Source: Blattamonas nauphoetae
Lineage: Eukaryota; Preaxostyla; Oxymonadida
Direction: 5' to 3'
Assembly (NCBI GenBank): GCA_033064195.1
Contig: JARBJD010000170.1
Location: 62,001-126,000 of the forward strand
Length of the DNA stretch: 64,000 nt
In this document: positions 1 through 64,000 of the stretch, piece after piece
Layout of the letters: each line of letters opens with the position of its first letter
How positions within the stretch are numbered: the first letter of the stretch is position 1
Notes under the pieces: generated by a model
Told to the model about the DNA's origin: nothing
Seen by the model: the letters and a program-made list of their open reading frames with translations, nothing else
The model's database searches: none
Translations under genes and position numbers: made by a program

Positions 1-3000
1 ATATTGACAAAATAATGCTGGTCCAATAATAATGATGATGATTGTGGAACGATAAAAAAGTCCAGAATCGAGAGTCGATTGGATCTCGCCTTGGCTCGAA
101 AAAGGACGAAAAGACGATGTGGACAAAGATGAAAGAAATGCTGTGAAAAGCGAGTGGATGAAAATGACAAAGAAAACATGTGAAGTGGGAAGTGGATCTC
201 TGTTTTGGCAGAGATATCAACAAAATGAAACGAGCAGAACGAAGATTCCAGATGATCAACGAGATGACAACACAACCAAATGAAGGGTGATCGCGATGTC
301 TCTCAAACCATGAAATGAAGAGATCGTGTGATGAACGGAATTCTGGAGCTCAAATTACGAACACCAATCTCTCCCAACACAGATCGAGCGAGGGAGGAGA
401 ATGGTGGAAAAAAGACGAATGAGGAAAACGAGCACAAGAGTGAATGAGTGGCCGAGAGGGGGACATGAATGTGCTCGTTTGAGAATGAATGCGATCTGTG
501 ATTTTGAGTTGGTGAGTCGATCGCTTTTGGTGAAGCGAGTGGTCGGCACAATCTGGAGCGAGACAAGACTCTTTCTGAGAAACGAGTCCAACTCAGTCCA
601 GACTGACCAGAGTGAGATGAGTAGTAATGTTGGACAAACGAAGAGAGGATGGATTGAGCGTCCAACAGAGGCTCGCATGGATGGTGTGACCTCGTCTGAG
701 GCGTGTTTATGGTTGTGTGTGAGTGGGTGTTTGTGAGAATTGTGACGTGGTTGGAAGTGATGTGAATAAGAAGAAATATCGATGGTGAGGAGAGAACGAT
801 GACAATCAAGCGATGAGTCAAGCATTCAGTTCCACCTGATTCTGTTGTGTTTGGTTGTCGCTGAACAGAGACGACGATTCCAGCGACGAGATCAGATCTT
901 GAAGTGTCGGTCGATCATCCGGCTTCAGCGACAGACACTTCTCAATCACAATCATCAACTCCATTCCCATCGATCGGTCCGTGCACGGCTGGAATCCCGT
1001 TCCAAGCAGACGCTGAGCGTTTGTCGAGTCCACTTCTCCAAAAGGAACACTCTCCGTTTCCAGTTCCCAGAGAATCAGCCCCAAACTGAACACCGCCGCT
1101 TTCTCTGCCGACACCTTCTCTTTCCCTTCGTAGATCTCCGGCGCTTGCCACCGCTTCCCCTCGTGACCCTCGCCGAGGGGCTCAAGCCCTAAAAAAGACT
1201 GCGTCGAATTCTGTGTTGGCACCGCCGCCTTCTCTTCAGTCTGCAGCATCACCCTGTTCGAGCTGTCCAGAAGAATCGTGTGAGGCGAGATCCGACTCAG
1301 CGCTGTGAAGTTCTCGAAGTTCTGCCGCATTCGCTCCGCCAACTTCGCCAGTTCAACCGACATCCGCTGCTTCTCCTCTTTCGCCAGCTTCACCTGCTGC
1401 CGATGCAGCCTGTTGAACAGCGTGTCGTTCGTAAAGACGATCGTTGTCTCTTGCTCGTCACCAAACCGAATCACTTTTCGAGTTTCAACAAATCCAACCG
1501 GATCAATACCTCCTCTTTGAGGGGGAACGACATCCATTGATTTGGCTTGATCGAAAGCGTTGTCCGGTGCCTTCACGAGATTGGCGGAGGTGGAGTGGTT
1601 TTGGTAGGAAAGAGTGTCGTTGTCGAGTGTGTCGATTTTGAAGACGATTTCAGCATCATCGAGTTCCTTGTTTTGGGTTGACAACTTTTCAGCGTTCTGT
1701 TTCTTGTTTCGACGACAGATGAAAACAATCACCAGAATCACGAAGAAGGCAAAGAGGAGGACACTCGCAGAGATGATCAGAGGAAGAATCCAGTTCTTGT
1801 GTTCCGAGAATTGCGACTTCCGCTCGTCCGAAGCACTCAGCTTCACCATCACCGACGTCGACGTCCGATCATCCGACCCAAACACAAGTCGTGCTCGCCA
1901 TTCCATTTTCGATTCCAGTTGCGATAGTGCTTCTTCCGACAGTGTGATCGTCATCGACGATTCGGTCCAGTCGACAGTGTTCGATGACGAGAGAGCGATG
2001 GTCTGCCGCGATTTCTCTTTCTTCTCTTCAATCGAGAACACTTCAATCCACAATCCACAAGGAATCAGGAACTCCCCTTTCAGTCCAACTTTGAATGTCT
2101 TCGTTTTCTTGTTCCATTCTGCTTTCTTCTCGTTTGGTGTCAGTTCGGGCGAGAAGAACACCGAATCGGCTGCGATGTCGTCGGTCTCGATTGTGCAGTT
2201 CTCTTCCAACACAATCCATCCGTTTCTGTGCTCCTTTGTTCCGTCTCCTCCACTCAGCGACTCAATCACAACTTCCCCATTCCCACTGCAGCGGATATTC
2301 CTTCCGAAGGACGGGAATGCTTCGAAACCAGTAAAGTTCTTTGAGAAACCACCAAAATGGATTTCGGTCTGACCGTCCACCATTTCAATCGCGCCTTGTC
2401 GAAGTCGTTCGAACTTGGTTGATGTGAGGTCCAGATTTGTGTTTGATGTTTGGATGACAGCTCCAGTCCAGCTGCAGATCTCTTCTGCGTTTGAATGCAA
2501 ATTGGACGAGGAGAAAGAAGATGACGGTGTCGATGGACCAAGGAAGGTGCAGCTCGAGAGTGTCATGTTGGCGGTGTCTGACACTTTCGCAAAAACACTC
2601 TCAACACTCCCCAAAAACGACGTCTCGCTCAGCGACGAGTGCGACAGCGATGACAACTCCAAAATTGGTGACGATGTCTCAAGCAATTTCAGAATCACTT
2701 TCGTCATCTCAATCGAGCCGCCATCCATCCAGACAAGACCAGATCCCCTCGCTTTCAGTTCCGATGATCCAACAATCGTCAGCGATTCCAGCTCAAGTCG
2801 CCCATGTCCGCGAAGCATCCACGCAACTCCATTCTCTGGCTTCACTTCAATCGTCGGGTGAGATGTCACACTGTCCGACAGCTTCACTCGCATCGAAGAG
2901 AAGTCAAGTCCTTTCTCGAGAATCGTCGAAGTCAGTGTGGAGATCGTCAGTCGCTTCAGATTCAGCTCTTTCACAACATCGAACAGCAACCCAAGTGATC

Positions 3001-6000
3001 GCGCTGGAAAGTCCTCTCCTCCAAAAAGCGATTCATCTGCCGATCCTGTCGAGTCGGAGAAAAGAGACAATTCAGTTGGAGCAGTGAATGGGCCGAATGT
3101 CTTCGAGCTGATAGGGATTTCAAGGTTTGAGTCAAGTTCGCTGCTGATCTTCGAAACTTCGAATGTCGTCGCGAACTGCAGACCAGGCTGGCGAATCAAT
3201 GAGATCGGAGACGATGATCCAGATGTGTCAGAGGTGAAAGTGATTGGGGTGGTCAGAGGAGAGTTCACAAGATGGATCACATATGTGGAGGCTTCGGGCA
3301 GATTCGATCCACTGACTGAAAGAAGAATCGAAGTGTTCATTTCGGTGCTGAAGGAGGCAGAAATCGAGGCAATCACAGGAGATTCGGGAACAGTGAAAGA
3401 AATCGGTTCAAAGAAGAGAGGAGACGATGAGCCAGAAACGAAGAATCCATTCACTGAATATGAATGCGAAGGAAGAAGATCAACCGAATCTCCAAAAATC
3501 GTTCCCGAAACAATCCATTCCGACGAAGAGAACGACATCGACAGATTCGACAAAGCGAACGGCGAAACCGAATCTTTCACTTCAACCACGTACTCTTTCG
3601 ATGTGTCCAGTTCACGACCAGCAACAGGAATCAGAAGTGTCGTTTGAGAAGGATTGAAACGAAGAGATGACGAGATCGTAACAAGACGAGTCGGTTCAGT
3701 TCCAGTAACGAACGAAAGACCAGAATCATACAGCACAGGTGTTGATGACGAATCCTTCACCCCAATCACTTCATAGCATGTCGAATAGTTCAGTCGAGAC
3801 ACTTCCTCATTCGTTGAGAAGAGGATCGCAGTGCTCGATCCACTCGTTCCATCTGTGAATGTCGCAGTCAGCGATCCAGCTGGACTCAGTGAAATCGTGA
3901 ATGGTCCTTTCGTCATTCCAATCCCAGTCAACACAAGTGGCAGTTCCTTCTCCTTGTCCACGGGTGACTTCTGCACCAATCCTGTCAAACGAGCGGGTGT
4001 TGGATCAAGTGAGAATTCAACATTCGATTCAACATGGACTTTCCGACTCATCCCAACTTTCTTCTCCAAACTCACAATTCGATAACGCACTCCAAACTTC
4101 AGTTCTGTTGTCGGATACAGCCACGCTGTGCTCGTCCCTTCCACTTCTGAGCCGAACGATGCTGTCAGAACTGGCTTGTCTGACGAGTCGGCAGTGTTCT
4201 CAACTTCCATCGAGAACTCTCCAGTCTCCATCCAATGACCTTCCAGCGCGATTGTCGTTGTGTTCTTGTCATCCGAATATTCAACAGTTCCAACTCTCAA
4301 AACTCGGCTTGGTTCTGAAATCGTTTTAATGGTCTGTCCACCAACAAACAGCACTTCATCCTTCTTCTCGTCAACCACGTTCGTCAGCTCGTACGTCGTG
4401 TCATAATCAAGCTCAATCTCTTCTGAATTCTCTGAAAACAGAATCCCACTTCCTGATCCAGCTGTGCTTGTCGTGAACGAAACAACAATCGTTCGAACTG
4501 TCGAAGGCGAAGATGACGTCAGAGACAGTGTCAGCTTCTTGTTCGTCGGCATCGACAATCCTTCAACCACAAAGTTCGCTTTCTTCTCAAGTGCGTCGTA
4601 CGGAGACAATGACAGTTTCGTCACACGAGTTGGTTCAGCAGGAACTTGGAACACAACCAGAGGATTCACAATCGTCGGTGTGTCAGCAATTGACAAAACA
4701 GAGACAATGTATTCTGCTCCATATTTCAATTTCGATTCCGCATTCTCAAAGATCAGTTCGGTCACTGACGCTGATGTCTGATCTCCACTTCCAGAAACTG
4801 TCCCATCCAAATCAAACAACAATCCCTTCGCTTCATTCGTCTTTGAATCCCACTCTTGAATCGACACCGAAAACGGTGATCCACCAGGAAGGGCAACTCC
4901 AGACAGAAGAACTGTCCCAAACGCCTTCTCATCGTCAAGAAGATCACAGCATGCCGATTCAACTCGACACGGCGCAGGCGGAATCGTGAAGCGAGTCGAT
5001 GACGACACGGATGCAGAGATCGTCGAGCTTGTCATCGAAATCACTTCGTACGTTCTTCCATACTTCAGTTCCTCGCTTCCATAAACAACAAACGATCCTT
5101 CCCCAATCGATGTCGGAGAGACTGATCCAAATGAGAACAAAAGACCAATCTCTTTCTTTGTTGCATCAGAAACAGCAAACACTTTCAGAGTGAACGATTC
5201 TTTCGTCATTCGAGAACAATCCAGTGTCAGATCGACGTTGTTCAGATTGGTCGATGTCAGTGTCGGGGAACGAATGCTCGAAAGAGTCGGTCCTTCTAGT
5301 GTTTCCATCAAAATCTCTCCAAACACAATGTGTTCGTCCTCCTTCCCCGATTCTCGCTTCATCAACGATGACAGAGAATACGATTTGTTGAATCCAAATT
5401 GCGAGTTCAGAGATACTTCAACTCGGCTTGTTCCTTCCCCATTTGTCAACGAAATCGCGATCGGCGTCGAAACGCCAGTGAACGAGGCGATGAAATCTCC
5501 ACTCACAACAACATCTGATACTTTCACTGATAATGAGAAGTGATGGTTCGTCGATGTGTCCAGCGAGGTCGAAAGCGTGCTGAGGACAGGTGCTGCTGGA
5601 ATCCTCATCGAAACATCGGCGTTCACAACATACGACGAGCCAACTCCCTCAATCGTGTATTCTTCTTTGAACTGCATTCGCGACTCATCCTCAACCAATC
5701 CAACTGAGAACACTCCTCGACATGTTGTAGAATCCACAAACGACAGCGACGACACCGACGTCCATTTCAACGATCCATTTGTCGCATTGATCGATCCCAT
5801 CGACGACTTCAGAAGTCGTCCAGAGAATGTCACTGTTGCCTCCGTCTTCGCTCCGTTCAGCACAATCGATTCAACTCCTTCAATTCGCGACGGTTCAGAA
5901 GGCGTCGTGATCGTCATCGCGTCTGATGCAATCCGAGTTGACGTCAGAGTCTCTTCCACGCGAGTCACAGAATACACTGTCCCGTATTCAAGTTGTTTGT

Positions 6001-6595
6001 CAGCATCGAAAGGATACAGTTGCGCCGACGAGTCAATCACTTCTCCCGATCCATCTGTCACAATCGTAAGTGTCCGAGTGTGAGCGGACACACCAGAGGG
6101 AGTGCTTGTCGACGAGAGGAACACAGAATACGATGTGGACGGCGAGAGAGTCGACGATGTCCAGTGAAGACCAACCGAATCACTTCCGCTTGTTCCCGAC
6201 ACACTCACAATGCGAGGAGGAGCTGGCGGTGTCGACACACTGATCGGCGTGCGAGTCGTCGACACTTCCAAGTTCGAAAGAGAAACCAGTTCGTAAAACG
6301 TTCCATACTTCACTTTCGCCAATCCAGACACATTCCGTGCCAGCACTGTCACAGACCCTCTCGATCCCACAATCCTCGTCTCCATCTCAACTTCCGCTTC
6401 TCCATCTGTCAACACAAGTGTGTACGTTCCATCCTTCACATTCGTCGTGATCAGAGAGAACACAACATTATCTAACGATTCATCAAGACTCGTCCAGATG
6501 CTGTGCACATGTGAGGGCTGGGTTGGTGTCGTGAAAGTGAAGGTCACAAAGTTGTCGGCGGTGCTGGCGTCGGTGTACAGATAATAAGACCAATC
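1..6595. repeat. Left arm of a giant inverted repeat
   Basis: The reverse complement of this segment matches about 8716-15262 almost base for base. The match starts at the window edge (an AATAATGCTGGTCCAATAAT-like motif pairs with the right-arm sequence near 15240-15260) and ends near 6595, where similarity stops inside the coding frame. The arm holds the 3' two-thirds of the large surface-protein gene plus ~800 bp of 3' flank (1-817), in which I see no other gene. Because the homology reaches base 1, the true outer limit may lie outside the window. Similarity was judged by eye, mainly from the two encoded proteins, which differ at only scattered residues and two short patches. Confidence 0.93.
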
Positions 6596-8522
6596 TCGAC
6601 GCACTGAAAGTGTCGACGAGTCGAAGATCTCGTTCGCCTCATCCGCATTCGCGCTCCCTCCACTTCGCGTCTTCGAAGGCGACGAGCTTCCCCCGATCGT
6701 CACCAGATGATACAGCGTCCCTCCCAACATCTCGTCTGGCCCTCCAACTGGGATGTCTGAGTTGATCCCAGGATGGTCTTCACCAAGCACCATTTCGAAC
6801 GAGAATGTCACGTTGTTGTCATCTCGAACAACGACTGTGTAATTCCCTTCCTCTTTCCAGAACAGTCCAGTCACACCCATCACTCCCTTCCGAACATCGT
6901 TCTCGTTCCACCCAGTGCATTCGATGCTCCACAGCACAGGTCCAAACAGTTTGCTATGAGTAAGTTGTTCTTTGCTATAATCCCAGCAATTCGGTCTGTC
7001 TGACGTTGTCCAACAATACTGAATACGCTCCTTGTCGAACACGACATTGTATGTCATTGAGTCAAAGTCTAAATCGTGAGAGAACTTCGGCGAGTGAATC
7101 CCGAGTCCAACATTGGCATCGAAAAGGACGCTGTGGAGGCGAAAGTCCGTATTTCCATTTAATACGAGTCGGATCCCCCCTGTGCGGCCTCCCTCACCAT
7201 TTTCCAACACAGAGTTTGTGATTTGAGCATCACGTGGACCATTGATAGCGACAATACTGAAATTGGCTCGACATGCCGTCACGATGCAATCCGACATTCT
7301 TAATGGTTGGCTGCTGTACAAGTAAAACGTAGTCCCAGAGCTGTTTGTGTACCCTCCCGTGAACAGGCAATCCGTCACCTGGATTGGTTTCGTTGGGATG
7401 GAAGAAGTTGTTGACGAGTAAAAGCCTCCTCCCATACGCGCAGAACAATTCTCGAATTTGCAGTGTTTAACGACAATCTCGCACATCAAGGCAGTAAAAT
7501 AGATTCCGGCACCGTTTCCAGTTGTCGAGAGGTTCCGGAAGTGGCAGCGGGTGAAGATAAGTCGATCTGAGGCTGTCGCGGAAGTTGATTCGATCACAGT
7601 TCTTGTGTGATTCGTTTGGCCGGGCTTGATGTTCTGCTTGGTGATGTCGGCGTTGGAGAGGGTGGTTTGGGGTCCGCGGGTGTGGCAGCTCAGGAAAGTG
7701 TTGTTCGAACTCACAATCGAGCCCCCAAAGTTGAAGTCGCGGTTCAGTGTCCCCGAAAGGTGGTTCGAGCTCTGTTCCACACAGCATCCAAACAAGCCCT
7801 GCGAGAACTTCCAGTCTGCCTTCTTCCAGGGGCAGAACGGCGCACTTCCATTTCGAACAGAGATTCCCGACAATGAACACGAAACTCCCCGCAGGCTCTC
7901 TGTTCCGTCGCTGTCATCTTCAAATGACACAAGAACTCCGTCCCCCGTCCCCATTACGAACGAATCCAGTGTTGACGAAACCAGGTTCAACTCGACATTC
8001 GTCGTCCCTTTGGCTTCGGACCAAAATGGGCGAGTCATGTGTCGCGAGCTTGAAGCAACATGTCTGCAATGACACTGACGAATCTTCAACCACCAGTGCT
8101 CGTAGTTCTTCCTCGTTTTGTTTTTGGGTCTGGATCTGAGTTTGCATCGGTGTTAAGACGAACGAAACACAATTCAGAGAAACTGTCGAGTTCTCAATCC
8201 AAAGTTGATATGTCTTCTTCTCATTGATTCTCTCTTCCGTTGATGCATCTTGACTATCTGAAAACACAATTTCCGTTCCTTCTGATCCTCGAATTTCTGA
8301 TTCTGTGTTTTGGATTCTTGTCCAACTCGAGAATACTGCTTTGTTCGGAAGGACAATGGGTTGTTTCAGGTTATTGTTCCAGTGATGGTCGGAGTTTTGC
8401 TCGAGTATCGCCTTCAGATCTTGATCATGACGAATATGGTGGTTGGTTGGGTGGGTTGATGTAGCGCGTGAATCTGTAGCTACAGTGAGCACAAAAACAA
8501 TGAACGACCACGCAGGACTCAT
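818..8522 (-). CDS. Giant type-I membrane protein with Ig-like repeats and a degenerate kinase tail
   Basis: The likely start is the ATG at 8522, which opens a signal peptide (MSPAWSFIVFVLTVATDSRA). The product is about 2,560 residues. In order: signal peptide; Asn/Ser-rich beta-helix-like region (to ~560); about eleven ~95-residue beta-sandwich-like repeats (~740-1790), each closing with a YGxxY-type motif followed by a P-x-x-P-x-R/V linker; a second beta-helix-like stretch (~1830-2030); one transmembrane helix (ILPLIISASVLLFAFFVILV, ~2245-2275); RRNKK stop-transfer; kinase-like tail (~2350-2567). The tail keeps a W-Q-A-P-E subdomain VIII, an SLGLILWEL helix and a PDDRPT subdomain XI. It has no glycine loop, catalytic Lys, HRD or DFG, so it is probably a pseudokinase. 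The frame from 8522 and the long downstream frame overlap between about 7920 and 8089. A one-base frame change near 7990-8040 separates them, so either there is a sequencing error or the 5' end is broken. Family: large oxymonad surface proteins. The ligand is unknown. Confidence 0.8.
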
Positions 8523-8715
8523 GATGAATGAAACTAGTAAGTGTTACAACGATCCTTTTAATATTTGATAGGATTGTTGTTGGAACGAAGTGATCTCGCC
8601 CATTCTTTCAACATGAAAATTCAAACTGTTTCTTCTTTTTCATTCTAAACCCCAACCCGTAGAAGATTATACGACTCATGTAACATAGAAGTATACTGAC
8701 AGATGCAACGATCAA
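8523..8715. promoter_or_regulatory. Presumed promoter between head-to-head copies
   Basis: This is unique sequence between the start codon of the left gene (8522) and the right-arm junction (~8716). It is A/T-rich, with TTTTAATATTTGATAG at about 8555-8570. It should contain the promoter of the left gene. By position it could also drive rightward transcription into the truncated right copy. I see no element matching the TGACCCATAAC motif found elsewhere in the window. Confidence 0.4.
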
Positions 8716-11700
8716 GATTGTTGGTCGTATTATCTGTACACCGACGCCAGCACCGTAACCAAGTTTGTGACATTCACCTTCACGACACCAACACAGCCTC
8801 CTCATGTGCACAGCATCAAGGCGAGTCTTGATGAATCATTGGATTGTGTTGTGTTCTCTCTGATCACGACGAATGTGAAGGATGGAACGTACACACTTGT
8901 GTTGAAGGATGGAGAAGCGGAAGTTGAGATGGAGACGATGATTGTGGGATCGAGAGGGTCTGTGACAGTGCTGGCGCGGAATGTGTCTGGATTGGCGAAA
9001 GTGAAGTATGGAACGTTTTACGAACTGGTTTCTCTTTCGAACTTGGAAGTGTCGACGACTCGCACGCCGATCAGTGTGTCGACACCGCCAGCTCCTCCTC
9101 GCATTGTGAGTGTGTCGGGAACAAGCGGAAGTGATTCGGTTGGTCTTCACTGGACATCGTCGACTCTCTCGCCGTCCACATCGTATTCTGTGTTCCTCTC
9201 GTCGACAAGCACTCCCTCTGGTGTGTCCGCTCACACTCGGACACTTACGATTGTGACAGATGGATCGGGAGAAGTGATTGACTCGTCGGCGCAACTGTAT
9301 CCTTTCGATGCTGACAAACAACTTGAATACGGGACAGTGTATTCTGTGACTCGCGTGGAAGAGACGCTGACATCGACTCGGATTGCATCAGACGCGATGA
9401 CGATCACGACGCCTTCGGAACCGTCGCGAATTGAAGGGGTTCAATCGATTGTGCTGAACGGAGCGAAGACAGAAGCAACAGTGACATTCTCTGGTCGACT
9501 TCTGAAATTGTCGATGGGATCGATCAATGCGACAAATGGATCGTTGAAATGGACATCGGTGTCGTCTCTGTCGTTTGTGGATTCTGAATCTTGTTCGGCT
9601 GTGTTCTCAGTTGGATTGGTTGAGGATGAGTCGCGAATGCAGTTCAAAGAAGAATACACGATTGAGGGAGTTGGCTCGTCGTATGTTGTGAACGCCGATG
9701 TTTCGATGAGGATTCCAGCCGCACCTGTTCTCAGCACACTCTCGACATCGCTGGACACATCGACGAACCATCACTTCTCATTATCAGTGAAAGTATCAGA
9801 TGTTGTTGTGAGTGGAGATTTCATCGCCTCGTTCACTGGCGTTTCGACGCCGATCGCGATTTCGTTGACAAATGGGGAAGGAACAAGCCGAGTTGAAGTA
9901 TCTCTGAACTCGCAATTTGGATTCAACAAATCGTATTCTCTGTCATCGTTGGTGAAGAAAGAATCGGGGAAGGAGGACGAACACATTGTGTTTGGAGAGA
10001 TTTTGATGGAAACACTAGAAGGACCGACTCTTTCGAGCATTCGTTCACCAACACTGACGCCGACCAATCTGAACAACGTCGATCTGAAACTAGATTGTTC
10101 TCGAATGACACAAGAATTGTTCATTTTGAAAGTGTTTGATGTTTCTGACGCAACAAAGAAAGAGATTGATCTGTCGTTCTCATTTGGATCAGTCTCTCCG
10201 ACATCGATTGGAGAAGGATCGTTTGTTGTTTATGGAAGCGAGGAACTGAAGTATGGAAGAACGTACGAAGTGATTTCGATGACAAGCTCGACGATCTCTG
10301 CATCCGTGTCGTCATCGACTCGCTTCACGATTCCGCCTGCGCCGTGTCGAGTTGAATCGGCATGCTGTGATCTTCTTGACGATGAGAAGGCGTTTGAGAC
10401 AGTTCTTCTGTCTGGAGTTGCCCTTCCTGGTGGATCATCGTTTTCAGTGTCGATTCAAGAGTGGGATTCAAAGGCGAATGAAGTGAAGGGATTGTTGTTT
10501 GTTTTGGATGGGACAGTTTCTGGAAGTGGTGATCAGACATCAGCGTCAGTGACCGAACTGATCTTTAGGAATGCTGAGTCAAAACTGAAATATGGAGCAG
10601 AATACATTGTCTCGCTTTTGACAATTGCTGACACTCCAACGATTGTGAATCCTTTGGTTGTGTTCCAAGTTCCTGCTGAACCAACTCGTGTGACGAAACT
10701 GTCATTGTCTCCGTACGACGCACTTGAGAAGAAAGCGAACTTTGTGGTTGAAGGATTGTCGATGCCGACGAACAAGAAGCTGACACTGTCTCTGACGTCA
10801 TCTTCGCCTTCGACAGTTCGAACGATTGTTGTTTCGTTCACGACAAGCACAGCTGGATCAGGAAGTGGGATTCTGTTTTCAGAGAATTCAGAAGAGATTG
10901 AGCTTGATTATGACACGACGTACGAGCTGACGAACGTGGTTGACGAGAAGAAGGATGAAGTGCTGTTTGTTGGTGGACAGACCATTAAAACGATTTCAGA
11001 ACCGGGCCGAGTTTTGAGAGTTGGGACAGTTGGATATTCGGATGACAAGAACACAACGACAATCGCGCTGGAAGGTCATTGGATGGAGACTGGAGAGTTC
11101 TCGATGGAAGTTGAGAACACTGCCGACTCGTCAGACAAGCCAGTTCTGACAGCATCGTTCGGCTCAGAAGTGGAAGGGACGAGCACAGCGTGGCTGTATC
11201 CGACAGCAGAACTGAAGTTTGGAGTGCGTTATCGGATTGTGAGTTTGGAGAAGAAAGTTGGGATGAGTCGGAAAGTCCATGTTGAATCGAGTATTGAATT
11301 CTCACTTGATCCAACACCCGCTCGTTTGACAGGATTGGTGCAGAAGTCACCCGTGGACAAGGAGAAGGAACTGCCACTTGTGTTGACTGGGATTGGAATG
11401 ACGAAAGGACCATTCACGATTTCACTGAGTCCAGCTGGATCGCTGACTGCGACATTCACAGATGGAACGAGTGGATCGAGCACTGCGATCCTCTTCTCAA
11501 CGAATGAGGAAGTGTCTCGACTGAACTATTCGACTCGCTATGAAGTGATTGGAATGACAGACTCGTCATCAGAACCAGTTCTGTATGATTCTGGTCTTTC
11601 GTTCGTTACTGGAACTGAACCGACTCGTCTCGTTACGATCTCGTCATCTCTTCGCTTCAATCCTTCTCAAACGACACTTCTGATTCCTGTTGCTGGTCGT

Positions 11701-14493
11701 GAACTGGACACATCGAAAGAGTACGTGGTTGAAGTGAAAGATTCGGTTTCGCCGTTCGCTTTGTCGAATCTGTCGATGTCGTTCTCTTCATCAGAATGGA
11801 TTGTTTCGGGAACGATTTTTGGAGATTCGGTTGATCTTCTTCCTTCGCATTCGTATTCAGTGAATGGATTCTTCGTTTCTGGCTCGTCGTCTCCTCTCTT
11901 CTTTGAACCGATTTCTTTCACCGTCCCCGATCCTCCTCTCATTGCCTCAATTTCTGCCACCTTCAGCACCGAAATGAACACATCAATTCTTCTCTCAGTC
12001 AGTGGATCGAATCTGCCCGAAGCCTTCACATATGTGATCCATCTTGTGAACTCTCCTCTGACCATCCCAATCATCTTCACCTCCGACACATCTGGATCAT
12101 CGTCTCCGATCTCATTGATTCGCCAGCCTGGTCTGCAGTTCGCGACGACATTCGAAGTTTCGAAGATCAGCAGCGAACTTGACTCAAACCTTGAAATCCC
12201 TATCAGCTCGAAGACATTCGGCCCATTCACTGCTCCAACTGAATTGTCTCTTTTCTCCGACTCGACAGGATCGGCAGATGAATCGCTTTTTGGAGGAGAG
12301 GACTTTCCAGCGCGATCACTTGGGTTGCTGTTCGATGTTGTGAAAGAGCTGAATCTGAAGCGACTGACGATCTCCACACTGACTTCGACGATTGCGGAGA
12401 AAGGACTTGACTTCTCTTCGATGCGAGTGAAGCTGTCGGACAGTATGACATCTCACCCGACGATTGAAGTGAAGCCAGAGAATGGAGTTGCGTGGATGCT
12501 TCGCGGACATGGGCGACTTGAGCTGGAATCGCTGACGATTGTTGGATCATCGGAACTGAAAGCGAGGGGATCTGGTCTTGTTTGGATGGATGGCGGCTCG
12601 ATTGAGATGACGAAAGTGATTCTGAAATTGCTTGAGACATCGTCACCGATTTTGGAGTTGTCATCGCTGTCGCACTCGTCGCTGAGCGAGACGTCGTTTT
12701 TGGGGAGTGTTGAGAGTGTTTTTGCGAAAGTGTCAGACACCGCCTACATGACACTCTCGAGCTGCACCTTCCTTGGTCCATCGACACCGTCATCTTCTTT
12801 CTCCTCGTCCAATTTGCATTCGAGCACCGAAGAGATCTGCAGCTGGACTGGAGCTGTCATCCAAACATCAAACACCAATCCCTACCTCTTCTCCTCACAC
12901 TTCTCGCATTTCCACCAAGGAGCAATCGAGACAGTCGATGGAAGGGTGGAAGTCTTCACTTCAAGTTTTCAGAAGAACTTTGCTGGTTTCGAAGCATTCC
13001 CGTCCTTTGGAAGGAATATCCGCTGCAGCGGGAATGGGGAAGTTGTGATTGAGTCACTGAGTGGAGGAGACGGAACAAAGGAGCACAGAAATGGATGGAT
13101 TGTGTTGGAAGAGAACTGCACAATCGAAACCGACGACATCGCAGCCGATTCGGTGTTCTTCTCGCCGGAACTGACACCAAACGAGAAGAAAGCAGAATGG
13201 AACAAGAAAACGAAGACATTCAAAGTTGGGCTGAAAGGGGAGTTCCTGATTCCTTGTGGATTGTGGATTGAAGTGTTCTCGATTGAAGAGAAGAAAGAGA
13301 AATCGCGGCAGACCATCGCACTCTCGTCATCGAACACTGTCGACTGGACCGAATCGTCGATGACGATCACATTGTCGGAAGAAGCACTGAAGCAACTGGA
13401 ATCGAAACTGGAATGGCGAGCTCGAGTTGTGTTTGGGTCGGATGATCGGACGTCGACGTCGGTGATGGTGAAGCTGAGTGCTTCGGACGAGCGGAAGTCG
13501 CAATTCTCGGAACACAAGAACTGGATTCTTCCTCTGATCATCTCTGCGAGTGTCCTCCTCATTGCCTTCTTCGTGATTCTGGTGATTGTTTTCATCTGTC
13601 GTCGAAACAAGAAACAGAACGCTGAAAAGTTGTCAACACAAAACAAGGAACTCGATGATGCAGCTTTCATGGTCAAAATGGAGCCACCTGACCAAGACGA
13701 TATCTTCAGGCAACACTCCTCCGCCAATCTTGTGAAAGCTCCTGGCAATGCTTTGGAATGTGCCCCATCGACAGAACCCAAGATTATCCGTCAAGGAGAA
13801 GCAGTTGATCCGAGAGGTGTTGTTGAAACTCGAAAAGTGATTCGGTTTGGAGACGAGCAAGAGACAACGATCGTCTTTACGAACGACACGCTGTTCAACA
13901 GGCTGCATCGGCAGCAAGTGAAGCTGGCGAAAGAGGAGAAGCAGCGGATGTCAGTTGAACTGGCGAAGCTGGCGGAGCGAATGCGCCAGAACTTCGAGAA
14001 CTTCACAGCGCTGAGTCGGATCTCGCCTCACACGATTCTTCTGGACAGCTCGAACAGGGTGATGCTGCAGACGGAAGAGAAGGCAGGGGTGCCAACACAG
14101 AATTCGACGCAGTCTTTTTTAGGGCTTGAGCCCCTCGGCGAGGGTCACGAGGGGAAGCGGTGGCAAGCGCCGGAGATCTACGAAGGGAAAGAGAAGGTAT
14201 CGGCGGAGAAAGCGGCGGTGTTCAGTTTGGGACTGATTCTTTGGGAATTGGAAACGGAGAGTGTTCCTTTTGGAGAAGTGGACTCGACGAACGCTCAGCG
14301 TCTGCTTGGAACGGGATTCCAGCCGTGCACGGACCGATCGATGGGAATGGAGTTGATGATTGTGATTGAGAAGTGTCTGTCGCTGAAGCCGGATGATCGA
14401 CCGACACTTCAAGATCTGATCTCGTCGCTGGAATCGTCGTCTCTGTTCAGCGACAACCAAACACAACAGAATCAGGTGGAACTGAATGCTTGA
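8689..14493 (+). pseudogene. 5'-truncated second copy of the giant surface-protein gene
   Basis: An uninterrupted frame runs from just after a TAG at 8686 to the TGA at 14493. It encodes ~1,900 residues nearly identical to the C-terminal three-quarters of the left-arm protein: the ~95-aa repeats, the second beta-helix-like part, the membrane helix (~13,520-13,610) and the kinase-like tail. It lacks the signal peptide, the first beta-helix and any ATG before 8929 (codons EMETM), because the inverted-repeat junction cuts the gene. Without a signal peptide it should not reach the membrane in the normal way, so I call it a truncated copy. Yet no stop or frameshift has accumulated in 5.8 kb, which points to a very recent origin or to gene conversion between the arms. 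It lies tail-to-tail with the gene at 15318-20816. Confidence 0.75.
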
Positions 14494-15262
14494 CTCATCG
14501 CTTGATTGTCATCGTTCTCTCCTCACCATCGATATTTCTTCTTATTCACATCACTTCCAACCACGTCACAATTCTCACAAACACCCACTCACACACAACC
14601 ATAAACACGCCTCAGACGAGGTCACACCATCCACGCGTGCCTCTGTTGGACGCTCAATCCATCCTCTCTTCGTTTGTCCAACATTACTACTCATCTCACT
14701 CTGGTCAGTTTGGACTGAGTTGGACTCGTTTCTCCGAAAGAGTCTTGTCTCGCTCCAGTTTGTGCCGACCACTCGCTTCACCAAAAGCGATCGACTCACC
14801 AACTCAAAATCACAGATCGCATTCATTCTCAAACGAGCACATTCATGTCCCTCTCTCGGCCACTCATTCACACTTGTGCTCGTTTTCCTCATTCGTCTTT
14901 TTTCCACCATTCTCCTCAACTCGCTTGATCTGTGTGTTGGGAGAGATTGGTGTTCGTAATTAGAGCTCCAGAATTCAGTCCGATCTCTTCGTTTCATGGT
15001 TTGAGAGACATCGCGATCACCCTTCATTTGGTTGTCTTGTCATCTCGTTGATCATCTGGAATCTTCGTTCTGCTCGTTTCTATTTATCGTTCAATGTCAC
15101 TCTCTTCGACTCCCTTTTCATGGGGTTTCTTTCATCTTTATCCACATCAGCTTTTTCTCCATTTTCGAGGCAAGGCGAGATCCAAACAGCTCTCGATTCT
15201 GGACTTTTTCTTTTTCCACCATCATCATCATTCTTATTGGACTAGCATTGTTTCGACAAAAT
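8716..15262. repeat. Right arm of the giant inverted repeat
   Basis: This is the mirror copy of 1-6595. Similarity begins around 8716-8720 (TTGGTCGTATTATCTGTACA) and runs past the stop codon at 14493, through ~770 bp of 3' flank, to about 15262, just short of the stop codon of the next gene (15318). The non-coding portion 14494-15262 shows no gene; it is simply the mirrored 3' flank, well conserved with small indels. Confidence 0.93.
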
Positions 15263-15317
15263 GTGAGTAATACATACTGAATGGAGATGCGAGAACGGAA
15301 ACCAACAAGGCGATATG

Positions 15318-18300
15318 TTAAAAATAAGGAGAAAAGAAAGACTCGATTCCTGCGAGTGTCAAACCTTCATCCAACACGAGAGAGAAGTCATCCTCATCAA
15401 CAACAGTATCTCTGCACACCCGTGCGCGACGGTTTGGTGTTTGAGGAGAGTCAGAAAGCCCAGCGGCAGGATGGGAGCGATTTCTGGAGATGAAGAGATG
15501 AGGCATCAGGAGATTGTGACGAATGGTGTTCTCTGACTGATGCTCTGATTGATTCTGACGGCTAGTTACTGCCGATCCCAAATATGAAACGAAGGGACTG
15601 AATGATTGTGGGGAGAGCAAGATTGGATCCTGTCTGATTGAGATGTCATTCACTGGAAGCGAGACATGTTCTGAGAGTGCGGATTCGAATGATTCAATCA
15701 CAAAAACAAAATTGGAGGTGATTAGTACAAGTCTGGGCGTCTGTCCAGATGAAACGAGAAGTGTGAACGGGGAGGAGATGAGGACGGGTGAGAAAGCGAA
15801 TTCCATGTCTGAAAAAGGGTAATGTCTGATCCTTGTCAACATCTCTTCGTTGAGAGGATTCACAACACACAGTTCATTTTCCTTCCTTTCTTCATCACAA
15901 ACATCATCTCCGCAGAACCCAGCATCAAACGTGATGGTCTTGCTCAGAGGAGCTTCCATGAAGCCCTCGTCTTCCTCCGCCATTCTGCTCTTCACCACCC
16001 AATCCATCTCTTCCTCCTCGTCTCTCCGGATCAGCGGCGTGCGTGAATGGACATTTGCTGTGGATGAGAGGGTGGTTGTTGGATATGTGAAAGTCACATC
16101 GTCTGTGTCAAAAGGAGATTTGAAGAGGTCAGTCGCGGGCGCAACATGTGACACGATTGATTGGCGGATTGTGGGAGTGCTGATTTTTGAGAATAGCGAG
16201 TCAACCAGCTGTTCGCGGAGAGAAGAAGGAATGAACTCTGTTCTGCGAGCGACGTAGCTTCTGAGCGATGAGCGGAGAGAGTCTGATCTTTCGTGTGTTT
16301 CGCCCATCTGTCGAATGTCGTCTTCGAACTGGGTGTGTGGTTGGATATCGTCGGCACAGGCAGCATGCACGCTTTCCACCCCAAATTGAATCAACACTGT
16401 GTCCCCATCGTCCGTCAGTACCGTTGTCTTCTCTGCACGAACTCCGCGTGGAACTGCTGCGTGTGATCCAATCGTCATTCGTTCAGCGAATGCTTCAATT
16501 TGGAATTGTTTCGAGTTGATGGGCCAGACACAGTCTCGACCATCGGCATCGTCAATTTGATCATCAGCGTCATCAGCCAACTTGTACCGCTGGGCTCGCT
16601 CTGCCTTCTTTTCACATTTCTGCGATTCAGCTTCCTCCACAACTTGTGTGAGCGAGACGGTCTTTCCGTGTTGATCAACGAACTTGGCGTTTCTGATTCT
16701 GATGAATGTGAAGGTGTCGAATGTGACAAGAGATGACGGAAGTTGTTGACCAGATTCTGAGAGCGATGGCAACGGGAGAAGGATTGTTCCACCTGAATCA
16801 CACTCAAACGAGGAGAGCGATGCAATGTCAGCATCGACAAAGCGTGAATGAGGGAGAGTTGGGAGAGGAACCGAGATTGCCAGTGGGAGGGATGATTCTT
16901 GTTCTTTCTGCGTGTGGTCTGTGGATTGATGATGATTGAGACAATCCCAGGCGGTTTTGTTCCATCCTTGATTCGTCAGAGCAGCTGTCATCTCGTCCAC
17001 AGCGAGCTGGATACCCGAACACGGTTTGGATGTGCAGTTGGAAAGAGACGAGGTTGGAGTGGGCTGTCGAGATGAGAGCAGTGTGTCGTCCCACCAACAC
17101 AGTTCCTCACCTCGATCCGACTTCGCTTGAAGCGGATTCTCGACTTGATTGTTGTGTTCTGTCTCAGACTCCAGTTTTGGTGGCTGACTGTTGTTTTCAC
17201 TGTCTGTGTCAGATTCATCATCGTCTTCTTCCTCTTCGAATGAGGTCAGCCCGATTTCGACCAATCTCTCCAACACTTCACTCAGTTTCATCCGATTCTC
17301 CTTTTCTGGATGCCAACACTTTTCTATCACCTCTGCCAGTTCATCGTTGTCCTGTCTCAATTTGTCCAAGTTTGGCCTCTGTCCATCGGCGAGTCGAGTG
17401 TGGGCTGTTGAACTGTCCAACTCGGAAAATGGCTCAAAACCAGTCAAGATCTCATACAACACCAACCCAAAACTGAAGACACACATTTCTTCGCAGAGAG
17501 ATGATGACGACGATGTGTCCGAGTTTTCTGAGAAGGAGAGGAGCGATGGTGTCGAGGCTGACGATTGGTTGGAGAGGAGAGAGGTGTCGCTTGGTTGGGT
17601 TGGAGAGCTGAGAGACGGGAGAGACACCAGAGGCGATGAGACAGCAGAACAATCAGCTTCAGGTGCGAGCCAACGCATGACACGATACGAACTGGACGAC
17701 GAGTGATCGTGTGGAGATGTGTCGTTTGGAGTGAAATCGGAATAGGCGTGAATCGGATTTGGTGGAGCAGGTTTGTCCGATTCTGACGGATTCTTGTCTT
17801 TCGCCCCATTTTCGTTGTTGTACGGGCATTTCTTTGGTTGAGTCATGACCCGTAAGAACACACGACCGTCCTCCGACAGAAGAATCGAGTGAGGGCTGAA
17901 CATTTTGAGGGATTCTTCATCACCGAACTTCTCGTGGAGAACTCTCAAGCCACACAGCACTCGAACAAGGGTCTCTGGCTGTCGAAGCTTCTCCCTCAAG
18001 TCAGCGTTCTTGTGGTGGGAGGTTGGGGAGTGGAGAAGAGCATATGCGGAATAGGGAAAGATCCCAAAACTGAAGTCGAAATCTTCTTGGCAGGCGATTG
18101 CCTTCAGAATCTTCAGGTTTGTGAAATCGTCAACAATAGCTGCCTCGTCCTGTTCACAACGAGGTTGGACAACAGTCGGGATCTGTTGAGCGAGAAAGCA
18201 GCCTGAGCCGTCTTGTGTGATTTTGAAATTCTTGTTGCCAAGAAGAGGTTCTGAATCTTCGATTTCCATCTCAGTTTCGTTTTCTTCTTCTTCTTCTTCG

Positions 18301-20816
18301 AGAAGATCTTGTCTCTTCCTTCGACGATATGCTGCAAAGAAGAGAACAAGCACAACAACAAAAACTATCACGCCAACGAATGAGACAAGCGACACCACCA
18401 AAATAATCGTGACTGTTTTAGTTTGGGGTGCGAGAGGTTTGTGTGGGTCAATGGGATCAACAGGCGTGGAAGGATCGATAGGATCAATCGGTGTGGATGG
18501 ATCAGTTGGATCAATCGGCTTCGAAGGGTCAGTTGGATCAGTCGGCTTCGAAGGGTCAGTTGGATCAGTCGGCTTCGAAGGGTCAACGGGATCAGGTGGG
18601 ATTGGGAGGATGATGGGGACGGAGAGGGAGGCAGCGAAGGGAGAGGAGGAGAGAGAGCATGTTTCGAACATGGATGGACAGACAAAGGTGAGAGTAGCGT
18701 TGATAATGTGTGTGTCGTCTAGTGAGCCAAACTCGAGTTGTTTCGTCAGAACGGCGAAATCTTTCGTCCATCCATTCTCTTTGGTGAGTGTCACCGTTTC
18801 TGAGAACTCTGAAATTGGATTCTGTTGAGTAGACTGGCAGTTCTGTCCAAGATTTGTTGTTTTTGTGGTTTTCTGTGAAATCTTCACTTCAGCAGTTGCT
18901 TCAGGAAAGAGCAGGAGTGGAGCGACGACCACAGACACAACCGAATGTGTCTCATTGCCATCAATCGGCGAGACGGTCAGAGAAACTTCGTTCCCTTCCT
19001 CACAATCGAATTGTGGGACAATCAATTCATGTTCTTCTACAGGGACTCGGATTTCAAAAGAAGTTGAGAGGGACGGGTGGACAGACGTCAGATTTGAAGA
19101 GATTTCGGCTGATTGTGGATCGGAATCGATGAAATGGAACTCCATCTCGTCGGAGATGAAAAGCTCAGGGAGACCTGTGTGCGGCTCAGCGTGTGTGATG
19201 GTATCTGACACCAATGGGCCAAATTCAATTATTTCATCGAAAACATTAGAATAAACGATGTCCGCTGTGCTTTTCCAAAAGTCAACAATCGGAAGAAACG
19301 GATTTTTGGGTTTTCGACTTTTCCACGACGAGAAGGGAGGGATCCGGACATGCTCATTATGGGAATAGATTGGATCCTCTTCGAAAGGAAGATAGAACCA
19401 AGTTCCTTGTTCGATGGTGGGCGATGAAGTCAGTGGAATCACTTCAGTGTTTGTGGGAACATCGTTTTTCGTGGCTGAAGCGCTCAAATGATGGTTGAAC
19501 TGAGTATTCCTTGTTGTGTGGAAAGGATAGTACAAAAGTGATGAGAAATAGATATTCCATTTACTGGTGAGGTTTGTTAGCTGTTTTTCTTCATCAAGAG
19601 GAGCCAAATTCCACGTAAGAAGTGTGTGATACCCACTTCCTTGATAATGCTTCAGGAAAGGGAATTGAGTGTTGTTTGTAGGGGTGAAAGTGATTGAATG
19701 ATTGGTATCTTCCTTTGAGACTAATTTGATTGTGGTGTTAGCCGCCAAACATGCATCGTCCATGTCCGATCCAAAAACGCGGGAGTAATGTCGACATTCA
19801 CTCACTGTTGATGGTTGGATAGTATCTGGACAGTGACTTCCAGTAATAAATTGTCCAGCTCGATCCACACTCGGAGAAAAATGATCACCAATTCCAGAGA
19901 TCGCCTCCGTGTATGGGTTGATGCTGGCTTGTGTCCAGGACGTGGTATGATTCTTCGAAAGTTCGATGGATGTGTTTGTATTCCAATAGAAGCTTTGTGA
20001 ATCGACAATAAATTTAGAATACGACTGTCCTTTGTATTTGAGTGAGATCGACCAATCATGAGTGGTTTCGAAGGTAACCCAGAACGAAGCCCACACATTG
20101 GAACCATTATTCGAGAATTTCGGGGGTTTAATAATGGATTGCAGGGATTCTGAACTTGAGATACTGAAAATGTCACCATCGCGGATGATGGTTGTTTCAT
20201 GGGTGTTCCTCGCTTCCTGATTCCTTTGCGAAGAGTGAGATGTGATGGAAGGTATTGAGTCTTGCATAAACTTAGTAAGGTTGGCATCTGTTTTGACGAG
20301 CCGATGTGTTGGGAGTGTTTGGTTGTATTCAGTTTTGGTTTCAAGATCTGATGGAGGATTGTAACCAAGTTGAGTAAAATTCGGGAGAATGAAGATCAAG
20401 GCTTCGTTTGTGAACAATTCGGCTTCATTGCGACGCCAGAATGTTCTTGGGTAGATGAACAGAATGGGTTTTGGGTCGGTTAGATTGTTGAAAAACTCGT
20501 ACGGAAAAGAGACTGTGATAACATCAAATGTGTCTGAGGGAGGGTCCAAATGACGCAAAGCGACGTGTTCACATGGATATGAGACCTCGTATTGGAAGAG
20601 GATTCGCGAGTTCAGAGATTCTGGAGATCCTTCTTGTGATGATTCTTTTGTTAAGAAGGAGGGCTTCATATCTGCCAGAATCTGGATGTCGTTGGGAAGA
20701 AGAATGTCGATTGACAGAATTCCGTTGTTGTATTCCATCGACAGGAGGGTTAGATTGAGCTCTTGTTCAGCATGTGAGTCCGCAACTAATTGGATGAAGA
20801 TAGAAAGAAAAAGCAT
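15318..20816 (-). CDS. Receptor-like membrane protein with DPTDPSKP stalk and kinase-like tail
   Basis: A single 1,832-codon frame starts at the ATG at 20816. Residues 1-16 form a signal peptide (MLFLSIFIQLVADSHA). The ectodomain (~20-735) is rich in N-x-S/T sites and resembles nothing I can name. A proline stalk (~740-795) repeats (D-P-T/I/S)-D-P-S-K/T-P units. A transmembrane helix (IILVVSLVSFVGVIVFVVVL, ~800-830) is followed by RRRKRQ. A kinase-like region (~895-1195) has SPHSILLSEDGRVFLR in place of the catalytic loop, RWLAPEA for the APE motif, SFGLVLYEILTG and a terminal EKENRMKLSEVL; HRD and DFG are missing. A further ~600 residues, acidic then mixed, follow and are unusual for this family. 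The organisation matches the protein in the inverted repeat, but the ectodomain is unrelated. Probably a pseudokinase receptor; its role is unknown. Confidence 0.82.
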   Translation of the reverse strand: MLFLSIFIQLVADSHAEQELNLTLLSMEYNNGILSIDILLPNDIQILADMKPSFLTKESSQEGSPESLNSRILFQYEVSYPCEHVALRHLDPPSDTFDVITVSFPYEFFNNLTDPKPILFIYPRTFWRRNEAELFTNEALIFILPNFTQLGYNPPSDLETKTEYNQTLPTHRLVKTDANLTKFMQDSIPSITSHSSQRNQEARNTHETTIIRDGDIFSISSSESLQSIIKPPKFSNNGSNVWASFWVTFETTHDWSISLKYKGQSYSKFIVDSQSFYWNTNTSIELSKNHTTSWTQASINPYTEAISGIGDHFSPSVDRAGQFITGSHCPDTIQPSTVSECRHYSRVFGSDMDDACLAANTTIKLVSKEDTNHSITFTPTNNTQFPFLKHYQGSGYHTLLTWNLAPLDEEKQLTNLTSKWNIYFSSLLYYPFHTTRNTQFNHHLSASATKNDVPTNTEVIPLTSSPTIEQGTWFYLPFEEDPIYSHNEHVRIPPFSSWKSRKPKNPFLPIVDFWKSTADIVYSNVFDEIIEFGPLVSDTITHAEPHTGLPELFISDEMEFHFIDSDPQSAEISSNLTSVHPSLSTSFEIRVPVEEHELIVPQFDCEEGNEVSLTVSPIDGNETHSVVSVVVAPLLLFPEATAEVKISQKTTKTTNLGQNCQSTQQNPISEFSETVTLTKENGWTKDFAVLTKQLEFGSLDDTHIINATLTFVCPSMFETCSLSSSPFAASLSVPIILPIPPDPVDPSKPTDPTDPSKPTDPTDPSKPIDPTDPSTPIDPIDPSTPVDPIDPHKPLAPQTKTVTIILVVSLVSFVGVIVFVVVLVLFFAAYRRRKRQDLLEEEEEENETEMEIEDSEPLLGNKNFKITQDGSGCFLAQQIPTVVQPRCEQDEAAIVDDFTNLKILKAIACQEDFDFSFGIFPYSAYALLHSPTSHHKNADLREKLRQPETLVRVLCGLRVLHEKFGDEESLKMFSPHSILLSEDGRVFLRVMTQPKKCPYNNENGAKDKNPSESDKPAPPNPIHAYSDFTPNDTSPHDHSSSSSYRVMRWLAPEADCSAVSSPLVSLPSLSSPTQPSDTSLLSNQSSASTPSLLSFSENSDTSSSSSLCEEMCVFSFGLVLYEILTGFEPFSELDSSTAHTRLADGQRPNLDKLRQDNDELAEVIEKCWHPEKENRMKLSEVLERLVEIGLTSFEEEEDDDESDTDSENNSQPPKLESETEHNNQVENPLQAKSDRGEELCWWDDTLLSSRQPTPTSSLSNCTSKPCSGIQLAVDEMTAALTNQGWNKTAWDCLNHHQSTDHTQKEQESSLPLAISVPLPTLPHSRFVDADIASLSSFECDSGGTILLPLPSLSESGQQLPSSLVTFDTFTFIRIRNAKFVDQHGKTVSLTQVVEEAESQKCEKKAERAQRYKLADDADDQIDDADGRDCVWPINSKQFQIEAFAERMTIGSHAAVPRGVRAEKTTVLTDDGDTVLIQFGVESVHAACADDIQPHTQFEDDIRQMGETHERSDSLRSSLRSYVARRTEFIPSSLREQLVDSLFSKISTPTIRQSIVSHVAPATDLFKSPFDTDDVTFTYPTTTLSSTANVHSRTPLIRRDEEEEMDWVVKSRMAEEDEGFMEAPLSKTITFDAGFCGDDVCDEERKENELCVVNPLNEEMLTRIRHYPFSDMEFAFSPVLISSPFTLLVSSGQTPRLVLITSNFVFVIESFESALSEHVSLPVNDISIRQDPILLSPQSFSPFVSYLGSAVTSRQNQSEHQSENTIRHNLLMPHLFISRNRSHPAAGLSDSPQTPNRRARVCRDTVVDEDDFSLVLDEGLTLAGIESFFSPYF
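18423..18600 (-). repeat. In-frame proline-rich stalk repeat
   Basis: Tandem in-frame units of about 8-9 codons encode variations of DPSKPTDPT, seven or so in a row, just outside the membrane helix of the gene at 15318-20816. Three units are nearly identical at the DNA level (GGGTCAGTTGGATCAGTCGG). This suggests recent slippage or unequal exchange and probable length variation of the stalk between alleles. Confidence 0.8.
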
Positions 20817-21102
20817 TGTCTCTGAATGAGAACACTTTTGAATTCAAGATGAACCATAAACTGTCCGTCGAACACGAAATGGTTGAAAATCGTGTCGATT
20901 TGATGGAAGGATTATATGGACCTAAAACATGTGTTTTCTGGATAGTGAGGTGACAGACGAAGAGTGAATGTGAATTAACAGACATACATCGGTGAACGAT
21001 CGTACAATTTCAGATGAGATGGTGATCACGTTTTGCCACCAAATGATGCCCCTTCTGATGTCAAAATGGGAAGTATGGTATCAAATATCTAAGTTTGACG
21101 CA

Positions 21103-22584
21103 TTAATTTCCATCTTCCGCTGGATTCTCATAAAATGATATTTGCATTGGCCTGTTTGAGAAGGAAGAATTGTGGAGGGAGCAGAGGACCTCCACAGCAT
21201 CTCTCACAGTATCAAACCGAACAAACGCTCCAATTTTGTCGTTCTGCATAAATAGTCGCAATCCCATCACTTGCTTTGTCTGATTCAGGTGTGCTAAGAG
21301 TTCTGTGTCTTTCGTGTCGTCAGGAAGATTTGTGATAACAAGAGTGTCGGTAGGGATCGGAAAGAACGGATACCCTGACGCTGATGTTGACGAGATTCGA
21401 TTTTCAAGAATGGTGAAGTGTGTATGCTCAACGACTGATTGGTCGTCCGGAGGCGATTCTTCCACAGTCAATGACCGATCCATCAGAACATCAAGAGCAT
21501 GGCCAAACAGCTCAACGTCTTTTAAAGACGTCATTCCTCGCTGGGCTTCTTCAATTGTGCTGTATTCGATCTGGGCGAGGGGATGGTCGTTCTCCGACAA
21601 TTTGATGCACATAATCCGGCCATAGCAGCTGAAAAGATTGAATAATTCCGGAACTCCAATGTTGTCCAGCGAGAAGCCTGTAACACGGAGAACTGGCGAG
21701 AATCGGGACGTATGCGCCGATAACCCAGGCAGCATCTCAATTGGTTCAGACCCGGCTGCTGTTGCGAGGTGTGCAGGGAAACTTTGTGCAAGTGTCGGTT
21801 TTGTAAAATCCCTATGGGTGACGAAACGTGGTGAACATTCGCAAAAAAGGAAGAAGAGACCAGGACTTGAAGGAGTTCTCATGGACACGCAGGTCGGTCA
21901 TCCGACTGTCTTCGATCATGACGAGACAAGAATTCTCGAACAGGTGTCGGCCGTGAATGTCTTGTTTCGCGTTCTGAGCACTGTCGGGATTGCTGAACTG
22001 GATCAAAGCTTGAACTTCGTCTAATTTCTGAAATACAATCACTTTTTCCACGTTTTTTCTTGGTTGTGGTTCATATTTGTTGAAGATATTGCAGAGGACT
22101 TGCACATTAATATCATGACGAACGTTGGATATGGTGAGATGAAGGATGCGAGCTGGATGAGGATTGGTTTGGACAGATGGCACCGGAATATCGGTGGGCC
22201 TGACAGTTGCAAACTCCACAGTGCAATGAACCAGTCTGAAGTCCAATATGAAAGATGAAGATGATCAATCAAGGTGACGAAGAGGGACAGACCCAAGTGG
22301 GACACCAGTCCCTTGATACTTTCGAATAAACTGTGTTGAACTGTGTAAAGTCTCAAAAGTGATAATCCAGTTGGATGGCTTGTCCAGTTGCTTCAATTCC
22401 ACAACCGTTCCGAACGGTTCTGTGACATGTCGAAGAAAACTCTACATAAGCATAAAAAAGATCAAATATGAACACAGACCTCAGTGGTCGTCAGAGGAAC
22501 TGATCGCAGGAGGACTGAACGGTTGGGAAGAGAGATTTGATTTCGCTTGGCTTTGGATCTTCTTTGGTGTTGACCTTTCTGCAT
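21103..22584 (-). CDS. Polypyrimidine-tract-binding-like protein, four RRMs, four exons
   Basis: Reading the minus strand from the ATG at 22584 with three short introns gives exons 22584-22480, 22441-22293, 22235-21861 and 21811-21103 (1,338 nt, 445 aa). RRM1 (~22-85) ends its first strand at the SVLLRSVP stretch. RRM2 (~105-190) begins ILHLTISNVRHDINVQVL and carries ALIQFSNPDSAQNAK, followed by a C-terminal extension (RMTDLRVHENSFKSW-DFTKP) that parallels the PTBP1 segment after RRM2. RRM3 (VLRVTGFSLDNIG) and RRM4 (DTLVITNLPDD) follow. The introns are 38, 57 and 49 nt, all GT-AG, starting GTCTGTG, GTCTGTC and GTCTCTT. In known eukaryotes PTB/hnRNP L proteins bind CU-rich RNA in the nucleus and regulate splicing; that role here is inferred from the domain layout. 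Splicing fuses otherwise separate open frames and restores domain continuity, so the model is well supported. Confidence 0.85.
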
Positions 22585-22811
22585 AAAAATTGATAAACGA
22601 CGAGAAATAATGATGGTGATGATTCAGTGAGAGTGAAAAAAGAGCTTAATGACGATGATTCGGTGGTGATCTTAAATGCCCATAAGCAATGGAGTTCGCG
22701 CAAACAACACCATGAAGTGATGCCAGAGCTGACAACGATCACACACAAACAGTGTTTGTGGTCCAAGAGAAGTCAAAAATGGGTCTAAAGAGACGCGGTT
22801 TGTGTCTGGTT

Positions 22812-23885
22812 CTATTCCTGTTTTGGAAGATTCATGCCCAGAGAGTAGCTCCATTCTTTCGAGTAAGAAACAGTATAACTGCCAGAGTGTCCGTTTCGGT
22901 CGTTTCGCAGCTTTTCCTCAAGCATATCTTCGATGCCCTCCATTCTCAACATTCGAAGCACTGTCTTCCCCATCTGTCGAGATACCCTGCCTTTCATGTT
23001 CCATTCCCGCTGGGCATTGTTCATGTTATCCAGAAAAGAGAAGATTGAGAATTCATCTTCGAAGAATGTGAGATAACTTGGGATTGTGAGAACGACGGGC
23101 GTTTTGATAACAAAATCCATTGTCGCTTGATGATATGGACATGTTTTGAGGAGTTGGGCGAGGAGTTCCAGAAAATGTCTTGATTGGTCACTTCTGACGA
23201 TCGAAAAGCGGTTCATGCACATATGCGAAATGTACTTCTCCGAAGGTGCCACAACTTGCTTCAAAACTGTCTCGTGAACAGCTTGTTGTTCATCTTCCTC
23301 GTAAATTTTGAGTTGTCTGAGACCACCCGGAGTTGAGAGTTTGAGAGAAGTCCGGATGATATCCATGAGGTCGGTGTGGATATAGACAGCTTCGGCAAAG
23401 GAAAGAGATAGTGGATTGAGAGTGCTGATGAGTTGAGGGATCAGATCAGCGCTAACGAGGGCAAGTCGGACTTTTGTGGAACACCATATGATCAGAGTTT
23501 TGAGTATCTTCACCATTGCGGTGGTAATGACACGATTTGACGATGAAATGAGCACCAAAATGGAAGAGACGAAGTTGGTCAAAGATTCATCAGGGGTACC
23601 ACCAAGACTGATGAGAAAACCATCAGCATAATCGGAATCTTTCTGATCCACAGATTTGAGAAGTTTCACTGCTTTCGCTTCCAACGAGGCATCAAGTGCA
23701 GGATGGAACTTCAATGTGGCAACGAGAGATCGAAAGACAATGGCTTTTTCATGTACAGATTCAGGTTGTTTCTCATCCCAATTCAGAAACGGTGAGCAAT
23801 CTATAGAAGATGAAAAGCAGTGGGAAGAGATACCAGGGCAAGAAGAATCAGTGGAGGCGTTAATCGTCATGACAAATGTCGTCAT
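22812..23885 (-). CDS. ARM-like helical-repeat family protein, copy A
   Basis: 357 codons starting at ATG 23885, a position shared by all family members. The protein is alpha-helical throughout, with leucine-rich helix pairs resembling Armadillo/HEAT repeats. Landmarks are CSPFLNWDE near residue 30, VFRSLVATLKFHPALDASLEAKAVKLL, ADLIPQLISTLNPLSLSFAEAV, SEKYISHMCMNRFSI, MDFVIKTPVVLTIPSYL and a closing RMLRMEGIEDMLEEKL...LGMNLPKQE. No catalytic motif, signal peptide or membrane segment is visible. Positions 23801-23833 form a 33-nt GTATCT...CTATAG stretch that could be a tiny in-frame intron; removal would delete 11 residues and keep Asp-Cys at the join. A TGACCCATAAC element lies 28 nt upstream. 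I infer a cytosolic scaffold; the function is unknown. Confidence 0.82.
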   Translation of the reverse strand: MTTFVMTINASTDSSCPGISSHCFSSSIDCSPFLNWDEKQPESVHEKAIVFRSLVATLKFHPALDASLEAKAVKLLKSVDQKDSDYADGFLISLGGTPDESLTNFVSSILVLISSSNRVITTAMVKILKTLIIWCSTKVRLALVSADLIPQLISTLNPLSLSFAEAVYIHTDLMDIIRTSLKLSTPGGLRQLKIYEEDEQQAVHETVLKQVVAPSEKYISHMCMNRFSIVRSDQSRHFLELLAQLLKTCPYHQATMDFVIKTPVVLTIPSYLTFFEDEFSIFSFLDNMNNAQREWNMKGRVSRQMGKTVLRMLRMEGIEDMLEEKLRNDRNGHSGSYTVSYSKEWSYSLGMNLPKQE

Positions 23886-23912
23886 TCTTTCAGATTACGT
23901 GTTCAGTCGCTC

Positions 23913-23923
23913 GTTATGGGTCA
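23913..23923 (-). promoter_or_regulatory. TGACCCATAAC element upstream of ARM-like copy A
   Basis: The minus strand reads TGACCCATAAC, ending 28 nt before the ATG at 23885. The same 11-mer sits at the same spacing in front of five other family members, so it is a candidate start-site or core-promoter element, or part of the leader. Confidence 0.6.
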
Positions 23924-24009
23924 GAAAAAGAATGTGTGAAACAATGAAAATTGAGATGAAATACTCGTCTAAAATGAAGAACACAGTATCAAATCATGAT
24001 GAGTGAGCA

Positions 24010-24265
24010 AAAGATGAATGAAGATGAAGTTTGGATCGAGAACGAGCAATTGATGAGAATAAGTCGTTTCAAACGACGACAAAAAGGTGTGACAGAGTGG
24101 TTCTGGCATCGTTTGTGCGCTTATCATTGATTGGCTCTGTGGAAGGACACAACAAGAAGGCTCCTGTCAGACCGACAAAAATGCGCATCTTCTTGGACGC
24201 ACACGACGATGCTTCCATCAACTTCGGTCAACTCGTTCCAAACACAACACCATCACTGGCGAAGG
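24010..24265. repeat. Duplicated upstream block, copy 1
   Basis: This segment (GATGAA...AAGTTTGGATC, then GGTGTGACAGAG, TTCTGGCATCGTTTGTG and a TCAACTCGTTCCAAACAC end) has a diverged direct copy at 31236-31490. Both lie immediately upstream of an ARM-like gene on the minus strand. It is therefore part of a larger duplicated module, not an independent gene; the short frames inside it are not conserved between the copies. Confidence 0.75.
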
Positions 24266-24344
24266 ACGAGGAGAGAGGAAGAAGAGTGTCGACAAATGAA
24301 CGAAAGATCGTATTCTGGAAGCATTCTAGCAAAGATCATTGAGA

Positions 24345-24530
24345 GTCCAGTGTGGTGGAGAGTGTTCGAATCAGTCCCACATCAGCTCGACAATCCTTCG
24401 TCATTGGTCAATCACTCTTCAAATCAAAACACAACAGAGCGAGAGAGCGAGAGAGTGGTGTTGAAATCGGGAGAAACGAGGAAGAGGGGCGGGAGATGGT
24501 TGAGTGAGGAGAGCGAATGGTGTTGTTCGG
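24345..24530. repeat. ~180-bp dispersed repeat, copy 1
   Basis: The block runs from GTGTTCGAATCAGTCCCACATC through a GAGCGAGAGAGCGAGAGAG tract to GGTTGAGTGAGGAGAGCGAA. Near-identical copies are at 24946-25112 (direct) and 45898-46072 (inverted). None has a conserved reading frame. No terminal inverted repeats or target duplications were seen, so its mode of spread is unclear. Confidence 0.75.
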
Positions 24531-24799
24531 ATCGAGTCTTTCCGAATCAGTCGCGGCAAGATCCGTTGTGTCGGTGTTCTGTGACTGTGTCAGCGCAACG
24601 CCGTGTTCACTTCTGCTCCTTCTCCTCACGTCAGCCAACAGCAAAATCTTTCTTTCCTCGAGTGCAGTTGGGGTTGGCTTTTGCGAAGAGTTAGGGGGCA
24701 GCTGGTCATCATTTGTGAGGTCATCGACGAGAGCGACGAAAAGCGACACCGAGTTTCGTCTGCAGACGCGGAGAAGGCAGAGAGTCGTGGACTCCCTCC

Positions 24800-24905
24800 T
24801 CATGCTTCTTCAATTCGTTCCCTCCCACAACTCGGTGACAGTGTGACGGTGTGAGAGACACGCGAACGAATTGCAAGACGAACGAGAGGCTGACAGTCAG
24901 TCAAG
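24800..24905. repeat. Dispersed repeat with CCCTCCCACAACTCGGTGAC core, copy 1
   Basis: The block contains CCCTCCCACAACTCGGTGAC, then CAGTGTGACGG and AAGACGAACGAGAGGCTGAC. A direct copy sits at 39424-39520. Both copies are non-coding and lie in gaps between ARM-like genes. The rest of 23886-27113 contains only the repeats listed separately; I see no gene there. Confidence 0.65.
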
Positions 24906-24945
24906 TGCTGTCCATTTCGGAGTGGACCGTCGGGTGAAGGAGGAG

Positions 24946-25112
24946 AGTGGTCAAGACAGTCCCACATCAGCTCCAGAATCCTTTGTCATTGGTCGATCAC
25001 TCTTCAAATCAAAACACAGCAGAGCGAGAGAGCGAGAGAGTGGTGTTGAAATCGGGAGAAACGAGGAAGAGGGGCGGGAGATGGTTGAGTGTGGAGAGCG
25101 AAGGGTGTTGTT
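24946..25112. repeat. ~180-bp dispersed repeat, copy 2
   Basis: Direct copy of 24345-24530, only ~430 bp away. The GAGCGAGAGAGCGAGAGAG tract and the TCGGGAGAAACGAGGAAGAG stretch are identical. A few substitutions, such as CACAGCAGAGCG for CACAACAGAGCG, separate the two. Confidence 0.75.
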
Positions 25113-25699
25113 GGGGGCTCGGTGGGTTCTTGCTTGGTTCCATTCAAGTTCTGCAAGTTCATTCCAAGCAAGCCGTTCTGAACAGTCGAGTGTGGTCCAA
25201 GAAATCAGTGAAAGGGCGGTTGATGGGGAAGGTTAATTCCCAACAAATCTGAAGTCGAAGCTGAGAAATGCTGTCGCTGGTGTCGAACGACAAGGTGGGA
25301 CGAAAGAGGAGGTCAGAGAAATGGAGTGAGTTGGTTTTAAGTGTGGTTCTGGTGGATGATAGTTGCATTGAACAACATGTTTGATTCGATCGAAAGGCAA
25401 TCCACATGAGTTCTATAATCTCCATTCGTGACGTCTTGCTCGTTCAGAGTGCAGGAACGAGGATGGCGAGAGTGACAGCATTTGCTAGATGTTTTCTCTG
25501 TTCACTTTCGGAATAAGTTCTATCTATCCCAGTGTCAGGCATGGCTGGGAGGGTCAAAAGAGGAGACATAGTTCGACAAAGCGACAATTTGGGGATAAAT
25601 CAGGAATGGCGACAGAATCAGACGAGACTAAGAAATGCGAAGGTGGGTGTGTGTTCACTTTGAAAGAACAGCCACCAGGACGCGTCACACCGATTTGTG

Positions 25700-26135
25700 G
25701 TGAGGGAGAGGCAGAGGGGAGTGGGAGGGTGTGGGTGGTGAGGGAGAGGCAGAGGGGAGTGGGAGGGTGTGGGTGGTGAGGGAGAGGCAGAGGGGAGTGG
25801 GAGGGTGTGGGTGGTGAGGGAGAGGCAGAGAGGAGTGGGAGGGCGTGAGTGGTGACTGAGAGGCAGACGGGAGTGGGAGGGTGTGGGTGGTGAGGGAGAG
25901 GCAGAGGGGAGTGGGAGGGTGTGGGTGGTGAGGGAGAGGCAGAGGGGAGTGGGAGGGTGTGGTTGGTGAGGGAGAGGCAGAGGGGAGTGGGAGGGTGTGG
26001 GTGGTGAGGGAGAGACAGAGGGGAGTGGGAGGGTGTGGGTGGTGAGGGAGAGACAGAGGGGAGTGGGAGGGTGTGGGTGGTGAGGGAGAGGCAGAGGGGA
26101 GTGGGAGGGTGTGGTTGGTGAGGGAGAGGCGGATA
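25700..26135. repeat. 38-bp minisatellite, about 11 units
   Basis: Tandem units of 38 bp begin GTGAGGGAGAGGCAGAGGGG and continue AGTGGGAGGGTGTGGGTG. About eleven units follow one another, with scattered substitutions (GGTGTGGTTG, GAGACAGAG, a more diverged unit near 25830-25870). The strand is strongly purine-rich (G/A on the plus strand, pyrimidines on the minus). Such a tract could form triplex or G-rich structures and is a likely length polymorphism. A diverged copy of its left flank (25600-25715) is at 46360-46440 in inverse orientation. Confidence 0.9.
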
Positions 26136-26144
26136 GGAGTGCGC

Positions 26145-26390
26145 TGTCAGTCAAACAATGTCTCCCAAAGAGTGCTTTAAAAACGGAGACAGCTCAATCA
26201 GGCATCGCTTGTGTTCTTTTTTGTTCTCCCTCAGGTTCAGTCCACGGTTTGAACATCGTAGCTGCCCAACCAACCAAAGTGTCCATTCGACGAAGAGAGC
26301 ACTTACGAACTGTCACGGCGACTCGCAAAAGCGTGTCTGATCGACAAACTGCGAATGCGATGAATTGACACCAATCGGGCGAAGTGGTTG
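26145..26390. repeat. Duplicated block, copy 1 (pair with 32300-32545)
   Basis: Starts with TCAGTCAAACAATGTCTCCC and continues through CAGGTTCAGTCCACGGTTTGAACATCG to GACAAACTGCGAATGCGATGAA. A diverged direct copy is at 32300-32545. It contains no conserved reading frame and forms part of the duplicated surroundings of the ARM-like genes. Between here and 27113 I see only the 3' flank of the next gene. Confidence 0.7.
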
Positions 26391-27113
26391 AGAAAGGCGA
26401 GTGGAGATGGGGACACACTCTCCAACAATTATCATTCTCCATTTTGATGTAGCCAACGTCGGTGAGGGTGTGGGGAGAGGAGTGGAGTCAGTCTGACGTC
26501 ACGACGTGTTGGCGTCTCCTTTTCGCTTCCGCGCTGGGCTGCTCATTCAGCTGCCATCGAGTCGAGTGATGTCAACTTGTTTCCGGTGGAATCGAGGAGA
26601 TGACGTTGGCGTCTTCTGTTTCTGTTCCGCGACTGTTCAATCCATCGAGTGTATAAGCAAGTTGAGTCCTTGCTTTCCGTCCTCATCACCCTTCGAGTGG
26701 GAGAGGGATGGGTTGATGTGGATGAAGCTTTTTGGATCATTTGGATATCCGAAGAGTCGAGGACGTGGTCGACACGGGGTTGATTCGGAATCTCATCTCA
26801 TCAATGAAACCAATCAAGAGATAACGATTTGAGAGAACAATCACAACAAAATCACGAAAAACAGATTCCCACCAATCGTTACCATCCATCCATCGATGCC
26901 TTGATCTCCACAAACGAGCAGTGCGAGAGATGCAGCGAAGGAGAAGGAGAGTGTGGCGACCATCGAGCGAGACTGGCGAGAGAGAATCCCAATCGTTCCC
27001 GCAAGCGAAACAATGAGGCGATGCCAGAGTCGACAATGGCCATACACAAACAGTGTGTGGTGTCCAAATCAAGCCAGAAACAGGTCAAAACGATCGCTGG
27101 TTCTTGTCTGTTT

Positions 27114-28187
27114 CTATTCCTGTTTTGAAAGGTTCATGCCCAGCAGGGTGCTCCATATGATCGAGTCGTCAACAATCCCTCCTCCAAAGTATCCGTTTTT
27201 GTCGTTTTGCAGCTTTTCCTCAATCACATCTTCGATGCCCTCCATTCTCAACATTCGATGCACTGTTTTCCACATCTGTTGCTCTTCTCCGCCTTCGTCG
27301 TTCCATTTCCACTGGATTTGGACCATATGATGCAGAAAGCAATAGATTGCCTCATCAGTTTCGAAGAATGCAAGACAACTGGGGATCATGAGAATGATTG
27401 GCATATGAAGAATAAATTTCATCGCTGGTTGATAATCCTGATATATTTCGAGGAGTCTGACAAGAAGCCATATAAAGTTATAAGATAGGTCTTTATCGAC
27501 GATCGAAAAGCGGTTCACGCATAAATGACATATATACTTCTCCGAAGGGACGAGAACTTGCTGAAAAACCGTCTCGCGAACAGCTTGCTGTCCATCATGA
27601 TCTTCAATTTCGAGTTGTCTGAGATAATATGGAGTTGTGAGCCAGGTAGAGTTCCGGATGATTGTCATGAGACAGGTGTTGATATGGACTCCTTCGACCA
27701 AGGAAAGAGACAGTGGAGTGAGAGTATTGATGAGTTGAGGGATCAGATCAGCTTTAACGAGGGCAAGTTGGATGTTTGGTGAACACCACAAGTGCACCTT
27801 TTTGATCATCTGCATTGCTGCTCTGCTGATGAGCTGGCTGGCTGAGGAAAGGAGCACCCCAATGCACTGTACGAAGTCTGGAGAAGAATCATCAGAACTC
27901 GAAGCAAGGCTGCGGACAAAAGCATCTGCTGATGTTCGAGTTCGTGGATCCACAGATTTGAGAAATTTCACGGCTTTCCCCTCGAGAGACACATCAAGTG
28001 AAGGCTGTAACTTCACAGTGGCCACCAGAGATCGATAGACTACGGAAATTTTGTCTTCCGATTCAAGTTTTTCTTCGTTCCAATTCAGAAACGGTGAACA
28101 GTCTGTAAAACATGAAAAGTGGTGAAAAGACAAACCAGAGCGTGCTAGATTTGAGGATCTGTTGGTTTCATTGCATATATTGTCCAT
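27114..28187 (-). CDS. ARM-like helical-repeat family protein, copy B
   Basis: 357 codons from ATG 28187. It shares all family landmarks: CSPFLNWNEEKLESED, VYRSLVATVKLQPSLDVSLEGKAVKFLKSV, KADLIPQLINTLTPLSLSLVEGVHINT, SEKYICHLCVNRFSIVD and HRMLRMEGIEDVIEEKL...LGMNLSKQE. It is predicted all-helical and soluble. The 33-nt GTTTGT...TTACAG segment is at 28103-28135 and the TGACCCATAAC element lies 28 nt upstream (28215-28225). The conserved 3' block with ACAAACAGTGTGTGG follows the stop at ~27014-27065. It differs from its neighbours by many amino-acid changes but by no gap, which suggests it is under selection and functional. Confidence 0.82.
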   Translation of the reverse strand: MDNICNETNRSSNLARSGLSFHHFSCFTDCSPFLNWNEEKLESEDKISVVYRSLVATVKLQPSLDVSLEGKAVKFLKSVDPRTRTSADAFVRSLASSSDDSSPDFVQCIGVLLSSASQLISRAAMQMIKKVHLWCSPNIQLALVKADLIPQLINTLTPLSLSLVEGVHINTCLMTIIRNSTWLTTPYYLRQLEIEDHDGQQAVRETVFQQVLVPSEKYICHLCVNRFSIVDKDLSYNFIWLLVRLLEIYQDYQPAMKFILHMPIILMIPSCLAFFETDEAIYCFLHHMVQIQWKWNDEGGEEQQMWKTVHRMLRMEGIEDVIEEKLQNDKNGYFGGGIVDDSIIWSTLLGMNLSKQE

Positions 28188-28214
28188 TTCGACAGTTTCG
28201 GTCAGAAGATTCTC

Positions 28215-28225
28215 GTTATGGGTCA
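28215..28225 (-). promoter_or_regulatory. TGACCCATAAC element upstream of ARM-like copy B
   Basis: Exact minus-strand match to the family element, 28 nt from the ATG at 28187. The gap from here to 29244 holds no gene I can support; a few short frames there lack conservation. Confidence 0.6.
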
Positions 28226-29244
28226 GAACGAAGCATCAAAGGAAGAGAATCAGATGAGATGGACGTCCAAAAGGAAGAACTAAAATCAACCAACGCAGAC
28301 TCAGACGATCAATGAAAGAAGAAAGTGTGTGAGAAACAGACAAAACTAAAGATGTCAACATCAATGGAATGAACAGTGTGTGGACGCACCGCAAAAAGGT
28401 AATGCAAAAAAAGATACAAACGTCATTGTTTGCCGGTTTTCACGGTTCTCATCTATCCCTTCCAATCAGTCTGTCGACAGCGCATGTCGGATGGGCGTGT
28501 ATGAATCACCTTCCAACTGTCCAGCGAATGGCGATGTGCACAACAATCACTGCTGTCGCTGTTTCCGCTCAAATCCAGTTCCACATCCTTCCCTGACCAG
28601 AAGCCAGCACACTTGATCCATCCTGCCAAATTGTGTTCGTCCTCCTGAAATCTCAATTTGGACTCCAGTCAGCTGGATGACAGCTATTCATCGAGACCAC
28701 TTACCAATGACCCCTCGCCTCCATTGTGAAGGAGCAGCGATAGCTGGACGATGCGCACAGGCGATACAGATGCCACAGTCCAACGTGTCAGCACGCATCC
28801 GCTTCAAATATGAACAGTCCCTTCTGCGTCTCCAAACATCTCATCCTTTCTTTCCCCTCCACACATCCACCCACCAGCCACAACGCCGAGTGAATGATCC
28901 TCATCTCCCACGACCCACGTGCACACAGCACTGTCCACAAACAATGTCATCACAGGCCAAGCCACCAATCATGATGGGTACATTCAACTTTGGACGGTGT
29001 GCAATCAGCTGAGAGTGTCAGAGAACAGTGGAACGAGCAGACGCAATAGATTCTCTTTCTTCTCGTTCTGCCTGTTCATTTTGCGGCTGTATCAGGGCGA
29101 GATCGATCAGGATGCTCACTGCATTCCCTCTCCTTCCTTCTCCTTCCAACCATCCACGACGACGGCTGACGGAGAAGCTCTCGTGTCATCTCTCCGCCCA
29201 TCATCCCCGCAAAGATGCTGGGATTGGGGACACTGAATGGTGGA

Positions 29245-29820
29245 GTTTGGTTCCTGTCTGTTTCTATTCAAGTCGCTGCATGTTCATTCCTTGCTTGATG
29301 TTCCAGTCCATCAAATCGAACATGATGGTCATTCCAAAGTCTCCTTCTTTGTGGTTGTGCAGTCTTTGTTCAGACATTTTTCAACTCCTCCCATCCCCAC
29401 CCATCAATTGCATTCTCTGATTGACCGGCATCTCACCCTTGCTCGTTCCATTCTTCACAGCCATCGATGACTCCATCCACAAAAGTCCAGATTGAGTCGT
29501 CATTCTCGAAAAATGTCAGACAACTCGGAATTGTGAGATCGACTGGCATTTAAAGGACGATCGAGAAGTGGCGTCCTTAAAAGTGCCAAAGACAGCTTTC
29601 TGATTGATCCAGAATTTGCTCCAAGACAGTTCTGTGAATTGATTGTGGTTCGTCGGGATGGTCATTTGGAGTCGGTCTGGATCACGTGGAGTGGCAAGCC
29701 AGAGAATCTCGTTCATGATGCGAAGGAGATTGACGTGGAATCGTCCGACTCAGCCAAAGAGAGCGACAGTGCAGTCGGAGAAGAGTTGATTCGAGGGATG
29801 AGAACAGCGGCGACGCATTA
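29245..29820 (-). pseudogene. Strongly decayed ARM-like family copy
   Basis: Reading the minus strand, scattered pieces align in order with the 3' two-thirds of the family gene: the C-terminal GMNL region and stop (TTCCTGTCTGTTTCTATTCA, ~29250), the TTCGAAAAATGTCAGACAACT stretch (~29500), the CGATCGAGAAG segment (~29560) and the GACTCAGCCAAAGAGAGCGACAGTG segment (~29750). The frame is lost at many places and several internal stretches are missing. It is the oldest-looking copy in the cluster. Confidence 0.65.
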
Positions 29821-30040
29821 GCTTCCATTACGGAGTAGGGCGAAATGACGAGAGGAGCGGCGAAGGAGAGGAGCATGTGGTGACCATCGAGCGATATTGG
29901 CGAGAGAGAATCCGAATCGTTTCGTCAAATGAAACCATGATGTGATGCCAGCGCCCACAAAGAACACACACAAACAGTGTTTGTTCTGCCCAAAAGCAGT
30001 CAAACTGGTCCAAATGTTCACTGATTCCTGTCTGTTTCTA

Positions 30041-31111
30041 TCAAAGTCGCGGAAGGTTCATGCCCAGCAGGTTGTTCCAGTTGAACGAGTAGGCAACAAC
30101 AGATCTTCCGTAGTTTCCTTCTTTGTCGTTCTCCAGCTTTGCTTCAATCACATCGTCGATGCCCTCCATTTTCAGCCTTCGATGCGTTTCCTTCCCCAAA
30201 AGTTGAACTTCTCCCCTTTGGTTGTTCCATTCACGCTGGGTATTGTTCATATGATCCAGAAAATACCAAATTGGTTTTTCATCTTCGATGAATGTGAGAC
30301 AAATGGGGATTGTGAGAATGACTGGCAAATTGAGAACAAAATCCATCGTTTGTTGATAATATGGAGATATTCGGAGGAGTTGGGCGATGAGTGCAAGAAA
30401 ATGCGTGGATTGGTCTCGATCGACGATCGAGAAGCGGTTCGTGCACAGATGGCAAATATACTGCTCCGAAGGAAGGAGAACTTGCGTGAAAACCGTCTCG
30501 TGAACAGCTTGCTGCTCAACGCCTTCTTTATTTTTGAGAGAAGCGAGAGTACCCGGAGTTGTGAGCTAGATCGTGATCCAAATGATTCTCATGAGATATA
30601 TGTGGATGTCGACTGCTTCGGCAAATAAAAGAGACGGTGGATTGAGAGTGTTTATGAGTTGAGGGATCAGATCAGCTTTGACGAGTGAATAGTGGACAGC
30701 AGTCGAACAGTTCGTGAGCAGATTGTTTAACATCTTCATTGCTGCTGTGGTGATTGTTCGATTGGGCGAGGAAAGGAGAACCACAATGGATTGTACGAAG
30801 CTCGTCGAATAATCATCAGAACTCGATGCAAGGCTGCGGGGAAAGGCATTTGTTGATGATCGACCTCTATGAGACATAATTTCGAGAAGTGTCACAGCCT
30901 GCGCTTCTAAAGCGGCATCAAGGGCAGGTTTGGATTTCATAGTGGCAACCAGAGATCGAAAGATAACGGCCTTTTCCCATTCAGTTTCAATTTCTTCTTC
31001 ATCCCAATTCAGGAACGGAGAGCAATCTGCAGAAAATGGCAACTGTGGGGAGGGCAAATCGGAGAGTGTTTGACTTGGAATGGCGTCAGTTTTCTTGTCA
31101 ATCTCGGTCAT
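30041..31111 (-). pseudogene. ARM-like family copy C, single nonsense codon
   Basis: From ATG 31111 the frame is exactly 357 codons long and fully alignable with the family, except for one in-frame TAG at about 30566-30568 (LMRIIWITI-stop-LTTPGTL), where other copies have Trp (VWLTTP). The frame stays open after the stop to the usual end (LLGMNLPRL). The 33-nt segment is present in position, but its GT is replaced (GATTTGCC). The upstream element is slightly changed (TGACCCATAC). It is most likely a recent pseudogene. The intact downstream frame would also allow stop-codon readthrough, but nothing here favours that. Confidence 0.8.
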
Positions 31112-31139
31112 TCAGAAAGGTTCTGGGACAAAACGTTCA

Positions 31140-31149
31140 GTATGGGTCA
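31140..31149 (-). promoter_or_regulatory. Degenerate TGACCCATAC element upstream of copy C
   Basis: One base shorter than the family element (TGACCCATAC), at the corresponding place 29 nt from the ATG at 31111. The change coincides with a nonsense-broken gene. Confidence 0.5.
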
Positions 31150-31235
31150 GAAGAAGGAATCAGGTAATCAAAGATAATGAGATGAATTTAACGTCCAAAA
31201 GGAAGAAATAAGAATTAGATCATGATAAGGAAGAT

Positions 31236-31490
31236 ATTCGATGAATCAAGAGGAAGTTTGGATGGAGAACGAGCAAATGATGAGAACAGTTTACATAAAA
31301 CGACGACACACAGGTGTGACAGAGGGGTTCTGGCATCGTTTGTGTGTATTTCATGTTTCTGTCCACTCACGAGCACAACAAGAAGACTCCTGTCAGACTG
31401 ACAAAATAGAGTCTTTTTCGATGAACACGATGATGTGTCCATCAACTTCTGTCAACTCGTTCCAAACACCACACCATCACTGACGAAGGA
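31236..31490. repeat. Duplicated upstream block, copy 2
   Basis: Direct, diverged copy of 24010-24265, again placed upstream of an ARM-like gene. Identical runs include AGGTGTGACAGAG and TTCTGGCATCGTTTGTG. The copy differs by small indels and has no shared reading frame. Confidence 0.75.
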
Positions 31491-31729
31491 CGATGAGAGG
31501 TGTGCTGAGGACAACCACACAAGTGAGTTGTGGCAGGATTCTGGCGAAGTCGTTGGGAAAAGCGAGTTTCCCCTCCTTCCAGCATACCCACACTCCACCA
31601 CTCATCCGAAAACGACCAAGATAAATGGTGATTGTGAGAAAGAGGGGTAGCGAGTGAACGGACACCATCGTCGGTTGAGGAGAGCGGCAGACAACGACGA
31701 TCAGAGCATTCGGACGACGCCAGAAAGTG

Positions 31730-31900
31730 AATGCACACTTCGTCACAAACTGGTTGGTGTTCAACACGATCAGAGATGTGCGTTTCTGATTGTGTCGATG
31801 GAGAAGAACGGGAGGATTGCTTTTGTCGGAACAGACGTGCGACACGGCACGTGTGGAGATGGATTGTTCAGAGATGTTGTGAGATCTGCGTCCATCACGT
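31730..31900 (+). pseudogene. Fragment of a beta-helix surface-protein gene
   Basis: The plus strand encodes AFLIVSMEKNGRIAFVGTDVRHGTCGDG. This is almost the same as AFLIVSMEKNGRIAFVETEVRHCTCGEG in the broken surface gene at 57240-57350. The DNA match is strong over about 110 bp and fades outside. It is a stray gene piece carried into the duplicated zone. No start, signal peptide or continuation exists. Confidence 0.75.
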
Positions 31901-32299
31901 TCGGAGAGTCAGATTGATGAGTTGACGACAATCACGAGGGACACTCCATCGATCGAGACCAGTCAAGAGCCTTGTCGGGAGCGAGGGAGTGGACAGCCAG
32001 CGAGGAAAGGCAATGGCTGTGTCGATGGATCAGATGCCAAGAGGGCAGACATGGAAAGAGGGATGTGCAGATAGTAAAAGCAGAAGTGTCGACAGCTGAA
32101 TGAACGAAGAAGACGAAGAACGAAGCACTGTTTCAGTTCAATCTTGTCTGCTTTTCTCGTCTCACTCAGCCACAGCAAGTTCAGCGCTCCACTCGCAGTT
32201 CTCCAATCTTCCATCTCACAACCGCACACCATTCGCACGGAGCGAGGCGAGTGTGTGCTCCAACCACGTCATTCGGAGTGTTCGTTTCGGTATACATTG

Positions 32300-32545
32300 G
32301 CTTGCGTTGTCAGCCAAACAGCATTTTTCAAAGAGTGCTCTGAAAACGACCACATCTCCATCAGGTATTGCTTGTGTTTTTTTTGGACTTCATCAGGTTC
32401 AGTCCACGATGCGAACATCCGAGCTGCTCAACCAGCAAAAGTGTTCATTTGACGATGAGAGCACTCACGAACGGACACGACGACTCGACGAACTGCGTCT
32501 GACCGACAAACTGCGAATGCGATGAACAGGCACCATTCGGGTGCA
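32300..32545. repeat. Duplicated block, copy 2
   Basis: Direct copy of 26145-26390 (GTCAGCCAAACAGCATTTTTC, CAGGTTCAGTCCACGATGCGAACATC, GACAAACTGCGAATGCGATGAA). It lies immediately before the 3' end of the truncated ARM-like copy at 32571, so it belongs to that copy's duplicated downstream flank. Confidence 0.7.
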
Positions 32546-32570
32546 GAGGTTTGCTGGTTCTCGTCTGTTT

Positions 32571-33158
32571 CTATTCATGTTCTGGAAGGTTCATGCCAAG
32601 CAGGTTGCTCCGTCTGATCGAGTTGATAACAATCAAGTCTCCGTCGTATCCTCCTTTGTCGTTTTGCAGCTTTGCCTCATTCACATCATTGATGCCCTCC
32701 ATTCTCAACATTCGATGCACTTCCTTCCCCTTCTTTCGCACTTCTCCGCCTTCGTCGGTCCATCTCCGCTGGGTGTGGATCATTTCGTACAGAAAACTTC
32801 GATTTGAGTTCTCATTTTCAAAGAATATGAGACAACTTGGGATTGTGAGAAAGACAGGCATAAACAGAACAAAATCCATAGTCGGTTGATAATATGGAGA
32901 TAATTCGAGGAGATAGGTGAGAAGAAGCAAGAATCCTGAAGATTGCTTCCCATCGATGATCGAAAATCGGTTCACCAACAAATGGCAAATGTATTTCTCC
33001 GAAGGGATCAGAACATGTTGAAAAACTGTCTCGGGAATAGTTTGCTGTTCACCGCGATCTTTAATTCCGAGTCGTTCCAGTCCAATCGGAGTGGCGAGCT
33101 GGACAGACAAGATGATGCTTGTGACGAGACAAGTGTGGATATCGGCTTCTTCGGCGAA
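32571..33158 (-). pseudogene. 5'-truncated ARM-like family copy
   Basis: Only the C-terminal ~195 residues of the family remain, from AEEADIHTCLVTSIILSVQLATP to LRMEGINDVNEAKLQNDK...LGMNLPEHE. The frame is open and the sequence is not badly decayed. It is cut at about 33158, exactly where a 16-bp minisatellite begins, and beyond that lies unrelated ectodomain-type pseudogene sequence. The reading frame runs on into the repeat by chance, giving Cys/His-rich nonsense. No start codon or promoter is associated, so I call it dead. Confidence 0.75.
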
Positions 33159-33286
33159 GGGTGACATCGGCAGAGGGTGACATCGGCAGAGGGTGACATC
33201 GGCAGAGGATGACATCAGCAGAGGGTGACATCGGCAGAGGGTGACATCGGCAGAGGATGACATCAGCAGAGGGTGACATTGGCTGT
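33159..33286. repeat. 16-bp minisatellite, 8 units, at a rearrangement junction
   Basis: Eight units of 16 bp (GGGTGACATCGGCAGA, with a GGATGACATCAGCAGA variant at units 4 and 7). The variant order suggests that a three-unit block was duplicated. It separates the truncated ARM-like copy (left) from the ectodomain pseudogene block (right), so it marks or caused the join. Confidence 0.9.
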
Positions 33287-33289
33287 GGC

Positions 33290-34500
33290 CGAGCATGAAA
33301 AGTGGGTTGTGCTGCTTCGTCCATTCGGGAGAGTGGCAGGATGATTGTGGAAGGGAATTGTGATTAGTAAGGCGTTTGAAGGACAATTTAAATAGTTGGT
33401 TGATGACAAGGGGATGTCCGTTCGACACGCGACCTCTAAACATGAACATCTGCCTCCGGACAAGCACCACACTCTCACTTCAAATCCGTCCACTCGCTGA
33501 CTCCATTTCGAACTTGGCGTCAGACGAGTCGAGGGTGAGTTCAGACACTTTCCAAGACGTCCAGAACGGTCGAACCTCGTCCCACTCAATCCACCCATGG
33601 TGACAATCCCATCCTCCACGACGACTGTGCAAGCAGCAACACCAATTGGGGTTCTGGTGAAGGCAGAGGTAGTGAATGAGAAGGGAGTGGTGAAGACGAA
33701 GTTCCGGTCGGGCGAGTATTCCGATGCGAGGATGATGTTGTCGATGGTCAGCATCGATTGGTCGGTCTCGCTCAGATCAGCGCAGACTTGAAGAAGGATG
33801 CTCTCTTCGCCCTCAAATTCGATTGTTTTCGTCCAAATCGCAGGTTGATCTCGTTCAGCCAGGGATGCTTCTAACCAGTTGTTCACCGTGACGAAAGAGT
33901 GAGGGTCGTTCAACAGTAGCTTCTCGATCATCCTTCCTCCCAATACCCACAATCCCCCCAAACGCGGAGACACTGCGATGGTTGAGGCGGGTGAGTTAAC
34001 ACTGTCGATGGAGTCGGAGAGGAGAGTGCATGTCGGGTGGGGTGTCGAGGGACATCTTCATCAAGTGGCCAGCAATCGTCCAGCTGTCCACTCCCCCGCA
34101 GAGAGAGAACGTGTTGGAAGTGGTCAGAGGCGGAGTCGCAGCTGAATATCGATTTCAGGGCGACAAGATCGAGTCGCAAGGGAGGGCGTGTTTGGTGGGT
34201 GTTCAGCCTTCCACGATTCGATGTTCGCGTCAATTTCGGATTGAACTGTCGTGCCACCTCGTCAGCATCGTCGAAATCAACAAGAACAATCTCGTCAACT
34301 CCATTTGTCCCGAGTCCTTCCGCACAGCCTCCAAATCCGAAGTACAACGAACTCGACGTTGTGTACGGCCAAGCTGGGCGATCACGAGGGAGGGGAAGAT
34401 AATTGCGGGGTGTGTGGTCAATCAACTTCGAACAATGTCAGGAGCGGTTGGATCTGAGACAGGACGAGGTGTGAAAGGTGGGTCGCGAGAAGATGGTTGG
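33290..34500 (-). pseudogene. Broken ectodomain-gene block, copy 1
   Basis: Minus-strand frames carry conserved peptide stretches: TKTIEFEGEESILLQVCADLSETDQSMLTIDNIILASE, SPDRNFVFTTPFSFTTSAFTRTPIGVAACTVVVEDGIV, DDADEVARQFNPKLT and TTSSSLYFGFGGCAEGLGTNGVDEIVLV. They fall in different frames with stops between them, so no single protein is encoded. A near-identical block is at 39592-41000 with its own, different breaks. The sequence resembles the extracellular part of the large surface proteins of this organism; I cannot name the parent family. Like its twin, it ends ~150 bp before the 3' end of an ARM-like gene, so block and gene were duplicated together. Confidence 0.75.
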
Positions 34501-34660
34501 GAACAATCTGTGAAGTGACGAAGGATCGTCCATAAATCAAGATTGAAGAGAGGAGAGGACGTGAGGAAGAGGCAGGCTGCGAAAATCTCAGAGTGACGCA
34601 TTCGTTCTGTCCAAAGGAAGGCAGAAACAGATCGAGAGGGTCGCTGGCTCTTGCATGTTT

Positions 34661-35734
34661 CTAATACTGTTCCGGAAGGTTCATGCCCAGCAGGTTGTTC
34701 CATATAATCGATTTTTCAACAATATATCCTCCGAAGTATCTACTTTTGTCGTTTTGCAGCTTTGCCTCAATCACATCTTCCATGCCCTCCATTCTCAGCA
34801 TTTGAGACACTATCTTCCCCATCTGTTGCACATCTCCCCTTCTTGCGCTCCATTCCCGCTGGGCACCGATCACGGAAGACAGAAAATTCCAGATTGAGAC
34901 TTCATTTTCGAAGAATGTGAGACTACTCGGGATCGTTAGGAAGACTGGCATATGAAGAACAAAATCCATTGTGGGTCGATGAAATGTAGAAATTTCGAGG
35001 AGTCTGGCGAGGAGTAACAGAAACCTCTCGGATTGCTCACCATCGATGATCGAATTGCGGTTCGTGCATAAATGGCAGATATACTTCTCAGAAGGAATGA
35101 TAATTTGCATCAAAACCGTCTCATGAACAGCTTGTTTTTCATTGCCATCCTCAATTTCAAGTTGTTCGAGACCATTTGGAGTTGAGAGCTCGAGAGAATA
35201 GAAGATGACTTTCATGAGGTTTACGTGGATATCTGCTGCTTCGACGAATGAAAGGGACAGAGGATTGATAGTGCTGATGAGTTGAGGGACCATATCAGTT
35301 ATGAAGAGGGCAAGACGGACTTTTGCAGAACAGCGCCAGAACAGATTGTTGAGCATCCTCATCGTTGTAGTGGTGATGATCTGACTGGTTGAAGAAACGA
35401 GCACCATAATGGACTGTACGAAATCAGTCGAATATTCGTCAATGGGACGCCTAAATCTGTTGAGAAAAGACTCGACAGAAGCTTGAGACCAATAATCCAT
35501 ATATTTCAGAAATGCTTTTGCTTTTGCTTCCAGAGAGGCTTCAAGAGCAGGTTTCAACTTCACGGTGGCAACGAGAGATCGAAATACAACGGACCTTTCC
35601 TGGATGGTTTCAAGTGACTCTTCGTCCCAATTCAGGAACGGAGAACAGTCTGGAGATAATGACAAGTGAGAGGAGGATAAACCAGATCGAGTTGCATCTG
35701 AGAAGGTGTCTGATATATCGCATATACTGGTCAT
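34661..35734 (-). CDS. ARM-like helical-repeat family protein, copy D
   Basis: 357 codons from ATG 35734, with family landmarks CSPFLNWDEESLET, VFRSLVATVKLKPALEASLEAKAKAFL, DMVPQLISTINPLSLSFVEAADIHVNL, SEKYICHLCTNRNSIIDG, MDFVLHMPVFLTIPSSLTFFE and RMLRMEGMEDVIEAKLQNDK...LGMNLPEQY. It is predicted helical and soluble. The 33-nt segment (GTTTAT...CTCCAG) is at 35650-35682 and the upstream element 27 nt from the ATG. Intact frame and conserved length suggest a functional gene. It was duplicated with the pseudogene block at 33290-34500, in parallel with copy F at 41155. Confidence 0.82.
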   Translation of the reverse strand: MTSICDISDTFSDATRSGLSSSHLSLSPDCSPFLNWDEESLETIQERSVVFRSLVATVKLKPALEASLEAKAKAFLKYMDYWSQASVESFLNRFRRPIDEYSTDFVQSIMVLVSSTSQIITTTTMRMLNNLFWRCSAKVRLALFITDMVPQLISTINPLSLSFVEAADIHVNLMKVIFYSLELSTPNGLEQLEIEDGNEKQAVHETVLMQIIIPSEKYICHLCTNRNSIIDGEQSERFLLLLARLLEISTFHRPTMDFVLHMPVFLTIPSSLTFFENEVSIWNFLSSVIGAQREWSARRGDVQQMGKIVSQMLRMEGMEDVIEAKLQNDKSRYFGGYIVEKSIIWNNLLGMNLPEQY

Positions 35735-35760
35735 TCTGTCGGGTTCGATTTCGAAACCAT

Positions 35761-35771
35761 GTTATGGGTCA
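35761..35771 (-). promoter_or_regulatory. TGACCCATAAC element upstream of ARM-like copy D
   Basis: Exact minus-strand copy of the family element, 27 nt before the ATG at 35734. Confidence 0.6.
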
Positions 35772-36659
35772 GAGAAAAGAGAAAACAAGAAGAGTGAGAT
35801 GAAATATTCGCTAAAAATGAAGAACAAAACATCACATCGTGAATAGTGAGAGGATCCAGGAATGAAGCTGTTGCCTTTAACGAGATAAAACGTGTTGTTG
35901 AAATCAAGATGGTCATGAACAACCAAAGAACGAGAAAGACCACGCAGGAGGACGGAAAAAGAGATGCAGACGCCGAGGTTTGCCGTTCATTGCTTCAAAT
36001 GGACACTGATGAACGACAGCAGATGTGATCTGACGAACTGATTCTGCTGGTCTGCTCAGCGGAAGGACGGGAAGGCGATGTGGAGAGGATGGCTGGGAGA
36101 GCAGCGAAGACATTGGCATCCGCAGTTCTTTGAGCACCTTCCTATTTCTCTGTCGGTGAGTCTCCCTTCACAATCTCTTCTGTCTGCGCTGGGTCCTCGG
36201 GTCGATCTGGCTGGTAATCGCGTTTGTTTATTCAGGCGACGATGCTTCGATGGACGCAGAAGACTCGGAGCCAACCCGACCCCATCCGACGACTCGCTTT
36301 CCACTTCTTCTCCCATCTTCTCTCTTTCTTTCCGCTTTCGTTGTGTTCTGTCCAGTTCAGGTGTCTCTCAAACTTCGCAGCGAACCCCTCATCTGGTTGC
36401 TCGAATCGGCGATCGGTTCCATCTGCTCGGCGACGCTGACCCTCAACCAGTTAAAGAAGTCGGCGTATAATAGACGCAGCGATGTGCACCACCTCCACAC
36501 AGCTTGATCCAGTCCCTTCTCCATTCTTCCTTTGTTATCCACGTCCATCCGAAGGGACCCACACGTCGAGAGAAACGCGGGCGACTGGCAGAGTCAATCC
36601 GTCTTGTTCCAACGTCTGAAAGAAGCTTCTCCCTCTGTCCACAGTTCGGATTCAGTTGT

Positions 36660-37040
36660 CTCTCATCCTTCACTAAGAAGTGCAGATGTTGTTTCAAATT
36701 CAACGCTCTCCATCCACTCTCCACTCCACTCACACGCTGCCTGTTCGGCGACACGTTCAGATGCCCAAACTGCAACGGGAGAGGCCAGTGTCGAGATGGT
36801 TGTCGTGTGGAGAGCATGTTCCGAAGAATCGTCGGCGGAGAGAGCGCAACTGCGACGAGTGCAGCAATTCGTTCGTGTCAACCAGAAAGTGGGGCAGACA
36901 CGTCAAATTGGACAACCACACGTCCACCGAGATCCGCCTCGTGTTCCCCGAACCAGTCAATTTTGGCAGATGCGTCAGCTCGTTCAACGACATGTCCACG
37001 CGACTCGAATTCGGCAGCGAGTTGAAAAAATGACGCCGAA
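36660..37040 (+). pseudogene. Remnant with zinc-ribbon-like Cys pattern
   Basis: Overlapping plus-strand frames contain FRCPNCNGRGQCRDGCRVESMF and NCDECSNSFVSTRKWGRHVKLDN, but no frame holds both and stops are frequent. A second trace lies near 37755-37830, where LFECPGCHRWRNQKRMCADD ends at a TGA. Both traces share a C-P-x-C...C-x-D-x-C layout. I infer scraps of one metal-binding family, decayed beyond identification. The rest of 35772-38157 holds no gene I can support. Confidence 0.4.
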
Positions 37041-38157
37041 GCTCCGAAATCCGGTTCCAAGCAAGGGAGAGTGTGTCCGGCATCCGAAATGGCGAAACAA
37101 GCGGAGGTACCGAGAGCAGCAGGTGCGACGCAAGGAACAGGCGTGCCAGAAGAAAGAGAACGTGGTGATGATGCATCGCCGCTCCCGATTTTTTAGGGAT
37201 CATCGGATTGCTCAGTGAAACGACGAATCCAAGAGACAATTCAGAATTGGGGACATCGCGGGATCAGTTGGGAGCGAGGCCAATTTGTGGGGAGAGGATC
37301 AAGTGGAAGAAAGTTGGGAGACGGAACAGCTCGCTTGGAATCGTCACGATCTTGTTCGAGACACAATGAAAGGGACGAGCGATGGGAGGAGAGAATTCGA
37401 AAGCGGGATGATCGCGAGCGAGGTGAAGGAAGAATCCAATCGTTTTGTTTCTCGCCACATATTAATCAGGGTGATGGGTCAGCACAATAGGGGTAAGCAC
37501 GATCCACCGACCCATTGCCTTCCACAAACGAGCAGAGCGAGCAGTGAGAGAGAGGGGGAGGGAGAGGAAGATCAATCGCATCGCATCAGCCAGTCGTTCT
37601 TTCCTCGTCCACTGCACGGCCTGCCGTTGTTGTCTCATCTAACACCGCCCACGTGGAAAGAGGTCTGAAGAGCGGTTCCTTTCGTCGACCTCGATGGCTG
37701 TCATTTCTGCTGTTCCAAAAACTGCACAGCATCGCTTCACATCATCAATAAGTTGTTTGAATGCCCAGGATGTCACAGATGGAGGAACCAGAAGCGAATG
37801 TGTGCTGATGACTGATATCGTCGAGGGAGCAGAATGATGTGCTTTGGTCAGTCGCAGTTGGGGCCAATTATCAAAAAAGATGACATTGTGTTGGTGGGTG
37901 GGTGTTCTTCATTCCCAAGTTCCGCAAGCCGAGCATGAACGGCAGGTGCATGTGGGAGTTGTTGCTGAGTGCACATCGGTGTGGGGAGGAGGGGGTTGGG
38001 AAAGAGTCATCGCAATCGCCTCAATTTACGGTGTGCGGCGTGCAAGACAAGCGTGTGATGCCAGAGTCGACAACGATCACACATAAACAGTGTGTGGTGT
38101 CCAAAAGAAGCCAGAAACAGGTCTGAAAGGTTCGCTTGCTCTTGTCTGTTTCTTTTC

Positions 38158-39225
38158 TCATTCTAGAAGGTTCCTGCCCTGCAAGTTGTTCAAGTCTATC
38201 GATTCGTCAACAGTCAATCCTCTGTACCAACTGTTTTTGTCGGTTCGCAGCTTTTCCTCAATCACATCTTCAATGCCCTCAATTCTCAACTTTCGAAGCA
38301 CTGTCGTCCCCATCTGTTGCACTTCTCCGCTTTGCTCGTTCCATTCCCGCTGGGTATCGACCATGTCAGACAGAAACCACCAGATTGAGCGATCATTTTC
38401 GAAGAATGTGAGACAACTTGAAATTGTGAGAACGATTGGCATATGAAGAACAAAATTCAGTGTTGGTCGATAAGAAGGAGATATTGCGAGGAGACTGGCG
38501 AGTAGGTCCAAAAAATGCCCGGATTGCTTCCCATCGACGATCGAAAAGCGGTTCACGCACAAATGCCAAATATACTTCTCCGAAGGTGCCACAACTTGTT
38601 TCAAAAGTGTCTCGTGAACAGCTTGTTGTTCATTCCGATCTTCAATTTTGAGTTGTCTGAGACCATCCGGAATTGCGAGCCAGAGAGACTCGGCGATGGT
38701 TTTCATGAGGTTGGTGTGGATATCGACTCCCTCGGTGAATGAAAGAGACAGTGGATTGAGACTGGTCATGAGTTGAGGGATCAGATCAGCATTGAAGAGG
38801 ATAAATCGGATTTTTGGAGTCACTCTCACAAACAGATGTTTGAGCAGTTCCATTGCTGCAGCGGCGATCGCTTGACTGGGTGATGAAATGAGCACCATAA
38901 TGGATTCGATGAAGTTTAAAGGAGATTCCTCAATTGTTCGCCCAAGGCTGCCGAAAAACACTTCGGGTGATTTTTCATCGTCCTGATCCACAGATTCGAG
39001 AAATCTCACAACTTTGGCTTCCAGAGAGACATCAAGTGAAGACTTTAACTTCATGGTGGCAATAAGAGACCAAAAGACAACGGCCTTTTCGTCTTCTGTT
39101 TCATCTCGATTGAAGTGCCAATTTAGGAATGGAGAACAATCTGGAGAACATGAAAAGCAATGTGAAGAGATACCAGGACAAGTAGAATCAGTGGAGGATT
39201 TCATCTTCGTTCTTTTTGTCGTCAT
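38158..39225 (-). CDS. ARM-like helical-repeat family protein, copy E
   Basis: I place the start at ATG 39225 (MTTKRTKMKSSTDS), the position homologous to the other copies, although the frame is open further upstream. Landmarks include CSPDCSPFLNWHFNRDETED, VFWSLIATMKLKSSLDVSLEAKVVRFLESV, ADLIPQLMTSLNPLSLSFTEGVDIHTNLM, SEKYIWHLCVNRFSIVDG and RKLRIEGIEDVIEEKL. The C-terminus reads GRNLLE and stops a few codons early compared with GMNLPxQE, through a local frame change. The 33-nt GTATCT...CTCCAG segment is at 39141-39173. The TGACCCATAAC element is degraded here (about 39253-39263), so expression may differ from that of the other copies. Confidence 0.78.
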   Translation of the reverse strand: MTTKRTKMKSSTDSTCPGISSHCFSCSPDCSPFLNWHFNRDETEDEKAVVFWSLIATMKLKSSLDVSLEAKVVRFLESVDQDDEKSPEVFFGSLGRTIEESPLNFIESIMVLISSPSQAIAAAAMELLKHLFVRVTPKIRFILFNADLIPQLMTSLNPLSLSFTEGVDIHTNLMKTIAESLWLAIPDGLRQLKIEDRNEQQAVHETLLKQVVAPSEKYIWHLCVNRFSIVDGKQSGHFLDLLASLLAISPSYRPTLNFVLHMPIVLTISSCLTFFENDRSIWWFLSDMVDTQREWNEQSGEVQQMGTTVLRKLRIEGIEDVIEEKLRTDKNSWYRGLTVDESIDLNNLQGRNLLE

Positions 39226-39423
39226 TCTGTCTGAGTCAGTCGGAACAAAGTTTTTTATGGCTTTATTCAAAAAAGATGAAGTAAAGAGTTATCAGTGAAA
39301 GAATGACATTGAAATAAAACAGATATCCAAAATAACCAGAATAATCAACATATCAAGAAGAACAATCGAACAATGATAACGGGTGTCGAGAAGAGTGATT
39401 TCAGATGGTTCTGTCTTCCGTTC

Positions 39424-39520
39424 TCTTCGATTAGGTCCCTCCCACAACTCGGTGACAGTGTGACAGTTCGATGCACATGTGAATCCATTGTAAGACAAAC
39501 GAGAGGCTGACAGTTAGCGT
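39424..39520. repeat. Dispersed repeat with CCCTCCCACAACTCGGTGAC core, copy 2
   Basis: Direct copy of 24800-24905, sharing the CCCTCCCACAACTCGGTGAC core, a CAGTGTGAC stretch and AAGACAAACGAGAGGCTGAC. Non-coding. Confidence 0.65.
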
Positions 39521-39591
39521 TCACTGCTTCTCGTCCCTTCTCTTCCTTTCGACAGGCCTTCCCGACACTCCCTGCCACTGCCATGTCTTGT

Positions 39592-41000
39592 TCAGTCGTT
39601 TCCGATCCAACACAGAGCAAGGCGTGCATGTTGAAGAGTAATCTGCGCCTGCAAACAAACCAGCTGGGCACGACACACAACGATACCCTCTCGTCGCCCC
39701 GTCAGACCTTTCGTTGTTCCAGCCGAGCAGAGTGTTGGAGATGTGGTGCCGAATTTGCTGGCCAGCTTTCCAGCTGGTGTGATGGAGCAGCCAGCCGACG
39801 AAGTTGCGGATGAGTCGATGACAGTGCCAGACGAGCAGCGGAAGGTGACAGTGAGGGTGGAGACGATCATTCTGTTATCGTTGCAAGCGGAATCTGCTCG
39901 AAGCCCTTCCGACACGTTCCCACCAAACATGAACACCTGCCTTCCGAGAAGCGCCACACTCCCACTTGAAATCCGTCCACTCGCTGTCTGCACTTCGTAC
40001 TTGGCGTCAGACGAGTCGAGAGCGAGTTCAGACACTTTCCAAAACGTCCAGAACGGCCGAACCACGTCTTCTTTCAACCCGCCCATCCGAACAATCTCAT
40101 CCTCCACGACGACTGTGCAAGCAGCAACGACGATCGGGGTTCTGGTGAAGGCAGAGGTAGTGAATGAGAAGGGAGTGGTGAAGACGAAGTTCCGGTCGGG
40201 CGAGTCTTCCGATGCGAGGATGATGTTGTCGATGGTCAGCATCGATCTGTCCGTCTCGCTCAGGCCAGCACAGACGAGAAGCAGGTCGATCTCTTCGCCC
40301 TCAAATTCGATTGTTTTCGTCAAAATCGCAGGTTGCTCTCGATCAGCCTGGGACAGTTCCAACCAGTCTTTTGTCGCGACGAAAGAGTGTATGCCGTTCG
40401 AAAGCAGCTTCTCCTCGCTCCTTCCTCCAAACACCCTCAATTCGCCAAACGCGGAGACACTGCGATGGTTGATGCGGGTGAGGGAACACAGTCGATGGAG
40501 TCGGAGTGGAGAGTGCATGTCGGGTGGGAGTGTCGAGGGACATCTTCATCAAGTGGCCAGCAATCGTCCAGCTGTCCACTCCCCCGCAGAGAGAGATCGT
40601 GTTGGAAGTGGTCAGAGGCGGAGTCGCAGCTGAATATCGATTTCAGGGTGACAAGATCGAGTCGCAAGGGAGGGCGTGTTTGGTGGGTGTTCAGCCTTCC
40701 ACGATTCGATGTTCGCGTCAATTTCGGATTGAACTGTCGTGCCACCTCGTCAGCATCGTCGAAATCAACAAGAACAATCTCGTCAACTCCATTTGTCCCG
40801 AGTCCTTCCGCACAGCCTCCAAATCCGAAGTACAACGAACTCGATGTTGTGCACGGCCAAGCTGGGCAATCACGAGGGAGGGGAGGACAGTTGCGTGGTG
40901 TGTGGCGAATCAACTTCGAACAATGTCGGGAGGTATTGGATCAGAGACAGGACGAGGTGTGAAAGGTGGGTCGCGAGAAGATGGTTGGGAACAATCTGTG
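39592..41000 (-). pseudogene. Broken ectodomain-gene block, copy 2
   Basis: Near-identical to 33290-34500 and longer at its left end. Minus-strand frames carry VSAFGELRVFGGRSEEKLLSNGIHSFVATKDWLELS, TKTIEFEGEEIDLLLVCAGLSETDRSMLTIDNIILASEDSPDRNF and FVFTTPFSFTTSAFTRTPIVVAACTVVVEDEIV. The left part adds GRQVFMFGGNVSEGL and a Ser/Cys-rich segment. Frame breaks fall at different places from those in copy 1, so the two decayed independently after duplication from one parent, or from an already broken one. The alternating frames make a functional protein unlikely. It sits ~150 bp from the 3' end of ARM-like copy F, matching the arrangement at copy D. Confidence 0.75.
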
Positions 41001-41154
41001 AAGTGATGAAGGATCGGCCAGAAATCTAGATAGGAGAGATGAGATGAAGTTGGGAAGATGGAGGCTGCGAAAATCGCAAAGAGACAGATGTGTTCTGTCC
41101 AGAAGAAGTCAGGAACTGTTCGAAAGGGTCGCTGGTTCCTGTCTGTTTCTATTC

Positions 41155-42222
41155 CTAATATCGAAGATTCATGCCCAGCAGATTGTTCCATACAATCGAG
41201 CAGGTAACAATCTTTCCTCCAAAGTGTCCGTTTCTGTCGTTCCGCAGCTTTTCCTCCAACACATCTTCGATGGCCTCCATTCTCAACATTCGATGTACTG
41301 TCATCCACATCTGTCGACCAATTCCGCGCTTGTTCATCCATCTCCACTGGGCATCGATCATGTGAGAAAGAAAAAATCGGATTGAGCCATTATATTCGAA
41401 GAATGCGAGACAACTTGGTATTGTGAGAACGACGGGCGTATTGAGAACAAAATCCATTGTAAGTTGATAAAACGGATATATCTGGAGGAGTTGGGCGAGG
41501 AGTTGCAGAAAATGCAGGGATTGCTCTCCTTCGACGATCGATAAACGGTTCACGCACAAATGAGAAATATACTTCTCCGAAGGAACAAGAACTTGCTTCA
41601 AGATCGTCTCATGAACAGCTTGTTGTTCATCGCTATCCTCAATTTCGAGTTGTTCGAGACCATACGGAGTTGCGAGGAAGACAGAATTGGAGATGTGAAA
41701 TGTGAGGTTGATGCGGATATCGACTGCTTCGGCAAAGGGAAGAGATAGTGGATTGAGAGTGGTGATGAGTTGTGGGATCAGATCAGCTTTGACAAGGGCA
41801 AGATTGACTTTAGCTGAACAGCGCCGAACATGATAGTTGAGCATCTCCATTGTTGCTGTGGCGATGGCCTGACTGCGTGAAGAAATGAGCACCCCAAAGG
41901 ACTGTACGAAATCTGTCAATGAATTAGCAGATGACGATGCAAGGCTGGCGAGAAAAGCATCTGTCTTTTTCGCATTGGACGAAACCAGAGATTCGAGAAA
42001 TTTCACGGCCATCGCTTCCAGAGAGTCATCAAGTGAAGGCTGAAACTGCAAAGTGGCAACGAGAGATTGATAGACAACAGTTTTTTCTGATTCGGACTCA
42101 AGTTTTTCTTCGTTCCAATTCAGGAAAGCAGAACAATCTGGAGAACAAAACGCACTATTGGGAGAGATAGTAGAGCAAGGAGAACCAGTGGAGTGGTGAG
42201 AGGTCGGGTTTAAATTTGTCAT
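41155..42222 (-). CDS. ARM-like helical-repeat family protein, copy F
   Basis: The start is ATG 42222 (MTNLNPTSHHSTGSPC); codons upstream are open but begin without ATG. 355 residues with CSPDCSAFLNWNEEKLESESEKTVV, LVATLQFQPSLDDSLEAMAVKFLESL, KADLIPQLITTLNPLSLPFAEAVDI, SEKYISHLCVNRLSIVEGEQ and RMLRMEAIEDVLEEKLRNDRN...LGMNLRY. In the 33-nt segment the GT is CT (CTATCTC...CTCCAG), so this copy would keep those 11 residues even if others splice them. It has no TGACCCATAAC element. Its start codon is only 40 bp from that of the divergent gene at 42263, so it seems to have acquired a new shared promoter. Confidence 0.8.
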   Translation of the reverse strand: MTNLNPTSHHSTGSPCSTISPNSAFCSPDCSAFLNWNEEKLESESEKTVVYQSLVATLQFQPSLDDSLEAMAVKFLESLVSSNAKKTDAFLASLASSSANSLTDFVQSFGVLISSRSQAIATATMEMLNYHVRRCSAKVNLALVKADLIPQLITTLNPLSLPFAEAVDIRINLTFHISNSVFLATPYGLEQLEIEDSDEQQAVHETILKQVLVPSEKYISHLCVNRLSIVEGEQSLHFLQLLAQLLQIYPFYQLTMDFVLNTPVVLTIPSCLAFFEYNGSIRFFLSHMIDAQWRWMNKRGIGRQMWMTVHRMLRMEAIEDVLEEKLRNDRNGHFGGKIVTCSIVWNNLLGMNLRY

Positions 42223-42262
42223 TCTGTCGTTTTTGAGCAGTTCACCCACAGTCAAAACTTCG
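42223..42262. promoter_or_regulatory. 40-bp divergent promoter region
   Basis: Only 40 bases separate the ATG of the minus-strand gene (42222) from the ATG of the plus-strand gene (42263). Both transcripts must start within this space or inside the opposite gene. The family element seen before other ARM-like genes is absent. Confidence 0.5.
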
Positions 42263-44510
42263 ATGACGACACTCTCCTCAATTCTGCCTGAACTTCAGTC
42301 GTTGGAATTGGGAGTCAAGCAGAATATTACAGTCTTGCTGACTGGACTGCAGAGTCCAGATGATGGGGACGCCTGCGATGCCTCCAATGCACTCGTTCAC
42401 CTTTTGTCCCGTTTGTTCCTCTCCTCCTCCATTTGGTTCAGATGCCCCTCTCCGGCCGATCCTGGCATCGGGTGTGGTTGGCACAAATGGTCTGTCGATC
42501 TTGAAGCGAGTTCTGGTGAATTCAACGAACACGACGGTGAAAGTTTGGTTCTTCATTGCTTTATCTTCCCTACCCCTCTGAAAGCACAACACCATTCGAA
42601 TCCTGTCATCGTTTAGTGTGATTTTTCTTTTGAGAGGATGATTTTGCAGTGTCATGTTCCGACGAAATTGTGAAATCGATTGTGAAGGCCGACCTCATCT
42701 ACCCGCTGACTCCATTCCTCTCAACGAACCTCACAGATATCGCATTTAATGTGTGCTGTGACTTTTCGATTAGTTTTCAGACATGGCGGATCTTGGAAGT
42801 GTGTGCGCATCGATTGAGTGAAGTCCACTTTCAATTGATCGGGAACGGGATTCTGAACACGGCCAACCAAACGATTCTTGACATTCAGAAACGTTGCGAC
42901 GCACTCAGTCAGGTCGATACAACCTCCGCACAGCAAGAACAAGACGACTGGAGCTTGGTTCTCGTGGAAATCCTGGAACTTGTGTCGGCGCTGAATTCAG
43001 GAGACATGCGACAGCTGGTCGGGCAGCAGACGATCGACAGGATGATTGACTTGGTCGGGTTTGGGAATTCGGCCGTCTGCTCGAAAGTTGTTGTGCTCGT
43101 CCACTCGATGCTGGCGTTCTCTCCTCTGCTGCGGGAGAGGTTGTGGGGCTCGACTGTGCAAACGCGAGAGAAGAGGACGGGGAGTGCAGTGTCGATGAGT
43201 GGGACAGCGTGTCTGCAAACACTGGCGGAAGAATCGGCATCCCGTCTGAAAGAAGTCTGGGCCGAAATCTCGACGGTTGCGATGCTGCGAATGCGGCGAT
43301 GTTTGATGAGAAGGACAGAAGGAGGGCAAGAGGCGGATTGGACGGACGGGGAAGAGCGGATGTTGGAGGAGTTGATGAAGGAGAGCGAACGACGTGGAGT
43401 GATTCTGGACTTCTCGCTGCAGATCATTGTGCTACTTTTGAGTTCGGGAGACCACGTGAAAGTCTGTGATTTTGAGATATTCACTTTCTTTTTGGGTTTT
43501 AGAGTTTATATTCGAATGGATTCGTGCGCCAACTTTTTGGGATGGTTGATTCGTTGGTTGTGATCTTCAAGTCGAATGCGATTGCAATCGGGATGGAAGG
43601 AGCTTCTGATGTTGTGTCCGACTTGTTTACAACCGATTCTGCTCCCACAATGGCCAGCCCAGCGACGGACAGGAACGACTCGCCCAAACTGTCCCGCTCT
43701 GCACTGAATGCACTCCGACCGCTCGTGCAGCCTCAAAACACGCCGACCCTTCCTTCGCTGGACGAAGTGATGGCGTTCGTCCGCTCTGAGCAGGAAGACG
43801 CGTCGTCGCCCAACCTTTTCTCGTCCCTCGCTCTGTCGCCCACAACCCGCTTCAAATCGACGATCGCGGCGAGCTGTGGGACATTTGCAGAATCGTCGGC
43901 GTTTCTTCTGTGCGAGCTGTGCGGGGAAGGGCAGGCAGGGCTGGACGAGCTGATCCGTGTTGGTCGCTCGTCATCTGCGTCGCTTGCGGACTTCGTTGGT
44001 TTTGTGGTGGATCTGTGCCTTGTGTCGCAGCGAGGGGCAGAGAGGAAGGTGCTTGAGCTGCTGGGAAGGGTGGGGGAGAGTGAGAGGAGAGTGGACTCGC
44101 TGTGTGGGGAGGGAGTGGTGGAAGGAGTGTGGGGGCTGCTTGAAGCGGGGTCGGTGGGGAAGGAGGAAGAGGCGAGTGTATGGCTTGTGGGGCTGTGTGA
44201 GAGGTGGAGGGAGGGCGGAGAGAGGAAGGAAGGGAAGGAGAGGGAGGAGTTTGTGGGGATGCTGCGAAGGGCAGGGATGGAGGAGTGGCTGGAGGGGATG
44301 CGGGAGAGCGAGTGGAGAGAGCGAGCAGAGGCCGTGTTGGGATGGGTGAGGAGTGTGGAAGGGAAGGAAGAGCCACAGAGTGAGGAGAGAGGTGCTGAGG
44401 GAGCAGAGGGGGAGCAAAGCGAAAATGGGGAGAAAGGAGAACACTCTGGAGGAGACGGACTTATTCTCGAACAGCCAGATACGACAGCGAAGGATGGGAC
44501 GGAGCTGTGA
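42263..44510 (+). CDS. Multi-exon ARM-like protein with acidic tail
   Basis: Exon 1 starts at ATG 42263 (MTTLSSILPELQSLELGV). A middle frame (42650-43461) follows an ATTTTGCAG acceptor and contains IVKSIVKADLIYPLTPFL, then leucine-rich helices. A 41-nt intron, 43462-43502, starts GTCTGTG and ends TTTTAG; splicing joins GDHVK to SLYSNGFVRQLFGMVDSLVV in frame. The last exon runs to the TGA at 44510 and ends in a Glu/Arg/Gly-rich, low-complexity acidic tail. The first intron is uncertain; GTTTGT at 42411 to the AG at 42649 keeps frame and is my best guess. The product is about 655 residues. The KADLI motif and helical pattern point to a distant relative of the neighbouring ARM-like family. No catalytic motif is seen. 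The intron-bearing, single-copy nature contrasts with the repetitive surroundings. Confidence 0.7.
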
Positions 44511-44754
44511 TGCATGTCCGCTGTGGATGGGACTTGGTGAACAGTCTTCGTGTGCTGTCCGCCATGTTGGGGAATTCTTGTTTCCAACGACTTGTTTTAC
44601 TTTTTTGAGTTCCTCAACGAAAGCTTGAACACAGAATCCAACAAAGGGACCGCAATGGTTCAGACAACATGAAACATCGGCCAGCAAAACATCCTCTTGA
44701 TTTTTTTTTTCTTTTTTCTCATTCATTTCACTCTCTTTGCTTCATCAGTTCATC

Positions 44755-44765
44755 TGACCCATAAC
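44755..44765 (+). promoter_or_regulatory. TGACCCATAAC element upstream of ARM-like copy G
   Basis: Exact plus-strand copy, 28 nt before the ATG at 44793. It is preceded by a T-rich run (44700-44720). Confidence 0.6.
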
Positions 44766-44792
44766 GAGTCATTCGAGGCCAGATCGGAAAGA

Positions 44793-45866
44793 ATGACAGC
44801 TTTAAACACGAATATATCCTCCTACCCTGATTCTCCTTGCTCTGGTATCTCTTTATCCAGCTTTTCATATTCTCCAGACTGTTCAGCTTTCCTGAATTGG
44901 AGCGAAGAAAACCTTGAAACTGTGCATGAAAAGGCCGTTGTTCTTCGGTCTCTCGTAGCCACTGTGAAGTTACAGCCTGCACTTGATGACCCTCTGGAAG
45001 CGAAAGCGGTGAAGTTTCTCGAAACTGTGGTTCCGAATGATCAATCATTAGCCGAGGCTTTTCTCAACAACCCTGCATCTAGCTCTGATGAATCTTTGAC
45101 AGAATTCATACAGTCAGTTTTGGTACTTGTTTCTTCACCCTATCAATCAATCATTAACGCTGCTGTGGTGATATTCACTTCTCAGAACAGGTTCTGTTTC
45201 CCACCCGACCGTCTTGCTCTCATCAAAGCTGATCTGATCCCTCAACTTCTCATCATTCTCGATCCGCAGTCTGTTTCATATGCAGGAATGCTCGATATCC
45301 ACACCTGTCTCATTTTAAACATCTCCGAGTCTGTCTGGCTCGCAACTCCATCTGGTCTCAAACATCTCGGAATTGAAGATCACGATGAACAACAACCTAT
45401 TCACGAGACGGTTCTAAAGCAAGTTCTGATCCCATCGGAACAGTATATTTACCATTTATGCGTGAACCGCTTTTCGATCGTCGATGGGAAGCAATCAGAG
45501 ACTTTTCTCGGTCTCCTCGCCCGACTCCTCGCAATATCTCCGTATTATCAACCGAAAATGGAATTTGTTCTTCACATGCCAGTCTTTCTCACGATTCCAA
45601 GTTGTCTCACATTCTTCGAAAATGATCACGCAATCTGGTATTTTCTGTACACAATGAACCAGACCCAGCTGGAATGGAACAGAACAAAGGGAACCCAGCA
45701 ACAGATCTGGCAGACTGTGCACCGAATGTTGAGAATGGAGGGCTTCGAAGATGTGATCGAGGAAAAGCTGCAAAACGACCAAAACGGATCCAACGTAAGA
45801 TGGCTTGTTGCATTTTCGATCAGATGGAACAACCAGCAGGGCACGAACCTTCCGCGACTTTTTTAG
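44793..45866 (+). CDS. ARM-like helical-repeat family protein, copy G
   Basis: This is the only intact copy on the plus strand in the cluster. The start is ATG 44793 (MTALNTNISSYPDSPCSG), the conserved family position, although the frame is open further upstream. 357 codons, with CSAFLNWSEENLETVHEK, VLRSLVATVKLQPALDDPLEAKAVKFL, KADLIPQLLIILDPQSVSYAGML, SEQYIYHLCVNRFSIVDGKQ, MEFVLHMPVFLTIPSCLTFFE and RMLRMEGFEDVIEEKLQND...GTNLPRLF. The 33-nt GTATCT...CTCCAG segment is at 44845-44877. It is predicted helical and soluble. Its inverted orientation with flanking inverted ~180-bp repeat (45898-46072) suggests that a block inversion moved it. Confidence 0.82.
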   Translation: MTALNTNISSYPDSPCSGISLSSFSYSPDCSAFLNWSEENLETVHEKAVVLRSLVATVKLQPALDDPLEAKAVKFLETVVPNDQSLAEAFLNNPASSSDESLTEFIQSVLVLVSSPYQSIINAAVVIFTSQNRFCFPPDRLALIKADLIPQLLIILDPQSVSYAGMLDIHTCLILNISESVWLATPSGLKHLGIEDHDEQQPIHETVLKQVLIPSEQYIYHLCVNRFSIVDGKQSETFLGLLARLLAISPYYQPKMEFVLHMPVFLTIPSCLTFFENDHAIWYFLYTMNQTQLEWNRTKGTQQQIWQTVHRMLRMEGFEDVIEEKLQNDQNGSNVRWLVAFSIRWNNQQGTNLPRLF

Positions 45867-45897
45867 AAACAGGCAGAAATTAACAGACACAAACCGA

Positions 45898-46072
45898 ACA
45901 ACACCCTTCGCTCTCCACACTCAACCATCACTCTCCACTCTTCCTTGTTTCTGCAGCTTTTAACACCACTCTCTCGCTCTCTCGCTCTGTTGTGTTTTGA
46001 TTTGAAGAGTGATTGACGAATGACGAAGGATTGTCGAGCTGATGTGGAACTGACTCGAACACTCTCCACCAC
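45898..46072. repeat. ~180-bp dispersed repeat, copy 3 (inverted)
   Basis: Reverse complement of the 24345-24530 and 24946-25112 repeats, with the CTCTCGCTCTCTCGCTC tract and GATTTGAAGAGTGATTGACG visible. It starts ~30 bp after the stop of ARM-like copy G. From here to 46435 I see only short frames, among them MNDTKSIDVTRISPEL at 46176, which I cannot assign. Confidence 0.75.
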
Positions 46073-46435
46073 ACTCGACACACACTCTGATCTTCTTTTT
46101 CATCGTTGGATTGTGAATTTTCTTTTTTGTGGGTATCGTCTGTCTGGCGCTTGGCAAGGCGGATTGGTGTGGGAATGAACGACACCAAATCTATCGATGT
46201 CACTCGCATCTCACCCGAACTCCGTTTGAGTGCATTCTCCTCATCGCCCTCGACCATCTGCAGATGCTTCCAAGTCATTCACATTCGTCATCCCGAGACT
46301 CTTAAGCTCGTGCAAATTGATGGCCATTCTTGATCCCTGCTCCGTCGCCAAACACCCTCCAACTTTCATCTGGCTCTCCCCTTCACCACACTCGGTGTTG
46401 CACGTGCTGGTGGCTGTTCGTTCGAAGCACAAGCA

Positions 46436-47943
46436 ATGCTCGCTTCGACTGTCTTCCTTGTTCCCTTTCTTTCGCTCGTCGTCGAATCCTTCACCCTTCC
46501 CTCCTTTCTTCCTTCGTCGCCAAACAACATGCCGTCAGTGAAAGAACAATTGGAGCTGGCTGGGTGCATCTGCCTCCCTCTCCACTCGCTCCTCCACAAG
46601 GAAGCACGCACACGCTCACCAATCTTCGTCTCGTTCGATTCTGTCCCCATTTCTGATTTCTGCGCAGATTCTTCGGAAAGTGGGGGACGAGGAAGGAAGA
46701 ATGGAGCGGTTCGGATGATCGTATCGCTGTTCTCGTCTCTGTCGTTGTCTGAACGGACATCGCTGTATTTAGCAGGAGGGAAGAAGAATGGAAAGAGGGG
46801 AAATGGATGGAATCAGAAAAGGAGAGAGATGGACGAGAAGCGGAAGGGATTGGAAGCGAAAAAGTTGGAAGAAGAGAGGTTGAGGAACAAGCGACGAGAG
46901 GACGAAGAACGACGAGGGAAGGAAGAAGAAGAGATGCGAAAGAAGCGAAGAGAAGACATGAGAAATAATCGAGAAGAAATGGTGTGCAGCAGACGAACGT
47001 TGAAGGTGAGAGGAAGACGAAAAAGTGCGAAGGAACTCGAAGTGGTCGGATGCTGGACAAGCAGCACCGGGGCGACTGACATCGGTGTCGGGGAGGGAAG
47101 GAAAAAAAGTGAGAAGGAAAGTCGGGAGGCGGAAGCGGCGAAGAGGAGGCAGTCCAATTCTCCCCTCCCGCACATCTCTCTGCCCGTCTCCGCCACGGCC
47201 GACGAAGCACGGCCTCGCTTTTCGTCGCTCTCGTCGACGACTCCGCAATTTGTCGTCACTCCCTCTGTCCCCTCCCACTTCCCCAAAACCAACCACAACG
47301 GCGCTCGAGGGAAGGACGAGATTGCTGTTCTGTCGCTTCAGTCGAACCAGCACAAGCCAACACCGCGGCGTGCACAGACAGACAGAACACTGACACTGCC
47401 GACCTCGCCACTCGTCACGTCGTCTCCGCAATCGCCGCCATTCTCGTCGAACACACACGCGTCGGCATCGTCGCCTTCGCTCACTCCATCCGTCGGTGAT
47501 GTGTCGTCGCTCCACGCACAGCTGTCGAAACTGCAGTTTTTGTCGAGTCACCATCAGCAGACGATCACAGCGCTGGAGAAAGTGAAGAGATACGCCCAGA
47601 CATTGAATCAGTTTCGAAAGGAGTGATGGAAGTCACCAAGCGTGTCGTGTTGGAGCTGAAGCGAGTGAAGGCTCGGCTGTCGACGGCGCGAGAGTAGAGC
47701 ATCGCATTGGCACAGGCAGTGAAGAGTGGGGACGGGACGAAGGTGGACCGAGTTGTGTCGAAGGCGCATGAGATGGAGGACAGGGCTCGAAAGGCGGAGG
47801 AAGAGATGAGGCTGAGAGAGGCAGTGTGGAACGACGAGATGGAGGCTCTTCACTTTCCTCCTGAAGAGCCAGAAGATCCGACACAACAAGAAACAGAGGA
47901 TCCCCAAACAAGAAAGCCACGCCGCAAAAAGTGCGTGCACTGC
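46436..47943 (+). pseudogene. Coiled-coil protein gene with broken 3' part
   Basis: A frame from ATG 46436 encodes 396 residues: a hydrophobic start, then an Arg/Lys/Glu-rich helical stretch (KRREMDEKRKGLEAKKLEEERLR..., ~110-190), a Ser/Pro-rich linker and a coiled-coil segment (LHAQLSKLQFLSSHHQQTITALEKVKRYAQTL). It ends at a TGA overlapping an ATG (GTGATGG, ~47623-47629). The next frame continues the coiled coil (EVTKRVVLELKRVKARLSTARE) but meets TAG at 47695, after which the same frame is open to 47943 (KVDRVVSKAHEMEDRARKAEEEMRLRE) and ends CVHC. Continuity of the heptad-rich sequence across both interruptions suggests one ancestral protein with a frameshift and a nonsense codon. Confidence 0.6.
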
Positions 47944-48236
47944 TGATCTTGCTGACATCATGTCCCCAACCGCTGCCTCTCGCGCTCATCGTGGTCGTCC
48001 ACCCGAAGACACTGCTTGCGAACATGTGGGTGAGAGGAAGGGACAGTGACACGCCTGTTCATACCACTCCTTCTCGACTCAAGCTGATTGGCATGGATTG
48101 ACACGCAGAACAAGAATGAGAGTATCTGCATCGCCTGCTTTAGACGATTGTGAACCTTATTGTGTTCGCTGGATCTGAGCTCCTTCTTGCGAAGTGCGAT
48201 GTTCGTCGAAGAAGCAAGTCTTTGCTCACACATCTT

Positions 48237-50614
48237 CTCGTTGATGGGAGTGATCTCGAATCATTCAAAGAGAACGTTTTGTTGACTGGCCCAACTCGTT
48301 GATGGGAGTGATCTCGAATCATTCAAAGAGAACGTTTTGTTGACTGGCCCAACTCGTTGATGGGAGTGATCTCGAATCATTCAAAGAGAACGTTTTGTTG
48401 ACTGGCCCAACTCGTTGATGGGAGTGATCTCGAATCATTCAAAGAGAACGTTTTGTTGACTGGCCCAACTCGTTGATGGGAGTGATCTCGAATCATTCAA
48501 AGAGAACGTTTTGTTGACTGGCCCAACTCGTTGATGGGAGTGATCTCGAATCATTCAAAGAGAACGTTTTGTTGACTGGCCCAACTCGTTGATGGGAGTG
48601 ATCTCGAATCATTCAAAGAGAACGTTTTGTTGACTGGCCCAACTCGTTGATGGGAGTGATCTCGAATCATTCAAAGAGAACGTTTTGTTGACTGGCCCAA
48701 CTCGTTGATGGGAGTGATCTCGAATCATTCAAAGAGAACGTTTTGTTGACTGGCCCAACTCGTTGATGGGAGTGATCTCGAATCATTCAAAGAGAACGTT
48801 TTGTTGACTGGCCCAACTCGTTGATGGGAGTGATCTCGAATCATTCAAAGAGAACGTTTTGTTGACTGGCCCAACTCGTTGATGGGAGTGATCTCGAATC
48901 ATTCAAAGAGAACGTTTTGTTGACTGGCCCAACTCGTTGATGGGAGTGATCTCGAATCATTCAAAGAGAACGTTTTGTTGACTGGCCCAACTCGTTGATG
49001 GGAGTGATCTCGAATCATTCAAAGAGAACGTTTTGTTGACTGGCCCAACTCGTTGATGGGAGTGATCTCGAATCATTCAAAGAGAACGTTTTGTTGACTG
49101 GCCCAACTCGTTGATGGGAGTGATCTCGAATCATTCAAAGAGAACGTTTTGTTGACTGGCCCAACTCGTTGATGGGAGTGATCTCGAATCATTCAAAGAG
49201 AACGTTTTGTTGACTGGCCCAACTCGTTGATGGGAGTGATCTCGAATCATTCAAAGAGAACGTTTTGTTGACTGGCCCAACTCGTTGATGGGAGTGATCT
49301 CGAATCATTCAAAGAGAACGTTTTGTTGACTGGCCCAACTCGTTGATGGGAGTGATCTCGAATCATTCAAAGAGAACGTTTTGTTGACTGGCCCAACTCG
49401 TTGATGGGAGTGATCTCGAATCATTCAAAGAGAACGTTTTGTTGACTGGCCCAACTCGTTGATGGGAGTGATCTCGAATCATTCAAAGAGAACGTTTTGT
49501 TGACTGGCCCAACTCGTTGATGGGAGTGATCTCGAATCATTCAAAGAGAACGTTTTGTTGACTGGCCCAACTCGTTGATGGGAGTGATCTCGAATCATTC
49601 AAAGAGAACGTTTTGTTGACTGGCCCAACTCGTTGATGGGAGTGATCTCGAATCATTCAAAGAGAACGTTTTGTTGACTGGCCCAACTCGTTGATGGGAG
49701 TGATCTCGAATCATTCAAAGAGAACGTTTTGTTGACTGGCCCAACTCGTTGATGGGAGTGATCTCGAATCATTCAAAGAGAACGTTTTGTTGACTGGCCC
49801 AACTCGTTGATGGGAGTGATCTCGAATCATTCAAAGAGAACGTTTTGTTGACTGGCCCAACTCGTTGATGGGAGTGATCTCGAATCATTCAAAGAGAACG
49901 TTTTGTTGACTGGCCCAACTCGTTGATGGGAGTGATCTCGAATCATTCAAAGAGAACGTTTTGTTGACTGGCCCAACTCGTTGATGGGAGTGATCTCGAA
50001 TCATTCAAAGAGAACGTTTTGTTGACTGGCCCAACTCGTTGATGGGAGTGATCTCGAATCATTCAAAGAGAACGTTTTGTTGACTGGCCCAACTCGTTGA
50101 TGGGAGTGATCTCGAATCATTCAAAGAGAACGTTTTGTTGACTGGCCCAACTCGTTGATGGGAGTGATCTCGAATCATTCAAAGAGAACGTTTTGTTGAC
50201 TGGCCCAACTCGTTGATGGGAGTGATCTCGAATCATTCAAAGAGAACGTTTTGTTGACTGGCCCAACTCGTTGATGGGAGTGATCTCGAATCATTCAAAG
50301 AGAACGTTTTGTTGACTGGCCCAACTCGTTGATGGGAGTGATCTCGAATCATTCAAAGAGAACGTTTTGTTGACTGGCCCAACTCGTTGATGGGAGTGAT
50401 CTCGAATCATTCAAAGAGAACGTTTTGTTGACTGGCCCAACTCGTTGATGGGAGTGATCTCGAATCATTCAAAGAGAACGTTTTGTTGACTGGCCCAACT
50501 CGTTGATGGGAGTGATCTCGAATCATTCAAAGAGAACGTTTTGTTGACTGGCCCAACTCGTTGATGGGAGTGATCTCGAATCATTCAAAGAGAACGTTTT
50601 GTTGACTGGCCCAA
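48237..50614. repeat. 58-bp satellite, 41 uniform copies
   Basis: The unit starts CTCGTTGATGGGAGTGATCT and continues through CGAATCATTCAAAGAGAACG and TTTTGTTGACTGGCCCAA. 2,378 bp divide exactly into 41 units of 58 bp, and I see no substitution between units. The length is not a multiple of three and no long frame crosses it, so it is not a coding repeat. The only change is at the right edge, where the last unit runs into ACTTTGGGTGACACAC. Such uniformity means very recent expansion or strong homogenisation. Confidence 0.97.
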
Positions 50615-51136
50615 CTTTGGGTGACACACATCATCGCGAATGGTGTGCTGTTTCACGAGGAAAGATGGTGTGTTGAAGTTGGGTGTCGTGCAAAGCACCG
50701 ACGGATTGAATCTCACCCCAGTTCACGTAAGTCGAGTCAGGAACAAAGAAACAAAAGCCAAACCGTCAGTTGAAGCAACAGCACGAAACTTCTTCAAGGT
50801 TTGTAGATGCGCTGAATGTCATTTCTCGAATCAGGCTCACCTCAAGGTGAGTGGGAGCGTGATCTCGAGAACAAATGATGGATTGAACTCCGAAAGAAAC
50901 AAAATGACAATCGTCGACATGACGATTAGCCCATCCACTGCACTCTCCACTGGCTGTTTGTTCTGTCCGGAATCGTCTCCAAAAGTTCGGAAATTGGGAG
51001 CAGAGCAAAGATGATGACTTCAATCGGTTTGTCGATGACAGAGCAGTCTGGACTTGGGGTGGACGATTGGCGGACAACATTGCCAACGCCAGTGCGAACG
51101 ATGACACAATAGATGACATAGTTCGCTCTGGCGAAC

Positions 51137-51523
51137 GGGCCAAGGATCACACTGACCCCGCAGCGAGACGGAACGGTTGTGGACGAGCGTCTGGAAGCTG
51201 AGATTGAGAAGATGGGTGAGATGATGGGACAGACAGGATTCTTCCAGACAGGACAACTTGTGTCCGCGACCGACCTGATTCAGAGGCTGCTGGAAGTGGA
51301 TGTGGTGTCGGGACAGCCGCATGCGGAGTGGACTGTTTTGAACAGCAACAACGAGAAGGGTCTTGTTGTTAATCAGCTGGTTTGGATCGAGATCAAGCGC
51401 GACGTGACGATTCAGAGTTTCTGGTGGACTCGAGTGATTGAGATCCAATTGGGCGTGCTGAACCGCTCGGAGGAGTCTTTTCTGTTGTCGCTGAATGCTG
51501 AAGGGTCGCCCTCGCATGTTTGA
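51137..51523 (+). pseudogene. Unidentified gene fragment
   Basis: The frame open after a TAG at ~51117 reads ITLTPQRDGTVVDERLEAEIEKMGEMM, then TGQLVSATDLIQRLLEVDVVSGQPHAEWTVLNSNNEKGLVVNQLVWIEIKRDVTIQSFWW and ends SEESFLLSLNAEGSPSHV. The composition is convincingly protein-like, but the first ATG comes only at ~51212. Upstream to 50640, short frames in all phases are broken. I do not recognise the family. It is probably the 3' end of a gene cut off by expansion of the adjacent satellite or by another rearrangement. Confidence 0.45.
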
Positions 51524-51656
51524 GATGCATCGCTTTTGGAGTATGTGTTGGATGTCTGCTCAACTTGAAACTGCGGCAAGTTCAAGTACAGTCTTGATTT
51601 GTCTTGATTTCTCGTCAATTTCAATACAATCTCTTTGTTTCAAAAGCTTGTTGTAT

Positions 51657-51667
51657 TGACCCATAAC
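51657..51667 (+). promoter_or_regulatory. TGACCCATAAC element upstream of ARM-like copy H
   Basis: Exact plus-strand copy of the family element, 28 nt before the ATG at 51695. Confidence 0.6.
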
Positions 51668-51694
51668 TGGTGTTTCTTCTCAGAATCTGAAAGA

Positions 51695-52735
51695 ATGAGT
51701 GCTTTCGACACGAATACATCCTCAACAACTGATTTTGTTTGCGATGGTATCTCTTCAGACTACTTGTCACATTTTCCAGATTGTTCTCCTTTCTTGAATT
51801 AGGATGAAGAACGATTTGACTCTGAACAAGAAAGAGCAGTTGTATTTCGATCTCTCGTTGCCACAGTGAAGTTGCAGCCTGCACTTAATGCCTCCCTGGA
51901 AGCGAAAGTCGTGAAATTTCTGGAATTTGTGCGTCCACGAACTCAAACGTCTGATGATGAATATTTGAACAACTTCATACAATCCATTGTGGTGCTCCTT
52001 TCCTCGCCCAGTCAGGTCATAATCAACGCATTAATGAAGATGCTCAACACTCTCTACATTTGGTGTTCAGTTGACAACCTTCTTCTCCTTGTCAAAGCTG
52101 ATCTGATCACTCAAATCATCCTCACTCTCAATCCATTGACTTTTTCTTTCACAGAAGCAGCCGATATCCACATAAATCTCATGGAAAGCATCAACTGGAC
52201 TGTCTGGCTCATAACTCCGGATGGACTCTCACGACTCCGAATTCAAAATCACGATGGAAGACAAGCTGTGTACGAGACAGTTTTCAAGCAAGTTTTGACT
52301 CTATCAGAGAAGTATATCTGGCATTTGTGCGTGAACCGCATTTCGATGGCCGATGATAAGTTTTCATATTTTTTGACTAGTGTTCTCGCCCGACTCCTCG
52401 AAGTATGTCCATACCATCAACCGACAATGGAATTTGTTCTTCATATGCCAGTCATTCTCACGCTTACAAGTTGTCTCACGTTCTTCGAAGATGATGAGTC
52501 AATCTGGAGCTTTCTGTCTTATATGGCCAGTACCCAACGGGAATTGAACGTAAAAGGCGGAGAAGTGCGAGAGATGGGGAAGACAATGCATCGGATGTTG
52601 AGAATGGAGGGCATCGAAGATGCGATTGAAGAAAAGCTGCGAAACAACAGCAAAGAATTGAGAGGAGGATGGATTATTGAAAATTCGATCAGATGGAACA
52701 ACTTGCACGGCATGAACCTCTCACAACAGGAATAG
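51695..52735 (+). pseudogene. ARM-like family copy H, single nonsense codon
   Basis: From ATG 51695 (MSAFDTNTSSTTDFVCDG) the frame follows the family closely. At 51800-51802 the strictly conserved Trp of CSPFLNW is TAG. Past it the frame is open to the normal end (MNLSQQE, stop at 52735), apart from a short deletion after SDDEYLNNF. The 33-nt GTATCT...TTCCAG segment is at 51747-51779. The first ATG after the stop is at 51866 (KLQPALNASLEAKVVKFL...), so an N-terminally shortened product of 289 residues is conceivable. I regard it as a recently inactivated copy. Confidence 0.78.
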
Positions 52736-52789
52736 AAACAAGCAAGAACCAGCGAATCTTTCGATCTGTTTCTGGCTTCCTTTAGTCAA

Positions 52790-52890
52790 CAAATCCTGTT
52801 TGTGTGTGATCTTTGCCGGCTCTGGCATCACTTCATGGTTTCACGGACTGAACGAGTCGGATTCTCCCCTAGTCTCCCTCCATGGGAACT
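52790..52890 (+). promoter_or_regulatory. Conserved 3'-flank block of the ARM-like family
   Basis: About 60 bp after the stop, CTGTTTGTGTGTGATC, then CTCTGGCATCA and GAGTCGGATTCTCCC are shared with the downstream flanks of other copies in their own orientation: 22727-22775, 26980-27065, 29905-29990 and 38055-38110. This conservation outside coding sequence suggests a 3'-UTR, cleavage or termination element, or simply a duplication unit that extends past the gene. Confidence 0.55.
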
Positions 52891-53014
52891 AAACAGTCAG
52901 CAACATCGAGGAAAGTTCGAATCCACGATGGTCTATATCCCTTGTCTTATTTATCAAATCATTTGTTCACTTGACTATTTGTTACTGTTTTGTAGTCGGT
53001 AGGTTTCATCAACT

Positions 53015-53984
53015 CAGGGTTGTCGGGCCCTCTGAGTTGACTTAAGTCGTGGAAAAATGACTTAGTAGTAAGAAGTAAGGAAAAACGACTTACTACTAAG
53101 TTATTACATATGTAAGATCATTTTTGAGCAAAATATTGTGTTTTTTTCGATGAAATGAGACGAACGTGAAGAAAACCGACACTTCTCATGTTGGATTGTG
53201 CTCCTGGGCGATGGGGAAGAGGAAGCAGATAAAGCAAAGAGCAGGGTTGAAGTGAAACTGAAGAAAGGGAAGAAGGGAAAGAAATAATCTGTCGAACATA
53301 AAACATACAGAAAACAGGAAATAACGGGCGAGAAGAACGAAATTATGCAATCTCTGTCGATGAAAACTCCGCATCTCCCGACCAGAATGACGATACTCGA
53401 AGAAAAACCACTTGTCAGTCGTGGTCTGGTCTGTTTCGAAGTGATTCTGGAAGTGATGTCGTACAAGGTGATCATCGATCGAAATCTTTGAATAATAGTT
53501 GCTGAACTCACGACTGTGACAAAAGCAAGTCGGTGGAACAGTCTTCGAGTCTAACCAGGAAGAATGGGAGAGTTTCATGTTTGTGTCTAGAGATTGCATT
53601 TTTGTCAAGTCTGTACTCCCGCTCTGTCAGAAACAGCAAATTGAATGTAGAGGATTCTGTGATTGAACGTACAATGAAAGATTCTTTTCATTCAATCAAG
53701 ATCTGACCCACACAGACTTTTTCTCTATTCCACAAATAACCTCTCTTGGACCTTAAAGATGTTTACTCATAAAACATTTAATTCTTATCGGAGAGCAATA
53801 CTTTTGTGCACGATTTGAGATTCTGTCGACGAACGGTTATTGTATACCCTTTGATCAAGACCACAAAAAGTGGTAAAAAAGTGAAATTACTTACTTTCGA
53901 AGAAAACCGACTTAGTCTTAAGTCACGAGAAAAAAGCGAAAAGTAAGTCAAATTCCTTACTACTAAGTCATTCCGACAACCCTG
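53015..53984. mobile_element. Non-autonomous hAT-like DNA transposon with 8-bp target duplication
   Basis: The element begins CAGGGTTGTCGG and ends with the exact inverse CCGACAACCCTG. It is flanked on both sides by the 8-bp direct repeat CATCAACT (53007-53014 and 53985-53992). CAGGG termini plus an 8-bp duplication are the hallmarks of the hAT superfamily. Further inside, ATGACTTAGTAGTAAG recurs near both ends in opposite orientation, so the inverted repeats extend to roughly 60 bp with indels. The ~970-bp interior is A/T-richer than its surroundings. It has only short frames, none with recognisable transposase motifs, so it must rely on a transposase from elsewhere. The perfect target duplication implies a recent insertion. 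Confidence 0.88.
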
Positions 53985-54028
53985 CATCAACTCCCCTCGA
54001 ATAAAAGGGACAGATCTTTCTCTAACTC

Positions 54029-57000
54029 ATGATTTTCTTCATAGTTCTCCCTATACTTTTGAGAATATCTTCGTTTCCTTTGGATTCTTCGATTATCGAC
54101 TTTGATGGACTCCACAGCTTCTCCACTGTTGTGGACGAAACGCTCAAAATCCAAACCATCAAAACTCAATCTGGAATCCTTCAAAGTTGTGGGCATGTTC
54201 TCGCCCATCAGCATATATCTGTTCTTGGCAATTCAGGGAACATGACCGTGCTATTGGGATCGCCCAACTCGAACAATTCACTCGTCCATCTTATCAACTC
54301 TTCTTTCTCGATCGTGCACTTCGTTCTCGTGGGTGAGAACGCTTTGTACCTCGAGATGGAGCAAAATTCGTATTGTTCAGTTGAGGATTGTTCCATCTCT
54401 CTCTCGGACCGGAATAATTCGATTTCAGTCCAAAACTCATTTCTTCTTTTGGGGCGAACATCCTTCATTCATCCGCCAGAAAGTTGTATTCCACTCTCTA
54501 TCTACACAGACTATTCTTTTGGGAGTTCAATTCTTTATCATTCAGTTTTGATGCGCAATTTCACGACCTACACCCAGTCCGCTTTTCTGGGTTGTCTGTC
54601 CTCGTCTGACGTCTCTACGCTGGACTGTGTCTTTCAAAATGTGTCCAGTAGATCTGCAACATCGCTTTCACAAGATTGCTCGAACATAGTCGGAACGACG
54701 AAAGTGATGAACTTAAATGCCGAAACATGCCGCAATCTGCTTTCGGGGAACATTTTCGCCCCTCTCTCCATGTCGTCGTTCTCGATGATCAACTCATCAG
54801 CTGTCTCCAACACTGAAACATGGTCTCCGCCACTGTCTCCAACAGCCACCAATACGACTCGCCAAATCTCGCCCTTCCCGCAATGCCGTGTCGTCCGAAG
54901 CAGCTCGTTCATTTCATGCAAAGGCTTGGGCGCGTTTGGAGGTGCGCTTGCTCTGTTTGGGTCTGCATATGCGGAAATTGAGAAGTCGACATTCCAATGC
55001 TGCTCAGTGGAGAACGAAGCGGAAACAGGAAGAAGGAAAGCGGGAGGAGCGATTTTGGTGTCAGGCCAAGGAGAACAGCAAGTCAGAATCTGGAAATGCA
55101 CGTTTTCGGAAAACAGAGCTGAGCGAGGAGGAGCACTTGTGTTTGTGAACGTCACTCGAATCCAAATTGAAGACTCGTCGTTCACGAAGAACGAGGAAAG
55201 TGGGCACGAAGGCAGACGACGACAGGATGGAAGGAAGGAGGAGAGAGGGGAAGGGGGAGGAGTGTGGGTGTGTGGGAGGATGGACGAGCTGCTTGTGTGT
55301 GGAGTTGTGAGTGAAAAGAACATGGCGGAAGGAGGAGGCTGGCTGAGTGTGAGTTCTCTCGCTCGCACTTCGACGATCTCGTCGTGTCTGTTTTGTGGGA
55401 ACAGGGCTGAGAGAGCAGGAGGAGGGATGCTGTTTGGAGGAGAGGGCGACTGCGTGTCGATTGTGTTTGAGTTTTGCCGATTTGTGAGGAATGAGGTGCC
55501 AGATCGGATGGGAGGAGAGGCAGTGGGGTCGGATGTGTGTTTTGTGGACTGCAGTGCGGACACTGTGGACTCTTCGATGAGTGTGGAGAACTGCTGGTCA
55601 ACCTCAAACACAGCCCAAATTGGAGTGTTGTCATCTGAAGGCGACTTCTCGTCACTCTCACTCCTGTCGACATCTCACGACTCGAACCAGGAAACAGGAA
55701 GGACAGTGCATGTGTCCACAAGCGGGACAGACAAGAGCGGATGTGGGTCAACATCCAACGCTGCTTGTGCGACAGTGGGAGGAGCTGTGACATTGGCAGG
55801 CAGCACCAAAATGGAGATTGGAGTTGGAGCAGGCACGTTTGGGGAGACAACACCAGTCACACTGCAACTTGACCAGTCGCTCTCGATCACTGGGAATGCC
55901 AAGCAATCCACCACACTCACCACTCCAGTCAACTTCATCACTGTCGATCTGAAGTCGAGTCTGACGCTGTGCAACCTCGTCGTCCATCCGAAGGGAAGAC
56001 TCCTCGCCTGTTCCGTCGGTGTCGTCTCCCTCTCCTCCATCGCCATCGCCGACAACGCGAATGTCTTCTCCGACAGCGTCATCCTCCAAATCCACATCAG
56101 CCATCTCACAGACTCTCCACACGTGGACAGTCTCACTGTCGAAACCCTCACCGCAACATTCGACGGACTCAGACTGGATTTCTGAATTGGGAACAGTCTG
56201 GAAAGCGCTGTCCCACCGGAAAGATGGATCGAATCCATCAGTTCGTCGGAAGAGGCGGATCTGATGGGCTGCAATAGCACACAAAAGCAGACACTGTCGC
56301 TGCTTCCGCTTCTGCGAGGGAAGGAGGTGTTTGTTGGGAAGGACGGTGACGACGACAACGATGAAATGGACGACTCGCCTCTTCGGACACTCTTCGCAGC
56401 ATTCACAAAGATGAACGATGAAGAAGTGTCACTTGGGACGATTGTTGTGTCTGAACTTGCTGTGATCGGGAAGATAATTCATCTTGAAAGAGATGGAAGA
56501 TTCACTGTTGCGAATGAAGGAGAGAAGAGAGGGCGAGTGGAGTGCTCAGTTGACGATGGAGGATGGAAGAGGGGAACAAAGCGTGTTGTGGAGGCGATGG
56601 TGAGACTGGAGATTGTGTTGCTGAGCTTCTCCGAATTGGAGTTCAGTGGATTCGCGTCTCCCGTCGGAATCAACTCCGTCTTCTCCGTCGAAGCCCAATC
56701 GACGCTCTCCCTGACAGCATGCTCGATCGCCTCATCGCGCGAGATCACACACACTCTGGCGAAAGTGTCACACGATGGCACTTTGCTGATTGATGGTTTG
56801 GAAGTGTCGCAGGTGCGATTTGGGGGAAGGGGAGTGTTTTTGTGGTGGTTTCGAAGGGGAGAGTGGAGATGGAGGGTGGAGAGGTGTCATCGACGTCGCT
56901 GGAAGGAGGAGCTGTCGTGTGGGGGTCGACCGAAAGTGGGATGGAAGTGACGGGAACGAAGTTTGTGGGATGCACAGGGATGCAGTTTGGGAGTCTGATC

Positions 57001-57447
57001 CGTGTTTCCGTTTTTGGATGCCGAGTGAGTGTTGTGAAGTGTGTGTTCGCGGATTGCCGGACAGTGGTTGGGATGGATGAGATGAGAGGGGGCGAGGGGA
57101 GAGTGGGAGGCGGATGTGTTGTGATCAAGTTGGGAGCTCGATCGAAATCGACACGACACTTGCCAGCGTCGTCTGCCGACCTCTCTTCGACACAATTCTT
57201 GAATTGTATTCTGACGAGCCCAGCCACACACTCTTCGTCGTTTGTTGGAGGAAGTGCGTTTCTGATTGTGTCGATGGAGAAGAACGGGAGGATTGCTTTT
57301 GTCGAAACAGAAGTGCGACACTGCACGTGTGGAGAGGGATCGAAGAGAGAAGGGACGGAGGGAGGAGTGATTGTGTGGAGCACGAGTCGTCCTCACACAG
57401 ATCGGCGCGGAATGAGAGTTGTTGGGTGTGGAGTAGGCCAACTGTAA
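54029..57447 (+). pseudogene. Beta-helix surface-protein gene, broken and 3'-truncated
   Basis: ATG 54029 opens a signal peptide (MIFFIVLPILLRISSFPLDSS), preceded by ATAAAAGGG. The next ~500 residues are a Ser/Asn/Cys-rich parallel beta-helix-like array (SFISCKGLGAFGGALALFGSAYAEIEKSTFQCCS, CTFSENRAERGGALVFVN). A VHVSTSGTDKSGCGSTSNAACATVGGAV segment typical of pectin-lyase-like surface proteins follows. Residue 719 is TGA (56183-56185), after which the same frame continues the protein (IGNSLESAVPPERWIESISS...). A frameshift near 56820-56845 moves coding to another frame (VFVVVSKGRVEMEGGEVSS), which ends at 57447. The membrane helix and kinase-like tail usual in these proteins are missing. The combination of stop, frameshift and lost 3' end indicates a pseudogene. 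A short piece of it also occurs at 31730-31900. Confidence 0.75.
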
Positions 57448-57631
57448 CTCCACTCAACTGACTCAATTTCCGCATCCGAGCTTTGATTCAACGAAATACT
57501 GACTCCAACACTTTCTGTTTCTTTCGCCACACGGTCCTCCCTTGACTTATTGCTTATTTTCGCCTTTTTTGACTTTTCCTGATTGGCTTCCGTTGCATCT
57601 CCAATTCCACTGTTCGTTTTAGCCTCTCGCC

Positions 57632-57830
57632 ATGTCAAGTCACATTTCGTTCATCATTTCCTCTCCAAGCTTTGAATCACTCCCACCCACGATTCTCGTT
57701 CACCTCGACGGATTGTTGGTGGAGCGTGGGATTCTCTCGCCCAGCTGTGCTGAATGTCGAAACGCGAGACATTCACCAAAAGGGGACGTTGGAGCCTTCA
57801 TTGACATGATTAGCGAGTTTCCTTTCATTT
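57632..57830 (+). other. Possible orphan first exon
   Basis: ATG 57632 opens MSSHISFIISSPSFESLPPTILVHLDGLLVERGILSPSCAECRNARHSPKGDVGAFIDMISEFPF. A GTAAGC donor-like site follows at 57831 and a T-rich tract after it. The peptide looks coding, but I find no acceptor and second exon before the next gene on the opposite strand ends at 58107. It may be a 5' gene fragment left by duplication, or chance. Confidence 0.35.
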
Positions 57831-58106
57831 GTAAGCTTCTTTTTTCGTTCTCATTTCTGTTTCACTCATTTTGTTGTGTTTCTTTTTTGGAGCAAACACT
57901 TCACCTGCATTGGTGATTGGTGGAGGAGAGAGAACGAACAAGGTCTGCAGACACAGACTGAGAAACCCGTAACGAATATCAAACATACAACATGCTTACG
58001 TTCATGGGTTGTGCAAACTTTTCTTCAACAATTGCTTAGAAATGAAATGGTGTTGATAAAACGAAGGCAGAAACGGTTCAAAAGATTTTGTGGTTTTAGT
58101 TTGTTT

Positions 58107-59180
58107 TCACCAAAGATTTGGAAGGTTCATGCCCAGCAGGTTGCTCCATTTGATCGAGGAGGAAACGAGCAATCCTCCGTACCAACTGTTTTTGTCGTTT
58201 TGCAGCTTTTCCTCAATCACTTCTTCGGTGCCCTCCATTCTCAACATCCGATTCACTGTTTTCCACATCTGTCGCACATCTCCCCTTTGTTCGTTCCATT
58301 GACGCTGGGTCTGCTTCATTGTGTGCAGAAAATGTTCGATTGCGTGATCATAGTCGAAGAATGTGAGGCAACTCGGGATCGTGAGAAATAAGGGCATATG
58401 AAGAACATTTTCCATTGTCGGTTGATAATAAGAAGATATCTCGAGGATTTGGGCGAGGAGTTCTAGAAAATTCGTGGATTGCTCACCTTCGATGATCGAA
58501 AATCGGTTCACGCACAAATGTCCAATATACTTTTCCGAAGGGACGACAACTTGGTTCAAAACTGTCTCGTGAACAGCTGGTTGTTCGGAGTCATCTTTAA
58601 GTCCGAGGAATTTGAGAATAAATGGAGTTGTGAGCCTGAGAGATCGGTAGATGGTGAAAAGGAGGTTGGTGTGGCTATCGACTGCTTCTGCAAAGGAAAT
58701 AGATTGTGGAGCGAGCGTATTGATGAGTTGAACGATCAGATCTGCTCTGACGAGAGAAAGGAGTTTTTTCGGTGAACACCTCCAGACCAGTCCGGCGAGC
58801 ATCTTCATTGTTGTTGTGGTGATTGCTCGATTGGGTGATGAAACGAGCGTCACAACGAAATGAACGAAAACTGTGAACGAATCATCAGCATTCGATGCAA
58901 GGCTGCAGAGAAAATCATCAGCAGAATCTTCGTGTCGAAAGTTCACATATTTGAGAAACCTTATGGCTTTCGCTTCCAGAGAGCCATTGAGTGCAGGCTG
59001 TAACTGCACCGTAGCAACGAGAGACCGAAAGACAATTGCCTTTTCAGTATCAGACGCTAGTTTGTCATAGTTCCAAGTCAAGAAAGGAGAACAGTCTGAA
59101 AAACATGAAAATGAGTGGGAAGAGATACCAGGGCAAGGAGAATCAGTTGAGGAATTCTTCTTCGTGTCTACAGCACTCAT
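58107..59180 (-). CDS. ARM-like helical-repeat family protein, copy I
   Basis: 357 codons from ATG 59180. Family landmarks: CSPFLTWNYDKLASDTEKAIV, VFRSLVATVQLQPALNGSLEAKAIRFLKYV, ADLIVQLINTLAPQSISFAEAVDSHTNLL, SEKYIGHLCVNRFSIIEGEQ, MENVLHMPLFLTIPSCLTFF and RMLRMEGTEEVIEEKLQND...LGMNLPNLW. The 33-nt GTATCT...TTTCAG segment is at 59096-59128 and the TGACCCATAAC element 29 nt upstream. It lies about 12 kb from the main cluster, beyond the satellite and the broken surface gene, so the family is spread over at least 36 kb here. The frame is intact and probably functional. Confidence 0.82.
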   Translation of the reverse strand: MSAVDTKKNSSTDSPCPGISSHSFSCFSDCSPFLTWNYDKLASDTEKAIVFRSLVATVQLQPALNGSLEAKAIRFLKYVNFRHEDSADDFLCSLASNADDSFTVFVHFVVTLVSSPNRAITTTTMKMLAGLVWRCSPKKLLSLVRADLIVQLINTLAPQSISFAEAVDSHTNLLFTIYRSLRLTTPFILKFLGLKDDSEQPAVHETVLNQVVVPSEKYIGHLCVNRFSIIEGEQSTNFLELLAQILEISSYYQPTMENVLHMPLFLTIPSCLTFFDYDHAIEHFLHTMKQTQRQWNEQRGDVRQMWKTVNRMLRMEGTEEVIEEKLQNDKNSWYGGLLVSSSIKWSNLLGMNLPNLW

Positions 59181-59208
59181 TCGGTTTGGTTTCGAGGTTG
59201 AATCACTC

Positions 59209-59219
59209 GTTATGGGTCA
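59209..59219 (-). promoter_or_regulatory. TGACCCATAAC element upstream of ARM-like copy I
   Basis: Exact minus-strand copy, 29 nt before the ATG at 59180. Between here and 59564 I see no further gene. Confidence 0.6.
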
Positions 59220-59564
59220 AAGAAAAATGAGACACGCTCAGAATGAGATATTTGATGACAAAACTCGTCCAAAAGGAAGAAACAAACAGCACATCATAAT
59301 ACGCGATACGATCCAGATCAAAATCCGAGAAGTGTGGTTGATTCATGATGTTTTGGAATAATTGGCCGATCAGGACTCCCTTCAAATTTCGTGATGGATG
59401 TCCCGTTACGACCGATTGAATTCAATAGAATCTCTTCGACAGCCCTTACTGCCAATTCTGTCTCTGCTCGGACAACCAGAGTGTGTTCCCATTTGAATCA
59501 TCATTCTCTGCCAATTCCCTGAATGTCGTGATCGTTTTGATAGTGGATTTCCAATCTCTCTGAA

Positions 59565-60526
59565 ATGATGATCAGCATTCTGTCGCCTGAATTTAACAAT
59601 ATTAGAAGAGGGAATTTCCCCGGGATGCTCACAATCTTCCCCGAGCCGAACTCACAAGCAAACTACTCCTCCCCAGCGAATATTCTCCACCGATGGGCAA
59701 GGGATAACGAGGCGACTCATCAGAAATTAATGTCTGTCTTTGTATTTTCCCATTTATTTGGTTCAGCACCAACGTGGATCCACTCTCACTCCCATCATCT
59801 TTTATTCTTGATTTTCTTAGCTATCTGGCGAAAGTGTCGGAAGATGATAAACAACTTTCGCTTCCACCTATAAATACCCCTCTAACCGCCCAAACTTCGT
59901 TCAATCAATCCGAAAATGATATTCGCCGGAAGTCTCGGAACCAAGTCAACAACACTCTCAACAATTATCGTCAATCGATGCGCACAGTCACGACTCGCGT
60001 CAAACCTATCGCCCCCGCGTCCAATCGCACCCAATCCCTCTTTGAAGATCCGGTTATTCTGACGAAACCACAAGTGCCCACACCTCCAGCTCCTGTTAAC
60101 ATCCCCATATCATCACCAGTATCGCCTCCCACTCGACCATCGATGGATCCGGCGCCACGACCGAAGCCAAATGCTTTGCCGACGAATGTGAAGGAATTGA
60201 TTCACAAAATGCAGAAAGACGAGAAAGTGAAGCCGAAGGATGAAGAAGAGAAGAAGGAGAAAGTGGATAAGACGGAGAAAGACGAAAAGAAAGAAAGGAA
60301 AGAAAAGGAACGACTCGAGAAACTTGAAAAGGAAGAAGAGAAAAAACGAAAGAAAGAGGAAGAAGAACAACGTAAAAAGGAAGAAAAAGAACGCAAAAAG
60401 GCCGGAAGCAAGAAAGACACCCCACAAGCTGATGTTCCCATCGCTGCAAGTGCCCCACTCGTCCCAGAATTCAAGCACAAAAGAGCCCTCCCTAAAGCGA
60501 AGGCCAGACGAAAGCCACCAGCGTAG
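59565..60526 (+). CDS. Lys/Glu-rich coiled-coil protein with one mini-intron
   Basis: Exon 1 is 59565-59731 (MMISILSPEFNNIRRGNFPGMLTIFPEPNSQ...THQKL). A 35-nt intron, 59732-59766, starts GTCTGTC and ends TTCAG. Exon 2 is 59767-60526. Splicing joins the frames as QKL-I-TNVDPLSLPSSFILDFLSYLAK, giving 308 residues. Residues ~60-140 are polar, ~145-185 are Pro-rich (KPQVPTPPAPVNIPISSP), and ~190-270 form a long, highly charged Lys/Glu helix (KVKPKDEEEKKEKVDKTEK...). The C-terminus is basic (KHKRALPKAKARRKPPA). There is no enzyme motif. A cytoskeletal or nucleolar role would fit the composition, but this is a guess. Confidence 0.75.
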
Positions 60527-60780
60527 GTTGACCATCGTTCGACGGGGAAAGTTGTATTGGTAGAATCATCTTTATTTGTCCCTTTTTGTCTTGTTCCATC
60601 GGCGACACTCTCTGTGAACACTCCTCCTGGAAGGGTGGGATGTGTGGGAACAGAAAACCGATTATTTTTTTCGTGAGATCGTTGGAATTATGACTATCTT
60701 CGTCGTTTGGATAAAAAGAGTGGCGACGAAAGAAAAAGCGACTTTTTGCTTCAAAAAAGAGATAAACCAAAAATAATGTA

Positions 60781-61987
60781 TCATTTCTTCTTCTTTCCAC
60801 CCTTTTTCTTCCCCCCTTTCTTCTTCTTTCCCTTCTTCTTCTTTTTCTTGACGACCTCGACGATTGGCTGGCGACATCCAAAAAGAGCATCAGGAAGCTT
60901 CAAAAGACGCTCACCAGGTTCGTATGATGCAGCAATGTCGGGAGGAATGAGAGCACTGTAAAGATGAGAAGAGATCGGATAATGACCGGAGAGAGACGAG
61001 AAAAATGAAGCATGAAAAGAAGAGAGATTTAACCAAGGGTACGATAAGAGTTTTATAAAAATAATGAGAAACACACCGAGCAATGACTGCAGACGTGTCT
61101 TGTGAGAGTGGGATACCGCTCATTCGGAAGGAATCGAAACAGCGTTCGGTGAGTGTCACTGCCGAATGGTTCGAAGTCTAGAAGATAGCATGGGGGATAC
61201 AAAGGCAAGATAAATGATCATGAGACCGAAAATACGATAAAATAGACGGAAAATGAGTTAAAGACGGTGAGGAGTGAAGAGGACGGCAGTAGTGAATATA
61301 ACGGCCGAATTAGCAAGCAAACAAGAACGATCTGGACTGTAACAAGAGTCATACAGCGTTAAGAGTGAAAGCTGGATCATCGTGTGTCGGAGTGGGGAGT
61401 GTGTTGGCGAGTCTGTTTGTCATGGATGCTGGTCGGTTGACAAGTCCAGCAATGTCAAGTGATGGAGGAACTGAAGAGAAAGAAATAAATGATCAGTGAT
61501 ATCAATGAAAGAATGATGAATATTGGAGTTATGGAGAATGGAGGAGATTTCGATGAGGAAAAAATCAATGGTTTTCAACTCCAAAAACGATAATAAAGGA
61601 CGCACCCAGTTTCGGTTTTGCTTTGACCTTCCCTCTCGCCCCGGCAGTTCGAGTCTGAGGTCGTGCAGCTGCCCCCTTCGCTTTTGCTCTGATCTTTCCA
61701 CCAGGAGCTGTTTTAGGCCGAGGAGGATTGAAAACCTGATCAAAAAGCAAGTTTGTCACAAGTGGATGGGATGGTTGGGCATTTGGCTTGATTGGGTTGG
61801 GAGATGGTTGGTGTGGATTTGGGATTTGGATGACAGAATCGTCATGAGTGAGAATGTCTTGTTCATCATCTTCTAATGTATCTTCTCTCTCTAGGTTCTT
61901 TGTGTAGGGTGAAAGGTGAATAGATCCTGAGACAGGTCGACGATGAAGAGGCGACTTAGGCGCGAACAGCTCAACATCGTATTGCAT
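60781..61987 (-). CDS. Four-exon unknown protein with poly-lysine tail
   Basis: The minus strand starts at ATG 61987 (MQYDVELFAPKSPLHRRPVSG). Exons are 61987-61606, 61470-61355, 61177-61077 and 60955-60781, joined in phase to give 257 residues. Exon 1 encodes a polar segment with a basic Ala/Lys/Pro end (GKIRAKAKGAAARPQTRTAGARGKVKAKPKL). Exons 2-4 encode a better-structured part: PPSLDIAGLVNRPASMTNRLANTLPTPTHDDPAFTLNA, SNHSAVTLTERCFDSFRMSGIPLSQDTSAVIAR and ALIPPDIAASYEPGERLLKLPDALFGCRQPIVEVV, then a run of Lys/Gly. The introns are 135, 177 and 121 nt, longer than the mini-introns nearby, with GTGCGT, GTATGA and GTGTGT donors. Every junction preserves frame. I do not recognise the family. Confidence 0.75.
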
Positions 61988-62087
61988 CTATAATTATACC
62001 AAGAGGTATGAAAACATTCAAATTCAGACATCGAGAAAGAGCTGTTAAGCGTGATCGACGATATTGTAGAAGAACGCTTTGGATCGA

Positions 62088-62098
62088 TGACCCATAAT
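62088..62098 (+). promoter_or_regulatory. TGACCCATAAT element at the start of the divergent ARM-like gene
   Basis: Differs from the family element at the last base only and overlaps the first possible ATG (62097). It lies in the 109-bp gap between two divergent genes (starts at 61987 and 62097). If the element marks the transcript start, the in-frame ATG at 62139 is the more likely initiation codon. Confidence 0.5.
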
Positions 62099-63191
62099 GG
62101 ATGCACTTCCACTAATCTTTAAAAGATCCAACTCTCATATGTCTATGCTAGCTCGCTCAGTACCTCATACTCCCAATATCCCTCGTCAGAACACTGCACA
62201 TCAACCAGACCAGTCACTCCTTCTGATACCACTTTCTCACGATGAAGAACATTCTTTTGGAACTATCATGCAGAACGTGGCATCGATCACAAACTACGCA
62301 AGGGAGACTGGACGACTCTCGATTGAACAAGAAAACGAACTGATGTGGAGCTTGTCCGTGCTGGGCAGAAAGAGCGGATCCCATTGCCGTGAATCATTCT
62401 CAAACCTGCAAATGATGCTGAGAACAAAACGAACAGAGCTGATCCGGTTTCTAGCAGGAGTTTTTGAGACTATGGGATTTGGGGGTGTTCAGCTAAAGCG
62501 AGAAGTGATCAATTTTGTCTGGCTCATCGTGAAATGGTTCGGAAGTGGATTTGTGAACCTGACATTAAGATCCCCGCTGATTGAACTGCTGATTAGAACA
62601 CTCGAACCGTCGAAGATCGACTTTGGAGACGGAGATCTTCATTCGATCACGATGAACATTGTGACGTCGATTCTGAGGCTCGGATCGGCAGGAGAGGGAG
62701 AAGAAGAGTTGGAGAATGAAAAGACGTTGAATGGGATGCTTCTGGAGAGAGTAATCATGCCTTTGGAAGAATACCTGATTATCCTGTTTCGGCGGGTGGA
62801 TGATAACCAAAGCGAATGGTATCTGGAAAGTAAGGGGAGCGTTCTGGAGGCATTTTCGAGGATTGCAATTGCCGATAAGGGCACGCAGGAGTTCTACTGG
62901 AGGATTGGGATGGCTCTTAAAGTTTTTCGGTTGTTGGCTGACATGGAGAACGATATGGGACAACTTAGCCATCTTGGGGCGCTTTCTCGGCAGTTTTCGT
63001 CATGGTCACGTGCACCTGTGGGATTGGAGGAGATTCTGAAATGGTTTTTCGGATTTATGGAAGAAGGCGTGATGGATGTCGTTGAAAGCCGAATGGTGTG
63101 GATTGCGAGCACGTATGGGAAGAATATCGGAGATAGTGTACTGACCTTGCTGTTGGCTGAGGGAGGAAATGTAAAACGGGATCTGGAATGA
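62097..63191 (+). CDS. Divergent ARM-like helical-repeat protein
   Basis: 364 codons from ATG 62097, or 350 if translation begins at the ATG at 62139. It aligns end to end with the ~357-aa family despite low identity. SPLIELLIRTLEPSKIDFGDGDLHSITMNIV corresponds to ADLIPQLINTLNPLSLSFAEAVDIHINLM, LLERVIMPLEEYLIILFRRV to KQVLVPSEKYICHLCVNRF, and LEEILKWFFGFMEEGVMDVVESRM to MEGIEDVIEEKL. The CSPFLNW N-terminus and the 33-nt segment are absent. It may be the ancestral or single-copy paralogue outside the amplified cluster, with its own role. No membrane or catalytic motif is visible. Confidence 0.75.
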   Translation: MDALPLIFKRSNSHMSMLARSVPHTPNIPRQNTAHQPDQSLLLIPLSHDEEHSFGTIMQNVASITNYARETGRLSIEQENELMWSLSVLGRKSGSHCRESFSNLQMMLRTKRTELIRFLAGVFETMGFGGVQLKREVINFVWLIVKWFGSGFVNLTLRSPLIELLIRTLEPSKIDFGDGDLHSITMNIVTSILRLGSAGEGEEELENEKTLNGMLLERVIMPLEEYLIILFRRVDDNQSEWYLESKGSVLEAFSRIAIADKGTQEFYWRIGMALKVFRLLADMENDMGQLSHLGALSRQFSSWSRAPVGLEEILKWFFGFMEEGVMDVVESRMVWIASTYGKNIGDSVLTLLLAEGGNVKRDLE

Positions 63192-63407
63192 GAACAAAGC
63201 TTCTTTTCTCCCTTCATTGTATCATTGATTATAATGCGTTGTGAGGATGATTTTGATTTTTTTACATGACCTTCTACTCTTAAATGCGCTCTTAAAGTCG
63301 GAATACAGAGTCAAATCCAAACAAACTCATTTCTGGGCCGATCGTCAACTTCGAGTCACAAAGTGGGATGGTGGGTTCGATCGTAATATTTTTTCAGAAG
63401 ACAATAC

Positions 63408-64000
63408 ATGTTCTCTCATCCAACTCCCGGGACTCCAATTGAGACATCAGTGACTTCCAATGACTTTGTCTGTTCTCTTCTTTCCTTTCCGTTCCTGATT
63501 TTCCATTCCATTCTGTCATTGTTTAGTACGCGGATTTTAAACGACTTGCGACAGATGTAAATGCATTGAAAGGGCAAAATCAGACACTCCGGACTCAGAT
63601 TGATCAGCAGAATCAGGTGATATCACAGCTGAAGAGTCAAATTCAACAACAGAATCAGACGACACTCTCAAATCGAGTCGACCAACTGGAAAGAGACCGT
63701 GCGGCATCGACACAGAAGATAGGCAATCAGCAGAAGCAGATTGATCTTCAAAAAGACCAACTCACTGAATCTAAATCGGACGTCGAAAGACTGAAGAAGG
63801 AGATCCAGAGATCGACTCAGATGATCGAGCAGCAGTCTCAGGTGATCGCACAACTGAAGAGTCAACTTCAACAGCAGAATGAAATGATTGATGGACTGAA
63901 CACAAGAGTCGAAAGTGTAAAGAAAGAAAGTGAAGAAGCAAGAACGAGCGTGAAACAACAACTCCAAAATCAAATCAGCTCTGCCAGCAGTTCCAATTCG
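63408..64000 (+). CDS. Coiled-coil protein, 5' part (runs off the window)
   Basis: Exon 1 is 63408-63467 (MFSHPTPGTPIETSVTSNDF). A 59-nt intron, 63468-63526, starts GTCTGTT and ends GTTTAG. Exon 2 begins YADFKRLATDVNALKGQNQTLRTQIDQQNQVISQLKSQIQQQ and stays open to the window end. The heptad-rich, Gln-heavy sequence (VIAQLKSQLQQQNEMIDGLNTRVESVKKE) is a long parallel coiled coil. The segment QQNQVISQLKSQIQQQNQ recurs as QQSQVIAQLKSQLQQQNE after ~77 residues, showing an internal duplication. It is a partial gene; a structural or cytoskeletal role is plausible. The upstream stretch 63192-63407 shows nothing else. Confidence 0.75.

What the first reader, a model, noticed from the sequence alone, without database searches (positions are those of the whole stretch)
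1..15262. Giant near-perfect palindrome carrying two head-to-head copies of a >5-kb surface-protein gene
Arms of ~6.55 kb mirror each other around a 2.1-kb spacer. The right copy lacks its 5' end yet has no stop or frameshift in 5.8 kb. The layout resembles inverted duplications maintained by arm-to-arm gene conversion, or a very recent inverted duplication. It could also generate new antigen or receptor variants.
Basis: partly seen in the sequence, partly recalled or inferred. Interest (0 to 1): 0.85.

Follow-up and report, generated by a model that had tools for sequence, protein, structure and literature searches.

The report
Inverted receptor-gene pair, gene-converted arms
In the gut flagellate Blattamonas nauphoetae two mirror-image copies of a giant receptor-like gene sit head to head, and stretches of one copy appear to have been overwritten by the other, a way of keeping old duplicates alike that is also seen in other neighbouring pairs of the same gene family.

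Summary
The palindrome is real. Arms run from about -5 to 6593 (copy A, minus strand) and 8721 to 15268 (copy B, plus strand) around a 2.1-kb spacer; identity is 95.2%, so 'near-perfect' overstates it. The organism is the oxymonad Blattamonas nauphoetae; B is BLNAU_16352. The genes encode receptor-like proteins with a degenerate kinase tail, from a very large family. B starts mid-gene but is open for 5.8 kb. A keeps a start and signal-like leader, but a roughly 91-base deletion puts them out of frame with its long ORF. A-B differences are strongly clustered: most of the arms differ by about 1.7%, while two patches and the inner arm end reach synonymous divergence 0.41-1.22 (elsewhere 0.074), comparable to unlinked paralogues; A+B is rejected as a clade in both patches, and no other locus in the assembly is closer than 85% to any patch. 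This fits an old inverted duplication homogenised by arm-to-arm gene conversion better than a recent duplication. Three further inverted pairs of the family are mosaic, one with a clean 582-base identical tract; two direct neighbour pairs are mosaic too, so inversion is not required. Reads were not available, and a variant-generating function is untested.

The parts
1..6593 (-). Left palindrome arm (copy A); its outer end lies about 5 bases beyond the window start (C80:61995)
   Evidence: blastn self-comparison; place
8721..15268 (+). Right palindrome arm (copy B)
   Evidence: blastn self-comparison
6594..8720 (-). Spacer: 5' part of copy A (beta-helix region, leader, start) plus 198 bases between A's ATG and B's truncation point
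   Evidence: Pfam Beta_helix PF13229 in residues 175-316 of P0001
818..8152 (-). Long ORF of copy A, 2,444 codons stop to stop: beta-helix region, repeated ectodomain modules, one transmembrane segment (1715-1786, by inspection), degenerate kinase tail
7920..8522 (-). A's 5' frame, 200 codons from ATG 8522 with a hydrophobic leader (signal peptide by inspection only), out of frame with the long ORF
8001..8011 (-). Junction of the roughly 91-base deletion in A relative to C217, C296 and C312
   Evidence: blastn, alignment
8689..14493 (+). Copy B ORF (annotated BLNAU_16352), starts mid-gene, no stop or frameshift
2332..2500 (-). Divergent patch 1 in A (ectodomain side; 12814-12982 in B): A+B rejected as a clade, p-AU 0.0012; A-B dS 1.22
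1490..1660 (-). Divergent patch 2 in A (linker between transmembrane segment and kinase-like tail; 13654-13821 in B): A+B rejected, p-AU 0.017; A-B dS 0.50
6466..6593 (-). Inner arm end, divergent: A-B dS 0.41; 18 of 95 sites differ in 6560-6466, though only 1 of 33 in 6593-6561
1..228 (-). Outer arm end (noncoding), divergent: 35 of 184 aligned sites differ
13528..13599 (+). Transmembrane segment of B (by inspection)
13600..14490 (+). Cytoplasmic tail of B: linker plus degenerate protein-kinase fold lacking the HRD catalytic aspartate

Best explanation
An old inverted duplication of a giant receptor-like gene whose arms have been repeatedly overwritten by arm-to-arm gene conversion. Most of the arm length was homogenised fairly recently; two hypervariable patches and the arm ends escaped and keep the original, old divergence. 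B is a 5'-truncated inverted copy placed 198 bases upstream of A's start codon. Shown: geometry, open frames, mosaic divergence, conflicting patch trees, lack of a close donor in the assembly, mosaic divergence in three other inverted pairs. Inferred: direction and date of conversion, how the inversion first formed, and whether exchange with A or selection on B itself keeps B's frame open.
For: A-B differences at 1,483 polymorphic sites have dispersion index 8.1 against a maximum of 1.6 in 5,000 shuffles; A-C217 gives 1.25. Six identity runs pass the 95% null, the longest 103 polymorphic sites against a mean null maximum of 29. A two-state model gives 1.7% and 24.6% divergence (logL -1120 against -1304 for one rate). 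Synonymous divergence A-B: 0.074 in 1,767 codons, but 1.22, 0.50 and 0.41 in patch 1, patch 2 and the inner end, where A-C217 is 0.78, 0.53 and 0.55 (0.38 in the other codons). Trees: A+B 100/100 in the rest of coding 818-3000, rejected in patch 1 (p-AU 0.0012) and patch 2 (0.017). The nearest other locus is 80% (A) and 85% (B) identical to patch 1, 80% (A) and 75% (B) to patch 2. Replicates: C523 has a 582-base tract with no arm difference, while each arm differs from the C296 copy at 36 of 450 sites there; the tails of the C323 and C445 inverted pairs are 97.1% and 96.8% alike with identical runs of 665 and 770 bases, beyond the maximum of 1,000 shuffles (550 and 436).
Against: Two direct neighbour pairs (C129, C258) are also over-dispersed and C258 has a 309-base identical run, so palindromic geometry is not needed. 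A-C217 differences are over-dispersed as well (1.25, null mean 0.45, no shuffle reached it), and both A and B share one run of 16 polymorphic sites with C217 (p about 0.004), so rate variation or exchange with other loci plays some part. The patches evolve faster in the other paralogues too. The patches were chosen because A and B differ there, which biases the clade test towards rejection. Near the inner end B is closer to C217 (dS 0.15) than to A (0.41), and the last 33 bases are alike. The outer-end tree keeps A and B together without support (45/21). dS in these segments rests on 28-38 synonymous sites. No reads or second strain were available.
Confidence: 0.8

Rival explanations
1. Recent inverted duplication (a few per cent divergence), after which two patches and the arm ends were replaced from other family members by ectopic conversion.
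For: Patch trees place B with C312 in patch 1 (100/99) and A with C312 in patch 2 (94/92); near the inner end B is closer to C217 than to A; the family is large enough to supply donors (1,614 first-look candidates).
Against: An import younger than the duplication should match its donor at about 97% or better; the best other loci are 80% (A) and 85% (B) for patch 1, 80% (A) and 75% (B) for patch 2. Divergence at the outer arm end must be added separately. The published assembly is 98.24% complete by Merqury (PMC10703272), although the held copy has 837 contigs against 879 in the paper, so a missing donor is not excluded.
Confidence: 0.13
2. Assembly artefact: two paralogous loci or a fold-back read joined wrongly.
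For: Nanopore/Canu assembly with DNA sheared near 20 kb (PMC10703272), not much longer than the 15.3-kb structure; reads were not available.
Against: Fold-back artefacts should give identical arms; these differ by 5% with indels of 6 and 3 bases in the coding part. The left outer junction recurs on another contig: window -62..771 matches C146 at 98.4%, and further left flank at 98.8-98.9%. Three other inverted pairs of the family exist in the assembly.
Confidence: 0.04
3. No gene conversion: simple old duplicates in which purifying selection conserved most of the sequence.
For: A, B, C217 and C296 stay open over 5.8 kb and A-B dN/dS is 0.32 overall, 0.19 outside the patches.
Against: Synonymous sites and the noncoding 3' flank are also alike: in nine 60-base windows from 780 to 300 A-B is 92-100% while A-C217 is 66-85% in the eight that could be scored.
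Confidence: 0.02

Closest known systems
Gene-converted palindromes of mammalian Y chromosomes (e.g. human P6)
   Same: Two inverted arms around a spacer; arm identity kept by tract-wise conversion.
   Different: Y palindromes exceed 99.9% arm identity and P6 tracts average about 2 kb (PMC3723533, abstract and outline seen); here arms are 95% with identical runs up to 389 bases, and one gene is mirrored, in a protist.
Palindromes of the bdelloid Adineta vaga and the springtail Folsomia candida
   Same: Inverted gene duplicates with proposed palindrome-mediated conversion (PMC7953838, passages seen).
   Different: The original reports counted blocks of at least five genes, the later survey also single genes; that survey concludes palindromes play no major role in those genomes. 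Here single members of one gene family are mirrored.
Protist surface-gene families diversified by conversion (trypanosome VSG, Entamoeba lectin, P. falciparum merozoite proteins)
   Same: Surface families with conversion between copies (search listing only).
   Different: No evidence here of an expression site, switching or immune pressure.
Receptor protein kinases and pseudokinases
   Same: Leader, ectodomain, one transmembrane segment, kinase-like tail.
   Different: No HRDxxxxN catalytic loop in any of 121 tails examined; the commonest reading there is LSPH/LSSH with a following hydrophobic stretch. Only the last third of the kinase profile matches A and B.

Membership tests
Gene-converting palindrome | Two long inverted arms on one chromosome with a spacer | tested here: met
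   (on the assembly)
Gene-converting palindrome | Arm-to-arm similarity in tracts beyond what common descent and selection give | tested here: met
   patches were chosen after seeing the divergence
Gene-converting palindrome | Presence of the palindrome in single long reads | not testable with these tools
   no reads held; left outer junction corroborated on contig C146
Gene-converting palindrome | Exchange tied to the inverted geometry | tested here: inconclusive
   4 of 5 opposite and 2 of 3 direct neighbour pairs tested align at 90-97% and all six are over-dispersed
Human Y-type palindrome | Arm identity above 99.9% | tested here: not met
   95.2%
Conversion-based surface-variant system | Copy lacking its own start or promoter acts as donor | tested here: inconclusive
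   B starts mid-gene, but A's start is out of frame too; the annotated B protein begins with nine residues in front of the translated stretch P0002
Conversion-based surface-variant system | Exclusive expression and switching | not testable with these tools
   needs RNA and single-cell data
Conversion-based surface-variant system | Excess of amino-acid change in exchanged patches | tested here: not met
   A-B dN/dS 0.23 in patch 1, 0.90 in patch 2
Pseudokinase | Protein-kinase fold | tested here: met
   AlphaFold2 pLDDT 75.6, pTM 0.71; Foldseek 1,977 PDB matches at E up to 0.001, 48 of the 50 shown name a protein kinase and two name only a ligand, TM-score 0.45-0.51 by query length; PF07714 34-35 bits over positions 168-258, cut-off 23.1, while PF00069 stays below its cut-off
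Pseudokinase | Loss of catalytic HRD aspartate and asparagine | tested here: met
   0 of 121 tails (B plus 120 homologues) match the HRDxxxxN pattern; 12 of 121 hold a DFG-like triplet somewhere
Pseudokinase | No phosphotransfer activity | not tested
   needs an assay

The most novel reading that the evidence does not exclude
Neighbouring copies, some of them mirror-image, in a very large oxymonad receptor-pseudokinase family form a recombination system: exchange between neighbours keeps the backbone alike while sheltered patches in the ectodomain and juxtamembrane linker hold alternative versions that can be reassorted, with truncated copies such as B serving as sequence stores rather than expressed receptors.
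Probability: 0.12. Interest if true: 0.8.

Novelty: new member of a known kind. Interest (0 to 1): 0.5.

Why it matters
It gives tract-level evidence for exchange between neighbouring inverted gene copies in an oxymonad, a lineage without mitochondria; the main text of the genome paper has 0 occurrences of the stem 'palindrom' (supplements not seen). It also points to a very large family of receptor-like proteins with a degenerate kinase tail; I did not see it in the passages of that paper found with kinase, receptor, Ig-like and expansion terms or in my listings for oxymonad, kinase and receptor and Monocercomonoides, genome and protein kinases, which show titles and abstract starts from an open-licence library. 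If neighbouring copies exchange sequence routinely, this genome allows a direct comparison of conversion in inverted and in direct pairs.

Tried and rejected
Rejected: a mobile-element origin of the unit. Homology in the 3' flank ends near the same place in A, B, C217 and C296, but I saw no inverted repeats or target duplications at the printed ends (by eye). Microhomology at the inner breakpoint was looked at by eye and gave nothing clear. Rejected: conversion confined to inverted pairs, because direct pairs C129 and C258 are mosaic too. Enrichment of inverted neighbours was not seen: by hand count (80 of 1,614 candidates scored), 5 of 10 neighbour pairs within 30 kb are opposite, 5 of 10 the same way. 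Pfam named no convincing domain in the repeated ectodomain (best E 0.15). Rfam gave nothing above the gathering scores in the window. A search with A's N-terminal half found only the C217 protein P0006, so no protein of 1,333-4,240 residues in that collection (clustered at 90%) was seen to carry A's 5' half. A Pfam PF07714 genome search returned 146 matches from 137 scored of 1,944 candidates and was not used for the family count. Alignment A2 of ectodomain modules was poor (13 relatives, mostly 13-20% identical) and was not folded. Tandem Repeats Finder on L031 found nothing; its longest period is 500, shorter than the 1,260-base modules.

Full report
What it is. The window is C80:62001-126000 of an 88.3-Mb, 837-contig assembly. 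The translated right copy is contained letter for letter in the protein BLNAU_16352 of Blattamonas nauphoetae, an oxymonad sequenced with Nanopore and Illumina and assembled with Canu, Nanopolish and Pilon (PMC10703272, passages seen; the paper counts 879 contigs and 88.5 Mb).

The observation. The arms are -5..6593 and 8721..15268 at 95.2% over the main block. Copy A lies on the minus strand and copy B on the plus strand, head to head. The spacer is the rest of A's 5' part. A's ATG at 8522 starts a 200-codon frame with a hydrophobic leader, homologous to C217, C296 and C312. 198 bases separate it from the point where B begins, in mid-gene (residue about 555 of the C217 protein).

Neither copy is simply complete. 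B lacks leader and beta-helix region; its annotated protein has nine residues in front of the stretch I translated, and their exon structure I could not check. A lacks about 91 bases present in three paralogues, so its start frame and its 2,444-codon frame do not match. An intron could rescue it; no RNA data were available. A search with A's N-terminal half found only the C217 protein.

The proteins. Both carry repeated ectodomain modules, one transmembrane segment (by inspection) and a tail that matches the last third of the kinase profile. The AlphaFold2 model of B's tail (pLDDT 75.6, pTM 0.71, 44 sequences; the first 70 residues are low confidence) matches kinase structures in the PDB. 0 of 121 tails fit the HRDxxxxN pattern, so it is a degenerate kinase domain by sequence. 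The family is very large: 1,614 first-look candidates, 80 scored, and 126 proteins at E up to 0.001, of which the 120 listed bear the name Blattamonas nauphoetae (only the 7,981 candidates sharing most words were scored). Ectodomain modules also multiply in tandem: C312:176988-187072 holds about eight 1,260-base copies, 95.7-98.5% alike.

Selection. A, B, C217 and C296 all stay open over 5.8 kb. A-B dN/dS is 0.32 overall and 0.19 outside the patches. On B's branch outside the patches, 29 of 63 polarised changes are nonsynonymous against 75% expected if neutral (p = 7e-7; A's branch 23 of 71; 16 ambiguous sites dropped; A and B do not differ significantly, p = 0.11). Over the whole ORF B's branch has 70 nonsynonymous of 119 and A's 57 of 125 with C217 as outgroup. 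A random substitution in B is nonsense 4.6% of the time, so about 3 stops would be expected from 63 changes, and none is seen; that alone is weak. This fits coding constraint on B, or repeated copying from A; the two cannot be separated here.

Conversion. A-B differences are far more clustered than shuffled sites allow (dispersion 8.1, maximum of 5,000 shuffles 1.6), A-C217 differences much less so, though also beyond their shuffles (1.25). A two-state model finds 1.7% and 24.6% divergence with 17 high segments. The larger ones are 6560-6466, 5227-5138, 2440-2332, 1654-1490 and 228-1; the innermost 33 bases of the arm are alike. Synonymous divergence is 0.41-1.22 in the inner end and the two patches against 0.074 elsewhere, a 5- to 16-fold contrast; A-C217 shows only 1.4- to 2-fold. 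A+B is a clade at 100/100 in the remaining 818-3000 coding sequence and is rejected in both patches, with the reservation that the patches were picked for their divergence. Genome searches with the four patch sequences found no other locus closer than 80% (A patch 1), 85% (B patch 1), 80% (A patch 2) and 75% (B patch 2). The noncoding 3' flank is alike as well. The simplest account is an old pair whose arms have been largely overwritten by one another. Some exchange with other loci is likely too: near the inner end B is nearer to C217 than to A, and the patches group A and B with different paralogues.

Replicates and controls. From I counted by hand 10 neighbour pairs within 30 kb, 5 in opposite orientation. 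I compared all 5 opposite pairs and 3 of the 5 direct ones, on 4-kb tails. Opposite: C80 94.9%, C523 92.9%, C323 97.1%, C445 96.8%, and C701 with no DNA alignment. Direct: C129 92.5%, C258 90.5%, and C96 with no alignment. All six alignable pairs are over-dispersed; this control does not remove rate variation along the gene. The longest identical run exceeds the maximum of 1,000 shuffles in C80, C523, C323, C445 and C258, but not in C129 (150 against 161). In C523 the arms (at least 8.0 kb, tail to tail, spacer about 10.9 kb; outer ends not reached) share 582 bases without a difference, whereas each arm differs from the C296 copy at 36 of 450 sites in that stretch. C523 was fetched because one search suggested it, so these pairs are not a random sample. 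Mirrored pairs recur in the family and exchange sequence, but direct pairs do too.

Reality of the structure. A left-flank duplicate on contig C146 (window -2045..-397 and -62..771 in three blocks at 98.4-98.9%) corroborates the left outer junction. Reads were not available, so the spacer junction rests on the assembly.

Comparison with known systems. It works like the gene-converting palindromes of mammalian sex chromosomes (PMC3723533, abstract and outline) and those reported in some asexual animals (PMC7953838, passages), at lower identity and on a single-gene scale. It is not shown to be an antigen- or receptor-switching system: dN/dS stays below 1 in the segments tested, and no expression data were at hand.

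Verdict. The recent-duplication reading is disfavoured and the variant-generating reading is open.

Noticed in passing
window 48237-50616: 41 perfect copies of a 58-base tandem repeat (100% matches); origin and role unknown.
   Followed up: no
window 22709-59169: About ten places on both strands hold copies of a gene of about 357 codons without a Pfam match at E up to 0.01 (P0004), pairwise 72-83% alike.
   Followed up: no
window 33423-35656 and 39910-42144: Direct duplicate of 2.25 kb at 82.8% within that gene array.
   Followed up: no
window 25697-26141: 38-base G-rich tandem repeat, 11.7 copies, 95% matches.
   Followed up: no
C312:176988-187072 (L013, L031): A family gene with a 4,922-codon open frame whose ectodomain holds about eight tandem 1,260-base modules, 95.7-98.5% alike.
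   Followed up: partly
C146:25111-27653 (L027): Near-identical copy (98.4-98.9%) of the left flank of the palindrome that breaks off 47 bases past A's stop.
   Followed up: partly
C523:114646-143000 (L033-L035): Second, tail-to-tail inverted pair of the family with a 582-base identical tract.
   Followed up: yes
C87:92520-96691 (-) and 112763-116937 (+): Another opposite-strand pair of family members, seen only as search hits.
   Followed up: no
window 15318-20816: P0003, a different receptor-like gene with a similar degenerate kinase tail, ends about 50 bases beyond the right arm.
   Followed up: no
G000 contigs C734, C643, C328, C152, C142 and others: Groups of contigs give hits of equal score to the same piece of the C523 arm, suggesting near-identical fragments repeated across the assembly or uncollapsed duplicates.
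   Followed up: no
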